Source: Rhizobiales bacterium PAR1 (GTDB lineage: Bacteria > Pseudomonadota > Alphaproteobacteria > Rhizobiales > Beijerinckiaceae). From it: DNA of 64,000 nt. The translations under genes and the position numbers were made by a program. The stretch covers positions 62,001-126,000 of the forward strand of contig NKIW01000001.1 of NCBI GenBank assembly GCA_002256205.1, written 5' to 3'. This document shows positions 1 to 64,000 of the stretch, piece after piece; the stretch's first letter is position 1; the number at the start of each line of letters is the position of its first letter. Under the pieces are notes generated by a model. That model made no database searches and had not been told where the DNA came from. It saw nothing but the letters and a program-made list of their open reading frames with translations.

Positions 1-154
1 TTACTGGCTCGGTTTCGGGCGCGGCAAGATCACGCCCGCCGAGGGCACGGACCTCCATGCGCTCGCGGATGGCAAGATCTCGATCACGCCCCTCCGGCTC
101 GATCTCACCGATCTGCCGAGCCTCACGCGCCTCGCGGACGCCTTCGACGCGTGA
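1..154 (+). CDS. surE: 5'/3'-nucleotidase SurE, C-terminal fragment
   Basis: Only the last 50 codons are present; the reading frame enters from the left edge (first full codon at base 2) and stops with TGA at 152-154. The tail reads EGTDLHALADGKISITPLRL and ends LTRLADAFDA, which matches the conserved C-terminus of SurE, a metal-dependent nucleoside monophosphatase. The stop overlaps the ATG of the next gene (TGATG), and surE-pcm is a common pair in alphaproteobacteria, which supports the call. The catalytic N-terminal half lies outside the window. Confidence 0.85.
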   Translation, partial: YWLGFGRGKITPAEGTDLHALADGKISITPLRLDLTDLPSLTRLADAFDA

Positions 155-858
155 TGGAACCTGCCGCCGGAACCCCTCTGGATCTGGCGGCGTCGGCTGA
201 GCATGCCGGCGCGGAAGGCACGGATGACGCCGCGCTCGCACGCTTCATCATGGACTTGCGCTCGCGCGGTTTGACCGATCCGGCGCTGATGACCGCCTTC
301 GAGCGCCTGCCGCGCGGCGAGTTCATTCCCGGCTTTGCGCCGTCGCAGCTCTATTCCACGATGGCACTGCCGCTGCCCTGCGGGGAGGAGGCGACTGACC
401 CGTTCAGCCTCGCGCGCTATCTCATGCTGCTCGATATCCGGCCGGGCCTGCGGGTGTTGGAAATCGGCACGGGTTCAGGATTCCTGTCGGCGATTCTTGC
501 GCGGCTCGGCGCGGGCGTCACAAGCTATGAACGCTATCGCACCTTGCTGCGCCGCGCCGAACGCGCCTTCCGCAGCATGGGAATCACCACCGTGGTGCCG
601 CTGCTGGGCGATGGCCTCACGCGCCTCGACCGCGCCGACAGTTTCGATCGCATCATCGTCAATGGTGCGGTGGAAACGATGCCGCAGCACTTGATGGATC
701 GTCTGAACGCAAATGGCATTGCTCTGGCGCATCGCCGGCGCGGGCTGGAAACGCAGCTTGTCGTCTGGAAGAAGGACTTGACGGGCTTTCCCGTTGCGCA
801 AGAGTGCGGCCCCTCGCGTATGGGCCTGATGCGGGCGGGAATTCCTTCCTGTCTTTAG
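154..858 (+). CDS. pcm: Protein-L-isoaspartate O-methyltransferase (divergent)
   Basis: A Rossmann-fold SAM-dependent methyltransferase of about 234 residues, expected to repair isoaspartyl residues in damaged proteins. The SAM-binding motif I is clear (VLEIGTGSGFLSAILA, around residue 100), and the preceding RGEFIPGF and LPLPCG segments are typical of the family. The usual GQTIS-QP active-site segment is GEEATDP here, so the conserved serine position is a threonine and substrate handling may differ. ATG at 154 overlaps the surE stop; an in-frame GTG at 151 is an alternative start. Translational coupling with surE is likely. Confidence 0.85.
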   Translation: MEPAAGTPLDLAASAEHAGAEGTDDAALARFIMDLRSRGLTDPALMTAFERLPRGEFIPGFAPSQLYSTMALPLPCGEEATDPFSLARYLMLLDIRPGLRVLEIGTGSGFLSAILARLGAGVTSYERYRTLLRRAERAFRSMGITTVVPLLGDGLTRLDRADSFDRIIVNGAVETMPQHLMDRLNANGIALAHRRRGLETQLVVWKKDLTGFPVAQECGPSRMGLMRAGIPSCL

Positions 859-969
859 GCAGTTTCGTACGATTCAGATTCGATTCACCTTACCCTTCAA
901 CCTGACCTTAAGCTGAATCCGGCTTTATTTCGGTTCATCGCCTTTGATGGTTACCGGGTGAGTCGAGTA

Positions 970-2541
970 ATGCGTAAGTATGGTTTGAACGGCGGACGGG
1001 TTAAACTGCTCGCTTCAGTAATGACAGCGGCGCTTCTGGGCGCATGCTCGTCGGATGTCACGCGGTTTGGCGACGATCCCTTTCAAAGCCCGTTCAATTC
1101 GCGGGCGGCTTTTGATCCGGCATCGACGAACTCGGTGAACCGTCAGCGGACACCTTCGGTGCCGCGGCAGTCGCTGCCGCCGGTCACGAGCAGTCAGATC
1201 TCTTCGGTCTCCACGCAGGCACTGCCAGCGCCGAGCCGACCGATGATGTCGACGGCTTCTGCCCCGCTCACCACAGGTTCAATCGGGCGCCCGACCGTGG
1301 GCTCTGTCGGTACCTCGAATTATCCTTCGCTCAGCGCCGTCTCATCGCGTCAGCCGAGTGTTCTTGGTTCCAGCACCGGTTGGTCCGCGGTCGGCGGAAC
1401 GCCCGTAACGCTTCAGCAGGGTGAGAACGTCAATTCGCTCTCGAGCCGCTACGGCGTCCCGGTCAGCGCGATCATGGCGGTGAATGGCCTCTCCAGCACC
1501 AGCCAGCCGCAGCCCGGCCAGCAGATCATGATCCCGGCCTATAACGCTGTCCAGAGCGGCAAGACGGCAGCGACATCCTCGGCTACCTCGGTGATCCAGC
1601 GTGCGCCGATGCAGGCCGTTGCCGCCCAGCCGCTGCCGCCCGTCAGCCCGATGGCATCCTCGCCGATCCCGCCGCGTGCGGTGCAGGCCATGCCGGTAGC
1701 GCAGCCGATCAAGGTCGCCGCTGGTCCGGCGCGCATGGTGACGCCGCCGATTGAATCGGATGCAGAGAAGCGTGCTGCCGCCAAGCTCAAGGAACTCAAG
1801 GCCGGCAAACCCGCGCCCAAGGCCAATGATGACGACGAGGAAGAGGACGACAAGCCCGCCGCGCCAAAGAAAAAGGCCGACGACACCAAGCGTCTCGACG
1901 AGCAGAAGCGCGCTGATGCCGCCAAAAAGGCTGCCGAGATGAAGGCCGCTGAAGCCAAGGCAAAGGTCGAGGCGGAAAAGATCAAGGCTGCAAAGATTGC
2001 AGCAGCCAAGAAGACCAAGCTCAAGAATGACGACGAGGTCACCACCTCATCGATCTCCGACTCCAAGCCTGTAGCGCGTGCCTCGCAGCCGATGCCGGGC
2101 AAGCCGGAACCGGAGAAGGAAGCAACCGCCCCGACGCCTACGCCTGCAGCGGAGTCTGATGACAGCGGCAGCTTCCGCTGGCCGGCGAAGGGTCGCGTGA
2201 TCTCGGGCTTCGGTGCCCGTGGCACCGGCGGCGCCAACGATGGTATCAACATCGCACTGCCCGAGGGTACGCCTGTCAAGGCGGCTGAAGGCGGCACGGT
2301 TGTCCATGCCGATGATGCGCTCAAGGGTTACGGCAAGCTCGTTCTGATCCGCCATCCCAATGGCTTCGTCTCGGTTTACGCTCACAACGGCGAGCTGAAG
2401 GTGAAGCGCGGCGAGAGCGTCAAGCGCGGTCAGGTGATCGCGGCTTCCGGGCAGAGCGGCAACGTCACGGCACCGCAGCTCCACTTCGAAATCCGTAAGG
2501 GTGCGACCCCGGTCGACCCAATGAAGCAACTCAGCGACTAA
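970..2541 (+). CDS. LysM and degenerate LytM/M23 lipoprotein, NlpD/DipM-like
   Basis: An envelope lipoprotein of about 523 residues: a signal peptide ending in a lipobox (LLGAC), a low-complexity Ser/Pro-rich stretch, one LysM domain (VTLQQGENVNSLSSRYGV, about residues 145-195), a charged Lys/Ala/Glu helical spacer, then a C-terminal LytM/peptidase M23 domain (about 405-520). The metal ligands of active M23 enzymes are missing: the HxxxD segment reads NDGIN and HxHFE reads QLHFE. NlpD of E. coli is similarly degenerate and activates amidases instead of cutting peptidoglycan, so a divisome activator role is inferred. An in-frame GTG at 958 is an alternative start. Confidence 0.85.
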   Translation: MRKYGLNGGRVKLLASVMTAALLGACSSDVTRFGDDPFQSPFNSRAAFDPASTNSVNRQRTPSVPRQSLPPVTSSQISSVSTQALPAPSRPMMSTASAPLTTGSIGRPTVGSVGTSNYPSLSAVSSRQPSVLGSSTGWSAVGGTPVTLQQGENVNSLSSRYGVPVSAIMAVNGLSSTSQPQPGQQIMIPAYNAVQSGKTAATSSATSVIQRAPMQAVAAQPLPPVSPMASSPIPPRAVQAMPVAQPIKVAAGPARMVTPPIESDAEKRAAAKLKELKAGKPAPKANDDDEEEDDKPAAPKKKADDTKRLDEQKRADAAKKAAEMKAAEAKAKVEAEKIKAAKIAAAKKTKLKNDDEVTTSSISDSKPVARASQPMPGKPEPEKEATAPTPTPAAESDDSGSFRWPAKGRVISGFGARGTGGANDGINIALPEGTPVKAAEGGTVVHADDALKGYGKLVLIRHPNGFVSVYAHNGELKVKRGESVKRGQVIAASGQSGNVTAPQLHFEIRKGATPVDPMKQLSD

Positions 2542-2590
2542 AAGGAAATTCGGCGCGGTTCTCGCGAGACCTTGGATCGGGCCGGAATAG

Positions 2591-2631
2591 CCCCATCGCC
2601 TCCAAAGAAAGGGGCGGTGGGGTTTTCTTTT
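2591..2631 (+). terminator. Rho-independent terminator, copy 1
   Basis: CCCCATCGCCTCC is followed by an AAAGAAA loop and GGGGCGGTGGGG, giving a long stem with a few G-T pairs, then TTTTCTTTT. It lies 50 bases after the LysM/LytM lipoprotein gene and should end its transcript. Confidence 0.85.
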
Positions 2632-2782
2632 GCCCATTAGCCTGCAGAAATATTGGTTATCGAAACCTTGCCGATATTTGGTTCAATTCAAAGATCAGTT
2701 GAATCAAATTTTGAAAAAATTGCGCTAGTTCTTCTCATGTGGTCACGACCTCGGGACGCCTTGGCCGGGCCACACCTCACAA

Positions 2783-2820
2783 CCCATCGCCTCCAAGGAA
2801 AGGGGCGGTGGGTTTTCCTT
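2783..2820 (+). terminator. Rho-independent terminator, copy 2
   Basis: CCCATCGCCTCC, loop AAGGAAA, then GGGGCGGTGGG and TTTTCCTT. It is almost identical to the hairpin about 190 bases upstream, so it looks like a duplicated terminator module. Confidence 0.75.
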
Positions 2821-3134
2821 ATGTGATCAGCGACGAGGCAGTCTCAATAGCCGCCGCTACCGTCACTCCCGTTGCCGCTCCCCCCCGGGTCCCGCGCTCC
2901 GACCTGCCCGGCAGGAGTGGAGACCGCGCAGAGCGCGCATCTCACAATTCGTCTTCTTTTCGCACTGGACTCGTCTGCCGGGAAATCCGCTCTACGATAA
3001 GGGGATGGGGGCTGAATTGGGGCCGATAGCGGCACAGACAATCCTTGCGGGATACACAGCCGTCTCCAGCAGCTCCTGACATATCCTGACAGTCGCTAGG
3101 TCCATTCTCCACATATCAAAAATGGAGAAACGAA

Positions 3135-3572
3135 ATGCGCAACTGGATCGGGATCGCCTCGGCGGAACATGTCGCACGGGGACGCGCTGGAGGCTTCATG
3201 CAGGTCTGCCACGGCAAGGGCGGACCGCTCCGGCGGATCGGCGCAGGGGACCGCGTCGCCTACTATTCGCCCGGTCATGTTTTCGGCGGCCCCTCGACCA
3301 CGGCAAACCGCTGCCAGAGCTTTACGGCGATCGGCACCACGCGGGATGATCGCGTCTACCAGTTTGATATGGGCGGCGGGTTTATCCCTTTCCGCCGCGA
3401 TGTCGATTGGCTCGATGCACACCAGGCCTCGATCCTGCCGCTGCTGGAGACGCTGGAGTTCACGCGCGGCAAGAAAAGCTGGGGCTACGCCTTTCGTTTC
3501 GGCCTGCTGGAGATTTCGGATCACGACATGGATGTGATCGGAGCGGCGATGGGGGCGATGGTCGAAGCCTAG
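3135..3572 (+). CDS. EVE domain protein (UPF0310 type)
   Basis: A 145-residue single-domain protein starting MRNWIGIASAEHV, with GFMQVCHGKGGPLRRI and RVAYYSPG, typical of the UPF0310 branch of EVE-domain proteins. EVE domains belong to the PUA-like fold and are thought to bind modified bases in nucleic acid; the physiological role of this branch is not settled. The ATG is preceded by GGAG at a good distance. Its stop codon overlaps the stop of the convergent DUF2867 gene (shared CTAG). Confidence 0.85.
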   Translation: MRNWIGIASAEHVARGRAGGFMQVCHGKGGPLRRIGAGDRVAYYSPGHVFGGPSTTANRCQSFTAIGTTRDDRVYQFDMGGGFIPFRRDVDWLDAHQASILPLLETLEFTRGKKSWGYAFRFGLLEISDHDMDVIGAAMGAMVEA

Positions 3573-4048
3573 GACAGACGAACGGTATTCAACATCGCTG
3601 GAACGATCCGGCGGTGGAACGGAAGAACAATGGCGAGGTAGAGCCGTCCAAGCAGATTGTGTGGGGCAACCAGCGTTGTCGTCCGGATGCGCGTTCCGCC
3701 CGACGGCGAATGCAGGGCATCGATCACAATCCGAAAATCGAGATGCCAGTCATCAAATCCGAGAATAAGACGTTCCGGCGTTCGAAGGACCACTGGAAAC
3801 CCGCCAATCGCGTCGATCTCCGGGCGATCATTGTCTTTGACGCCTTTCAGTCCAATGAGCGTGACAATCCGGTCACGCCAGCGCATGAGCAGGGTGATCC
3901 AGCGCGGAGGCTGCAAAAACACGCGTTGAGCGGCACTTTCGGCGGGTAGGCCCTGATCTTCAACGTCAATCGCATAGGCATCAGCAAAGGTCATGCCGCC
4001 AAGCAGGTGTAGCAACGATGGATCCGTCTCGACGGCCTGCGCAATCAT
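3569..4048 (-). CDS. DUF2867 family protein
   Basis: A 159-residue protein with the pattern of the DUF2867 family: an N-terminal TFADAYAI segment, a PPRWITLLMRWRDRIV helix, a GFDDWHLDFR strand and a C-terminal GRLYLAIVLPFHRRIVPAML segment. No catalytic function is established for the family. It ends convergently with the EVE gene and begins 4 bases after the stop of the upstream DUF815 ATPase gene on the same strand, so the two are probably co-transcribed. Confidence 0.75.
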   Translation of the reverse strand: MIAQAVETDPSLLHLLGGMTFADAYAIDVEDQGLPAESAAQRVFLQPPRWITLLMRWRDRIVTLIGLKGVKDNDRPEIDAIGGFPVVLRTPERLILGFDDWHLDFRIVIDALHSPSGGTRIRTTTLVAPHNLLGRLYLAIVLPFHRRIVPAMLNTVRLS

Positions 4049-4051
4049 GCC

Positions 4052-4930
4052 TTAACCCTCGATCTTCTTCCCCAGCCGGCCGGCGAGATCGTTGATGTAT
4101 TGCCACGCCACACGGCCCGCACGCGAGCCACGCGTCGTGGACCATTCCAGCGCCTCATGGTGCATCTCGGCAACGGGCATATCGAGCCCGAAGTGAGCGG
4201 CATAGGCGTCGATCATCGCGAGATATTCGTCCTGGCTGCACTTGTGGACACCAAGCCAGAGGCCGAATCTGTCCGAGAGCGAGACCTTTTCCTCCACGGC
4301 CTCATTGGGGTTGATGGCGGTCGATTTCTCGTTCTCCATCATGTCGCGCGGCAGCAGATGGCGACGGTTGGAGGTCGCATAGAAGAGCACGTTGTCCGGT
4401 CGTCCCTCGATGCCGCCATCGAGCACGGCTTTGAGCGACTTGTAGGCATTTTCGCCCGCATCAAACGAAAGATCGTCGCAGAAGAGGATGAAACGATAGG
4501 GCGCAGGCCGCAAAAGATTCATCAGCGCCGGCAGGCTTTCGATATCTTCGCGATGGAGTTCAATGAGCTTGAGCGGAAAGCCCTTGGCAATCATCGCGCC
4601 ATGCGCGGCCTTGACGAGGCTTGATTTACCCATCCCGCGCGCGCCCCACAGCAGGACGTTGTTCGCGGTGTGCCCCTCGGCGAAACGACGGGTGTTATCG
4701 ACGAGAATGTCGCGGATATGGTCGATTCCGACGAGCAAATCGAGCGGAATGCGGTTGATCCGCCCCACAGGCTGCAAAACGCCGCGATCCCTATCCTGCG
4801 CCGAAGCGTGCCAGAGAAAGCCATCTGCCGCATCGAAATTCGGCGCAGGCGGCGGGGGCGGGGCGATCCGCTCCAGCGATTCGGCAATGCGGGTGAGGAT
4901 CGGCAGCAGGGCGGGGTCAGAGAGGGACAT
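4052..4930 (-). CDS. DUF815-family AAA-type ATPase
   Basis: A protein of about 292 residues when started at MSLSDPALLPIL. The ORF track extends it upstream across the yajC region, but that extension has no family character. It carries a Walker A motif (LLWGARGMGKSSLVKA, about residue 85-100), a Walker B-like FILFCDDLSF, and the sensor-like LFYATSNRRHLLPRDMM. This matches DUF815 proteins, predicted P-loop ATPases of unknown target. It is transcribed divergently from yajC. Confidence 0.88.
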   Translation of the reverse strand: MSLSDPALLPILTRIAESLERIAPPPPPAPNFDAADGFLWHASAQDRDRGVLQPVGRINRIPLDLLVGIDHIRDILVDNTRRFAEGHTANNVLLWGARGMGKSSLVKAAHGAMIAKGFPLKLIELHREDIESLPALMNLLRPAPYRFILFCDDLSFDAGENAYKSLKAVLDGGIEGRPDNVLFYATSNRRHLLPRDMMENEKSTAINPNEAVEEKVSLSDRFGLWLGVHKCSQDEYLAMIDAYAAHFGLDMPVAEMHHEALEWSTTRGSRAGRVAWQYINDLAGRLGKKIEG

Positions 4931-5152
4931 CAGCACATCGGTCGTTAGGAGATGAAAAACGTGCCGACGGGTTAGCCCATCCGCAGCGCATACGCCAGCT
5001 TTCCACGCCTCCTGGCCCAGCAAAAGCAGGAAAACGCGGGTCACGAACTGAATTTGCCAAGGAATGTTTGCGTTTGGCGTTTGCCTCACTATATTCCGGC
5101 GCAAATCGGCAATGGGGTGATCCGTATCGCCCCTCTTTTTATGGAGTACGCA

Positions 5153-5482
5153 GTGTTTATCACCCCAGCTTTCGCTCAGGGCGCCGCCGCGCCGGGCCCG
5201 AACGACATGGTTATGCAGCTCCTGCCGTTTGTTTTCGTGCTGATCATCATGTATTTCCTGCTCATTCGCCCGCAGCAGAAGCGCGCGAAAGTGCATCAGG
5301 AAATGGTCAAGAACCTGCGCCGCGGCGATGTCGTGGTGATGAATTCCGGCATGATCGGCAAGATCACCAAGGTGATTGACGAGGCCGAGGTCGAGGTCGA
5401 GATCGCCGATAACGTCAAGGTGCGGATGCTGCGCGGCATGATCGCCGAGGTGCGCAACAAGACCGAGCCGGTCGCGAGCTGA
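5153..5482 (+). CDS. yajC: Sec translocase accessory subunit YajC
   Basis: A small single-span membrane protein of about 109 residues that associates with SecDF. It has a short N-terminal segment, one transmembrane helix (LLPFVFVLIIMYFLLIRP), then a basic cytoplasmic domain with RGDVVVMNSGMIGKI. GTG at 5153 is chosen because GGAG lies 6 bases upstream and the product then begins MFITPAFAQ, like many alphaproteobacterial YajC proteins; an in-frame ATG at 5141 is the alternative. It heads the yajC-secD-secF cluster. Confidence 0.92.
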   Translation: MFITPAFAQGAAAPGPNDMVMQLLPFVFVLIIMYFLLIRPQQKRAKVHQEMVKNLRRGDVVVMNSGMIGKITKVIDEAEVEVEIADNVKVRMLRGMIAEVRNKTEPVAS

Positions 5483-5541
5483 CTCGGCACGAGCTTGACC
5501 GGGAAGGGCGCCCGCCGCGCCCGCCGGTGACGCAGAAAGAG

Positions 5542-5565
5542 GGCGAATTCCCTTGGGAGTTCGCC
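5542..5565 (+). other. Hairpin between yajC and secD
   Basis: GGCGAA ... TTCGCC enclosing TCCC/GGGA forms a near-perfect stem-loop in the 146-base gap between yajC and secD. It has no T-tract, so it is not a convincing terminator; it could affect mRNA processing or secD expression. This is inference from the fold only. Confidence 0.35.
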
Positions 5566-5628
5566 GGGATTTGCCGGCCTGGCCGGTTTTACAGGTAATC
5601 GACGCCGGCGCGGCCGGTACGGGGTGGC

Positions 5629-7230
5629 ATGTTCAGACAATCGACTTTCAGGACCGTTCTGATCGCGCTGACGCTGTTTCTCGGCACCTATTTCACGCTT
5701 CCGACCATTCTCGGCCCGGATTCGATGAAAAAGATCGCCGATGTGCTGCCGTCTGCGCTGGTGCCTACGAAATCCGTCAAGCTCGGCCTCGATCTTCAAG
5801 GCGGCGTTCACGTCATGCTGGAAGCCGACAAGGTCGGCCTGATGCGCGATCTCGTGCGCCAGCTGCAGGAAGATGTCCGCCGCGTGCTGCGCACTGAGCG
5901 CGTCGCGCCGACCGGCGGCATTGTCGCCCAGCAGCGCGGCGTGAGCTTGCGCGTGCCGGATACGGCGCAGCGCGCCAAGGTTCTGCCTAAGCTCCAGGAG
6001 CTGGCGACCCCGGTGGCCAATGCCGTGATCGGCAATACCGGCCAGCGTAGCCTTGAGGTCGTCGACCTTGGCGATGGGCTGATCCAGCTCGCCGTAACCG
6101 ATGCCGAAATCAACGAGCGCGTTCGTCGCGCCACCGACCAGTCGATCGAAATTTTCCGCAAGCGTATCGACCCGGATGGGGTTAAAGAGCCCTCGATCCA
6201 GCGTCAGGGCCTTGAGCGCATCGTCGTTCAGGTGCCGGGCGCGAAGAATTCCAAGGAAATCACCGACGTTCTCCAGCCAGGCAAACTGGAGTTCCGCATG
6301 GTCGCGGAGCCGGGTGCCGCGCCGAATGAAATCGAGACTCTGCAATACCGTGAAGAAGAAGGCGGTGGCGCCATTCAGGTCGAGCGCCGCGTGCTCGTGC
6401 AGGGCGAGGATCTCACCTCCGCCGAGCCGGGCTTTGACCAGCGCACCAGCGAGCCGGTCGTGAACTTCCGCTTCAACGTCAAGGGCGCGCAGGCTTTCGC
6501 CAAGGTGACGACTGAGAATGTCGGTAAGCCTTTTGCGATCATCCTTGATAACAAAGTGATTTCCGCCCCGCGCATCATCTCGCCAATCACGCAAGGGCAG
6601 GGCCAGATCTCGGGCCGCTTCACGGTGGAAGCCGCGAACAAGCTTTCGATCCTCCTCCGTTCGGGCGCGCTGCCGGCCTCGTTTACGCTGGTGGAAGAGC
6701 GTACGGTGGGTCCGGGTCTTGGGCGCGACTCGATCGCGGCAGCTACGGTCGCCTCGGCGGTTTCCGCCGGTGCCATCGCGGTGTTCACGCTTGCGACCTA
6801 TGGCGTCCTCGGCGGCATCGCGCTGGTCGCGCTCGCGCTCAACGTCGTGCTGATCTTCGCCTGCATGTCGCTCATTGGCTCGACGCTGACCTTGCCGGGC
6901 ATCGCGGGTATCGTGCTGACGATGGCGGTTGCGGTCGACTCGAACGTGCTGATCTATGAGCGCATCCGTGAAGAGCAGATGGCCGGCCGCTCCGCGATTT
7001 CGGCGCTGGATGCTGGCTTCACCCGCGCGCTGGCGACCGTCCTTGATGCCAACATCACCGGGTTCCTCGCGCACGCGATCCTCTATTTCGTCGGCTCCGG
7101 CCCGGTGAAAGGCTTTGCAGTCACAACCTGTATCGGCATCGCGACGACCATTTTCACCGCCTTTACGCTGACACGCGTGATGGTCGCCTTCTGGTACAAG
7201 ACGTTCAAGCCCAAGGTCGTTCCGATCTGA
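5629..7230 (+). CDS. secD: Protein translocase subunit SecD
   Basis: A 533-residue inner-membrane subunit that uses the proton motive force to help complete Sec-dependent export. Visible features are an N-terminal membrane anchor, LGLDLQGGVHVMLE at the start of the periplasmic domain, FRMVAEPG and a second periplasmic subdomain (IILDNKVISAPRI), and five C-terminal transmembrane helices with LTLPGIAGIVLTMAVAVDSN and NVLIYERIREE, the family's conserved membrane motif. Length is usual for a separate SecD. secF follows after 69 bases. Confidence 0.97.
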   Translation: MFRQSTFRTVLIALTLFLGTYFTLPTILGPDSMKKIADVLPSALVPTKSVKLGLDLQGGVHVMLEADKVGLMRDLVRQLQEDVRRVLRTERVAPTGGIVAQQRGVSLRVPDTAQRAKVLPKLQELATPVANAVIGNTGQRSLEVVDLGDGLIQLAVTDAEINERVRRATDQSIEIFRKRIDPDGVKEPSIQRQGLERIVVQVPGAKNSKEITDVLQPGKLEFRMVAEPGAAPNEIETLQYREEEGGGAIQVERRVLVQGEDLTSAEPGFDQRTSEPVVNFRFNVKGAQAFAKVTTENVGKPFAIILDNKVISAPRIISPITQGQGQISGRFTVEAANKLSILLRSGALPASFTLVEERTVGPGLGRDSIAAATVASAVSAGAIAVFTLATYGVLGGIALVALALNVVLIFACMSLIGSTLTLPGIAGIVLTMAVAVDSNVLIYERIREEQMAGRSAISALDAGFTRALATVLDANITGFLAHAILYFVGSGPVKGFAVTTCIGIATTIFTAFTLTRVMVAFWYKTFKPKVVPI

Positions 7231-7299
7231 GCCGGCAGGCTCCTGTCGGAATTTCGCGCCGTTCACCTCTGTTGGAAATTCGCAGGTTTTTGAATTCGA

Positions 7300-8241
7300 A
7301 TGAAACTGCTTCGCTTCATCCCGGACCACACGAATTTCGGCTTCATGCGGTTCCGCCGCGTGAGCTTCCCGTTCTCGGCGCTGGCTTCCATCGTCGCGGT
7401 CGTCGCATTCCTGATGTTCGGCATGAACGTGGGCATCGACTTCAAGGGCGGCACCGTCGTTGAAATGCAGGCGAAAGCCGACAAGTTCGACGCGCATAGC
7501 ATTCGCGAGACCGTTCACAAGCTGAACCTTGGCGAAGTTGAGGTGCAGGAGTTCGGCACCGGTCGCGACGTGCTGCTTCGTGTCGGCCTTCAGCCTGGCG
7601 GTGACAAGGCTCAGAACGAAGTCGTCGTGAAACTGCGTTCGGTCTTTGAGGACAAGTTCGAGTTCCGCCGCGTTGAGGTCGTCGGCCCGCGCGTGTCGGA
7701 GGAACTGGTCCAGAACGGCATCATCGGCGTGCTGCTCGCGCTGCTCGCGATCCTGATCTACCTGTGGTTCCGCTATGAATGGGAGTTCGCGGTTGGCGCC
7801 ACCATCGCGACCATGCACGATCTCGTGCTGACGGTTGGCTTCTTCGCGATCACCCAGATCCAGTTCGACCAGACATCGATAGCCTCGATCCTGACGATCA
7901 TCGGCTATTCCGTGAACGACACCGTCGTGGTCTATGACCGAATTCGCGAACTCCTGCGCAAATATAAGAAAATCCCGATCAGCGAAATTCTTGATCTGTC
8001 GATGAACACGACGCTTTCGCGAACCGTCATCACCTCGATGACGACCATTATTGCGCTGATCGCGCTGGCGATTTTCGGTGGAGAAGTGATCCGCGGCTTC
8101 TGCCTTTCGATGCTTTTCGGTGTCGTCATAGGCACCTATTCGTCTATCTTTATCGCTGCACCGATCCTGATTTACCTTGGCGTTCGCGTCGGGGAGGGCA
8201 CGGCCTCCAGTGCAGCCAAGGCTGAAACAGCGAGCACCTGA
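7300..8241 (+). CDS. secF: Protein translocase subunit SecF
   Basis: A 313-residue partner of SecD. It has a first transmembrane helix, the periplasmic MNVGIDFKGGTVVEM motif, and the RND-type membrane domain with IGYSVNDTVVVYDRIRE and SRTVITSMTTIIALIAL. Length is typical of a separate SecF. Its stop is one base before the ATG of the next gene, indicating a shared transcript. Confidence 0.97.
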   Translation: MKLLRFIPDHTNFGFMRFRRVSFPFSALASIVAVVAFLMFGMNVGIDFKGGTVVEMQAKADKFDAHSIRETVHKLNLGEVEVQEFGTGRDVLLRVGLQPGGDKAQNEVVVKLRSVFEDKFEFRRVEVVGPRVSEELVQNGIIGVLLALLAILIYLWFRYEWEFAVGATIATMHDLVLTVGFFAITQIQFDQTSIASILTIIGYSVNDTVVVYDRIRELLRKYKKIPISEILDLSMNTTLSRTVITSMTTIIALIALAIFGGEVIRGFCLSMLFGVVIGTYSSIFIAAPILIYLGVRVGEGTASSAAKAETAST

Positions 8242-8242
8242 G

Positions 8243-8626
8243 ATGAATGACGCGAGAGATCAGGGTTTTGTGCCGGGCGGTCATCAGATCGACTCCTACG
8301 GCAACGGCGGTTTTCGTTTCGCGGGCATGTCGCACAAGGGCTCCATCATCGCGATGCCGACCGGCATCCAGTCCTGGGCCTGCTCGATGCCAAGCCGCAT
8401 CGACATCATGTCGCTGACGCCCGTTCTCGCGGAAGTCGGCCAGATCGATATGCTCCTTGTAGGCACCGGGGAGAAGGCGCTTTCGCCGGATTCACCCTTT
8501 GCGCAGGCGATGCGCAACCTCGGCGTTCCGGTCGAGGTCATGGATACCGCTTCCGCAGCCCGGACCTACAACGTGCTGTTCTCGGAAGGTCGTCGGGTCG
8601 CTGCCGCGCTTCTGGCCGTCGGCTGA
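8243..8626 (+). CDS. Mth938-like domain protein (DUF498)
   Basis: A protein of about 127 residues starting MNDARDQGFVPGGHQ; the longer ORF-track start lies inside secF and is rejected. It shows the Mth938/DUF498 pattern: IDSYGNGGFRFAGMSHKGSI, a central LLVGTGEKAL and a C-terminal MDTASAARTYNVLFSEGRRV. Human NDUFAF3 belongs to the same superfamily, and the next gene is NDUFAF6-like, so a link to complex I assembly is an attractive inference. It is tightly packed behind secF. Confidence 0.85.
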   Translation: MNDARDQGFVPGGHQIDSYGNGGFRFAGMSHKGSIIAMPTGIQSWACSMPSRIDIMSLTPVLAEVGQIDMLLVGTGEKALSPDSPFAQAMRNLGVPVEVMDTASAARTYNVLFSEGRRVAAALLAVG

Positions 8627-8720
8627 AACCGACTTTTCTCACAACGCCCCTGCTTTTCTTTGGCGCGTCCCGCGCCATATCCCTTTCAGGGAGGGGCGGG
8701 GACGACAACCGCCAAAGACC

Positions 8721-9599
8721 ATGAATTCATGCGCGCCATCCCCCGCACCGGACCTTGACCAGGCGTTTGGCGAATGCCTTAAACACGTCCGTGCTCTGGA
8801 CCCGGATCGATATTACGCCTGCCTTTTCGCCCCAAAAGCCAGTCAGGCAGCGCTATTCGCGCTCTATGCCTTCAACGCCGAAATCGCCCGGATCCGCGAT
8901 CTGGTATCCGACCCCATGCCGGGCGAAATCCGGCATCAGTGGTGGCGGGAAGCACTTTCCTGCCCATCCGTCGATACCGAACGGCAAAACCCGGTCGCGA
9001 CCGCGCTACTCGCGACACTGAAACGCTTTCATCTGCCGCCCGAACCGCTGCTCGCGCTGATCGAGGCCCGCAGCTTCGACCTTTACGATGATCCGATGCC
9101 GACGTGGCTCGATCTTGAAGGCTATTGCGGCGAAACCTCCTCGGCACTCATCCGCCTCGCGAGCCTTATCCTCGCGGATGGTGAAGAGGCCGGCTCGGCA
9201 GACCTTTGTGGTTACGCGGGTGTCGCCTACGCCATGACCGGGCTGTTGCGCGCCTTTCCGATCCACGCGCGGCGACGCCAGTGCTTTGTACCGCACGAGA
9301 CGCTGATCGCCTGCGGGGTCTCGCTCGATGACATCTTCGAAGGCAAGGACAGCGACGGCCTGCGTGCCGCATTGGCCATGATGCGCCAGCGCGCCGAGGG
9401 CCATCTCGAGACATTGCGCCAACGGATCGGCGAGCTCGACCGCCGTATCCGGCCCGCCTTCTATCCCGTCAGTCTTGTGCAGCCCTATCTCGATGCCATG
9501 GCACGACCGGATTATCGCCCGTTCGAGACGCGGGTTGATCTCTCGCCGATGCGCAAGCTCTGGCGCATCGGTCGCAACGCCTGGCGTGCGCGCGCCTGA
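8721..9599 (+). CDS. Squalene/phytoene synthase family protein, NDUFAF6-like
   Basis: A protein of about 292 residues starting at ATG 8721. It has the all-helical trans-isoprenyl synthase fold pattern (YYACLFAPKASQAALFALYA, then RHQWWREAL), but neither aspartate-rich motif of true phytoene or squalene synthases is intact: the first reads FNAEIARIRD and the second region reads GVAYAMTGLLRAFPIHARRR. That second segment closely resembles the mitochondrial complex I assembly factor NDUFAF6. Prenyl transferase activity is therefore unlikely. The neighbouring NDUFAF3-superfamily gene fits an assembly-factor role. Confidence 0.8.
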   Translation: MNSCAPSPAPDLDQAFGECLKHVRALDPDRYYACLFAPKASQAALFALYAFNAEIARIRDLVSDPMPGEIRHQWWREALSCPSVDTERQNPVATALLATLKRFHLPPEPLLALIEARSFDLYDDPMPTWLDLEGYCGETSSALIRLASLILADGEEAGSADLCGYAGVAYAMTGLLRAFPIHARRRQCFVPHETLIACGVSLDDIFEGKDSDGLRAALAMMRQRAEGHLETLRQRIGELDRRIRPAFYPVSLVQPYLDAMARPDYRPFETRVDLSPMRKLWRIGRNAWRARA

Positions 9600-9608
9600 A
9601 CGCTAGGA

Positions 9609-9695
9609 CATTTTCCGATGAAGCGGATGCCGGTTCATCGAAAAAAATGCGATAAAACAAAAAGATAGAACAATCGATCTGATTTGGTCAGATCG
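9609..9695. repeat. Intergenic palindromic repeat, rhizobial style
   Basis: Two inverted repeats fill the gap between two convergent genes: CATTTTCCGATGAA/TTCATCGAAAAAAATG (9609-9649) and CGATCTGA-TTTGG-TCAGATCG (9675-9695), joined by GATAAAACAAAAAGATAG. Similar dispersed intergenic palindromes are familiar in Hyphomicrobiales genomes; only one copy was seen in this window. It may also act as a bidirectional terminator. Confidence 0.6.
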
Positions 9696-9701
9696 GCTAT
9701 T

Positions 9702-11141
9702 CTAGTCCGAATCGAGCATCCCGAGCCCGGCAGTTCCAAGCCCATGCGCTGCACGCCATTCCGCCATCGCGGCTTTGGCCCGTGCCGTGATCATCCGCTT
9801 TTTCGCCGCCGCCTTGTCCTTGCCCTTGAGGCGCTTGCCTGCTTCATCGCGGGGTGCCGCTTCAAAGGTCGGGAACAGGCCGAAATTGACGTTCATCGGC
9901 TGATACGATTTCGGCCCGCCATCGATGGTTTCGATGTGTCCGCCGGTGATATGGTTGAGCAGCGCGCCGAGCGCGGTTTCCGCCGGTGGCGTGGTGATCT
10001 CCTGCCCCAGCCGTTCAGCGCGGGCAAAGAGTCCGGCAATCAACCCGATAGCGGCGCTTTCGACATAGCCCTCGCACCCCGTGATCTGGCCGGCGAAGCG
10101 CAGACGCGGCTGCGCTTTCAGCCGCAGGCGGGTATCCAGCACACGCGGCGAGTTGAGATACGTGTTGCGGTGAATGCCGCCGAGGCGTGCGAATTCGGCC
10201 CCTTCAAGCCCCGGAATCATCCGGAAGATCTCAGCCTGCGCGCCATACTTCAGCTTCGTCTGGAAACCGACCATGTTGTAGAGGGTGCCGAGCTTGTTAT
10301 CCTGCCGGAGCTGGACAATTGCATAGGCTTTCACGGTCGGGTTGTGCGGGTTAGTCAGGCCGATCGGCTTCATCGGGCCGTAACGCAAGGTCTCGGGGCC
10401 GCGCTCGGCCATCACCTCGATCGGCAGGCAGCCGTCGAAATAGGGCGTACCTTCCCATTCGCGGAACTCGGTCTTGTCACCGGCGATAAGCGCCGCAACG
10501 AAGGCCTCGTATTGCGCCTTGTCCATCGGGCAGTTGATGTAATCCGCGCCGGTGCCGCCGGGCCCGGCCTTGTCGTAGCGCGACTGAAACCACGCGACAT
10601 CCATATTGATCGACTCGCGATGGACAATCGGCGCGATGGCATCAAAAAATGCGAGTGATTCCTCGCCCGTGACGCCACGAATGCCCTCTGCCAAGGCCGG
10701 CGACGTGAGCGGACCTGTGGCGATGATCACGCTATCCCACTCGGCTGGAGGAAGCCCTGCGAGTTCGCCCCGCTCCAGCGTGATCAGCGGATGCGCTGCG
10801 AGCTCCGCCGAAACATCCGCCGAAAACGCATCACGATCCACCGCCAGCGCCGACCCCGCCGGCACCTGATGCCGGTCCGCCGCGCGCATGATGAGCGAGC
10901 CAAGCCCACGCATCTCGTGATGGATGAGCCCGACGGCATTCATATCCGAATCATCCGAGCGGAAAGAGTTCGAGCAGACCAGCTCGGCATAGCCTTCGCT
11001 CTTGTGCGCCTCGGTCATCCGCACGGGACGCATTTCATGCAGGACCACGGGGACGCCAGCAGAGGCGATTTGCCAAGCGGCCTCGCTGCCGGCAAGGCCA
11101 CCACCAATGATGTGAACGGGAGAGGGAGATGTTGTTGTCAT
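9702..11141 (-). CDS. trmFO: Methylenetetrahydrofolate-tRNA-(uracil-5-)-methyltransferase TrmFO
   Basis: A flavoprotein of about 479 residues that makes the ribothymidine at position 54 of tRNA using 5,10-methylene-THF. It opens with the dinucleotide-binding motif [14 protein letters not shown] and contains [16 protein letters not shown] and the [20 protein letters not shown] block, all characteristic of TrmFO. The start [14 protein letters not shown] at 11141 is chosen because the FAD motif should be near the N-terminus; the ORF-track start is 24 codons longer. The C-terminus carries a Lys/Ala-rich extension. Confidence 0.95.
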
Positions 11142-11186
11142 GCCGGCTGAATAGCGCAACTCATCCGCGCGCGCGAGGCTTACAAC

Positions 11187-11212
11187 AAAAAAAGGCCCGC
11201 CGAGGCGGGCCA
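11187..11212 (-). terminator. Rho-independent terminator of the DUF1127 gene
   Basis: On the minus strand GGCCCGC-CTC-GCGGGCC is followed by seven T residues. It lies between the DUF1127 gene and trmFO, so it should end the short DUF1127 transcript before trmFO. Confidence 0.85.
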
Positions 11213-11288
11213 TTCGTGCGAAGCGGTGAGGGAGAGCACCGCTTCGCGTCAGGAACTCGAAAGTTCCGGAAAATCAGATGCGGGAAGA

Positions 11289-11444
11289 TCAGGCGTTGAC
11301 CGCGTGACGGGCCGCTTCTTCGATCGAACCGCGGTTCAGGCCGATATCGGCGAGTTCGCGGTCCGAAAGCTGCGAGAGGATCTCGATGTTGCGGCGATAG
11401 CGAAGCCAGGACTGGATGCGGGCGAGGATGTGGGTGAGGATCAT
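11289..11444 (-). CDS. DUF1127 small protein
   Basis: A 51-residue protein starting MILTHILARIQSWLRYRR, with the DUF1127 signature LSDRELADIGLNRGSI near its C-terminus. Small DUF1127 proteins are widespread in alphaproteobacteria; in some species members bind RNA or affect phosphate and carbon metabolism, but the role of this one is unknown. The ORF-track start is 15 codons longer and is rejected because family members begin near the chosen ATG. It has its own terminator. Confidence 0.88.
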   Translation of the reverse strand: MILTHILARIQSWLRYRRNIEILSQLSDRELADIGLNRGSIEEAARHAVNA

Positions 11445-11650
11445 GGTCGTTCTCCGAAAGTGAATTGGGTCGCTGCTCGAAACCGGCATGTCCCGCGAGG
11501 GACGCTGTCTTTCTCTTCAGCACAGGTGCTCTTGTGCAGTGCAATAAAGGCAAAGTCTAGGCAGACCTTCAGCTTAAGCGGCCTTCTGATCTGCGCATTA
11601 CGCATGGCTCATTGACCAAATATTAAGGTTCGGAGAGGCTTGGTCGGTTT

Positions 11651-12277
11651 TCAGGCTGGCGGAATGAAGACCTGCGAGATCGTTTTGAAGACCGGGAGGG
11701 CTTCTGTACGGGCAAAATGCGCCGATAACGCCGGATTTCGCGCCAAATCGATCATCCCCGGATGCACATCGGTCAGAAATCGCAGCATCACCCCGACGGC
11801 AATGTCGGCGTGCCCAATTTTTGAGCCGAACCAGAAGGGCGTCACAATCGCAGCGCGGGCCTTTTCGAGTTCGGCGATGGCACCGCGAATCTGGACACGG
11901 CAACGATCCACCCAGAGGTCCGACACTTGCTCATGCATCCGCTGCTCGTAAAAAAGGCTGACAACCTTGTCGCAAATGCCAGTCGCGAGCGCAGCGATCT
12001 TGATCGCACGATGCCGCATCGGCTCATCGCGCGGAAACATCACGCGCTCCGGCGGTGCAAGGCTATCGATGTAGTCCAGCATGGCATGGCTCTCGATCAG
12101 AACCTCGCCATCATCCAGCACCAGCGTCGGCACGCGGGTGAGCGGATTATAGGCCCGGATCTTGTCCGCATCGCCAAAGGAAGACCACGGCTCGTGTCGG
12201 AACGGCAGGCCATACAGTGTCAGGGCGATCCCGACGCGGCGGACGAACGGCGAATCATACTGGCCAATGAGAATCAT
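11651..12277 (-). CDS. Glutathione S-transferase family protein
   Basis: A protein of about 208 residues with an N-terminal thioredoxin-like domain (MILIGQYDSPFVRRVGIALT, then NPLTRVPTLVLDDGEVLIES with the cis-proline and ES glutathione contacts) and a helical C-terminal domain. The catalytic residue is probably the N-terminal Tyr or Ser (QYDSPFVRR). Substrates cannot be inferred. It sits downstream of uvrA on the same strand, but the 56-base gap leaves co-transcription uncertain. The start chosen removes 11 residues from the ORF-track version. Confidence 0.88.
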   Translation of the reverse strand: MILIGQYDSPFVRRVGIALTLYGLPFRHEPWSSFGDADKIRAYNPLTRVPTLVLDDGEVLIESHAMLDYIDSLAPPERVMFPRDEPMRHRAIKIAALATGICDKVVSLFYEQRMHEQVSDLWVDRCRVQIRGAIAELEKARAAIVTPFWFGSKIGHADIAVGVMLRFLTDVHPGMIDLARNPALSAHFARTEALPVFKTISQVFIPPA

Positions 12278-12333
12278 GCTGATGCTCCTGCAATGATCCC
12301 CTCCGGCCAAAATCTCCCGGCAAAAGGATCGTT

Positions 12334-15273
<2,940 letters not shown>

Positions 15274-15409
15274 GGCTATCCGGCAGAGGTTCGGGGAAAA
15301 GGAAATCCCTCTTAAACTAGGTCAGCGGATGCGACTCTTCAATCCAGCGAGCAAATTCCGCCGTTCGAATCGTGCCGGATCAGCATGCACGATTCCGGCA
15401 GATCAACAA

Positions 15410-15424
15410 GAACAAAAAAGGAAC
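15410..15424 (-). promoter_or_regulatory. LexA (SOS) box upstream of uvrA
   Basis: The minus strand reads GTTCCTTTTTTGTTC, a perfect match to the alphaproteobacterial LexA operator GTTC-N7-GTTC. It lies 137 bases before the uvrA start, in the gap between uvrA and a small secreted-protein gene. lexA itself is in this window and carries the same type of site. Confidence 0.85.
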
Positions 15425-15445
15425 GAAAAGGCTGTGAGGTGGCAC

Positions 15446-15742
15446 TTACTGATTGTCGCCCTCGATCTGACTGCAAAGAGCCCCGACGATGCACTGGGGA
15501 TTGTCGCGGGAAGGGCCCATAAATGGGCGAGCCACTTCCGTTCGCATGCAGTAGCCGCCGTCGCGCACCACACGTTCATAGGTTTCAGGGCCGGTCGAGA
15601 AAATCACGACGCCTTGCGCCTCCAGAAACGCCGTCGCCGCCGAGCAGGTCATGCTCGCCAGAGGCACGCGCGTCTGGGCATCTGCCAGCGTTGGGAACAG
15701 AGAAGCGGCAGCAAGGGCCAGAACCGTGGCGCGGATCGTCAT
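15446..15742 (-). CDS. Small secreted hypothetical protein
   Basis: A protein of about 98 residues with a clear signal peptide ([23 protein letters not shown], cleavage expected after ADA). The mature part is about 75 residues with four cysteines ([22 protein letters not shown]), which suggests disulfide bonds in the periplasm. I do not recognise the family. ATG at 15742 is preceded by GGAGGA on the minus strand, which supports this start over the longer ORF-track version. It lies upstream of uvrA on the same strand, with the LexA box between them. Confidence 0.7.
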
Positions 15743-15944
15743 GAAAAGTCCTCCGGTGCGTCTTCCTGGGAGATACAGGTCATGGTCTCGCAAATGTCGA
15801 CGGCAAAGACAATCCACAGTCATGGATAGGCGCGGAATTCACGCGCCGACGAGTTGTGGACAAGCCGAACCGGCGCTGTCCGCCGCCCGCATCGCGCATT
15901 ATGGTGCGCCGCTTGAGAAGTGAGAAACGGACGGAGCGAGAGCG

Positions 15945-16493
15945 ATGGCAGGCAGCGTCAACAAGGTCATTCTGGTCGGCAATCTGGGGCGCGACCCCGA
16001 GACGCGGCGCCTTGGCAACGGCGATCCGGTCGTCAACCTGCGCATCGCCACCTCCGAATCGTGGCGCGACAAGGCCACTGGCGAGCGCAAAGAAAAGACC
16101 GAGTGGCATTCGGTGGTGATTTTCAACGAAAACCTCGCCAAGGTCGCGGAGCAGTACCTGCGCAAGGGCTCCAAGATCTACGTCGAGGGCCAGCTCCAGA
16201 CCCGCGAGTGGCAGGATAAGGACGGCCAGAAGCGCTATTCGACAGAAATCGTGCTCCAGCGCTTCCGTGGCGAATTGACCATCCTCGATGGTCGTGACAG
16301 CGGCGGTGGCGGTGGCCGCGAAGTCGATGACCAGAGCGGCGGTAGCTTCGGCGGTGGCGGTGGTGGCGGTCGCAGCAGCGGCGGCGGAAACTTCGGCGGC
16401 GGCGGCGGTGGCGGCGGTGGCGGCGGTGGTAGCCGTCCGGCCGGTGGCGGCGGCGGCCGCCCGGCGGATCTCGACGACGATATTCCGTTCTAA
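15945..16493 (+). CDS. ssb: Single-stranded DNA-binding protein
   Basis: A 182-residue SSB. The N-terminal OB fold is standard ([19 protein letters not shown], then [20 protein letters not shown] and [18 protein letters not shown]), followed by a glycine-rich linker with long glycine runs and the acidic C-terminal tip DLDDDIPF that recruits repair and replication partners. It is transcribed divergently from the uvrA side. A strong terminator follows 30 bases after the stop. Confidence 0.97.
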
Positions 16494-16522
16494 GACCCTT
16501 CCGAAAACACTGGAATGAGCAA

Positions 16523-16550
16523 CGCCCGGCCTACAGAGCCGGGCGTTTTC
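16523..16550 (+). terminator. Rho-independent terminator after ssb
   Basis: CGCCCGGC, a CTACAGA loop, GCCGGGCG and TTTTC. The T-tract is followed by a partial tandem repeat of about 20 bases (CGGGCGTTTTCATGTGGATC / CGGGTGTTTTCATATGGATC), so the terminator's 3' side has been imperfectly duplicated. Confidence 0.88.
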
Positions 16551-16909
16551 ATGTGGATCCGGGTGTTTTCATATGGATCAAAGGCGGGCTGGCGGAACGC
16601 CCGATACACAGGCTCATGATGGCGGTTCCCGATGGGGACCGCCGGAGAGACCGGCAAGGCGTCAGGCGAGCGCCGCGCCTAGCATGGCCAGAAGAGCAAA
16701 AGTGAGGGTGAAAGGGGGATTCGGTGTCTCTGTCATCGAAGACTCGCAGAAAAAGCTGCACCACAAAGGATTGGGATAGCGTGAAACTACGCGGGAAATT
16801 TAGAAAATCCTTCCCCTAAAGACAATCAGCGTTGACGGGATGGGAAGATAATTCCAATTTATCGAGCAAGGACAAAGCCCTGATGCGGGCGTCACAGGCG
16901 GGGACGAAA
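16551..16909. other. Intergenic region between ssb and Lrp gene
   Basis: About 360 bases without a convincing gene. Small ORFs on both strands (16573..16779, 16549..16764) have no family features or plausible ribosome-binding sites. It should contain the promoter of the Lrp/AsnC regulator; an AT-rich stretch around 16795-16815 is a possible place, but no promoter could be assigned with confidence. Confidence 0.4.
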
Positions 16910-17404
16910 ATGGATTCTTTTGATCGGGCCATCCTCACCCTCATTCAGGCCGATGGCTCGCTGCCCCTGAATGAAATCGCCTCCCGAGTCGGTCTGTCGC
17001 CCACGCCGTGCTGGAACCGCATCCGCAAAATGGAGGAGAGCGGCATCATCGCCAAGCGCGTCGCGCTGCTCGATGCGGCGAAACTCGCGCTCGGCGTGAC
17101 CATCTATGTCTCGATTGAAACCTCGGATCATTCCGAGGGCTGGCTCGCGCGCTTCGCCGATGCCGTGCGCGATATGCCGGAAGTGGTGGATGTCTACCGC
17201 ATGTCCGGCGATGTCGATTACATGATGCGCGTCGTGGTTCCGGGCATTGATGCCTATGACGATTTCTATCGCCGGTTGATCAAGGCCGTGCCGCTGAAAA
17301 ACGTCACCTCTCGCTTCGCGATGGAGAAGATCAAGGCGACCACCGCCTTGCCGCTGGAGCAATCGCCGGTTTTTAAGGCGCGCAAAAAGACGCTGAAGGC
17401 TTAA
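16910..17404 (+). CDS. Lrp/AsnC family transcriptional regulator
   Basis: A protein of about 164 residues starting MDSFDRAILTLIQADGSLP. The N-terminal winged helix-turn-helix (LNEIASRVGLSPTPCWNRIRKMEE, about residues 18-45) and the C-terminal RAM domain (VVDVYRMSGDVDYMMRVVV) are both clear. Such regulators sense amino acids; its targets are not evident from the neighbourhood. Start at 16910 gives the usual family N-terminus; the longer ORF adds 26 residues of no recognisable character. Its stop codon overlaps the stop of the convergent GNAT gene. Confidence 0.93.
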   Translation: MDSFDRAILTLIQADGSLPLNEIASRVGLSPTPCWNRIRKMEESGIIAKRVALLDAAKLALGVTIYVSIETSDHSEGWLARFADAVRDMPEVVDVYRMSGDVDYMMRVVVPGIDAYDDFYRRLIKAVPLKNVTSRFAMEKIKATTALPLEQSPVFKARKKTLKA

Positions 17405-17955
17405 GCTGCTGCGACCATCGGGGGTCGGAACAACAGGCGCATCGGCCCGCCGCGATAGGCGATCTCGCCAGATGCGACGAAACCCGTCGCTTCAGCAAGG
17501 CGGATTGAGGGCGTGTTTTCCGGGTTGATAATGCAGGCAAAACGCGGCGCCACAATATGCGCATCGCCCCAGGCCAGCGCGGCATCGAGCGCCTCGCGCG
17601 CCAAGCCTTTGCCATGAAATTCGGGCCGCAAGACCCAACCCACCTCCGGTTCGCCCGAGAACGAAGGCTCGGAGTGGCGATGCAACTCGTGAAACCCGAC
17701 ATCGCCGACAAAAGCGCCGGTTTCGCGATATTCCACGCGCCAGAAGCCATATCCCAGCAGCGCCCAGCCGCCTGCATAGCGCAGCAGGCGCATCCAGACT
17801 TCCTCCTCGATGAAGGGCTTGCCCCCGAGATGACGGACAACAACAGGATCGCCCCAAAGCGCGAGCGAATCGGCGAGGTGTTCGGCGGCATGACCGCGCA
17901 GGATAAGGCGCGGTGTTTCAAGAACGGGGGCAGGGAACATCGGGTGATCCGTCAC
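17401..17955 (-). CDS. GNAT family N-acetyltransferase (RimJ/RimL type)
   Basis: A 184-residue acetyltransferase. It begins with the RimJ-like segment LETPRLILRGH and contains the acetyl-CoA loop region EVGWVLRPEFHGKGLAREAL (Gly-x-Gly after FH) and the C-terminal NTPSIRLAEATGFV. The substrate may be a protein N-terminus or a small molecule; it cannot be told. GTG at 17955 overlaps the marC stop (GTGA), so it is translationally coupled to marC. An internal ATG at 17940 is an alternative start. Confidence 0.88.
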   Translation of the reverse strand: MTDHPMFPAPVLETPRLILRGHAAEHLADSLALWGDPVVVRHLGGKPFIEEEVWMRLLRYAGGWALLGYGFWRVEYRETGAFVGDVGFHELHRHSEPSFSGEPEVGWVLRPEFHGKGLAREALDAALAWGDAHIVAPRFACIINPENTPSIRLAEATGFVASGEIAYRGGPMRLLFRPPMVAAA

Positions 17956-18587
17956 ATCACGGCTTTGATGCCGTCAATCACAAACTGCACCGCCAGCGCG
18001 GCGAGCAACACGCCGAGGAGGCGGGTCAACACGAGATTACCCGTCACGCCGAGCAATTTCGAGAGGCGATCCGCCACCAGAAACACCGCGAAACACGAGA
18101 CCGAAACCAGCGCGATCACCGCAACCAGTGCGCCGAGCCGTATCGTCTCGCCCTGTGCCGAACCGGCGAGCAGCATCGTCGCGGTAATCGTGCCCGGTCC
18201 GGCCATCAGCGGAATCGCCAGCGGGAAGGCGGCAACGTTGCGGATGTGATCCTCGTCGATTGCGGTCCGCGCGACATTGGTTTTCCGTCGTGCGCGCAGC
18301 TCGAAAATCATCTCGAAGGCGATCCAGAACAGCAGGAGACCACCCGCGATCCGGAACGCCGGAAACCCGATCCCCAGCGCGCCGAGCACCGGTTGCCCGA
18401 AAAATGCAAAGCCGAGCATGATCAAGCCGGCGATAAGTGTGGCACGCAGGGCGACCGAGCGGCGCTCCGGCGCGGTCATGCCGAGCGTCAAACTCAGGAA
18501 AATGGGCGCCAGCCCCGGCGGATCGACCGTGACCATTAACGTGGTCAGGGCAGAGAGAAAATACTCGAGCGCGGCGGCAGAAATCAT
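17952..18587 (-). CDS. MarC family integral membrane protein
   Basis: A protein of about 211 residues with six predicted transmembrane helices and the MarC (UPF0056) motifs VTVDPPGLAPIFLSLT in the first loop and AFPLAIPLMAGPGTI in the middle, followed by LTRLLGVLLAALAVQFV. The family is widespread but its transport substrate is unknown; an earlier link to multiple antibiotic resistance is not supported. The start MISAAALEYF removes a 12-residue non-membrane extension from the ORF track. Confidence 0.93.
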   Translation of the reverse strand: MISAAALEYFLSALTTLMVTVDPPGLAPIFLSLTLGMTAPERRSVALRATLIAGLIMLGFAFFGQPVLGALGIGFPAFRIAGGLLLFWIAFEMIFELRARRKTNVARTAIDEDHIRNVAAFPLAIPLMAGPGTITATMLLAGSAQGETIRLGALVAVIALVSVSCFAVFLVADRLSKLLGVTGNLVLTRLLGVLLAALAVQFVIDGIKAVM

Positions 18588-18693
18588 CGGGCGTGCTCCG
18601 GCGCGAGGCTTGCCTCGTCGCATCGATCAATGTTAATGACACTTACATCGCGAAGTCGTCGTGGCGCGGAAAAACCATGACGTGAGGAAAGTC

Positions 18694-19098
18694 ATGACTC
18701 TCGCTCCCTTTTACGCGGCCCCCGTGTTTATCAAAGTACATATTATCGCTGCGCTTACGGTTGCGAGCCTCACGCCGCTCCAGTTCTGGGGATTTCGCAA
18801 GGGCAGCCTGCCGCATCGCGCCTCCGGCTACCTCTGGCTGGGGGCGATGCTGGTGGTGGCGATTTCATCTTTCTGGATTCGGGCGTCGGGGCTTGAGCCG
18901 CGACTTGGCCCATTCAGTTTCATTCATCTTCTGTCCGTGCTGGCGCTGTTCTCCATCTACACCGCCATCCGCCATGCACGGGCAGGGAATATCATCGGCC
19001 ATCGCAAGACTTTGATCGCGCTTTCAATCGGCTTCTGGATCGCAGGGGTGTTGACCTTCACGCCGGACCGCATCATGGGGCAGATAATCGGTCTCTGA
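18694..19098 (+). CDS. DUF2306 family membrane protein
   Basis: A protein of about 134 residues with four predicted transmembrane helices and conserved histidines (KVHIIAALTVAS, SFIHLLSVLAL, GHRKTL). This resembles the DUF2306 family of predicted four-helix membrane proteins, whose role is unknown; the paired histidines could bind haem, which is only an inference. ATG at 18694 is preceded by GAGGAAA, so it is preferred over the upstream GTG. It is divergent from marC. Confidence 0.78.
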   Translation: MTLAPFYAAPVFIKVHIIAALTVASLTPLQFWGFRKGSLPHRASGYLWLGAMLVVAISSFWIRASGLEPRLGPFSFIHLLSVLALFSIYTAIRHARAGNIIGHRKTLIALSIGFWIAGVLTFTPDRIMGQIIGL

Positions 19099-19246
19099 GC
19101 CCGACTTATCCCCATCCGGCATTCGCTTCTCGCCCCGGAATCGCCTAGAACCCGGAGCAGGGGTGTGAATTCAGAGTCGCGCCCGCTCGCGCGTTGCGCT
19201 CCGGCCGTGCGCGGTCCTGTCGAATAGACTTAACCAGGGTTCATCC

Positions 19247-22006
<2,760 letters not shown>

Positions 22007-22028
22007 GCATTGCAAAAGGATAGATTTG

Positions 22029-22226
22029 ATGTTTGAGATCGGAAAGAGATATCAATTCAATATGGTTAGCTATGATCCTACTGGCCCCGGGGGAACGCAA
22101 ACCTTCAATGCGATTATTTCTGAGGTTCATCTTCCACTTATCAAAATTCAAAAGATGGACGGCCCAGAGATCATCAACACCCAATCAAGTTATTTTATTA
22201 GCGCTGAGCTTTCAAAATACCAGTAG
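22029..22226 (+). CDS. Small hypothetical protein
   Basis: A 65-residue protein beginning MFEIGKRYQFNMVSYDP, about 20 bases after gyrA. Alternating hydrophobic residues (FNAIISEVHLPLIKIQKM) suggest a small beta-barrel, perhaps SH3-like. I do not recognise a family. Its base composition is visibly poorer in GC than gyrA. The ORF-track start at 21996 overlaps gyrA and is not preferred. It may share the gyrA transcript; expression has not been shown. Confidence 0.5.
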   Translation: MFEIGKRYQFNMVSYDPTGPGGTQTFNAIISEVHLPLIKIQKMDGPEIINTQSSYFISAELSKYQ

Positions 22227-22259
22227 CAGAGCAAGACTACAGAATAGCAGCATAGCTGC

Positions 22260-22358
22260 TGTCATTCCCGACGCGGCAAAGCCGCGAGCGGAAATCCATC
22301 TTCTTCCCAGCTTCAGGGCTGGATTCCCGCTCCTCGCTCTGCTCGGTCGGGAATGACA
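22260..22358. repeat. MITE-like inverted-repeat element
   Basis: A 99-base element with perfect 13-base terminal inverted repeats (TGTCATTCCCGAC / GTCGGGAATGACA) and internal complementary arms (GCGGAAATCCA / TGGATTCCCGC). It lies between the small gene after gyrA and the thiC riboswitch. Such palindromic elements are non-coding and usually dispersed; no second copy was seen here. Confidence 0.7.
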
Positions 22359-22404
22359 CCGCCCCCCTTGCCCTCCACCAAAATCGGTCTAACGTAACGG
22401 CTTA

Positions 22405-24426
<2,022 letters not shown>

Positions 24427-24494
24427 CCCAAACGACGCGCTGGCCATGCGCTCAAAAATAGGGCATGGCCAGCCGGATGGGTGAGGGACTCTCG

Positions 24495-25346
24495 ATGACG
24501 AAACCGGTTGTTCTCGAAAGCGTCGCCGCTTTGCGCCAATGGCGCGAGGCCCAGCGTAAGGCGGGTCACCGCGTCGGTCTTGTGCCGACGATGGGCGCGC
24601 TCCATGCCGGGCATATCAGCCTCGTGACCGGCGTGAAGCAGGTCACGGACAAGGCCGTTGTATCGATCTTCGTCAACCCTACGCAGTTCGCGCCGACAGA
24701 AGATTTTTCGAAATATCCCAGAACGTTTGAGAGCGATCTTCATCTTCTTTCAGAAGTCAGAGCCGAGGCAGTTTTTGCACCGCAAGTCGCGGAAATGTAC
24801 CCGCAGGGATTTGCCACGACGGTCAGTCTTGACGGCCCGGCCAAGGTCGAGCTGGAGGACAAATTCCGCCCGACACATTTTTCCGGCGTCGCAACCGTTG
24901 TCTCGAAACTGCTGCTGCAAGCCATGCCAGATGTCGCGATTTTCGGTGAGAAGGACTTCCAGCAGCTCGCTGTGATCCGCCACATGGCGCGCGATCTCGA
25001 TATCCCCGTCGAGATCATGGGCGGGCCGACCTTGCGCGAAGCGGATGGCCTCGCGATGTCATCCCGTAACGTTTACCTCACGGTGGGGGAGCGGATGGTG
25101 GCACCGATTGTCCATCGGACGCTTCAGGCTGCGGCGGAAATCGTGCGGCGCGGGATGCCGCTCGCGGTAATCGAAGCCGAGGCGGCCGATCGCCTGACAA
25201 AGGCAGGATTGGTAGTCGATTACGTCGCGATCCGCGATGCACTCAGTCTTGCGGTGCCAATGGAGTGCGCCGCACCGGCGAGCTTGCGCATTCTCGTCGC
25301 CGCCAGCCTCGGGCAGACACGGCTGATCGACAACATCGCCGTCTGA
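24495..25346 (+). CDS. panC: Pantothenate synthetase
   Basis: A protein of about 283 residues that joins pantoate and beta-alanine with ATP. The nucleotidyl-transferase HIGH-type motif is PTMGALHAGH, followed by SIFVNPTQFAPTEDFSKYPR, GEKDFQQL and the KMSKS-like GLAMSSRN. The start MTKPVVLESV is preceded by a GAGGG-type ribosome-binding site; the ORF-track start is ten codons longer. It is convergent with the PPK2 gene, with a 6-base gap. panB is not next to it. Confidence 0.97.
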   Translation: MTKPVVLESVAALRQWREAQRKAGHRVGLVPTMGALHAGHISLVTGVKQVTDKAVVSIFVNPTQFAPTEDFSKYPRTFESDLHLLSEVRAEAVFAPQVAEMYPQGFATTVSLDGPAKVELEDKFRPTHFSGVATVVSKLLLQAMPDVAIFGEKDFQQLAVIRHMARDLDIPVEIMGGPTLREADGLAMSSRNVYLTVGERMVAPIVHRTLQAAAEIVRRGMPLAVIEAEAADRLTKAGLVVDYVAIRDALSLAVPMECAAPASLRILVAASLGQTRLIDNIAV

Positions 25347-25352
25347 CTGCCC

Positions 25353-26249
25353 TCAGCTCGCCTCCAGCGCCTTCCGCGCCTCGGCGAGTTTGGTTTTTGC
25401 CTCCTTGGAGAGGACGGGGAATTTGAGATCAAGCGTCTCCATCTCGGCGATGATCGCCTGCATTACCGCAAGCCGCATAAACCACTTCTTGTCCGCCGGG
25501 ATGACATACCACGGCGCGTGGTCCGCCGCTGTGGCGCGGATCGCCTCTTCATAGGCGCCCATATAATCCTTCCAGAAGCCGCGTTCGGTGACATCGCGCG
25601 CGTTGAATTTCCAGTTCTTTGTCGGATCATCGATCCGCTCAAGCTGGCGTTCCTTCTGCTCGTCCTTGGAGACATGGAGGAAGAATTTCATGATCTTGGT
25701 CCCGGCACGGGCGAGGTGACGCTCGTGATCGGCGATGGCTTCGAGCCGTTCGGCCCAGAATTTCGGGCTACCGGGCTTGGGACCATTTGCCGGAAGATGC
25801 TGCGCGCCGAGAAATTCAGGATGCACGCGGACCACCAGCACTTCCTCGTAATACGAACGGTTGTGAATACCGATCCGCCCGCGCTGCGGCATCACCTTGG
25901 CCGTGCGCCACAGGAAATCGTGGTCAAGTTCCTCGGCGGAGGGCGCCTTGAAGGAATGCACCTCGCAGCCCTGCGGGTTTACCCCGCTCATGACATGCTC
26001 GATGGTCGAATCCTTGCCCGCCGCATCCATCGCCTGAAGAATCATCAGCACAGACCAGCTGTCAGCTGCGTAAAGCCGCTCCTGCAGATCGAACAGTCGA
26101 ACCTTGCCTTCGTCGAGCAGCGCCTTGCCTTCGTCCTTGGTCAACTCGTGCCCGCCGAGCCAGTTGGTCGGATAATCGGCGAGAGAGAACTTCGCCCCGC
26201 TGGTCACGCGGAAGGGAGCAACGAACCTGGCGGCATCGGTGATCGGCAT
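25353..26249 (-). CDS. Polyphosphate kinase 2 family protein
   Basis: A protein of about 298 residues of the PPK2 family, which transfers phosphate between polyphosphate and nucleotides. Walker A is MDAAGKDSTIEHVMSGVNPQ, and the lid/Walker B region includes GRIGIHNRSYYEEVLVVRVH and KFFLHVSKDEQKERQLERI. The HVMSGVNPQG segment is characteristic of the nucleotide phosphotransferase subgroup. Walker A has Ser where many members have Gly (GKDS for GKDG). The start used is MPITDAARF; the ORF track extends 40 residues further without family support. Confidence 0.92.
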   Translation of the reverse strand: MPITDAARFVAPFRVTSGAKFSLADYPTNWLGGHELTKDEGKALLDEGKVRLFDLQERLYAADSWSVLMILQAMDAAGKDSTIEHVMSGVNPQGCEVHSFKAPSAEELDHDFLWRTAKVMPQRGRIGIHNRSYYEEVLVVRVHPEFLGAQHLPANGPKPGSPKFWAERLEAIADHERHLARAGTKIMKFFLHVSKDEQKERQLERIDDPTKNWKFNARDVTERGFWKDYMGAYEEAIRATAADHAPWYVIPADKKWFMRLAVMQAIIAEMETLDLKFPVLSKEAKTKLAEARKALEAS

Positions 26250-26356
26250 GGAAACTCCTCGATTTCGACCATTCCGGTCATGGTGTAGCAACAATCTGCG
26301 CAAACACCGTACATGGCAACCTTGCCAGAGCCTGGCGTCCATCGCATAGACGGGCG

Positions 26357-27028
26357 ATGGAACATGCAATCATCTACGACTGCGACGGCACGCTGATCGA
26401 CAGCGAGCATATCGCAGGCTCAGTCTGCGCCGAAGCGCTCACCTCCATCGGGATACCCATGACGATGGAGCGGTTCAACACCCGCTTCAACGGCATCCCG
26501 GCGGTTAGAACCTGGGAAATCCTGCGCTCTGAGATTCCCTTTCCGCTGCCGGAGGGGTTCAACGAGGCGATCAATGCCGAGATCTACCGACGCTTTGAGA
26601 TTGAATTGCAGCCGATCGACGGCGCGGCGGAAGCGATTGCGACCATCGGCGGCAATCGCGCGGTAGCCTCCTCGACTCGTCTGCCGCAGCTCAAGGCCAA
26701 TCTTGAGCGTACGGGCCTCGCATCGCTCTTTGGTCCGCATATCTATTCCGCGACACAGGTCGCGCGGGGCAAACCCTCGCCGGATGTCTTCCTGTTCGCC
26801 GCGAGCCAGATCGGGGTCGACCCCGTCCATGCCATCGTGATCGAAGATTCAGTTGCGGGCGTCACGGCGGGTCGCCGCGCGGGGATGCGCGTCATCGGTT
26901 TTCACGGCGCGTCCAACGGCATTGTCGATCTGGATGCGAAGCTCGTCGAAGCCGGCGCGGCTTTTGTGATTTCCCACATGCGCGAACTACCCGATGCGGT
27001 GGAAAGACTGCTGGGGCGGATCGAATAA
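26357..27028 (+). CDS. HAD-superfamily hydrolase, subfamily IA
   Basis: A 223-residue phosphatase of the phosphoglycolate phosphatase/beta-phosphoglucomutase type. HAD motif I is DCDGTLIDSE, motif II is the VASSTR segment, motif III the lysine of ARGKPSPDVF, and motif IV VIEDSVAGV. An alpha-helical cap lies between motifs I and II. The substrate is unknown. It lies divergently from the PPK2 gene and upstream of coaD on the same strand, 75 bases away. Confidence 0.9.
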   Translation: MEHAIIYDCDGTLIDSEHIAGSVCAEALTSIGIPMTMERFNTRFNGIPAVRTWEILRSEIPFPLPEGFNEAINAEIYRRFEIELQPIDGAAEAIATIGGNRAVASSTRLPQLKANLERTGLASLFGPHIYSATQVARGKPSPDVFLFAASQIGVDPVHAIVIEDSVAGVTAGRRAGMRVIGFHGASNGIVDLDAKLVEAGAAFVISHMRELPDAVERLLGRIE

Positions 27029-27102
27029 CGGCGCAAGCGCTTGAGTTTCGCGAAGATTGGCCCTAGTCGATTTCGCAATGATCTGTTCTGGCGGGAGCCC
27101 GA

Positions 27103-27600
27103 ATGCCGCACATCGCCTTTTATGCCGGATCGTTCGATCCGCCGACGAACGGTCACCTCGACGTGATCCGCCGGTCGTTTGGCCTCGCGGATGAGCTGAT
27201 CATCGCCATCGGCACACATCCCGGCAAGGCACCGCTGTTCTCGATCGAGGAGCGCGTTGCGATGCTGGAAGCGGTGGCGCGCCCTATCGCCAACGGCAAA
27301 AAATTCACTGTCGCAACCTTTGGCGATCTCACGATTGATGCCGCGCGCCGCCACGGGGCCACCACGCTGATCCGGGGCCTGCGCGATGGTACCGACCTTG
27401 ATTACGAGATGCAGCTTGCGGGCATGAACGGCACCATGGCGCCGGATATCCAGACTGTGTTCCTGCCGTCTTCGCCCGATGTTCGCCCGATTACCGCCAC
27501 GCTCGTCCGTCAGATCGCAGGCATGGGCGGCAGGGTTGCCGCCTTTGTGCCGGAGGTTGTCCGACACGCACTGGCCCAGAAATTCGGCAAAGGCGCCTAA
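27103..27600 (+). CDS. coaD: Phosphopantetheine adenylyltransferase
   Basis: A 165-residue enzyme that makes dephospho-CoA from 4'-phosphopantetheine and ATP. It carries the nucleotidyltransferase motif [18 protein letters not shown] at the N-terminus, the [19 protein letters not shown] substrate-binding block, and the [17 protein letters not shown] segment. Length is normal. A GGGAG ribosome-binding site precedes the ATG. It shares a coenzyme A theme with panC, but the two are not in one operon. Confidence 0.97.
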
Positions 27601-27639
27601 CGCGCCGCTGCCTCTATCCTCATGGCATCAGGAGAAACC

Positions 27640-28191
27640 ATGCTTCGCCGTACTCTCATCGCCGGTCTCGTTGCCCTTGCGCCCGCGCTTGCCGTGGCGC
27701 AGGCCCCGAAGCTCGATCCGCAGAACACGCTCCAGATCGACCTCAAGGACGGCAAGGTGCTGATCGCGCTTCGCCCGGACCTTGCGCCCAAGCACGTCGA
27801 ACGCATCAAGACGCTGGCCAAGCGCGGCTTTTATGACGGCATCGTCTTCCACCGCGTCATCGAAGGTTTCATGGCCCAGACGGGCGATCCGCAGGGCACC
27901 GGCATGGGCGGTTCGGACCTGCCGAACCTGCCGGCGGAATTCACCCCGGAGCCGTTTGGCCGCGGCACGCTCGGCATGGCGCGTTCCTCGGCGCCGAACT
28001 CGGCGAACTCGCAGTTCTTCATCTGCTTCGCCGATGCGAGCTTCCTGAACAACCAGTACACCGTGTTCGGCAAGGTGGTTCAGGGCATGGAATTCGTCGA
28101 CAAGATCAAGCGCGGCGACAAGGCCAACAACGGTTCGGTCTCGAACCCGGACAAGATGCTGAAGGTCCGCCTACTCGCGGATGTGAAGTAA
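27640..28191 (+). CDS. Periplasmic cyclophilin-type peptidyl-prolyl isomerase
   Basis: A protein of about 183 residues with a signal peptide (MLRRTLIAGLVALAPALAVAQA), so the mature isomerase acts in the periplasm. The cyclophilin core shows FYDGIVFHRVIEGFMAQTGD and the active-site region NSANSQFFICFADASFLNNQ. The start is chosen for its GGAG ribosome-binding site and complete signal peptide. It is followed by a cytoplasmic paralogue, giving a tandem PpiA/PpiB-type pair; gene symbols are not assigned because the naming varies. Confidence 0.94.
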   Translation: MLRRTLIAGLVALAPALAVAQAPKLDPQNTLQIDLKDGKVLIALRPDLAPKHVERIKTLAKRGFYDGIVFHRVIEGFMAQTGDPQGTGMGGSDLPNLPAEFTPEPFGRGTLGMARSSAPNSANSQFFICFADASFLNNQYTVFGKVVQGMEFVDKIKRGDKANNGSVSNPDKMLKVRLLADVK

Positions 28192-28255
28192 GAAAAACGC
28201 GAAGCCGAGCAAGGGGCTGTGTGCCCTTTGTGAGGGATAAAGAAGGAAGAATACC

Positions 28256-28720
28256 ATGGCGGATGCCGAAAACACTCTGATCCTCGACACCACCAAAGGT
28301 GTGGTGACGATTGAAATGCGCCCTGATCTGGCGCCGGGCCATGTTGCCCACATCAAGAAGCTCGTCCGTGAAGGTTTCTATGATGGCCTGAGCTTCCACC
28401 GCGTCATCGACGGCTTCATGGCGCAGGGCGGTTGCCCGAACGGCACCGGCACCGGCGGCTCCGACTATCCGGACATCAAGGCCGAGTTCAACGCCGAGCC
28501 GCATGTGCGTGGCATCTGCTCGATGGCTCGCGCCGCGAACCCGAATTCTGCCAACTCGCAGTTCTTCATCGTGTTCGACGACGCGACCTTCCTTGACCGC
28601 CAGTACACGGTCTGGGGCAAGGTGACCGAGGGCATGGAAAACGTTGACAAGTTCGCCCGTGGCGAGCCGGTCCGTAGCCCGGATCGCATCAACAAGGCGA
28701 CCATCGCCGCCGATGCGTAA
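28256..28720 (+). CDS. Cytoplasmic cyclophilin-type peptidyl-prolyl isomerase
   Basis: A 154-residue cyclophilin without a signal peptide, so cytoplasmic (PpiB-like). It has FYDGLSFHRVIDGFMAQGGC and NSANSQFFIVFDDATFLDRQ, which carry the conserved Arg, Phe and Gln of the catalytic groove. It resembles the preceding gene closely enough to be an old tandem duplicate. Two hairpins follow the stop. Confidence 0.94.
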   Translation: MADAENTLILDTTKGVVTIEMRPDLAPGHVAHIKKLVREGFYDGLSFHRVIDGFMAQGGCPNGTGTGGSDYPDIKAEFNAEPHVRGICSMARAANPNSANSQFFIVFDDATFLDRQYTVWGKVTEGMENVDKFARGEPVRSPDRINKATIAADA

Positions 28721-28732
28721 AGCTGGCCTTTA

Positions 28733-28790
28733 ATCCCCGGCTTGACCGGGGATCCTGCACAAGAACCAATGGCCGGGCTTTCGCCCGGCC
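28733..28790 (+). terminator. Tandem hairpins between ppi and queA
   Basis: Two perfect stem-loops follow the cyclophilin gene: ATCCCCGG-CTTGA-CCGGGGAT (28733-28753) and GGCCGGGC-TTTC-GCCCGGCC (28771-28790). Neither is followed by a T-tract, so termination is uncertain. They could be mRNA-stabilising or repeat-derived. Confidence 0.5.
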
Positions 28791-28808
28791 ATGCCGTTTG
28801 GAACCACC

Positions 28809-29906
28809 ATGCACACGCTCGCGGACTACGATTTTCATCTGCCCGAAGAGAGGATCGCGCTGCACCCCGCGAGCCCGCGCGATTCCTCGCGCCTGCTGGT
28901 CGTGAGGTCCGGCGCTACGCCCGAGCTTTCCGACCACATCTTCGCCGACCTTGTGGATCAGCTTTCCCCCGGAGACCTCCTCGTCTTCAACGATACCAAG
29001 GTCATTCCCGCCCGCCTCCTTGGCACGCGTATCCGCGAGGAAAACCGCATTGGCATTGAGGCGCTGCTGATCAAGCGACTCGACGAGAGCATATGGGAAG
29101 CTTTCGCCAAGCCCGGCAAGCGGTTGAAACCGGGCGACAAAATCGTCTTCGGCGAGGTCAACCCGGTCTGCCTGATGGGGCACCTCGTGGCGGAAGTGAT
29201 GGCCAAGGGCGATGAGGGCATCGTGACGCTGCGCTTTGATCGCGCCGGCGCATTTCTCGATGAAGCCATTGCGCTCGTCGGCGGCATGCCGCTGCCGCCC
29301 TATATTCTCGAGGCCCGAAAGCGCCTCGGTGACGCGAACGCCAGCACCGATGCCGCCGACTACCAGACGATCTTCGCCGCCAAGGACGGCGCCGTTGCTG
29401 CGCCCACGGCCTCGCTGCATTTCACACCGGACTTGATCAAACGTCTTGATGCCAAGGGCATCGGCCATGTTTTCGTGACACTCCATGTCGGGGCAGGGAC
29501 GTTTTTGCCGGTAAAGGTCGATGATCTCGACCTGCACAAGATGCACGCCGAATGGGGTGAGGTCAGCGCTAAAGCCGCCACGTGCATCCGCGAAGTTCGC
29601 GCACGTGGTGGCCGGGTGATTGCCGTGGGCACGACCGCGTGTCGTCTGATCGAAAGCGCGGCAGCTTCCGGTACCATCGCGCCATTCGTCGGCGAAACGG
29701 ATATCTTCATCCGGCCCGGCTACCGGTTCCGCACCACGGATGCACTGATCACCAATTTCCACCTGCCGAAATCGACGTTGCTGATGCTGGTTTCAGCCTT
29801 AGCAGGGTTCGAGACCATGCGCCGCGCCTATGCGCATGCCATTGCCGAGAGCTACCGCTTCTATTCCTACGGCGATGGTTCGCTGCTATTTCCCGAGGTT
29901 CCATGA
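28809..29906 (+). CDS. queA: S-adenosylmethionine:tRNA ribosyltransferase-isomerase
   Basis: A protein of about 365 residues that converts preQ1 in tRNA to epoxyqueuosine. It starts [17 protein letters not shown] and contains [16 protein letters not shown], the [25 protein letters not shown] block and [19 protein letters not shown], all conserved in QueA. Its stop overlaps the tgt start (ATGA), so queA and tgt, consecutive steps of queuosine biosynthesis, are translationally coupled. Confidence 0.97.
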
Positions 29907-31039
29907 CCAACCCCGATTTCCAATTCACCATCCACACTCGCGATGGCACAGCTCGGCAGGGCACCATTGCGATGCCGCGCGGCGAGATCCGTACACCCGC
30001 CTTCATGCCGGTCGGTACCGCTGGCACGGTGAAGGGACTCTACATGGATCAAGTACAGGGAACCGGCGCGGATATCATCCTCGGCAACACCTATCACCTG
30101 ATGCTGCGCCCCGGTGCTGAGCGTGTCGCACGCCTCGGCGGTCTGCACGAAATGGCACGCTGGGATCGCCCGATCCTCACGGATTCGGGCGGTTTTCAGG
30201 TGATGAGCCTCGCCGCGCTACGCAAGCTCACCGAAAACGGCGTGACCTTTCAGAGCCATATCGATGGTTCCAAACACGAACTGACGCCCGAGCGCTCGAT
30301 CGAGATCCAGCACCTGCTCGACAGTAACATCATCATGCAGCTCGATGAGTGCATCCGCCTACCGGCTTCTGATGAGGAAGTGGCGCGTGCGATGCGGCTC
30401 TCGCTGCGCTGGGCCGAGCGCTCCAAGGCCGCCTTTCACGCGCTTGTGAAGCCGGGTGAGGGGCGCGCGCTGTTCGGCATCGTGCAGGGCGGCACGAACG
30501 AAACCCTGCGCCGGGAAAGCGCCGAGGCGCTCGCTGCGCTGGACCTTCCGGGCTATGCCATCGGTGGCCTCGCGGTGGGCGAACCACAGGCCGAGATGCT
30601 CGCGACCATCGAGGCGACCGAACCCTTCCTGCCGAAAGAAAAGCCGCGCTACCTGATGGGCGTCGGGACGCCGGACGATCTGATCGAGAGCATCGCGCGC
30701 GGGGTCGATATGTTCGATTGTGTGATGCCGACCCGTGCCGGACGTCACGGCACCGCCTACACCCGCTTCGGCAAGATGAACCTGAGGAACGCCAAATTCG
30801 CCGAGGATACGCGGCCTCTCGACATCGCCTCATCCTGCCCGGCGACGCGGGATTATTCGCGCGGCTATCTCCATCACCTGACCAAGGCCGACGAAATGCT
30901 GGGCCAAATGCTGCTGACATGGAACAACATCGGCTATTACCAATTCCTGATGGCTGGCGCGCGCGAAGCCATTGCCACCGGGCGCTATGCCGAATTCGTC
31001 GCTGAGACAAAGGAAGGCTGGAAGCGCGGCGCGGATTGA
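29903..31039 (+). CDS. tgt: Queuine tRNA-ribosyltransferase (tRNA-guanine transglycosylase)
   Basis: A TIM-barrel enzyme of about 378 residues that swaps G34 for preQ1 in tRNAs with GUN anticodons. The catalytic and substrate residues are present ([44 protein letters not shown]). The zinc site is degraded: aligned with Zymomonas mobilis TGT (Cys318, Cys320, Cys323, His349), the segment here reads [17 protein letters not shown] and later [10 protein letters not shown], leaving only one cysteine. It overlaps queA by four bases. The ORF-track start inside queA is rejected. Confidence 0.96.
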
Positions 31040-31121
31040 CCTTGCGCAACCCCGGCCTGCTGGAATTCCCTCGGCGATAGGGCTAATCTTGACCGATATC
31101 CATGCGTGAGTGAGTCCGCAG

Positions 31122-32372
31122 ATGAAATTCTCCCTTCTCAACCTCATCCGTGAGGGCCTATCCGGCAATATGGGCTGGCCGCGCCAATGGCGGACGCCAG
31201 AACCCAAAGCGGCCTACGATGTCATCATCGTCGGAGCGGGCGGACACGGCCTCGCCACGGCCTATTACCTCGCCAAGGAGCACGGCATCCGCAACATCGC
31301 GGTGCTCGAGAAGGGCTGGCTCGGCGGTGGCAACACCGGGCGCAATACCACGATCATCCGCTCCAATTACCTCTGGGAAGAGAGCGAAGCGCTCTACGAA
31401 CACGCGGTCAAGCTTTGGGAAACGCTCTCGGACGAGCTGAACTACAACGTCATGTATTCCCCGCGCGGCGTGATGATGCTCGCGCACACGATTCACGATG
31501 TGCAGGTGACGAAGCGGCATATCCACGCCAATCGCCTCGCGGGCATCGACAACGAATGGCTCTCCCCGGAGGAGGCAAAAGCCTTCTGCCCAATCCTCAA
31601 CATTTCCAGAGACATCCGCTACCCGATCCTTGGTGCGGCGCTGCAACGCCGTGGCGGCACGGCGCGACACGATGCTGTCGCCTGGGGGTATGCGCGCGGC
31701 GCGGATCGCCTCGGCGTCGACATCATCCAGAATTGCGAGGTCAAGGGCATTAACCGCGACGCGACCGGCAAGGTCACAGGTGTCGAGACCACGCGCGGTT
31801 TCATCGGCGCGGGCAAGATCGGGGTAGTCGCCGCAGGGCATACCTCGGTGCTGATGGGCATGGCCGATATCCGTATGCCGCTTGAGAGCTATCCGCTGCA
31901 AGCCCTTGTTTCTGAACCTGTAAAGCCATTGATGCCTTGCGTGGTAATGAGCAACACCATCCACGCCTACATGTCGCAGTCGGACAAGGGCGAGCTGGTG
32001 ATCGGCGCAGGGACAGATCAATACATCTCCTATTCGCAGACCGGCGGGCTGCACATTACCCAGCATACGCTCGATGCGATCTGCGAGCTTTTTCCGATGA
32101 CGCGACGCCTTCGCATGCTGCGCAACTGGGGTGGCATTGTTGATGTCACGCCGGACCGATCACCGATCATCGGCAAGACGCCGGTGGAAGGGCTGTTCGT
32201 CAATTGTGGCTGGGGCACCGGCGGCTTCAAGGCAACGCCCGGCTCGGGTCATGTCTTTGCGGCTACGATCGCCAAGGGCGAGCCGCATCCGATCGCGGCG
32301 CCGTTCACGCTGGAGCGTTTCACAACAGGCCGGTTGATTGATGAAGCCGCAGCGGCTGCTGTAGCACATTAA
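31122..32372 (+). CDS. soxB: Sarcosine oxidase beta subunit
   Basis: A flavoprotein subunit of about 416 residues of heterotetrameric sarcosine oxidase, which oxidises sarcosine to glycine with transfer of the methyl group to THF. The FAD-binding motif [20 protein letters not shown] follows an N-terminal [17 protein letters not shown] segment, and the C-terminal substrate-domain motif [16 protein letters not shown] is typical of SoxB. ATG at 31122 is chosen; a GTG four codons upstream is possible. First gene of the sox operon, which is interrupted by an AT-rich gene. Confidence 0.95.
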
Positions 32373-32390
32373 GGACGCGAGGATTAAAAC

Positions 32391-32885
32391 ATGAAAAAAC
32401 CCGATGATTGTTATTTTTTTGATGAAAAAACAGATCCATCTCATGAACGAGATGGACGCACCAAAGGAAATAATGAATATCAAAAAGTAATAAATAACAT
32501 TATGATATATTCTGTAGCAACAATTGCGCTTCCTATTATTTTCTTTAAAGATATTTTTCAAGAAAAAATTGATTCTGGAAAAAATATTGCGTTTTTTATA
32601 ATTCAACAAAGTTATTTAGCAATTCTCCCATTAACAGGTTATATTTGCCTATTTTTTTGTATGTATTGTTGCATTCAATATATAAATTATTCTGGATTTT
32701 ATTTAAGACAACTAGCAAGAATAATCAATTGTGACGAATGGTTACAAACAAGAGAATCAATAAAGCTTCAAAGCGATATGCAATTTTTCTACAATGGCGC
32801 GTGGATTGGATGGAGCATGGGAACGATCTCAATCCTCACTTTCCTTATCTTCTACCGGAAATTTTCTTCTGATGCGCTGATGTAG
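32391..32885 (+). CDS. AT-rich hypothetical membrane protein inside sox operon
   Basis: A 164-residue protein with about three predicted transmembrane helices (IMIYSVATIALPIIFF, QSYLAILPLTGYICLFFCMYC, IGWSMGTISILTFLIFY) and a charged N-terminal tail. I do not recognise a family. The gene is strikingly AT-rich compared with its neighbours (a 60-base sample at 32461 has about 13 G or C), although the last ~90 bases are closer to the host. It begins 18 bases after soxB and ends 11 bases before soxD, with its own GAGG site, so it fits the operon without disrupting it. Recent horizontal insertion is inferred. Confidence 0.75.
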   Translation: MKKPDDCYFFDEKTDPSHERDGRTKGNNEYQKVINNIMIYSVATIALPIIFFKDIFQEKIDSGKNIAFFIIQQSYLAILPLTGYICLFFCMYCCIQYINYSGFYLRQLARIINCDEWLQTRESIKLQSDMQFFYNGAWIGWSMGTISILTFLIFYRKFSSDALM

Positions 32886-32896
32886 GGAAATTCTGT

Positions 32897-33181
32897 ATGC
32901 TCCTGATCCATTGTCCTTATTGCGATTCAAACCGTCCCGAAACCGAGTTCCGGAATGCGGGCGCTGCGCATATCCTGCGGCCCTCTGACCCGGCGACGAC
33001 GAGCGACGCCGAATGGGCGGAATTCCTCTACCTGCGCGAAAATCCGAAAGGCACCATCGCCGAACGCTGGCGGCATGTGCACGGCTGCGGGCGCTTCTTT
33101 AACGCGATCCGCGACACGGTGAGTGATGACTTCGCAGTAACCTACAGGGCGGGCGAACCGCGTCCGGGGACAACGCCATGA
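32897..33181 (+). CDS. soxD: Sarcosine oxidase delta subunit
   Basis: A 94-residue zinc-binding subunit of heterotetrameric sarcosine oxidase. It begins MLLIHCPYCDSNRPETEF with the CPYC ligand pair and has WRHVHGCGRFFNAIRDTV with further His/Cys ligands, the standard SoxD layout. Its stop overlaps the soxA start (ATGA), indicating translational coupling. It follows the inserted AT-rich gene by 11 bases, whose 3' end now overlaps its ribosome-binding region. Confidence 0.95.
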   Translation: MLLIHCPYCDSNRPETEFRNAGAAHILRPSDPATTSDAEWAEFLYLRENPKGTIAERWRHVHGCGRFFNAIRDTVSDDFAVTYRAGEPRPGTTP

Positions 33182-36072
33182 GCATGCTTCGTACGCCGTC
33201 CGGCGGCCGGATCGACCGCACCCGCGCATTGCGCTTCACTTTCGATGGCCGGCTGATGCAGGGCCATCAGGGCGACACACTGGCCTCCGCCTTGATCGCC
33301 AATGGCGTTCATCTGATGGGGCGCTCGTTCAAGTATCACCGCCCGCGCGGACCGATCTCCGCCGGTGCGGAAGAGCCCAACGCGCTGGTGACGGTTACCC
33401 GTTCCGGGCGCTCGACACCCAATCTGCGTGCAACCCAGATCGAGCTTTATGAAGGCCTCGCCGCATTGAGCCAGAACCGTTGGCCCGCGCTCGATTTCGA
33501 TATCGGTGCGATCAACGGGCTCATCTCGCCGTTCCTCGGTGCGGGCTTCTACTACAAGACCTTCATGGGGCCGAAGGCTCTCGGTTCGAACTGGGCCTGG
33601 ACGAAGATTTACGAGCCGGTGATCCGCGCCGCGGCCGGTCTTGGCCGCGCGCCAGAAGGGCCGGACCTCGACCGTTATGCCAACCGTTTCGCCCATTGCG
33701 ATGTGCTGGTGATTGGCGGCGGCGACGCGGGGCTGACCGCCGCGCTGGAAGCCTCGGCTGATGGCAAGGCAAGTGTCATCCTCTGCGACGAGCAAGCCGA
33801 ATTCGGTGGCTGGTTGCTCAACAGTGATGGCGCATGGCTCGGTGAGACGCTGGCAACGCTCGCCAGCCGCCCCAATGTTCGGATGCTCCGGCGCACGCAG
33901 GCTTTCGGCTATTTCGCGCAGAATTTCGTCGCGCTTCAGGAGCGCCTGACGGATCATCTCGCCGACCTACCGGAAGGCACGCCACGCGAACGTCTCTGGC
34001 AGGTCAGGGCAGGCGAGGTGATCCTCGCGACCGGTGCCATCGAGCGCCCGCTGGCCTTCCCGGATAACGATCGTCCCGGCATCATGCTCGCAGGCGCTGC
34101 GGAAACCTATGCCACGCGTTACGGCGTCCGGCCCGGCACACGCGCGGCGATCTTCACCGCCTGCGACAGCGCCTATGGTGCCGCACTGGCACTGAAGGCG
34201 GCGGGTGTGGAGATCGCGGCGATTGTTGATATTCGCCTCAAGCCAGATCCTGCTTTGGCAGCTCAGGCGCTTGAAGCAGGTATTGCAGTCCATAGCGGTA
34301 CCGTGATCACCGGCACGACCGGGGGAAAACGTGTCTCCCATATCACCATCGGCAAGCTTCAGCCGGATGCCAGCGTGCGCGGCGCGGACCAGCTCGCGTG
34401 TGATTTTGTCGCGATGTCTGGCGGCTGGGTGCCTTCGGTGCATCTGTTCTCGCAATCGCGCGGCAAACTGCGCTGGGACGAAACGCTGAATGCCTATGTG
34501 CCGAACATCACAGCGCCGGGGCAGAAGCAACGCTCGGTCGGCGCCTGCGCCGGCGCCTTTTCCGCCGAGATGCGCGGCGCCTTCAATGGCGCGACGCCGG
34601 TGCCGGGTGATCCGGCCAAGGTGAAGGCCTTTGTCGATTTCCAGAACGACGTCACCGCGCGCGATATCCGCCTTGCGACGCGCGAGGGGATGCACTCGGT
34701 CGAGCACGTGAAGCGCTTTACCACAACCGGCATGGCGACCGATCAGGGCAAAACCTCAAACATGAATGCGCTCGGCATCGTCTCCGAGGCGCTGGGCAAA
34801 AGCCTTCCCGAGGTTGGTCTCACGACCTTCCGGCAGCCCTATACGCCGGTGACCTTCGGGCTTTTCGCCGGGCAAGCACGTGGTGACCTCTTCGATCCCG
34901 TCCGTAAGACGCCGATCCATAATTGGGCGGTGGCGCAAGGCGCAGCCTTCGAGGATGTCGGCCAGTGGAAGCGCGCGCATTATTTCCCGCAAAAGGGCGA
35001 GGACATCCACGCCGCCACGAACCGCGAATGCCGCCTCGTGCGCGGAACTGTCGGCATTTTCGATGCCTCGACGCTCGGCAAGATCGAGCTTGTCGGACCG
35101 GATGCGGCGGAATTTCTCGAACGCGTCTACGTCAACAACTGGAAGAACCTCGGGGTGGGCCGCTGCCGCTACGGCATCCTGCTCAACGAGGCCGGCTTCG
35201 TGATCGATGACGGCGTGATCGCGCGCCTCGCGCCGGATCGCTTCCACATCACCACGACGACCGGCGGCGCGGCGCGCGTCTTCGCGATGTTCGAGGATTA
35301 CTTGCAAACCGAATGGCCGGACCTCAAGGTCTGGCAGACCTCGATCACCGAGCAATACGCCGTGATCGCCGTGCAAGGCCCGAAGGCGCGCGCGGTGCTC
35401 GCACCGCTCGTCGAGGGCATCAATCTTGCGTCGGAGGCTTTCCCGCATATGGCGATCCGCGAGGGGCGCATCTGCGGGGTGGAGACGCGGCTCTTCCGCG
35501 TCAGTTTCTCGGGTGAACTTGGCTTTGAGGTCAATGTACCGGCCTCGCAAGGGCGTGCGGTCTGGGAGGCGATCCACGCCGAGGCCATCAAGCAGGGCGG
35601 TGGTGCCTATGGCACCGAGGCGATGCACGTCCTGCGCGCCGAGAAGGGCTTCATCATCGTCGGGCAGGAAACCGACGGCACCATGACGCCGGATGATGTC
35701 GGTCTTGGCTGGGCCATCGGCAAAGCCAAGACCGACTTTATTGGCAAGCGCGGGTTGATGCGGCCCGATCTCATGGCGGCAGGGCGCAAACAACTCGTCG
35801 GCCTTCAGACCCTCGACCCCAAGGTCGTGCCGGAAGAGGGCGCCCAGATCACGGCAGAGGCGAACCCCGCGCCCGGTACAGCCGCGCTCGGCCACGTCAC
35901 CTCGTCTTACTGGAGCGAGACCTGCGGCCGCTCGATCGCGCTAGCCGTGATCGCCAATGGGCGCGCGCGGGTCGGCGAGGTGCTGCATATCCCGATGCCC
36001 GGCGGTGCCATTGCGGTCACCGTTGTCGCCCCCGTGTTCTACGATCCCAAGGGAGAACGGCTCAATGGCTAA
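33178..36072 (+). CDS. soxA: Sarcosine oxidase alpha subunit
   Basis: A 964-residue multidomain subunit. In order: a 2Fe-2S ferredoxin-like N-terminal fold without the cluster cysteines (ALRFTFDGRLMQGHQGDTLA), an NAD/FAD-binding Rossmann domain (VLVIGGGDAGLTAALEA, about residue 180), and a C-terminal THF-binding aminomethyltransferase (GcvT-like) domain (KIELVGPDAAEFLERVYVNN onward, from about residue 630). It carries the folate-binding half of the enzyme. It overlaps soxG by 8 bases. Confidence 0.96.
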   Translation: MSMLRTPSGGRIDRTRALRFTFDGRLMQGHQGDTLASALIANGVHLMGRSFKYHRPRGPISAGAEEPNALVTVTRSGRSTPNLRATQIELYEGLAALSQNRWPALDFDIGAINGLISPFLGAGFYYKTFMGPKALGSNWAWTKIYEPVIRAAAGLGRAPEGPDLDRYANRFAHCDVLVIGGGDAGLTAALEASADGKASVILCDEQAEFGGWLLNSDGAWLGETLATLASRPNVRMLRRTQAFGYFAQNFVALQERLTDHLADLPEGTPRERLWQVRAGEVILATGAIERPLAFPDNDRPGIMLAGAAETYATRYGVRPGTRAAIFTACDSAYGAALALKAAGVEIAAIVDIRLKPDPALAAQALEAGIAVHSGTVITGTTGGKRVSHITIGKLQPDASVRGADQLACDFVAMSGGWVPSVHLFSQSRGKLRWDETLNAYVPNITAPGQKQRSVGACAGAFSAEMRGAFNGATPVPGDPAKVKAFVDFQNDVTARDIRLATREGMHSVEHVKRFTTTGMATDQGKTSNMNALGIVSEALGKSLPEVGLTTFRQPYTPVTFGLFAGQARGDLFDPVRKTPIHNWAVAQGAAFEDVGQWKRAHYFPQKGEDIHAATNRECRLVRGTVGIFDASTLGKIELVGPDAAEFLERVYVNNWKNLGVGRCRYGILLNEAGFVIDDGVIARLAPDRFHITTTTGGAARVFAMFEDYLQTEWPDLKVWQTSITEQYAVIAVQGPKARAVLAPLVEGINLASEAFPHMAIREGRICGVETRLFRVSFSGELGFEVNVPASQGRAVWEAIHAEAIKQGGGAYGTEAMHVLRAEKGFIIVGQETDGTMTPDDVGLGWAIGKAKTDFIGKRGLMRPDLMAAGRKQLVGLQTLDPKVVPEEGAQITAEANPAPGTAALGHVTSSYWSETCGRSIALAVIANGRARVGEVLHIPMPGGAIAVTVVAPVFYDPKGERLNG

Positions 36073-36643
36073 AACCTTGATGGCGGAACCTCCAAAATCC
36101 AAACCCCGGCTGCCGAACGACGCCATCGCGTGGATCACCGCCGCGCCGCCGCTGGCGCGCTTCATTTTCCGGGGATCGCCGGAGGCGGAAGCTGCGGCAG
36201 GCTCAGCCTATGGCCTCGCATTCCCGAAAGCCCTCAACCGTGCCGCCAGCATCGGCGAGCGTGGCAAGCCCGGTGCGCGCGTTGCCCTGCGGATCGGGCC
36301 GGATGAGCTTCTGCTGATCGTCCCCATCGCGGAAGGAAAAGCAGTCCAGACCGCACTCGAGACCGCAACAGCCGCGCATCCACATAGCCTTGTCGATATC
36401 TCGGATCGCCACACTGGCTTCGCGCTCGAAGGCCCGCACGCCGCCGACCTGATCAACGCCGGCTGCCCGCTCGATCTCGATGAACGCGCCTTTCCCGTTG
36501 GCATGGTCACGCGGACGCTGCTCCACAAGGCGGAAATCGTGCTCTGGCGCATGGGTCCGACGCTGTTTCGCGTCGAGGTCTGGCGCTCCTTCGCGCCATA
36601 CGTGGAAGCGCTTCTGGAGGAAGCCGCACACGATTTCCTTTAG
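36065..36643 (+). CDS. soxG: Sarcosine oxidase gamma subunit
   Basis: A protein of about 192 residues with a GcvT-like fold, the fourth subunit of heterotetrameric sarcosine oxidase. Family features are GPDELLLIVP, SLVDISDRHTGFALEGPHAADLI and RTLLHKAEIVLWRMGPTLFRVEVWRSF. It overlaps the soxA stop, so synthesis is coupled. The ORF-track start 36 codons upstream lies inside soxA and is not used. folD follows after 93 bases. Confidence 0.93.
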   Translation: MAKTLMAEPPKSKPRLPNDAIAWITAAPPLARFIFRGSPEAEAAAGSAYGLAFPKALNRAASIGERGKPGARVALRIGPDELLLIVPIAEGKAVQTALETATAAHPHSLVDISDRHTGFALEGPHAADLINAGCPLDLDERAFPVGMVTRTLLHKAEIVLWRMGPTLFRVEVWRSFAPYVEALLEEAAHDFL

Positions 36644-36736
36644 CCGTATTTTGCCCAAACCTGTCGCGCCCGGTTTCCCTTTCGCGCACGAAACGGTAGA
36701 CACAGCGTCAGGTGATTGCCGTGAGGAGAGTTTGCT

Positions 36737-37666
36737 GTGACTGCCAAGCTGATTGACGGAAAAGCCATCGCAGCCAGCCTGCGTGCCGAACTCGCCGCAC
36801 GCATTGCCAAGCTGACGGAGGCCGGCGCGCGCAAGCCCGGCCTTGCCGTGGTGCTGGTGGGGGAAGATCCGGCAAGTCAGGTCTACGTCGGCTCCAAGGT
36901 CAAGCAGACCACTGAGATCGGGATGCTCTCGATAGAGCACCGTTTGCCAGCCGAAACCACCGAAGCCACGCTGCTGGCGCTGGTCGCCAAACTCAACGCC
37001 GACCCCACGATCGACGGCATTCTCGTACAATTGCCGCTGCCGGCCCACATCGACGCCGACAAGGTGATCGAGGCGATCACGCCGGGCAAGGATGTCGATG
37101 GCTTCCACCCGGTCAATGTCGGTCGCCTTTCAACCGGCGGGCGCGCCTTTGTACCCTGCACACCGCGCGGCTCGATGAAGCTGATCAAATCCGTCCGCGA
37201 GAACCTCTCCGGTCTGCACGCCGTCGTGGTTGGGCGCTCGAACATCGTCGGCAAGCCGATGCTGCAACTGCTGCTGGCCGAGAATTGCACGGTCACGGTC
37301 GCGCATTCGCGCACGAAGGATCTGGCGGAGACCTGCCGTCAGGCGGATATTCTCGTCGCGGCAGTCGGACGTCCGAGGCTTCTGAACGAAACCCATGTGA
37401 AGCCCGGCGCAATTGTCATCGATGTCGGCATCAACCGCATCGCGGATCCCGCGACCGGCAAGAACAAACTCGTCGGCGATGTTGATTTCGACCGTGTCGC
37501 CCCTGTCGCGGGTGCGATCACCCCGGTTCCGGGCGGCGTCGGCCCGATGACCATCGCATGCCTGCTCGAAAACACGCTCGAGTCCTACGAAGCGCAGACG
37601 AAAAAGTCCGGGCGATTTGACGCCGTCACGGAATGGATCTGCGCCTCGGGCAATATCCAGCCCTAA
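36737..37666 (+). CDS. folD: Bifunctional methylenetetrahydrofolate dehydrogenase/cyclohydrolase
   Basis: A 309-residue enzyme that oxidises 5,10-methylene-THF and opens methenyl-THF to formyl-THF. Signatures are [17 protein letters not shown] (catalytic lysine region), [11 protein letters not shown], the NADP-binding [13 protein letters not shown] and [18 protein letters not shown]. It starts with GTG after GAGGAG. Location directly after the sox operon makes metabolic sense, because sarcosine oxidase loads one-carbon units on THF; co-transcription is likely. Confidence 0.97.
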
Positions 37667-37676
37667 CTAACGGCGC

Positions 37677-37901
37677 TCAGCTTTTGGCTTGAGCCATCGC
37701 CGCGAGTCGCGTCGGAAGCTGCGCCTTGAGCGCGAGGCGTTCGCGCGTCGTCATCCCGATCCAGCCGGCGATTTCCGATCCCGTCCGTCCACAGCCAAGG
37801 CACCAACCGGTCACGGAGTCGATCACGCAGACCTTCGTGCAAGGGCTCGCCGGATCAATCAGGCTCGAGGTGTCAGAGGGGGAAGCGTTACCGGTGACCA
37901 T
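37677..37901 (-). CDS. DUF1289 family protein
   Basis: A 74-residue protein with the DUF1289 cysteine pattern SPCTKVCVIDSVTGWCLGCG followed by RTGSEIAGWIGMT. Four cysteines suggest metal or iron-sulfur binding, but the role is unknown. It is convergent with folD. The left boundary of the tRNA-Lys integrated element lies 63 bases upstream of its start, so its promoter region is the last native sequence before the island. Confidence 0.88.
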   Translation of the reverse strand: MVTGNASPSDTSSLIDPASPCTKVCVIDSVTGWCLGCGRTGSEIAGWIGMTTRERLALKAQLPTRLAAMAQAKS

Positions 37902-37964
37902 GGGAAGCGAAATGCTCTCCGTTCAAACCGGGAAAAGGAAAAACCGAACCTCGAAAGGAAACCT

Positions 37965-38010
37965 TGGTGAGCTCGATGGGATTCGAACCCATGACCCCAT
38001 GATTAAAAGT
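37965..38010 (-). pseudogene. 3' half of tRNA-Lys(UUU), left att site of the island
   Basis: These 46 bases are identical to the 3' part of the complete tRNA-Lys at 48246-48291: CCA end, acceptor 3' strand, T arm, variable loop and anticodon stem, ending exactly in the anticodon loop at GATTAAAAGT. Beyond it the sequence (GCGGGTCCTG) is unrelated to tRNA. It marks the left junction of the integrated element. Confidence 0.93.
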
Positions 38011-38147
38011 GCGGGTCCTGCTTAAAGCCCTGAGCACTCTCTGACAACCCCTTGCACGAAATCGCTTGCCTTTTCAAGACCATGCAACCAAGAGTTGCTT
38101 TTGGTTTTCAAGGGCTGCATCCGAGCGGAAGACGCCTCCTGAGGACC

Positions 38148-38172
38148 TTGCCGGCTTTTTTACCGGCTTTTT
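38148..38172 (-). repeat. Tandem candidate integrase arm-type sites, left end
   Basis: The minus strand reads AAAAAAGCCGGT then AAAAAAGCCGGCA, two direct repeats. Related AAAA(A)GACGGCA motifs occur at 46388 and 48174 and AAAAGCCGGCA at 48345, all near the opposite end. Their placement beside int and near both junctions suggests integrase arm binding. Confidence 0.5.
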
Positions 38173-38196
38173 TCTGGGCCTCAAGGAGAACAAACC

Positions 38197-39528
38197 ATGC
38201 ACAAACCCGCCCGTGGTCCCCGCACCGAGCGGCTGACCGACAACACCGTGGCACGCATCCCCCTCGCGCTCAATGGCCAGCACGTCATCCGTGACGCGCT
38301 CTGCCCTGGGCTTTTCGTCGTCGTCGGCAAGCGGGCCAAGACATGGACCGTGCAAGGCGACCTCCGGCGAGGGAGTGAGCGCCAGACGATCAAGATGGCC
38401 CTTGGCCGGACGGACGAGATTGACGTCGCGGAGGCGCGGCGGCTCGCGGCGGACGTGCTGGACCGCATTCGTCGGGGCGAAGACCCTCGCGGCGGCGCGG
38501 CAACCGGGGCGCTCACCCTGCGCGCGGCGATGGAGGCCTATTGCAAGACCATGATGCGCCGGGGGCGCTGCGACCGGAGCATCGACGGTGTGCGCGACGG
38601 CGTGGAGCGCGTGCTGAAGGCGTGGGTTGACGAGCCCTTGGTGAACCTCGGCAAGGACCGTCGCCGCGTGGTCGAGCGGCACGACGAGCTGACCGAGCGC
38701 CACGGCCCCTATGCCGCCAACGGCGCGATGCGGACCCTAAGGGCGATCTACAACCACGCGATGAAGCTCGACCCCGACCTTCCGCCGAACCCCGTCCGCG
38801 CCGTCACCTTCAACGCCGAGACGCGGCGCGACACCGGCATGGGCGCGGCGGACTTGCCCGCATGGGAGGCCCAGAGGGTGGCGCTGAGCAACCCTATCCG
38901 GCGCGAGTTTCACCTCATCACCCTGCTGACGGGCAGCCGCCCCGAGGCGCTGCGGCTCGCTCGCTGGGAGCACATCGACGTTGCCCGCCGCGTTCTGCGC
39001 ATCCCGTCGCCCAAGGGCGGGGCGAAGCGCGCCTTCGACATTCCGCTCTCGCGCCCGCTGATCCGCGCACTCATTCGCGTTCGACGCGTCGGGCTCGTGC
39101 TGTATCCCCGGCAGTCGGTCGAATGGATTTTCCCCGCCGCTTCCGCCTCTGGGCACATTGCCGAGCACAAGGAGCACCGAGAAGACCTGAGCAAGTGGGG
39201 CAACGACTTGCGGCAGACCTTCCGCAACATGTGCGCGCTGGCGGGCATCGACCCGCTTTCGAGCCGCCTGCTGATGAACCATCAGGTTAGCCGCGACGTC
39301 CATGACGGCTACCTGACCAAGAGCGCGCTGATGGACAGCCTGCGGGCCGCGCAGGAGCGCGTTTCCACGGCGATCATGGCGGGCCTCGCAGCCCCGGTTC
39401 CGAAGCGCCGGGAGACAGAGAGCAAGATGGCTGATCCGGCTCCCGCCCGCGCTGCGCGGACAGAACGCAAGCCTTCCCCACGGGACGGACGCATTAAGTC
39501 TCAGCACATTTCCAACGCAACCCTTTGA
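38197..39528 (+). CDS. Tyrosine-type site-specific integrase
   Basis: A 443-residue recombinase. The N-terminal part (residues 1-95) resembles the DUF4102-type arm-binding domain of island integrases (GLFVVVGKRAKTWTV, then LGRTDEIDVAEARRLA); a SAM-like core-binding domain follows, and the catalytic domain shows the first Arg (LLTGSRPEALRLARW), the C-terminal box DLRQTFRNMCALAGI, MNHQVSRDVHDGYLTK with His and the nucleophilic Tyr. The usual HxLR is NDLR. AGGAG precedes the ATG. It probably integrated the element at the anticodon loop of tRNA-Lys. Confidence 0.93.
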   Translation: MHKPARGPRTERLTDNTVARIPLALNGQHVIRDALCPGLFVVVGKRAKTWTVQGDLRRGSERQTIKMALGRTDEIDVAEARRLAADVLDRIRRGEDPRGGAATGALTLRAAMEAYCKTMMRRGRCDRSIDGVRDGVERVLKAWVDEPLVNLGKDRRRVVERHDELTERHGPYAANGAMRTLRAIYNHAMKLDPDLPPNPVRAVTFNAETRRDTGMGAADLPAWEAQRVALSNPIRREFHLITLLTGSRPEALRLARWEHIDVARRVLRIPSPKGGAKRAFDIPLSRPLIRALIRVRRVGLVLYPRQSVEWIFPAASASGHIAEHKEHREDLSKWGNDLRQTFRNMCALAGIDPLSSRLLMNHQVSRDVHDGYLTKSALMDSLRAAQERVSTAIMAGLAAPVPKRRETESKMADPAPARAARTERKPSPRDGRIKSQHISNATL

Positions 39529-39556
39529 TGTTGCGTTGGAAACTAAACGTCAAAGC

Positions 39557-39961
39557 TCACTTGTTGTAAGTGATTACATCAAAGAAAACCGATCCATCAG
39601 GATTTTTCCCGACGGTTTGTACCGTCAGAGAATTTCCAGACGTATCTAGTTTCCTAGCGTAAGGGCCACCGTAAACACCAGCCTTCTTGAAAAAGCCGAT
39701 AGTAACATGATCGTTCACTTTGTACGGCTCGATTGCATCAACGTCCTCGCGGCCATAAACGGGATGGTCCTTGCCATCGTAATACGCTGTATAGCCCCAC
39801 TCATAGGACTTTCCTGCTTTTGATCCTTTGACTGTCAATTTGTAGCCGTTTTCGAGCTGTTCATAAAACCGCGTCTCGAAATTAGGGCTAAAATTGCTAC
39901 TGAAAATCGACTTTCCATTGTCAATTTTCCATTCAACTCCAAAAAGTGCGGTGTCGGCCAT
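39557..39961 (-). CDS. Hypothetical protein, island cargo
   Basis: A protein of about 134 residues beginning MADTALFGVEWKIDNGK. It is rich in aromatic and beta-forming residues (YGREDVDAIEPYKVNDHVTI, FFDVITYNK), so a small all-beta protein is likely; there is no signal peptide or membrane helix. I do not recognise a family. GGGAGG lies six bases before the ATG, supporting the start over the longer ORF-track version. Base composition is lower in GC than the integrase. It converges with int, 28 bases away. Confidence 0.6.
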   Translation of the reverse strand: MADTALFGVEWKIDNGKSIFSSNFSPNFETRFYEQLENGYKLTVKGSKAGKSYEWGYTAYYDGKDHPVYGREDVDAIEPYKVNDHVTIGFFKKAGVYGGPYARKLDTSGNSLTVQTVGKNPDGSVFFDVITYNK

Positions 39962-40119
39962 AATTAACCTCCCATCTGTGCTGGCGTACCAGCGACATGT
40001 ATTGTGGAGAAATAACAATACAAATCAATGTCAGTTTCAAAGACACCAAGCGCCATTCGTGAGATTGGCATTTGGAATGCTGGTTTTCCAAGAATGCCGC
40101 ATTTGCCGCCCTCATGCCC

Positions 40120-40143
40120 GCACGCGTGCGAGCGCGATCGCGC
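40120..40143. other. Pair of adjacent perfect palindromes
   Basis: GCACGCGTGC (40120-40129) and GCGCGATCGCGC (40132-40143) stand side by side in the roughly 300-base gene-free gap 39962-40269. They could be protein-binding sites or part of an origin; nothing else in the gap was recognised apart from one copy of the CTTGGGC motif at 40220. Confidence 0.4.
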
Positions 40144-40269
40144 GAACCGAATGACTAATGATCGACGTGGAACGGGCTGCCCAAGGCAGCGGAAGTGCTG
40201 CCTGCGCTGTGGCTTGCGCCGCTTGGGCAGCTTGGCGGGCGACAAAAGGACGTGGGCTAGGACGGCGGG

Positions 40270-40935
40270 CTACTTATCCTGTGCCTTCTCTCGCCAGCGC
40301 CGGTCTTGTTCGGCGGTCATCCGCTCGTATTCCTCCCGCTGGAAGCGGCGCTCCTCGTCCCGCGTCTTGAAGCGGGGATCATCTGGGCCGGTTTCGCGTG
40401 CTCTTGTCGCCATGTAGCGCTCGTAGATTGCCGCACGCGCCTTGGAAAGATTGGGATTTTCCGTCGCGCCATTGTGCCAAGCGACGTCGCCGCGCAGCAT
40501 GTCCCAGTGCTGGCGGCACTGTTCGGCAGTTGCCAGCCGAAGCCATGCGCGGTCGCCTTGCCGTACCTCGCCATTCTCGATGTAACGGGGGCGATACCGA
40601 ATGCGCTTCGGCAATTCACCCCCGATCTTGGGCAGGACGAGGCGCAAGAACGCTTCCAGCGAATTTGCAGTTGCGCCGCCATCTAATCGGCGAAATGCTT
40701 CCATCAGCTCGCTTTCGGGAACCTCCACTTCCCATGCCAAGCCGCCCACTAAGCTCCTGTTCCAAAGGCAGCCGAGCCACCATGCCTCGGTCTTGGATTT
40801 GCAGTCGTAGAGGTAGCCGGGCGGAAGGGGGCGCTTGGGCTTGCGTGCCATCGGCGCGCGCTTGGGTGGTTGGTCGCGCCATCGGGCCAGCCGGTCTTCG
40901 GTCGCCACCAGTTCCGCGCCTCGGGCTTTGAACAA
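40270..40935 (-). CDS. Hypothetical protein, possible downstream half of a broken gene
   Basis: Up to 221 residues from a TTG start; the alternative ATG at 40851 gives 193 residues beginning MARKPKRPLPPGYLYDCKSK. A Trp-rich segment (KTEAWWLGCLWNRSL) and a very charged helical C-terminus (RDEERRFQREEYERMTAEQD) are visible. I do not recognise a family. The frame continues upstream through one TGA (40951-40953) into the 43-codon HTH-like ORF, so the two may be parts of one interrupted gene. Confidence 0.5.
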   Translation of the reverse strand: MFKARGAELVATEDRLARWRDQPPKRAPMARKPKRPLPPGYLYDCKSKTEAWWLGCLWNRSLVGGLAWEVEVPESELMEAFRRLDGGATANSLEAFLRLVLPKIGGELPKRIRYRPRYIENGEVRQGDRAWLRLATAEQCRQHWDMLRGDVAWHNGATENPNLSKARAAIYERYMATRARETGPDDPRFKTRDEERRFQREEYERMTAEQDRRWREKAQDK

Positions 40936-40950
40936 GCCGCCGAGCTCGCC

Positions 40951-41082
40951 TCACTCGTGCAGCGCGCGCAAGACCGCCTGCGACGTCTTGAGCTTCCGCG
41001 CCACTTGGGCAATGTCCAATTCGCCAAGAGCGAGCATGTCCTGGCGAAATCTCTGCTTGCGGGTGCCTGCTGACTGGGCCAT
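40951..41082 (-). CDS. Short HTH-like ORF, in frame with 40270..40935
   Basis: A 43-residue peptide starting MAQSAGTRKQRFRQDMLALG; its second half (LDIAQVARKLKTSQAVLRAL) looks like a helix-turn-helix. GGGAGAG precedes the ATG. It ends at TGA and the same frame then stays open for another 227 codons, so it is either an independent small regulator or the N-terminus of a gene with a premature stop. Family not recognised. Confidence 0.45.
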   Translation of the reverse strand: MAQSAGTRKQRFRQDMLALGELDIAQVARKLKTSQAVLRALHE

Positions 41083-41564
41083 ATTCTGTTCTCTCCCGGT
41101 GTTGCTCGTTCTGGGTCTATGCTTGGCAAATACTGCACAGTTCGGCAATCGTGATCGTGAGCTTCGCCGGGTTGCTTGAGAAAATGGCGGTTCGCTTGAT
41201 TGCCTGCCCCGGACCCAAGGGGTCCTAACCAACTCTCTCTAAACAATAAACTTGAGAAACTCCGCTTTGGGGTCCCGACGACGTGTGCCTTTGGCCCAGG
41301 GGGACGGGGACGCAAAAAGCTCCGTTCTCTTTCTCTCTTATATTCTCTCTATAGAAATATAGAGAGAGATAAGAAAATAGAGTGTTCGCTGTTTTTGTAA
41401 TGGGTTAGCCGGACTTAGGTGCGGGGTGAACAAACGGCAAGACCCGAGCGATCCGCCCACCCTCTCCTTGGGCATGTCCCCAAATACTGGCCCCGTTGCC
41501 TTCTGGATTGCCCACGTTGCGTGCTCTGGGCATCACAGTGCCAGAAACCATAGGGAGCTTGCCC
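41083..41564. other. Intergenic region of the island
   Basis: About 480 bases between divergent genes. It holds an AT-rich inverted repeat (41337-41373), one CTTGGGC copy (41467) and the promoters of both flanking genes. The AT-rich block 41320-41400 contrasts with the GC-rich genes around it, which is typical of an origin or regulatory region, but iterons were not seen. Confidence 0.4.
41337..41373. repeat. AT-rich inverted repeat
   Basis: CTTAT-ATT-CTCTCTATA-GAAA-TATAGAGAG-AG-ATAAG forms a long imperfect stem. It has no clear T-tract after it on either strand. It may be an operator or an element of a replication or recombination site. Confidence 0.5.
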
Positions 41565-42050
41565 ATGCCGAAGAACCTCACCAGCCGCCATAGCCCCGCG
41601 CCGCTCGCCGGGGGCGTTGTTTGTCTCTCGACCGGAGATCGCGTCTATTGCCGTGCTTGGCACGCATGGTGGCTTGCCAAGCTCTGGCATGGCGAGGTTC
41701 TGCCCGGTCAGGGCTGGCCGCTGGCCGTGAGCCGTGCAGAGTTGGAACGCGACTATCTCGCTTGGGCGCGAGAGCATAGCGAACTCGCCCTCTACACGGT
41801 GCCGGTAGAACAGGCGCTCTACTGGCCGACCCGCATGTCGTTGGAAGACTGGTCGTGCCCCGAGCTTGTGCTCGACCCGCTTCCCGCGATGCGCGCCCGC
41901 TGGAATGAGGCGCTGTTCCCTGTTCACTGGCCGGAACCCGAGCCCACCCGGCGCGCTGCCCGTTCCCCGTCGCGCCCGTCAGACCTTTCTCGCCTGTTCG
42001 CCGCCCATGTTGGCGCGCTCGTTCCACAAGGTGAATTTATCGCCGCGTAA
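41565..42050 (+). CDS. Hypothetical protein, island
   Basis: A protein of about 161 residues starting MPKNLTSRHSPAPLAGGVVC, with AGGGAG eight bases before the ATG. It contains many tryptophans in its first half (CRAWHAWWLAKLWHGEVLPG) and a proline-rich C-terminal part. No signal peptide, membrane helix or family is recognised. It is the first gene of the plus-strand, very GC-rich block of the element. Confidence 0.55.
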   Translation: MPKNLTSRHSPAPLAGGVVCLSTGDRVYCRAWHAWWLAKLWHGEVLPGQGWPLAVSRAELERDYLAWAREHSELALYTVPVEQALYWPTRMSLEDWSCPELVLDPLPAMRARWNEALFPVHWPEPEPTRRAARSPSRPSDLSRLFAAHVGALVPQGEFIAA

Positions 42051-42132
42051 GCGAGCCACCCAGACACTTCATCTCCGGGGCGGGGCGCGCAAGCGTCCCG
42101 CCGCGCATCATTTCCCGCCGTGCCACGTCGGG

Positions 42133-42152
42133 AAGGACGGCGGCGCGGACGG
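42133..42152 (+). repeat. Island 20-mer repeat, copy 1
   Basis: AAGGACGGCGGCGCGGACGG. Matches copies at 43648 and 45367 in 17 or more of 20 positions; each copy lies between genes and can pair with an upstream CCGCC-type arm to form a hairpin. Confidence 0.55.
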
Positions 42153-42334
42153 TTACTGACAGCGCAGCCCGCCTGCCTTGGGCATGGTTCACGGCGTCGG
42201 GGTGTTTTCACTCCTTGTCCGCCCCGGCACTTCATGGTCCGACTTGGCCACTCGCTTGCGTCGCGGGTGGCCTTTTTCTTCCCGGCCCATTGTTCCTGAT
42301 TTCGTGCGGTTGCACCGGGAGGCAGAACGTTGCC

Positions 42335-42538
42335 ATGAGCAACGAGCCCGCCACCCCCGCCGCCTACATGACCGTCCGAGAGGCCGCAGCCTTCGTGCGT
42401 GTTCACCCCGAACACCTCAAGCGGCTATGCCGACAAGGGCGGGGCCCGCGCGTGATCCGCCTCGGTCGCGCCTTGCGCTATGCCCGCGCCGACCTCGACG
42501 CATGGATGGCGCAGCACGCACAGGGAGCCGTCGCTTGA
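42335..42538 (+). CDS. AlpA/excisionase-like helix-turn-helix protein
   Basis: A protein of about 67 residues. After a short N-terminus it reads MTVREAAAFVRVHPEHLKRL, a MerR/excisionase-type helix-turn-helix (HTH_17), followed by the wing GRALRYARADLDAWM. Proteins like this act as excisionases or as regulators of integrase genes in islands and satellites. Its stop overlaps the start of the next gene (TTGA), so it heads a coupled gene run. Confidence 0.8.
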   Translation: MSNEPATPAAYMTVREAAAFVRVHPEHLKRLCRQGRGPRVIRLGRALRYARADLDAWMAQHAQGAVA

Positions 42539-43071
42539 CCGACGCGCACGCCTTGGGCGTTCCCGCCGATGAGGACAAGCAGGCCATTCTTCGGGAGCTT
42601 CGGGCCAACGGTGCCATGCTGCGCTCCATCCGCAAGCAGAAAGGCGCGCGGGACGCGCTCAACTATCGGGGCGTGATGGCCGGGCAACCCGACGCCCGCG
42701 ACAATATCCCCGAAGCCGCGCGGGCGGTTGCCGAGTTGCGCCATTCCACTCTGCACCCCATCGACTGGGCTGCCATCTGCCTCGCCGCCATCGCATCCCC
42801 GAAGCTCGACCGCTTCGCGCTCGAACGGATCGCCCTGCACTTGGGTGCGGACGCGGCGGTGCTACAGGCCGCGTTCGGCTGGCTGCCCGCTACCCGCCCG
42901 GCCGGCACGGTTGCCGCCAACCCGTTCTATCAGAACCTCGTCAGGAGCAAGCCCGGCTACCGATTGGCTCGGCCTGAGGCACCGGACCAGCGCGCGGCCC
43001 TTGGGCTCTTCCTCGCGGGGCGTGACCCGGCGCTTTCCGAGCGCATCATCGACGCGAGGCCCGCCGCATGA
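42535..43071 (+). CDS. Hypothetical protein, island operon
   Basis: A protein of about 178 residues with a TTG start that overlaps the AlpA-like stop and has GGGAG upstream. It is mostly helical, with KQAILRELRANGAMLRSIRK near the N-terminus and DWAAICLAAIASPKLDRFAL in the middle. I do not recognise a family. The ORF-track start at 42178 lies in another gene's frame and is rejected. Its stop overlaps the next start (ATGA). Confidence 0.6.
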   Translation: MTDAHALGVPADEDKQAILRELRANGAMLRSIRKQKGARDALNYRGVMAGQPDARDNIPEAARAVAELRHSTLHPIDWAAICLAAIASPKLDRFALERIALHLGADAAVLQAAFGWLPATRPAGTVAANPFYQNLVRSKPGYRLARPEAPDQRAALGLFLAGRDPALSERIIDARPAA

Positions 43072-43556
43072 CTTCAACCGCTCGCCCAGACGAGGCAATT
43101 GACTTCCTCCGAGCCCGCGACCTGCCCGTGTGGCACGTGCGCTGCCCAAATGGGGTCGCCAAGGCACTGCATCCCGACCGGCATAGCCAGATCATCCTTC
43201 GGGCGATGCTGACCGAGACGCCCGAGGCGTATCGCGCGCTGCTTCACTGGCTGCCCGCTCGACACTACGGCCACGACTGGCCTGCGAGCACGCCCGCCTG
43301 TGCCTTCCCTTGGGCCATTGTCCGCTCGCCGCTTGAAGCCGATGCGCGCGGCCCGCTGCCCGACTTCGGCATTCGCCTTGGCGAGCACGTCTGGCGCTTC
43401 CACCCTGTCCGCCACGCCTCGCACGCCGAGGCGATGGAGCGGGCGCACGTCATCGCCGCGACCATCCCCCTCGCCACGGCATGGGACCCTCTCGCCGGGG
43501 TGCCTCTGCCGGGAACGGGCGGCGCGGCGGTTGTTGGGCGGGAGGGTGCAGGATGA
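43068..43556 (+). CDS. Hypothetical protein, island operon
   Basis: A 162-residue protein starting MTSTARPDEAIDFLRARDLP. It is rich in histidine and tryptophan (VWHVRCPNGVAKALHPDRHS, HWLPARHYGHDW), so metal binding or an enzyme role is possible, but no family is recognised. It overlaps the previous gene by four bases. A gap of 118 bases containing a 20-mer repeat separates it from the next gene. Confidence 0.6.
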   Translation: MTSTARPDEAIDFLRARDLPVWHVRCPNGVAKALHPDRHSQIILRAMLTETPEAYRALLHWLPARHYGHDWPASTPACAFPWAIVRSPLEADARGPLPDFGIRLGEHVWRFHPVRHASHAEAMERAHVIAATIPLATAWDPLAGVPLPGTGGAAVVGREGAG

Positions 43557-43647
43557 GGCCGGTCGTCCGCCCCCATGATGCCCAGTCGGAGTGGCCGCGC
43601 CTCCAAACCTCCGCCAGCGCACGGGGTCTCTCCGTTCTCCACCGCGC

Positions 43648-43667
43648 AAGGACGGTGGCGAGGACGG
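43648..43667 (+). repeat. Island 20-mer repeat, copy 2
   Basis: AAGGACGGTGGCGAGGACGG, just upstream of the next gene's start. The preceding CCGTTCTCCACCG pairs with CGGTGGCGAGGACGG to make a stem-loop. Confidence 0.55.
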
Positions 43668-43674
43668 CGCGGCC

Positions 43675-43929
43675 ATGACGAAACCGCACATCCGAGCCCT
43701 GCCGGGCCAGAGCCGCCTGAACGGCGGCGCGCGCCGGGTGGACCCGGCCAAGCTCGCAAAGGCGGAGGTGCGTGCCGCCCTCAAGGCCGTTCAAGTCGCC
43801 CGAAGGGACCACGGAACCCGGCTGACCCGCGCCGCCGAGGGACACGCGACAGACATCATGGCGACCCGCCGCGTCGTGCGCGAGGCGGAGCGCCGATACC
43901 GAGACCTGACAGGAGAGGACTGCCCATGA
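43675..43929 (+). CDS. Small basic hypothetical protein, island operon
   Basis: A protein of about 84 residues, strongly basic and helical (KLAKAEVRAALKAVQVARRD, then RRVVREAERRYRDL). It could bind nucleic acid, but no family is recognised. Start at ATG 43675 follows the second 20-mer repeat. Its stop overlaps the next start (ATGA), so the products are probably made together. Confidence 0.55.
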   Translation: MTKPHIRALPGQSRLNGGARRVDPAKLAKAEVRAALKAVQVARRDHGTRLTRAAEGHATDIMATRRVVREAERRYRDLTGEDCP

Positions 43930-44672
43930 CCACGCCCATCGACACCAGCGTTCCGCTGGACCTGCACCCGGAAGCCCTCGCGCCGCTGGCCGGAACTTTC
44001 GCCCCCGACGACATGCCGGGCAAGATGGGCCTTGCCCTTGGGCAGGCCGCGCTTGCCGAGATGCACGACAGCTACCGCAAGATCGCCACCGCCGCGTCCG
44101 CCATTCAGGAGAGCGAGCACCGCGTCGTCTCGACGCCTGCTGGGCTCCGCGTTGGGCGCGCTGACCTTGGGCCGCTGGTGGATGCCGCCAAGGCTGCTTT
44201 CGACCGCACGGCGCGCGCTGTCGATACTCGGTTGAAGTCGCTTGCCGAGGAACAGGCGGGGCTCGCCAAGCGCATGGAGAGCGTGCTGACCGAGCCGTCG
44301 CGCAGCGCCGTCGGCATCGCGCAAGCGAGCGAGGTGCGGACCTATCTCCGCTCGCTGGAGCCGGGCAAGGCGATGACGGTCGCGCTCGACTCCATGCGCG
44401 CGGGCGACCGCGTGACCGCCGCCGCCGTGCTCACCGCGCCGCCCTACCTCTCCGGGCTCGATGCCGAGAAGCATGGCGAGCTCCGCAAGCTCGCCGCCGC
44501 GACGCTGGAACCCCGGCTCAATGCCGCCATCGACGGGTTGGAACGCATCACGGACCACGTGCGCCGGGCCTCACAGTCCTATGTCGCGCTCTACGCCAAG
44601 GTGACGCGAGCCGCCAATGCCGGGCCGGGCGCGCGGGCTCAGGCCGCGTTGAAGGAGCTTCACAGTGTCTGA
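43926..44672 (+). CDS. Hypothetical helical protein, island operon
   Basis: A protein of about 248 residues starting MTTPIDTSVPLDLHPEALAP. It is predominantly alpha-helical and alanine-rich, with possible coiled coil around FDRTARAVDTRLKSLAEEQA. No membrane segment and no recognised family; length and composition would suit a scaffold or structural protein of a phage-like particle, which is speculative. It overlaps both neighbours (ATGA upstream, 8 bases downstream). Confidence 0.6.
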   Translation: MTTPIDTSVPLDLHPEALAPLAGTFAPDDMPGKMGLALGQAALAEMHDSYRKIATAASAIQESEHRVVSTPAGLRVGRADLGPLVDAAKAAFDRTARAVDTRLKSLAEEQAGLAKRMESVLTEPSRSAVGIAQASEVRTYLRSLEPGKAMTVALDSMRAGDRVTAAAVLTAPPYLSGLDAEKHGELRKLAAATLEPRLNAAIDGLERITDHVRRASQSYVALYAKVTRAANAGPGARAQAALKELHSV

Positions 44673-44865
44673 CGAGCCAATGGTTGAGACCCTGCGGCGC
44701 TATTGCCGCGACCGGGACCGTGACGTGTTGCGGCTTGAGGGAGAGGTTGCGGATTTGCGCAGGGAACTCGACGCCGCACGCACCGCCCCCTCTGGGCAGG
44801 TCGCACCTGAGCCCGAGCCCGCCGATACGATCCTTCACCGAATGCTTGAGGAGCATAGCCCATGA
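44665..44865 (+). CDS. Small coiled-coil hypothetical protein, island operon
   Basis: A 66-residue protein with a GTG start inside the end of the previous gene. The middle part (RDVLRLEGEVADLRRELDAA) is a clear heptad-repeat coiled coil and the rest is Pro/Glu-rich. Family unknown. Its stop overlaps the start of the next gene (ATGA). Confidence 0.55.
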   Translation: MSDEPMVETLRRYCRDRDRDVLRLEGEVADLRRELDAARTAPSGQVAPEPEPADTILHRMLEEHSP

Positions 44866-45290
44866 CACGCAGCATCAAGCCGACGTCCCGCCGCTTCGAG
44901 CGGCAGATGGTCCGCACCGTCACGCAGGGGCGGCAGTTCGGGGACGGACGCCGCTCGCCCCGCGTGGTGCAGGCCGGCACGACCAGCGCCGCGCCACTCA
45001 CCTTGGGCGCTACGCAGACGCAGCACGACATCACGACCGACGGCACGGGCATCGCCCGCGCGGTGCAGGTCGGCACGGCAGGGCAGTTCGCGGGCCAGCG
45101 CAAGCTGGTCCGGCTCGTCACGCGTACGGGCGCGAGCGACACGTTCACGCTCGACGCCGCAAGCCTGCTCAAGCCCTCCGGTGCGCCGGTCACGTCGCTG
45201 ACGTTCAACGCGGCGGGGCAGTCTGCCCTGCTGGAATGGAACGGGCGGCGCTGGGTGGTTCTGGACACCATCGGCGCGGCGCTGGTCTGA
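44862..45290 (+). CDS. Phage-type beta-structured protein, island operon
   Basis: A 142-residue protein with a basic N-terminus and a repetitive Thr/Gly-rich beta region: ATQTQHDITTDGTGIARAVQ, then TFTLDAASLL and LLEWNGRRWVVLDTIGAALV. The ending, with a hydrophobic strand, Asn-Gly-Arg and a Trp strand, resembles C-terminal domains often seen in phage virion decoration or tail proteins. This is pattern similarity by eye, not a family match. Last gene of the overlapped run. Confidence 0.55.
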   Translation: MTRSIKPTSRRFERQMVRTVTQGRQFGDGRRSPRVVQAGTTSAAPLTLGATQTQHDITTDGTGIARAVQVGTAGQFAGQRKLVRLVTRTGASDTFTLDAASLLKPSGAPVTSLTFNAAGQSALLEWNGRRWVVLDTIGAALV

Positions 45291-45366
45291 CCTTCTGATC
45301 GTCTGTCGTTGAGGCGGGCGGGATTTCTCCCGCCGCGCCGGAGGTTTGCCCGCCGCCCTTGGGCAA

Positions 45367-45386
45367 AAGGACGGCGGGGAGGACGG
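45367..45386 (+). repeat. Island 20-mer repeat, copy 3
   Basis: AAGGACGGCGGGGAGGACGG, between two convergent genes and directly after a CTTGGGC copy. The upstream CCGCCGCCC arm can pair with it, so here it may also serve as a terminator stem. Confidence 0.55.
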
Positions 45387-45794
45387 CTAGACGCCTGCCG
45401 TGTCCCAGAAGTCGGGCTCGGAGACACGCCTTGCCGACTTGCGCTTCTTCGCACGGGCCTCGTTCCAAGCCATCTCGGTCAGCAAGCGCCGCGCCTCGCA
45501 CATGGCCTCGCGGTGGTGAGGAAGGGCCGCCGTCTCCCGGGTTCGCCACTTCTCGCCGTCGGCAAGCCGCTCCTCCAAGTCGGCATGCACCATCGCTTCG
45601 GTGCAATCCCACCAAGGCTCGCCGCGTGCCAAGCTCTCGCCATTCAGCACGTTGCGAGCATCTTGAATAATGTCGAGGTGTCCGATGCAGTAGTCTGGCC
45701 CATCGAAAAACATGTTCTCCGAGCGGAAGATCAGGCGTGCGACCTTGGAGTTGCGCTTGCTGTAGATGCCGAAGCATTCGTCATCGTCGCTCAT
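45387..45794 (-). CDS. Hypothetical protein, second gene of an overlapping pair
   Basis: A 135-residue acidic-to-basic protein starting MSDDDECFGIYSKRNSKVAR and ending with a Lys/Arg-rich helix (EARAKKRKSARRVSEPDFWD). The middle part is rich in Trp, His and acidic residues. No family is recognised. It starts inside the end of the upstream gene (ATGA overlap), so the two form a coupled pair, a layout common to toxin-antitoxin or defence pairs but not proof of one. Confidence 0.55.
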   Translation of the reverse strand: MSDDDECFGIYSKRNSKVARLIFRSENMFFDGPDYCIGHLDIIQDARNVLNGESLARGEPWWDCTEAMVHADLEERLADGEKWRTRETAALPHHREAMCEARRLLTEMAWNEARAKKRKSARRVSEPDFWDTAGV

Positions 45795-46060
45795 GCCGAA
45801 CTTCCAGCGTCAGACGTGAGCGAGCTCGCTGCATCTTCACCCAGCGCATCACAGAAGACGGCAAGGTAGGACTGTACGAACTCGTCAGAGCGCGGGTTGT
45901 CATAGTCGTGCCAGTCCACCGAGAGGCTGAGCTTCCAGGCGCAGCCGCCCATGTCGATTGCGCCGCACTGATCGACCTGCCGCTGCCAGATGGCGAGCAC
46001 TGCCGCCAATTCGGAGCCCTCGCCGCTGCCAAGCACGAATGTCACTGGGTATGTCATCAT
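45791..46060 (-). CDS. Hypothetical protein, first gene of an overlapping pair
   Basis: A protein of about 89 residues starting MMTYPVTFVLGSGEGSELAA. It is acidic with a Trp/Asp-rich middle (CAWKLSLSVDWHDYDNPRSD) and probably a small alpha/beta fold. Family not recognised. The ORF-track version is longer at the N-terminus but lacks a good ribosome-binding site; GGAAA precedes the chosen start. It overlaps the downstream gene by four bases. Confidence 0.55.
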   Translation of the reverse strand: MMTYPVTFVLGSGEGSELAAVLAIWQRQVDQCGAIDMGGCAWKLSLSVDWHDYDNPRSDEFVQSYLAVFCDALGEDAASSLTSDAGSSA

Positions 46061-46413
46061 GGTCTTGTTTCCTTCGTCGTCGAAGGTGCCGACCGTGGAC
46101 TGTCCGAGGTTGTGCGGGCAGCAGACGGCCGACACCGGGTTGGGTATCATTGCCGTCTGTGCAGGCCTGTCACCTGCAAGGGGGAAATCGGCTGAAAGCC
46201 GGGACCACCGTTTTCGTGGACCTCTCAGACGCCCAGAGACAAGCACAACAGCCGGGGGCGTTCACATCACCAACATCAATGCAGGCGCGTGAATCTCGCG
46301 CGCGTCGCGAATTTGCAACACCAAGCGTGATCGTCAGGGTGGAGGACCTGAAATCTGATGCGAGCATTGCAGGTTGTGTGGGGAATAACGGGAAAAAGAC
46401 GGCAAAAAAGCAG
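46061..46413. other. Intergenic region of the island
   Basis: About 350 bases. It contains the promoter side of the minus-strand gene pair, several GC-rich self-complementary patches (GGCTGAAAGCC), and at 46388-46404 the motif ACGGGAAAAAGACGGCA, annotated as a candidate arm-type repeat. ORFs listed on either strand here have no support. Confidence 0.4.
46388..46404 (+). repeat. Candidate integrase arm-type repeat (ACGGGAAAAAGACGGCA)
   Basis: Nearly identical to the copy at 48180-48194 (ACGGGAAAAGACGGCA). The two copies bracket the two-gene operon 46414-48008, so they could also be footprints of that operon's own acquisition. Confidence 0.45.
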
Positions 46414-47022
46414 TCAATGAGGTTTCAGTTCGACGTAATCGCCATAACCTTTACGCTCCAACATTCCGCCAATTGAGGCTTCAGCAGCCCGATGGCGAGC
46501 ATCTTCCCTTGCCTGCGCCTCGCTAATCGCAAGCTCAGCGGATAGGCGCAGCAAGCTTATAATACCATTTCCGACACCGATGGCCCTAAAAACAACAATG
46601 GCAAGAGCCATCACAATAAAGGCGTTGAGGATGCGCATCACCTCAAAGGAAGAGCTCTCCAAACCTGCCCAAGCAAGCGGAATCGGCACCACCAGCGACC
46701 ACTCCACCATCTTCCCGACGATCACCAGCAGGCTCGCCACAAGGGAAACCAGAAACAGCCCGATCCAGACTGCCAATTGCCGCCGCAAAGCGTCTCGATA
46801 ATCAATCAGCTTTTTTACCGACAGGTTTCCCGCGCGCAGGACGCTTGCGGTCAAAACCATCGTGGGCAACACCCCTGCCATCATCAGGCCGAACAGCGCA
46901 ATCAGCTCTTGGGTGACTTCCTTGAAAGCCTTGTTCGGAAGCAGCCAAAACGAAAGGATACCGGCGAGCACTATGGCTCCCAGTGTCCAATGCGATCTCA
47001 GGCTGTTCCAAAAATTCTTCAT
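46414..47022 (-). CDS. Four-helix membrane protein of a two-gene module
   Basis: A 202-residue inner-membrane protein with four predicted transmembrane helices (TLGAIVLAGILSFWLL; ELIALFGLMMAGVLPTMVL; LAVWIGLFLVSLVASLLVIV; ILNAFIVMALAIVVFRAIGV) and a C-terminal helical cytoplasmic tail. No transporter or enzyme family is recognised. Its ATG overlaps the stop of the upstream soluble protein (ATGA). A soluble protein coupled to a small four-helix membrane protein is the layout of abortive-infection systems such as lambda RexAB, so a membrane-effector role is proposed as inference only. Confidence 0.65.
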   Translation of the reverse strand: MKNFWNSLRSHWTLGAIVLAGILSFWLLPNKAFKEVTQELIALFGLMMAGVLPTMVLTASVLRAGNLSVKKLIDYRDALRRQLAVWIGLFLVSLVASLLVIVGKMVEWSLVVPIPLAWAGLESSSFEVMRILNAFIVMALAIVVFRAIGVGNGIISLLRLSAELAISEAQAREDARHRAAEASIGGMLERKGYGDYVELKPH

Positions 47023-48008
47023 CCGTCCACATAGCCGTTGCTAACGAAGCTCTTATAGCCCTCATATAGGGCGCGAGCCACATCCGCTGTCTTTAAAAGG
47101 CTCCCCAATGTCTCGACGTTCGCAGGGTAGGCCAGTTTTTCGATTTTCCCGTTTTTCTGACGACCACCCGGTCCCTTGAGGGTCAATTCATCATCGGGAA
47201 TGTTGCGAAGCAGGCGATTTGTGTCATCAATCGTCAGAGACTGCCGCTTGCGCCGCTGGCCTTTGAAGCGAATCTGAAGCGTAACTTCAATTTGGGTATC
47301 GTTTGCGGCGAATTTCTGGATATCGGCCTCGTCCATACCCGCAGCCTTCAACACTTCCAACGCGTTTGTTTCGGCAACGCCACGAGTCGCCGTCTCAACG
47401 GTGGGCAGATGCTGATCGGGCAACAACTGATCCGCCCCTTCGGGCACAAACGGCTTCGGTTTGAAAACGACTTCCTCGACTTGGCTCAACTGCATAGCGC
47501 CACCAGATGCCGTCAATTCTGCAAGCAGGATGACATGCGTCCCTTTCGGAACAGTTGCGGTCGCCTCGGAAAGCAGCCAGCTTAGATAACGCTCTGCCCG
47601 AGAACTGGATACATCAGCCTCGATCAAAACCACGTGGTTGCCGACCGCCATGAAATACAGCACACCGCGCAGTGGCTCATGGCCATCCGGTGGCTTGGCT
47701 TGGGTAAGGTTGTATGCCTTCACCCCAGTCGACAGTTGGAGAAGCGGCAAGTCCGCGCCGGGCTCGAAACGCACGAGCTCTCCGAAAAAGTACTCCGACT
47801 TATCGTCGATGTAGTTCAAAACAAGCGTTCCGTATCCATTGTCGTTGTATTGCCGCTGAGCGGGATTGTCGCCAAGGATTCCAGAGCCATGCGGCTGCTT
47901 GAGGCAGGCTGAAATTGCCTGCTGAAGTGTTTGAGTGCCAAATGAACCGGCAATATCATCCAATTTTCGATACTGAACAGTGACCTTCTTGCGCGCAATA
48001 ACGGACAT
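47019..48008 (-). CDS. Soluble protein of a two-gene module, unknown family
   Basis: A protein of about 329 residues from ATG 48008 (GGAG six bases upstream; the TTG at 48020 is less likely). The N-terminal half is beta-rich (KKVTVQYRKLDDIAG, NGYGTLVLNYIDDKSEYFFG) with VVLIEADVSSSRAERYLSWL in the middle; the C-terminal part has IEVTLQIRFKGQRRKRQSLT and is basic, compatible with nucleic-acid contact. No family is recognised. It is translationally coupled to the four-helix membrane protein. The pair is less GC-rich than the rest of the element and is the cargo nearest the tRNA end. Confidence 0.65.
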   Translation of the reverse strand: MSVIARKKVTVQYRKLDDIAGSFGTQTLQQAISACLKQPHGSGILGDNPAQRQYNDNGYGTLVLNYIDDKSEYFFGELVRFEPGADLPLLQLSTGVKAYNLTQAKPPDGHEPLRGVLYFMAVGNHVVLIEADVSSSRAERYLSWLLSEATATVPKGTHVILLAELTASGGAMQLSQVEEVVFKPKPFVPEGADQLLPDQHLPTVETATRGVAETNALEVLKAAGMDEADIQKFAANDTQIEVTLQIRFKGQRRKRQSLTIDDTNRLLRNIPDDELTLKGPGGRQKNGKIEKLAYPANVETLGSLLKTADVARALYEGYKSFVSNGYVDG

Positions 48009-48173
48009 GGCCAACTCCAAGCTGAATCAATTAAGTCCAATACGCAGCTTGAACCACTTTCGTTGAGCGTGCGAGAGGGCGGAGCCATATCCGCGCATGT
48101 TCTTGTAATGTTCTTGTGCGAATTGTCAACGCCGAGCTTGGCCTGTGGCGTCCGGAGGCAGCAGGCCGTTTTC

Positions 48174-48194
48174 AAAAGACGGGAAAAGACGGCA
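48174..48194 (+). repeat. Tandem candidate integrase arm-type sites, right end
   Basis: AAAAGACGGG followed directly by AAAAGACGGCA, two direct repeats about 55 bases from the tRNA junction. They mirror the tandem sites next to int at 38148. Confidence 0.5.
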
Positions 48195-48245
48195 GGGCGT
48201 CTTGTCGGTTCCCCGGCCTAAATCGTTGATTTTATAGGGAGGAAG

Positions 48246-48321
48246 TGGTGAGCTCGATGGGATTCGAACCCATGACCCCATGATTAAAAGTCACGTGCTC
48301 TACCGACTGAGCTACGAGCTC
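48246..48321 (-). tRNA. tRNA-Lys(UUU), complete
   Basis: On the minus strand it reads GAGCTCG-TA-GCTC-AGTCGGTA-GAGC-A-CGTGA-CTTTTAA-TCATG-GGGTC-ATGGG-TTCGAAT-CCCAT-CGAGCTC-A-CCA. All four stems pair, the anticodon is TTT, and CCA is encoded. Its 3' 46 bases are repeated at the left end of the island and its 5' 40 bases at 48405-48444. It is the only complete tRNA seen in the window. Confidence 0.96.
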
Positions 48322-48344
48322 TCACCGTCTTTCCTGCCGTCCTT

Positions 48345-48355
48345 AAAAGCCGGCA
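48345..48355 (+). repeat. Arm-type-like motif between the tRNA and the 5' tRNA half
   Basis: AAAAGCCGGCA, with TGCCGTCCTT (inverse orientation AAGGACGGCA) ten bases before it. Its similarity to the int-proximal repeats suggests this 84-base spacer belongs to the element and not to the original chromosome. Confidence 0.4.
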
Positions 48356-48404
48356 GAAATCCTAACCCTCTATATGCGCAATGGAAAAACCAATACGCCA
48401 CCCC

Positions 48405-48444
48405 GATTAAAAGTCACGTGCTCTACCGACTGAGCTACGAGCTC
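48405..48444 (-). pseudogene. 5' half of tRNA-Lys(UUU), right relic
   Basis: Forty bases identical to the 5' part of the complete tRNA-Lys: acceptor 5' strand, D arm, anticodon stem 5' strand and anticodon loop, breaking off at ACTTTTAATC. The sequence that follows (GGGGTGGCG) is not tRNA. Together with the left 3' half it would restore one exact tRNA gene across a GATTAAAAGT core. Confidence 0.9.
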
Positions 48445-48573
48445 ACACCAAGGTGAGGGGGCCTGATAGAGTGTCCTGCCCGCCGGGTCAATGCGGCAAT
48501 GCGGTTCTGGTGTGCAAGGCGTGAAAAATCTCCGACCTCAAATCGGCAGGGTCCTGGAAAAAGCTCGAAGCAT

Positions 48574-48600
48574 GAAAAAGCCGGGCTGATAGCCCGGCTG
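48574..48600 (-). terminator. Rho-independent terminator of the BON/LysM gene
   Basis: On the minus strand AGCCGGGCT-ATC-AGCCCGGCT is followed by TTTTTC, 30 bases after the stop of the BON/LysM gene. Confidence 0.88.
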
Positions 48601-48630
48601 ATCCTTGTCTCAAGGGACGCAGCGTTCTGC

Positions 48631-49077
48631 TCAGGCGAGCGGCGGAATGCGCAGCATCTGATGCGGGTAAATCTTGTCAGGATGGCTGAGCATCGGCTTG
48701 TTGGCTTCGAAGATCACCTCGTACTTCGCGCCCTTGCCCTTGCCATAATGCGTCTCGGCGATCTTCCAGAGCGTATCGCCCGACTTGACCTCATACATGG
48801 TCGCGGCCGGCACTTCCTGCGCGACGATCAGCTTCGATTCGACTTCCGATACGCCCATGGTGTTGCCGAGTGCGAGGATGATCTTCTCGGCTTCGGCGGT
48901 ATTGGTGGTCGAGCCGCCAACCGTGATCTTGTTGCCAGAAACCTGAATATCGAGCCCATCGACATTAAGCCCGTGCTTGGCGACTTCCTTGGCAAGCTCG
49001 TCAGCCGGTGCGGCCTGCGCTTCGCTCGCGCCGAAGACCTTGTGGCCGACGGACTTGATGAAATTGAAAAGACCCAT
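48631..49077 (-). CDS. BON and LysM domain protein, Kbp (YgaU)-like
   Basis: A protein of about 148 residues starting MGLFNFIKSVGHKVFG. It has an N-terminal BON domain (LNVDGLDIQVSGNKITVGGS, about residues 37-90) and a C-terminal LysM domain (MYEVKSGDTLWKIAETHYGK to MLRIPPLA). This is the architecture of E. coli Kbp (YgaU), a cytoplasmic potassium-binding protein, so a similar role is likely. No signal peptide is present. It is the first core gene after the integrated element. Confidence 0.9.
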   Translation of the reverse strand: MGLFNFIKSVGHKVFGASEAQAAPADELAKEVAKHGLNVDGLDIQVSGNKITVGGSTTNTAEAEKIILALGNTMGVSEVESKLIVAQEVPAATMYEVKSGDTLWKIAETHYGKGKGAKYEVIFEANKPMLSHPDKIYPHQMLRIPPLA

Positions 49078-49270
49078 GAAAACCTCCCACAAAGGGCTCA
49101 AGGCTGAACCCGGTTAACGAGTTATTCCTTCACGCGCCCCGAAACAAGGCCCGGCACGGATTGAACGCAAACCTTGCGGGAATTTTTCACCACGCCGAAC
49201 AGCTTGCCTCGCATCCCCAGACGATTCCGGCTAAATCGCATTCTCAAGAGATTTGGGTGAGGGAAAACCG

Positions 49271-50635
49271 ATGGCGAACGCGCGGCGCATTCTCGGGATC
49301 GTTCTGGCGGCAGGTGAGGGCACGCGGATGAAATCCGCCCGGCCCAAGGTGCTCCATGAGGTCGCGGGGCTCAGCCTTGTCGGTCATGCGCTGACCGCGG
49401 CCCACAAGGCTGGCGTCACCGATCTGGCCGCTGTCATCGGGCCGGATCGTGCGGATGTCGCAGCAGAAGTGGGGCGTCTCGTGCCCAGCGCGAAGGTCTT
49501 CGAGCAGCGCGACAGGCGCGGCACGGCCCATGCCGTATTGCAGGCCGAATCGGTGCTCGCCAAGGGTTTTGATGCCGTGGTCATTCTCTTTGGCGATACG
49601 CCGCTGGTGCGCCCCGAGACCATTAGCGCGCTGGGCGAGGCGGTGCAGGGCAACAATGCGATCGCCGTCATGGGCTTCACCGCGAAAGACCCAACCGGCT
49701 ATGGCCGCCTGATCACCAGCGGCGCTTCGCTGGAAGCGATCCGCGAGCACAAGGATGCCACTGACGCCGAACGGGAAATCCGCCTCTCCAACGGCGGGCT
49801 GATGGCGCTGCGCGGCGATATCGCGCTCGACCTCCTGAAATCCGTTGGCAGTGCCAATGCGCAGAACGAATTCTACCTCACCGATTGTGTCGCGCTGGCG
49901 CGGCAGCGCGGTCTCGGTGCTTCGATAGTCGAGGTGCCTGAAGAGGAAGCGCAGGGCGTCAATGATCGCGTCCAGCTCGCTGCCGCCGAAGCCGTGCTCC
50001 AGCGCCGCCTGCGTGAGTCTCATATGCGCAATGGCGTGACGCTGATCGCGCCGGAAACCGTGTTCTTTGCGCTTGATACCGTGATCGCCCGCGATGTTCT
50101 CATCGAACCGAATGTCGTTTTCGGCCCGGGCGTTATCATCGAGGAAGGTGCGGTGATCCATGCCTTCAGCCATCTCGAAGGTGCGAAGGTCGGCGCCAAA
50201 GCCACCGTCGGCCCCTTCGCGCGACTCCGGCCCGGTGCGGATCTGGGTGCAAAAGCCAAGGTCGGCAATTTCGTTGAAATCAAGAACGTCGATCTCGGCG
50301 CGGGCGCCAAGGTCAGCCATCTTACCTATCTCGGGGATGCCTCGGTCGGTGCCGAGGCGAATATCGGCGCAGGCACCATCACCTGTAATTACGATGGCTT
50401 CCGCAAGTTCAGGACGACCATTGGCGCCAATGCCTTCATAGGCTCGAACTCGGCGCTTGTCGCGCCCGTGACGATCGGCGATGGCGCCTTTGTCGGCTCG
50501 GGCTCTGTCGTGACGAAAGATGTTCCGGCGGATGCGCTGGCCGTGGCACGCGGCCATCAGATCACGAAGGAACGCTGGGCGGTGAGCTTCCGCGCCCGTC
50601 CGGAGAACGTGGCAAAGGCGAAGAAAGATCGCTGA
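49271..50635 (+). CDS. glmU: Bifunctional N-acetylglucosamine-1-phosphate uridyltransferase/glucosamine-1-phosphate acetyltransferase
   Basis: A protein of about 454 residues that makes UDP-GlcNAc. The N-terminal pyrophosphorylase domain has LAAGEGTRMKSARPKVLHEV and FGDTPLVRPE; the C-terminal left-handed beta-helix acetyltransferase domain has GPFARLRPGADLGAKAKVGN and GAGTITCNYDGFRK. The start MANARR follows GAGGGAAAACC; the ORF-track start is six codons longer. glmS, the first enzyme of the same pathway, follows on the same strand after 131 bases. Confidence 0.97.
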   Translation: MANARRILGIVLAAGEGTRMKSARPKVLHEVAGLSLVGHALTAAHKAGVTDLAAVIGPDRADVAAEVGRLVPSAKVFEQRDRRGTAHAVLQAESVLAKGFDAVVILFGDTPLVRPETISALGEAVQGNNAIAVMGFTAKDPTGYGRLITSGASLEAIREHKDATDAEREIRLSNGGLMALRGDIALDLLKSVGSANAQNEFYLTDCVALARQRGLGASIVEVPEEEAQGVNDRVQLAAAEAVLQRRLRESHMRNGVTLIAPETVFFALDTVIARDVLIEPNVVFGPGVIIEEGAVIHAFSHLEGAKVGAKATVGPFARLRPGADLGAKAKVGNFVEIKNVDLGAGAKVSHLTYLGDASVGAEANIGAGTITCNYDGFRKFRTTIGANAFIGSNSALVAPVTIGDGAFVGSGSVVTKDVPADALAVARGHQITKERWAVSFRARPENVAKAKKDR

Positions 50636-50766
50636 TCAGTATCGCCTCCGCTGGCATACCGCGTGCACGCGCACCGGTCACAAACGGTATTTCAACGTGA
50701 TTTGTGCCATTCCTTGCGGGCTGGCACTGAATACGCCATCGGGATTCGCTTCAAAAAGGGACTGAT

Positions 50767-52593
<1,827 letters not shown>

Positions 52594-52621
52594 CGCCGGC
52601 CCACGCCAAGGCTCTGAAACG

Positions 52622-52648
52622 AAAAACCCCGCCAATCGGCGGGGTTTT
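52622..52648. terminator. Bidirectional terminator between glmS and mcp
   Basis: AAAACCCCGCC-AATC-GGCGGGGTTTT, with A and T tracts on both sides. It serves glmS on the plus strand and the convergent chemoreceptor gene on the minus strand. Confidence 0.92.
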
Positions 52649-52672
52649 GTTTGTTCTACTCGATAAGTGGCC

Positions 52673-54349
52673 TCAGGCGGCACGCACCTTATCGAGGAAG
52701 CCTTTCATTTCATCGCGCAAACGCTGCGACTGCGAGGACATGACATCCGAGGAGGCGAGGACGCGCCCGGCCACCTGCGTTGCCTCCTGCGCTGCCGTGC
52801 TCACCACTGTGATGCTGCTCGAAACTTCACCGGTACCCTGCGAGGCCTGCTGCACATTGCGGGCGATTTCCTGCGTCGCGGAGCCCTGTTCGGCAACGGC
52901 CATGGCGGTACGGGAAGCCATATCGTTGATCTTGCGGATGGCATCGGTGATTTCGGTAATGACGGTCGTCGCCGCCGAGGTGGCGTTCTGGATTTCCGTG
53001 ATCTGGCCGGAAATCTCCTGTGTCGCCTTGGCGGTCTGGGAGGCGAGTTCCTTGACTTCCGAGGCAACCACCGCGAAGCCGCGTCCAGCTTCACCAGCGC
53101 GCGCAGCCTCAATGGTGGCGTTCAGTGCCAGCAGGTTGGTCTGGCCCGCGATTTCCTGAATCATGCCGACAATTGCGCCGATTTTCTGGGTCGCAGCGGT
53201 CAGTTCCGAAACCTTTTCGATCGTGCGATCAGCCTTGACGGCGGCATCGCCTGACATTTCGCTGGAGAAACGGACCTGGCGACTGATTTCCTCGACCGAA
53301 GCCGAAAGCTCTTCGGTTGCAGCGGCCAACGAATGCACGTTTACCGAGGTCTGTTCGGATGCCGTGGACACCGAAAGCGCCTTCTGGCTCGTCTGTTCGG
53401 AAGTCCGCGTCATAACCTGTGCCGAAGATTGCAGTTCCTGGGCATGGCCGACAAGCTCATGGACGATCCCGCCGACGCTCTCTTCGAACGCCTGCGCGAT
53501 CGCCGCCATGGCGTCGCGCTTGTCCGTCTCGGCCTGTTCGCGATCTGCATCGCGCTGATGCGCAAGCGCCTGTCGCTCGGCCGCATTGGTTCGGAACACT
53601 TCGAGCGAGGACAAAAGATTGCCAATTTCGCTGATACGGCTCTTCCCTTGCGTTCCGATATCGAGATTACCCTCAGCCAGCGAGGTCATGGCACGTGTAG
53701 TGGCGGCTAGTGGACCGGTAACGTAGACCTTGCAAAGTAGGAAATAGGCCGAGAAGAGGAAGGCTGTAAGCCCAAGCGCCAACCAGTTGAGTCTTGCCGC
53801 TACGCCAGCAATTTCAGAGCCCTGCGCGGTTTCCTCCGCACTAGCCTTCTCGATGGCGTCGGAGGCAACGGACATCTCCTTCTCAAGCGCTTCGAAGGCT
53901 TTCATAAATGCGGGGAGGGCACTTCGTGCATCTTCCGGCTTGCCTGCAACGCCGAGGGCGACAAGTTTTTCCGCATTGGTGACATAGTCATTGAGTGGTG
54001 CTTTGAGCCTCGAAAGTGCATCCTTGACGTTGGCGGGAAGCGCCAGCTTGTCCTGTGCCTGAATGGCTTCGCGAAAGATCTGCGCCGACTTCTTGAGGTC
54101 GTCTCGCGCTTCGACCACGATGTCCGACTGATCGGTCGTCACCGCATAAAGCGCTCTGAAGACAGTACCGCGCAAATTATCGTGCATCATGTCCGCCGTC
54201 ATATGCTGGCGGAGGGAGGTCACGAGCGTTTCCATGCGCTTGCCGCTCTCTTCGAAAGAAGCTGAAGTGCGGAAACTGGCGGCAGCACTCACGAGGCCTC
54301 CCGCTAGAGCAACACCACAGGCAAAACCGACAATGGATTGCAGCTTCAT
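52673..54349 (-). CDS. Methyl-accepting chemotaxis protein
   Basis: A receptor of about 558 residues: N-terminal transmembrane helix ([20 protein letters not shown]), a periplasmic helical sensor domain of about 165 residues, a second membrane helix ([20 protein letters not shown]), a HAMP domain, and a long cytoplasmic coiled coil containing the signalling hairpin tip ([20 protein letters not shown] then [15 protein letters not shown]). The start MKLQSIVG removes eight residues from the ORF track. The ligand is unknown. No che genes are near, so it is an orphan receptor. Confidence 0.95.
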
Positions 54350-54474
54350 TTCGGCTTCTCCCGATAACTTCAACGGAAGGAGACAAGCACCGCTTGATTA
54401 AAATACCATTAGATTTTGAGACAAATCAAAAAGCATAGCTCTGGAAACAAACTTGTTACGATATCAAAACAGCA

Positions 54475-54501
54475 AAATGGGCGCCGGAGCGCCCATTTTT
54501 T
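54475..54501 (-). terminator. Terminator downstream of gltA
   Basis: AAATGGGCGC-CGGA-GCGCCCATTT flanked by A and T tracts; on the minus strand it follows gltA by about 60 bases and precedes the chemoreceptor gene. Confidence 0.85.
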
Positions 54502-54561
54502 AAGCAGATTAAGAGTAGCTGAAAAGTTCCGGTTCCACATTTCCGCGAAACCGGTCTCAAC

Positions 54562-55854
54562 TCAGCGGCGCTGCGCCATCGGCGTGTATTCGCGGCGCGG
54601 CTCACCTGTGTAGAGCTGACGCGGGCGACCGATGCGCTGACCTGGATCCTCGATCATTTCCTTCCACTGGCCGATCCAGCCGACAGTTCGCGCGAGCGCA
54701 AACAGCACGGTGAACATGTCGGTCGGGAAACCCATCGCCTTGAGGGTGATGCCCGAATAGAAATCGATGTTCGGATAGAGCTTCTTCTCGATGAAGTAGG
54801 GGTCCGACAGCGCGATGCGCTCGAGTTCCACTGCCACGTCGAGCAGCGGATCGTCCTTGATGCCGAGTTCGTTGAGAACCTCGTGGCAGGTCTTCTGCAT
54901 GATCTTCGCGCGCGGATCATAGTTCTTGTAGACGCGATGGCCGAAGCCCATCAGGCGGAACGGATCGTTCTTGTCCTTCGCCTTGGCGATATACTTCGGA
55001 ATGTTGTCGACATGGCCGATCTCCTGCAGCATCTGCAGGGCGGCTTCGTTCGCGCCACCATGCGCCGGGCCCCAGAGGCAGGCGATGCCGGCCGCGATGC
55101 AGGCGAACGGGTTCGCGCCCGACGAGCCCGCGAGGCGGACAGTCGAGGTCGAGGCGTTCTGCTCGTGATCGGCGTGCAGGATGAAGATACGGTCGAGCGC
55201 ACGGCTCAGAACAGGGTTCACCTTGTACTCTTCGCACGGCACGGCAAAGCACATGCGCAGGAAGTTCGAGGTGTAATCGAGATCGTTCTTCGGATACACG
55301 AACGGCTGGCCGATCGAGTACTTGAACGCCATTGCTGCAAGCGTCGGCATCTTGGCGATCATCCGCATCGAGGCGACCATGCGCTGATACGGGTCCGAGA
55401 TGTCAGTCGAGTCGTGGTAGAAAGCCGACATAGCGCCAACCGAAGCCACCATCACCGCCATCGGGTGCGCGTCGCGGCGGAAACCCTGGAAGAAGCGCAT
55501 CATCTGCTCATGCACCATGGTGTGGCGCGTGACGCGATAATCAAAATCTGCCTTCTGGGTCGGGGTCGGAAGCTCCCCATAAAGCAGCAGGTAGCAGCTC
55601 TCGAGGAAGTCACCATGTTCGGCAAGCTGCTCGATCGGGTAGCCGCGATACAGCAACACACCTTCGTCACCATCAATATAGGTGATCTTGGATTCGCACG
55701 CCGCGGTGGACGTGAAACCGGGATCATAGGTGAACATGCCGGTCTGGGCATAGAGCTTGCCGATATCGACAACCGCCGGCCCGATGGTGCCCTCTTTAAC
55801 CGGAAGATCGATGACCTTGTCATCCACCTTCAGGGAAGTCGTGTGCGCGGTCAT
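54562..55854 (-). CDS. gltA: Citrate synthase (type II)
   Basis: A 430-residue TCA-cycle enzyme. Catalytic segments are visible: [20 protein letters not shown] (His), [15 protein letters not shown] (His), [18 protein letters not shown], and [20 protein letters not shown] (Asp region nearby). The N-terminal domain with [20 protein letters not shown] is characteristic of the NADH-sensitive hexameric type II enzymes of Gram-negative bacteria. AGGAG precedes the ATG. A terminator follows the stop. Confidence 0.98.
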
Positions 55855-56077
55855 GGCAAACTCCTCTTCGATCCTTATCGCACGGATTTAGCACGGAGAT
55901 CACTCCGGAAAGACCCGCGACATATGGCGCTGGCAACGCGATTGTTGCAGTGCCGCATTTTCGTCCCAGAACCCCTAACTTAACATCTGTTCAGGTTCAA
56001 GTTCGGCTTCTGGCCAATAGGTCAAAACTGATGAAATCAGTGAACAGACTTTCGACGGATATGCACGTCAGGGTTGC

Positions 56078-57508
56078 TTAGAGGCAATCCATGATTCGAC
56101 CAAGGCTCTCCTCACGGCCGAGCACAACGAAAACGTCGAAAATACCCGGCGAGGTCGAGCGTCCCGTCAGCGCAGCGCGGAGCGGCTGTGCGAGCGCACC
56201 GAGCTTGAGCCCGGTCGCTTCCGCCTCGGCCCGCACAGCGGCTTCGAGGGTCGCAGCATCCCATGTCGCAGCGGCTTCGAGACGGGGCAGCAGCGCCCGG
56301 AGGACATCACGGCCTCCCTTGGCGAGAATGTCGGTCGCTTTCTCATCTGCCGCCAGCGGGCGTTGGGCAAAGAGGAACTTCGAGCCATCGACCAGTTCAA
56401 CGAGAGTTTTTGCGCGTTCCTTGAGGCCGGGCATCGCCGCCAGCCACTGCGCGCGGCGGGCAGGGGTCAGTTCCGCCAGCAGGGCCGGGCCACCTTCGGT
56501 ATGCGGCAGCATGGCTTCAATCGCCGCCAGCAATTCCGCGTCCCCGGTCTGGCGCATATAGTGACCGTTGATGTTCTCGAGCTTGGCAAAATCGAAGCGC
56601 GCTGGTGAACGGCCGACGTTCTTGAGATCGAACGCCGAAATCATCTCCTCGGTTGAGAAAATCTCCTGATCGCCATGGCTCCAGCCGAGACGGACGAGAT
56701 AATTCCTCAGCGCAATCGGCAAGTAGCCGAGCGCACGATAGGCATCGACCCCGAGCGCGCCATGGCGCTTCGAAAGCTTCGCGCCATCCGCCCCATGGAT
56801 CAACGGGATATGCGCCATCGCCGGCACTTTCCAGCCCATCGCCTGATAGATCTGCGTCTGGCGCGCGGCATTGGTGAGATGATCGTCGCCGCGCACAATG
56901 TGCGTCACGCCCGTATCGTGATCGTCAACCACCACGGCAAGCATATAGGTCGGATTGCCGTCCGAACGCAGCAGCACGAGATCATCAAGGTTGTCATTGG
57001 TCCAGGTCACCCGACCTTGCACGAGATCATCGACACTGGTCTCGCCGGTCAGCGGCGCCTTGAGGCGGATGACCGGCTTGAGGCCTGCGGCTTCTGCAGC
57101 GGCGCGATCCGCGTCCGAACGCTCGCGCCAGCGCCCGTCATAGCGCATCGGCTTGCCCTCGGCCTTGGCCTTCTCGCGCATCGCGTCGAGTTCCTCGGGC
57201 GTCGCATAGCAATGATAGGCGTTACCGCGCGCCAGCATCTCTTCGGCGACCTCCCGGTGCCGCGCGGCCCGCGCGAACTGGTAGGTCACCTCGCCATCCC
57301 AATCGAGACCGAGCCACTTGAGGCCATCGAGAATCGCATCGATCGCTTCAGGCGTTGAGCGCGCGCGATCCGTATCCTCAATGCGCAGCAGCATCTTGCC
57401 GCCGAGTTTCTTGGCGAGCAGCCAGTTGAACAGGGCCGTTCGCCCGCCACCGATATGCAGGAAGCCGGTGGGCGAGGGGGCAAAGCGGGTCACAACAGGA
57501 TCAGGCAT
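56078..57508 (-). CDS. gltX: Glutamyl-tRNA synthetase
   Basis: A class I synthetase of about 476 residues. It starts [20 protein letters not shown] with the HIGH-type signature HIGG, and carries the KMSKS-type KLSKRHG, the [11 protein letters not shown] active-site segment and the [25 protein letters not shown]-type block. Start at 57508 is fixed by the family N-terminus; the ORF track extends 120 residues upstream without support. Alphaproteobacterial enzymes often charge tRNA-Gln as well, which would need a GatCAB amidotransferase. It is divergent from comEC. Confidence 0.97.
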
Positions 57509-57733
57509 CAGCAGCGCTCGAAATTCAGGTAAAGGAGGAAGAAAGGGCAGGGATTGGTAAGAATTGGTTCCGGGTCCGCATTGCGAACGGACAAGCCGCG
57601 ATCTAGCATCGCGCACCCCTGAACGAAAGCGGATTATGCACTCAACCCGCGCCAGAGACGGCATTTGCCCGAGGTTTTCCGCCTGTCCGCTGGCGTGGCA
57701 GATCTTCTCGCACGCCGGTTTCGGGAGAGTGAC

Positions 57734-60070
57734 GTGCCGCGCCCGCGCCTGACCCGTCCCGGCGCTGTGGTGGACGTGCTGCGCCCCGGCCTCGGGCTCG
57801 GTGATCGCACCGCGCTCGTCTATGCCGCCGTGCGCGGATGGCTCGTGGCCAATCTTGCGCGCGAACACGATTACCGCTCCGGTTTTGTCTGGCTGCCGGT
57901 CGCCTTCGGCCTCGGAATCCTGACCTATTTCGCTGCCGCTGAAGAGCCGAGCTTATGGGCCGGACCGCTTCTCGCGCTGATCACGTTCATGGCCCTGCGC
58001 CGCACGGAAGGCATCCCGCGCTTCCTGTGCCTCTCGTTGCTGATGGCCGCTTCGGGCTTCGCCGCCGGCGCCTTTCGCACAGCTCTCGTTGCAAGCCCGA
58101 TGCTCGACCGGGATCTCCTCGTGGAAGTCAAAGGCTTCGTTGAGGCCGTTGACGATTATCACGGCCGCCAACGCATGATCCTGCGCCCCACGGCGATGGA
58201 GAGTATTGCCGAGGCCGCCCTGCCGTTCCGTCTCCGGATCGGCGCGCCGGGGCGAAACGGCCCCCAGCCGGGTGATTTCGTGGTGCTGAAAGCGCGGCTC
58301 GCGCCCCCTTCGGAAGCCGCGCTGCCGGGCGGCTATGATTTCCGCCGCGAATCCTTCTTCCGCTCCACGGGCGGGGTCGGTTACGCCATCGGCCCGGCCC
58401 GAACCGAGGCGCCGCCGGGCGTGGCGCCGCTCACCTTACGCATCAACGCCGCGATCGACCGCTGGCGCAATGCCCTGACCGATCGTATCGCCCGCGCAAT
58501 CGGCGGGGATGCGGGCGCGCTTTCCGCCGCGCTGATCACCGGCAAGCGCGGCCTGATTTCCGAACCCACCAACGATGACCTGCGCGGCGCCGGGCTTTAT
58601 CATGTCGTCTCGATCTCTGGCCTGCACATGGTACTGGCAGCGGGCGTGCTCTTCTGGTCAATCCGCGCGCTGCTGGCGGCAATCCCGGCGGTTGCCCTGC
58701 GCCGTCCGATCAAGAAATACGCTGCCGGCGCAGCGATGTTCGGCGCCACCTTCTACTGCATCTTTTCCGGCAATGAGGTCGCCACCGAGCGTTCGCTGAT
58801 CATGACGCTGGTGATGCTCGGTGCGATTCTGGTGGATCGCCCGGCGCTCGCAATGCGCAACCTGGCGATTTCCGCGCTGATCGTCATGGCGCGAGAACCT
58901 GAATCCGTGCTCGGACCGAGCTTCCAGATGTCCTTTGCAGCCGTAGCCTGCCTGATCGCCGCCAATCAGGTCTGGCGGGAATGGAAGGCCGGTCACCCCG
59001 CCCCACCGCGCGGCCCGCTCGAAAGTTTCGGCCACAAGCTCCTGTTGTCGTTTCTCGGCATCGCCGCCACAACCATCGTCGCCACACTCGCGACCGCACC
59101 ATTCTCAGCCTACCACTTCCACCGCCTCAACCCCTACGGGATCATCGGCAATTCGCTCGGCATTCCCATGGTCTCGCTGATCGTGATGCCGGCTGCCGTC
59201 GCGGGTACGCTGCTCGTGCCTTTCGGCCTCGATGGCATTATCTGGACCATCATGGGCTATGGCGTCAGCGGCATGTTGATGGTCGCGCAATGGGTGGCGG
59301 CGATCGAAAACGCCAGCGTCACCGCTCCCAACATGGAAGGTCTGGCGTTCGGGCTGCTCGTCACGGGCCTCATCATTTTTGTCAGCCTTCGCACCAGCCT
59401 GCGTTGGCTCTCGTTAATCCCGCTGGCGCTTTGGCTCGTGCAACTGAGATCGCCCGATCTACCGGATATCGTTATTGATCCAACTGCCAGAATGGCGCTG
59501 ATCCGGGGTACGGATGATCGCTACCACGTTATGGCCGTTGGCACGCCGAGCAAATTCACGCTCTCGCAATGGTTGCCCGCCCTTGGCGATAACCGCACAG
59601 CAACCGACGCGAGCCTGCGCGACGGCGTTCGCTGTGACAAATCAGGCTGCATTGGACGTCTCAGGGACGGACGCCAGGTTGCTCTCGTTGCTCGCCTCGA
59701 CGCCTTGCGCGAGGACTGCGCCCGCGCTGATATCGTCATGACGCCACTTGCTACCATTGCCGCTTGCGATCGTGCCAAAATTCTCGCCCGCGATCATTTC
59801 GACCGCTACGGCGCCACCCGTGTTTCAACACGCACCGCGACAGACTGGCACCTTCAGACAACACTCGACCCGTCAACGGATCGTCCATGGCGTCGAAAAC
59901 CGAAATCCGCGCCTATCCTCCCGGCGAAAACCAGCATCGCCAGTGTTCCCTCAGAGCAGGAAACCGCGGAACCCGCCCCCAGACATCCCCGAAAACGCAT
60001 CCGCGAAGCAACTCCTCGTATGCCCGAAACGCTGGAAGATGATCCCGGCCTGACACCCCGCGCTCAGTAA
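57734..60070 (+). CDS. comEC: ComEC/Rec2-family DNA uptake channel protein
   Basis: A polytopic membrane protein of about 778 residues (801 from the TTG at 57665). GTG at 57734 has GGGAGAG just upstream and is preferred. Order: two or three N-terminal helices, a DUF4131/OB-like domain ([20 protein letters not shown]), the competence domain with [20 protein letters not shown] and [18 protein letters not shown], about eight more helices, and a soluble C-terminal part. That C-terminal part lacks the HxHxDH metal motif of the beta-lactamase-like domain in Bacillus ComEC, and ends in a basic/Pro-rich tail. It overlaps the convergent lexA gene by 7 bases. Confidence 0.92.
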
Positions 60071-60774
60071 CGCCGCACGAGGCTGACAAGCCGGCCCTGA
60101 ACGCGCACGCGATCCGGTCCGAAAATCCGCGTTTCGTAATTGGGATTGGCCGCTTCGAGCGCCACGGATGCACCGCGCTTGCGCAACCGCTTCAGAGTGG
60201 CTTCCTCGTCATCGATCAACGCCACAACGATATCGCCGCTCTCCGCTGTCTCCTGCTTGCGGATCACCACGAGATCGCCGTCGAAAATCCCCGCCTCGAT
60301 CATCGAGTCACCGCGCACTTCCAGCGCATAATGTTCGCCATGGCTGAGAAAATCGGGCGAAACATCCACTGTATGGCTGCGACTCTGGATCGCGGAAATA
60401 GGCGTGCCCGCAGCAATACGTCCCATCACAGGGATCGCAATGGAACGCGATGGCTCCTGATCAACAGGAGGGGGAGCCGAGGAGGGGGTTCTGACCTTGC
60501 CAAGATCCCCCTCGATCACGCTCGGCGCAAAGCGCTGGCGACCGGGGCGCGGGACATGCGCATCCGGCAGGCGGATGACCTCCAGCGCCCGCGCGCGGTT
60601 GGGCAGACGGCGAATGAAGCCGCGTTCCTCCAACGCCAGAATGAGCCGATGAATGCCGGATTTCGACTTCAGATCCAGCGCTTCCTTCATTTCGTCGAAG
60701 GAGGGCGGAACACCATTCTCGGTCAGGCGCTCGTGGATGAAGCGCAGCAATTCAATCTGCTTCTTGGTGAGCAT
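60064..60774 (-). CDS. lexA: SOS repressor LexA
   Basis: A repressor of about 236 residues. The N-terminal winged helix ([20 protein letters not shown], then [20 protein letters not shown]) binds GTTC-N7-GTTC operators in alphaproteobacteria. The C-terminal S24 peptidase domain has the self-cleavage Ala-Gly in GRIAAGTPI, the catalytic Ser in [12 protein letters not shown] and Lys in EATLKRL. A linker of about 45 residues, long and Pro/Arg-rich, separates the domains as in other alphaproteobacteria. The operator with three GTTC half-sites lies upstream. Confidence 0.97.
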
Positions 60775-60828
60775 AGACCCCGAACTCCCGCAGAATCGGT
60801 TAAAACAAAAGCGGAACACCTTTACCAT

Positions 60829-60854
60829 GTTCCGCCCATGTTCCGCAAGTGTTC
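60829..60854 (-). promoter_or_regulatory. LexA operator with three GTTC half-sites
   Basis: GTTC-CGCCCAT-GTTC-CGCAAGT-GTTC: three half-sites at exact 7-base spacing, giving two overlapping LexA boxes 55-80 bases upstream of the lexA start. It should mediate autorepression of lexA. The box orientation reads GTTC on the plus strand; LexA sites of this direct-repeat type work from either strand. Confidence 0.85.
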
Positions 60855-60907
60855 ACAAAAACAACCCTGAATTGCCGATCAAAAAATCAATCGGTTTTCG
60901 TGATGGG

Positions 60908-62140
60908 TCAGGTTTTGAGGATGCGGCAGGGGCTTCCGGTGGTGGCTTCTGGTGCAAAAGGGGGGCGGATCACGAGCGCCGAAGCGCCCGCATAAACCGA
61001 CAAGAGGGAAGAATCCTGGTCGCCCGGCGGTGTCGCGATAAGCCGCCCGTCGGCATCGCGCGTCAGCGTTGCGCGCAAGTAATCCTGCCGCTCATCATTG
61101 GCGGGCAGGGCGCGCCCGAGAAAGGCCGGCTCGCCCACATCTGCGCCGGCTTCGCCATCGCCCTGAAGCGCGGCCAGCAGCGGCATCAGAAAGAGCCGCG
61201 CGCACACCAGCGCCGAGACGGGATTGCCCGGCAGCCCGACGAGCAGAATCGCGCCAAGACGACCGAAATTCAACGGCTTTCCCGGCCTCATTGCAATTTT
61301 GTAGAAATCGAGCTTCGCACCACGGGCAGCCGCGACTGGACGAACGAGATCATGCTTGCCGACGGAGGCGCCGCCAATCGTCACCAGCACGTCCGCCGGC
61401 CAGCCTTCCGCCACATCAAAAGCCGCGTTGAGGCTCGACTCGGTGTCGCGCGCAATGCCAAGATCACGCACCTCGGCCCCAGCTGCGCGCGCCATGGCCG
61501 CAATCGCGAAGGCATTCGTGGCGACAATGGCATCGGGTGCACTGGTCGCGCCGGCCGCGACAAGTTCATCGCCCGTCGCGAGAATGGCCACGCGCGGGCG
61601 GCGAAACACCGGAATTTCCGCATGGTTCATCGCGCCCGCAAGTGCAATGCGCCCCGGCGTCAGGCGGAGGTGCGCACGAAGACCAATCTCGCCAGCCTTG
61701 AAATCGCGCCCGGCGCGCCGAACAAAGGTGCCCGGCGCAAGCGTGATTTCGCTGCACACCGTTCCCTCACGTGCGGCCGCACGTTCCTGCAACAGCACGG
61801 CATTCGCGCCCGGCGGGACAACAGCACCGGTAAAAATGCGGACGGCCTCTCCGGGCTGAACAGCCCCGGAAAAAGGGTGACCCGCCGCACTTTCACCGAT
61901 GAGGCGCAGGGGCTTTCCCGGCGGATCGGTGTCAGCGGCCTGCAAGGCGTAACCATCCATCGCCGAGACATCCGCTGGTGGCTGGCTGCGCAGGGCAACA
62001 AGATCACCCGCAAGCACGCGGCCATCGGCCTCAGCGACCGGAACCATCTCGACGTCTTTGGGAAAAGTCTCGGCAGCAGCGAGAATACGCACCAGCGCAT
62101 CCTCGACGGGCAGAAGCCCGGACCGCCCAGCGCCGGTCAC
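60908..62140 (-). CDS. moeA: Molybdopterin molybdenumtransferase MoeA
   Basis: A 410-residue enzyme that inserts molybdate into adenylated molybdopterin. Signatures are [12 protein letters not shown] (as [20 protein letters not shown]), [18 protein letters not shown] and [16 protein letters not shown], with [12 protein letters not shown] near the C-terminal part. Its GTG start overlaps the moaC stop (GTGA), so moaC-moeA are translationally coupled in the trpD-trpC-moaC-moeA cluster that precedes lexA. Confidence 0.96.
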
Positions 62141-62628
62141 GAAGCGGACTCCGCACGCCAGTCACCGGATTTGCCACCGGACTTTTCAAGAAGCCGGATC
62201 CCCTCGATCCGCATGCCGCGATCAACCGCTTTCGCCATGTCATAAATCGTGAGACATGCGACGGATACCGCTGTCAGCGCTTCCATTTCCACCCCGGTTT
62301 GGCCGGAAACGCGAGCGAGGGCGCGGACATGGAGCCCTGGTAAGCTGTCGTCTGGCTCAATATCCACGGAAACCTTGGTCAGCAGCAGCGGATGGCAAAG
62401 CGGGATCAGCTCATGCGTCTTCTTCGCCGCCATGATGCCTGCAATGCGCGCGACAGCGATCACGTCGCCCTTTTTGGAGAGGCCTGAGCGGATGAGATCC
62501 AGCGTCGCCTTTTCCATCACAACACGCCCTTCGGAGAGGGCTTCGCGTGTCGTGACGGCCTTTTCACCGACATCGACCATATGCGCGGCGCCCGCCGCAT
62601 CAAGATGCGTGAGCCGCGCGTCACTCAT
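62137..62628 (-). CDS. moaC: Cyclic pyranopterin monophosphate synthase MoaC
   Basis: A protein of about 163 residues that completes the first stage of molybdenum cofactor synthesis with MoaA. It has [50 protein letters not shown] and [20 protein letters not shown], all diagnostic. The start [10 protein letters not shown] overlaps the trpC stop (ATGA); the longer ORF-track start lies inside trpC. moaA is not in the window. Confidence 0.97.
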
Positions 62629-63428
62629 GCCGCCACTCCGAGGCCGAGCAAGGTGCGGGTCGCGGCGGCAACATCCGCCTGCCGCATCAGGCTTTCGCCC
62701 ACAAGGAAGGTAGAGATGCGGGATTTCGCGAGGCGGACGCAATCGGAATGGGTGAAGATGCCACTTTCACCGACGATAATGCGATCCTCCGGGATCATCG
62801 GTGCAAGGCGCTCGGAGGTTTCGAGCCCAACCTCGAAGGTTCTGAGGTTGCGGTTGTTGATGCCGACAAGGCGCGACGGCAGCTTCAGCGCGCGTTCTAG
62901 TTCTTCCGCGTCATGCACCTCGATCAGCGCGTCCATCCCGAGGGATTGCGCACAAGTCGTCAATTCCAGCGCTGCGGCATCATCGACCGAGGCCATGATG
63001 ACGAGGATGCAGTCCGCGCCCATCGCCCGTGCTTCGTAGACCTGATAGGGCTCAAAAAGGAAATCCTTGCGGATCACCGGCAGGCTGCATGCGGCACGGG
63101 CCGCGATCAAGTATTCCGTCGCGCCCTGAAAATACGGGCTGTCGGTCAGCACAGAAAGGCAGGTCGCGCCACCCTCAGCATAGGCATTCGCAAGGGCAGG
63201 GGGATCGAAGTCGGCGCGGATCAACCCCTTGGAGGGGCTTGCCTTCTTGATCTCGGCGATCAGCGCAAAGCGATCCGCCGCCAGATGCGTCTCAATGGCA
63301 CGGATGAAACCGCGCGGCGCATCTGCATCGGCTGCGCGAGAGCGCAGCTCGGCTTCGGAAACCCGCGCCTTCGCAGCGGCGATTTCCTCGCGCTTTGTGG
63401 CTTCGATTTTCTTCAGAATATCCGTCAC
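62625..63428 (-). CDS. trpC: Indole-3-glycerol phosphate synthase
   Basis: A 267-residue TIM-barrel enzyme of tryptophan synthesis. It starts with GTG ([20 protein letters not shown]) and contains [70 protein letters not shown] and [11 protein letters not shown], the active-site strands in order. The stop overlaps moaC (ATGA), and the start overlaps the stop of a 31-codon mini-ORF that repeats its own first codons. Usual length for the family. Confidence 0.97.
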
Positions 63429-63520
63429 GGTTTACATCCAAAGCCCGAACGGGCGCCCGAGCTTATGCGAGGAAACAAAGAAGAAAAGTCGGCTTCGATT
63501 TTCTTCAGGATGTCGGTCAC
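63425..63520 (-). CDS. Mini-ORF repeating the trpC start, between trpD and trpC
   Basis: A 31-codon ORF that begins GTG ACC GAC ATC CTG AAG AAA ATC GAA GCC, the same first ten codons as trpC with only three third-base differences, then continues with unrelated residues to TGA. Its start overlaps the trpD stop (GTGA) and its stop overlaps the trpC start (GTGA), so ribosomes could pass from trpD through it to trpC. It looks like a partial duplication of the trpC 5' end. Whether the peptide is made or useful is unknown. Confidence 0.6.
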
Positions 63521-64000
63521 GCCGCGGCACCTGCATTCGAAGCAGCGACTACGGCTGCCAGCACGACCTTCACCTTGCCGGAATCGAGCGCTGCGGCAGC
63601 CTGCTTCGCGCCGTCCTTGAGATCGGAGGCCTTGCCGGCAACCACCAGCGCGGCAGCGGCATTGAACACAGCGATATCGCGATAGGCGTTCTTGGCGCCA
63701 TCGACGACCGCCGTCAGCGCGGCAGCATTCTGGCCCGGCTCGCCGCCCTTGAGCGCATCCGGATCAGAGAGCGGCAGGCCCGCGTCTTCGGGGTTGATCT
63801 CGAAGGCGCGGATCTCGCCACCCTTGAGCTCAACGACCGAAGTCGGTCCCGTGGTTGTGATTTCATCAAGCCCGTCCGATCCATGCACGACCCATGCGGC
63901 TTCCGTGCCGAGATCCCGCAGCGTCTCGGCTATCGGCTGCTGCCACGACGGCGCGAACACGCCGAGGAGGATGCGCGAAACACCCGCTGGATTGGAGAGC
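63517..64000 (-). CDS. trpD: Anthranilate phosphoribosyltransferase, C-terminal part
   Basis: The frame enters from the right edge ([20 protein letters not shown]) and ends SNAGAAA. The segments [40 protein letters not shown] and [20 protein letters not shown] match the C-terminal domain of TrpD. The N-terminal part with the PRPP and anthranilate sites lies outside the window. The stop overlaps the mini-ORF start by four bases. Confidence 0.95.

Follow-up and report, generated by a model that had tools for sequence, protein, structure and literature searches.

An AT-rich membrane-protein gene, almost certainly of horizontal origin, at the soxB–soxD junction of a Rhabdaerophilum sarcosine oxidase operon, and a homologue in the same slot of R. 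calidifontis

The window, a 64,000-nucleotide stretch of DNA from a strain of the genus Rhabdaerophilum, carries a sarcosine oxidase operon on its forward strand. The operon comprises soxB (beta subunit, 31125–32372; Pfam DAO, E = 7e−70; 94% identical to SoxB of the relative G003), soxD (delta subunit, 32897–33181; Pfam SoxD, E = 1.6e−32), soxA (alpha subunit, 33178–36072) and soxG (gamma subunit, 36065–36643), the last two being assigned from their reading frames (964 aa in the case of soxA) and from a gene order which is conserved in relatives. Downstream on the same strand lies folD (36737–37666), a neighbour conserved by synteny, which we used as a marker of operon orthology. The boundary between soxB and soxD is occupied by an additional, intact open reading frame of 164 codons (32391–32885, forward strand). 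An initial annotation had given this gene its own ribosome-binding site and spacers of 18 bases to soxB and 11 bases to soxD, and the coordinates bear this out: the soxB stop codon (32370–32372) is followed after 18 bases by the ATG at 32391, and the stop codon of the inserted gene (32883–32885) is followed after 11 bases by the soxD ATG at 32897. The motif GAGGA (32379–32383) lies 7 bases 5′ of the ATG of the inserted gene, while the ribosome-binding site of soxD, AGGGAA (32884–32889), overlaps the stop codon of the inserted gene. The product (164 aa) has three transmembrane helices predicted from hydropathy (residues about 33–51, 77–95 and 136–154), and homologues support the frame, indicating that it is real. 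The gene is present as a single copy in the host assembly (G000, 4.2 Mb). The same genome contains a second, diverged sarcosine oxidase operon (L032, contig C22), whose SoxB is 83% identical and which lacks the inserted gene.

A tRNA-Lys gene is the site of an integrative element (37965–48291, about 10.2 kb), which starts about 300 bases behind folD. It is bounded by exact 46-base direct repeats (37965–38010 and 48246–48291), contains an integrase-like gene with an Arm-DNA-binding domain (38197–39528) and has an intact tRNA-Lys (48246–48321, reverse strand). Two adjoining genes within it (46414–48020, reverse strand), encoding 202 and 333 aa without a Pfam match, are a possible cargo pair, and the 202-aa product resembles a membrane protein.

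The base composition of the inserted gene differs sharply from that of its neighbours, as had been described. Its GC content is 30.3% (GC3 0.24) versus 61.4% for soxB (GC3 0.75), 62.1% for soxD (0.70) and 64.7% for soxA (0.77), and the 405-base intervals with the lowest GC in the whole 64 kb fall within this stretch. The last ~90 bases had been described as approaching host composition, and we found the best change point at base 32796 (codon-permutation p = 0.0066), with a mean GC3 of about 0.15 before it (first 135 codons) and about 0.63 after it (last 30 codons). The host-like 3′ tail (32796–32882, forward strand) encodes the third predicted helix. The composition of the gene is foreign to both the host and the operon neighbours (neighbour GC3 0.70–0.78).

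Repeat scans of the surroundings found no direct or inverted repeats flanking the gene beyond chance, in agreement with the earlier statement that no insertion-sequence ends or duplications were visible. The best 25-base inverted match scored 21, against a mean of 18.8 and a maximum of 22 for shuffled sequence; an imperfect 25-base inverted repeat formed by the end of soxB and the tail of the inserted gene was rejected as being at chance level. Since the site shows neither repeats exceeding chance nor a reading frame for a recombinase, it carries none of these hallmarks of insertion sequences, transposons or cassettes. Promoter-like matches in the stretch occurred in the number expected by chance. 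Judging by the spacing and the ribosome-binding sites, it is plausible that the gene hitchhikes on the promoter of the sox operon, as was proposed initially, in which case it would be translated from the sox mRNA as an additional cistron.

We read 127 soxB–soxD junctions from the genus and a wider family-level group to compare with the window. The expectation that soxB and soxD are normally uninterrupted held: 105 junctions were ≤ 60 bases long, 20 were 61–292 bases and only 2 exceeded 300 bases, these being the junctions of the window and of the orthologous operon of R. calidifontis. As the slot is filled in just two of the 127 junctions, the gene cannot be counted as an old and general member of the operon. 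Nothing marks it as a sarcosine oxidase subunit, there being no Pfam match above cut-off for the protein and no copy of the gene in the other 125 junctions. A tidy junction of 14 bases, without the insert, is seen in the nearest relative, G003 (soxB 94% identical), and likewise in the orthologous operon of G004, and the junctions of the group G012–G016 are equally compact and empty. No remnant of the gene was found in the junctions of any of these genomes. A folD gene lies downstream of the sox operon in G003, G004, G012 and G014–G016, and in a tree of SoxB and SoxD the window groups with G003 and G004 (support 99/98). Among the relatives sampled, the closest ones thus lack the gene. It should be noted that the junction of another member of the genus, G005 (L014), contains 142 bases which resemble a palindromic repeat element and hold no reading frame of the insert family.

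The second filled slot is found in R. calidifontis strain SYSU G02060 (G001, locus L025), where a homologue of 158 aa occupies the soxB/soxD position of an operon which, since folD lies downstream in both, is orthologous to that of the window. The two insert proteins are 25% identical over 140 residues (E = 1e−10 in the genome search and 2e−14 in a single pairwise comparison) and have in common a near-identical block consisting of IALPI, then I or L, then FFKDIF. The R. calidifontis protein has the same three helices, and its gene is spaced more tightly (11 and 3 bases) and is host-like in composition throughout (GC 63%, GC3 0.87). The two proteins share loop extensions which are lacking in the other three known members of the family, and they group together in the protein tree (98/98), with AU tests rejecting the alternatives (p = 0.004–0.016). 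Both are long branches, so this grouping could be partly an artefact, and if bit scores alone are considered, a homologue from Ferrigenium is just as close to the window protein as that from R. calidifontis.

We also compared the DNA flanking the gene. In 4 of 5 blocks of 249 bases, soxB of the window is closest to that of G003 (82–86% identity); the final block shows a slightly higher identity to G004 than to G003 (86% vs 84%). Identity to R. calidifontis is 76–78% in all blocks, and there is no local rise in soxB or soxD identity to this species over G003 near the insert, which indicates that the flanks were not imported together with the gene from the R. calidifontis lineage. In the alignment, the host-like tail is no more similar to the R. 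calidifontis gene than is the AT-rich part. The initial annotation had called the gene a recent insertion; its foreign composition and its absence from G003 and G004 agree with this, but the event cannot be called unique, as the R. calidifontis slot is also filled. A same-slot homologue of host-like composition, which over a wide range of relatives would speak for an old operon member, was found in this one relative and not widely.

The family to which these proteins belong is very small. Five members are known: those of the window, R. calidifontis, Ferrigenium, a Vibrio plasmid and a phage contig. About 1980 genome searches, in overlapping samples at the levels of genus, family, order, class and phylum, yielded no convincing member beyond the two Rhabdaerophilum proteins; the remaining three came from other collections. 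Two weak candidate relatives, L030 (G871, E = 6e−4) and L031, proved spurious once their frames were read, and in a third, L156 (G941, E = 6e−5), the matching region is interrupted by four stop codons. The Ferrigenium gene (L026, 9980–10384) lies about 70 bases behind ubiE and has a GC content of 48% in surroundings of roughly 60%; ubiE and a likely toxin–antitoxin pair flank it. On plasmid pMBL287 of Vibrio alginolyticus, an IS30 transposase is found close to the family member, and qat defence genes lie about 5 kb away. On this plasmid (L028, 7233–8393), another small membrane-protein gene and then the family member stand upstream of the Qat anti-phage genes. The phage-contig member lies beside a primase gene, on the strand opposite to the replication genes; this viral contig encodes terminase-like and portal-like proteins (read from the sequence), a primase (PHROG match) and a helicase.

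All five proteins (129–164 aa) have three hydrophobic helices at corresponding places by hydropathy. The tail of the window protein supplies the third helix at the family-wide place, with a conserved G and F and with a Y which is present in 4 of the 5 proteins. The window protein gave a poor structure model (pLDDT 62); with an alignment headed by the phage homologue, the phage member modelled well as three helices (pLDDT 83.5, pTM 0.74). We found no meaningful match to the family in Pfam, NCBIfam, PHROGs, PADLOC or the sequences of the PDB; among the PADLOC defence models, the window, R. calidifontis, phage and Vibrio members had no match and the Ferrigenium member had one at chance level only (E = 0.3). 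Fold matches in the PDB were all insignificant, including a similarity to NINJ1 which was unconvincing and which we rejected. The best viral fold match, a weak one, was the uncharacterised phage protein A0A8S5N714 (E = 0.06, probability 1.00, TM 0.63–0.68).

The best-supported part of the interpretation is that the gene in the window was acquired horizontally from an AT-rich source, to which both its composition and its absence from relatives point: drift cannot plausibly bring an intact gene to a GC3 of 0.15 beside neighbours at 0.75. No donor of the AT-rich gene was found in our searches. With a family so rare, it is unlikely that one junction was hit twice without any connection, and the occupancy of the slot in the two species is thus probably not independent. 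We favour, with a probability of roughly 0.6, horizontal acquisition into a soxB/soxD slot that already existed and was re-used, or whose occupant was displaced in place. The order of events and the recombination route that we suggest are as follows. The subfamily would formerly have held the slot within the genus and then been lost from most lineages. After the split from the nearest sampled relative, the AT-rich gene would have arrived horizontally and re-filled the slot, or displaced its occupant in place, in the lineage of the window, settling at the soxB/soxD boundary in such a way that both neighbours kept their own start, stop and ribosome-binding site. Recombination with a resident copy could have left its junction in the host-like 3′ tail; since the tail resembles the R. 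calidifontis gene no more than the rest does, it is weak evidence for such a copy. Prior occupancy would also require several losses, given that G003, G004 and G012–G016 are empty and without a remnant.

A serious rival, if on balance a doubtful one, is that the junction was entered twice independently, long ago in R. calidifontis, where the gene is now host-like, and recently in the strain of the window, where it is still AT-rich, whether through tolerance of the junction to insertion or through a benefit of co-expression with sox. The closest relatives of both species have empty junctions, the two genes have opposite compositions (30% vs 63% GC) and the insert proteins are only 25% identical while SoxB is 83% identical, all as two separate insertions would lead one to expect; the rarity of the family, which makes a chance double hit on this junction unlikely, the sister relationship of the two proteins among the known members and the lack of an insertion footprint argue against them. 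It is unlikely, although it would also account for different species holding alleles from compositionally different donors, that the family re-enters the junction by a scarless targeting route.

Vertical descent of an old operon gene, which would have evolved very fast and become AT-enriched through relaxed selection in the lineage of the window only, agrees with the shared slot, the orthology of the operons (folD synteny) and the sister proteins. This reading is already disfavoured by composition, a GC3 near 0.15 over 135 codons beside neighbours at 0.70–0.78 being far beyond what drift would produce in an intact gene, and the absence of the gene from the closest relatives also counts against it, so that we regard it as quite improbable. 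The sharp composition break at 32796 might alternatively suggest a fusion, in which an inserted AT-rich fragment acquired its last 30 codons, the 3′ end, from the host. We consider this very improbable: the tail carries the third helix where all family members have one, together with conserved residues, and a genus-wide search for a source of the tail matched only the inserted gene itself.

Among known systems, a comparison can be made with small membrane proteins borne by phages, of the superinfection-exclusion or accessory type. The present family resembles them in size (129–164 aa), in its three predicted helices, in having one member beside phage replication genes and in its weak fold similarity to A0A8S5N714, and differs from them in that it matches no sequence family and that the window copy lies in a metabolic operon and not in a prophage. 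With low confidence, the helix topology, the rarity and patchy distribution of the family and its phage and plasmid relatives suggest that the protein is probably an accessory membrane cargo of the phage or plasmid kind and not a subunit of sarcosine oxidase. A role in phage exclusion, an idea which comes from the phage-contig homologue and the helix topology only, may be one possibility among several.

Horizontally acquired or orphan genes are reportedly inserted into existing operons, as Price et al. are said to have described in 'The Life-Cycle of Operons' (PLoS Genet 2006). The gene in the window is similar in being lineage-specific and of unusual composition and in joining a conserved operon, but a rare subfamily in the same junction of a second species is not what random addition would predict. 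Another comparison is with displacement in situ within mosaic operons, a concept of Omelchenko et al. (2003, Genome Biol 4:R55) that is cited in PMC2783167 and PMC10138114. In such cases a gene of foreign composition lies in an otherwise vertically inherited operon whose structure is preserved, as here, and here too a homologue stands at the same place in a relative, R. calidifontis, with the nearest relatives being empty and without a remnant. In the classical cases a pathway gene is replaced by a homologue of the same function, whereas the gene in the window is missing from nearly all relatives and is not a sarcosine oxidase subunit.

The window thus holds a further instance of a known phenomenon, a foreign gene in a mosaic operon, whose unusual feature is the shared slot: a rare, fast-diverging subfamily fills the same junction of two species without an insertion scar, and the base compositions of the two genes are opposite. 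The locus therefore offers a compact case in which to test whether slots of this kind are filled once only or repeatedly, through displacement in place or targeted insertion, and it draws attention to a family of small membrane proteins, with members on phage and plasmid DNA, which is described in none of the libraries searched.
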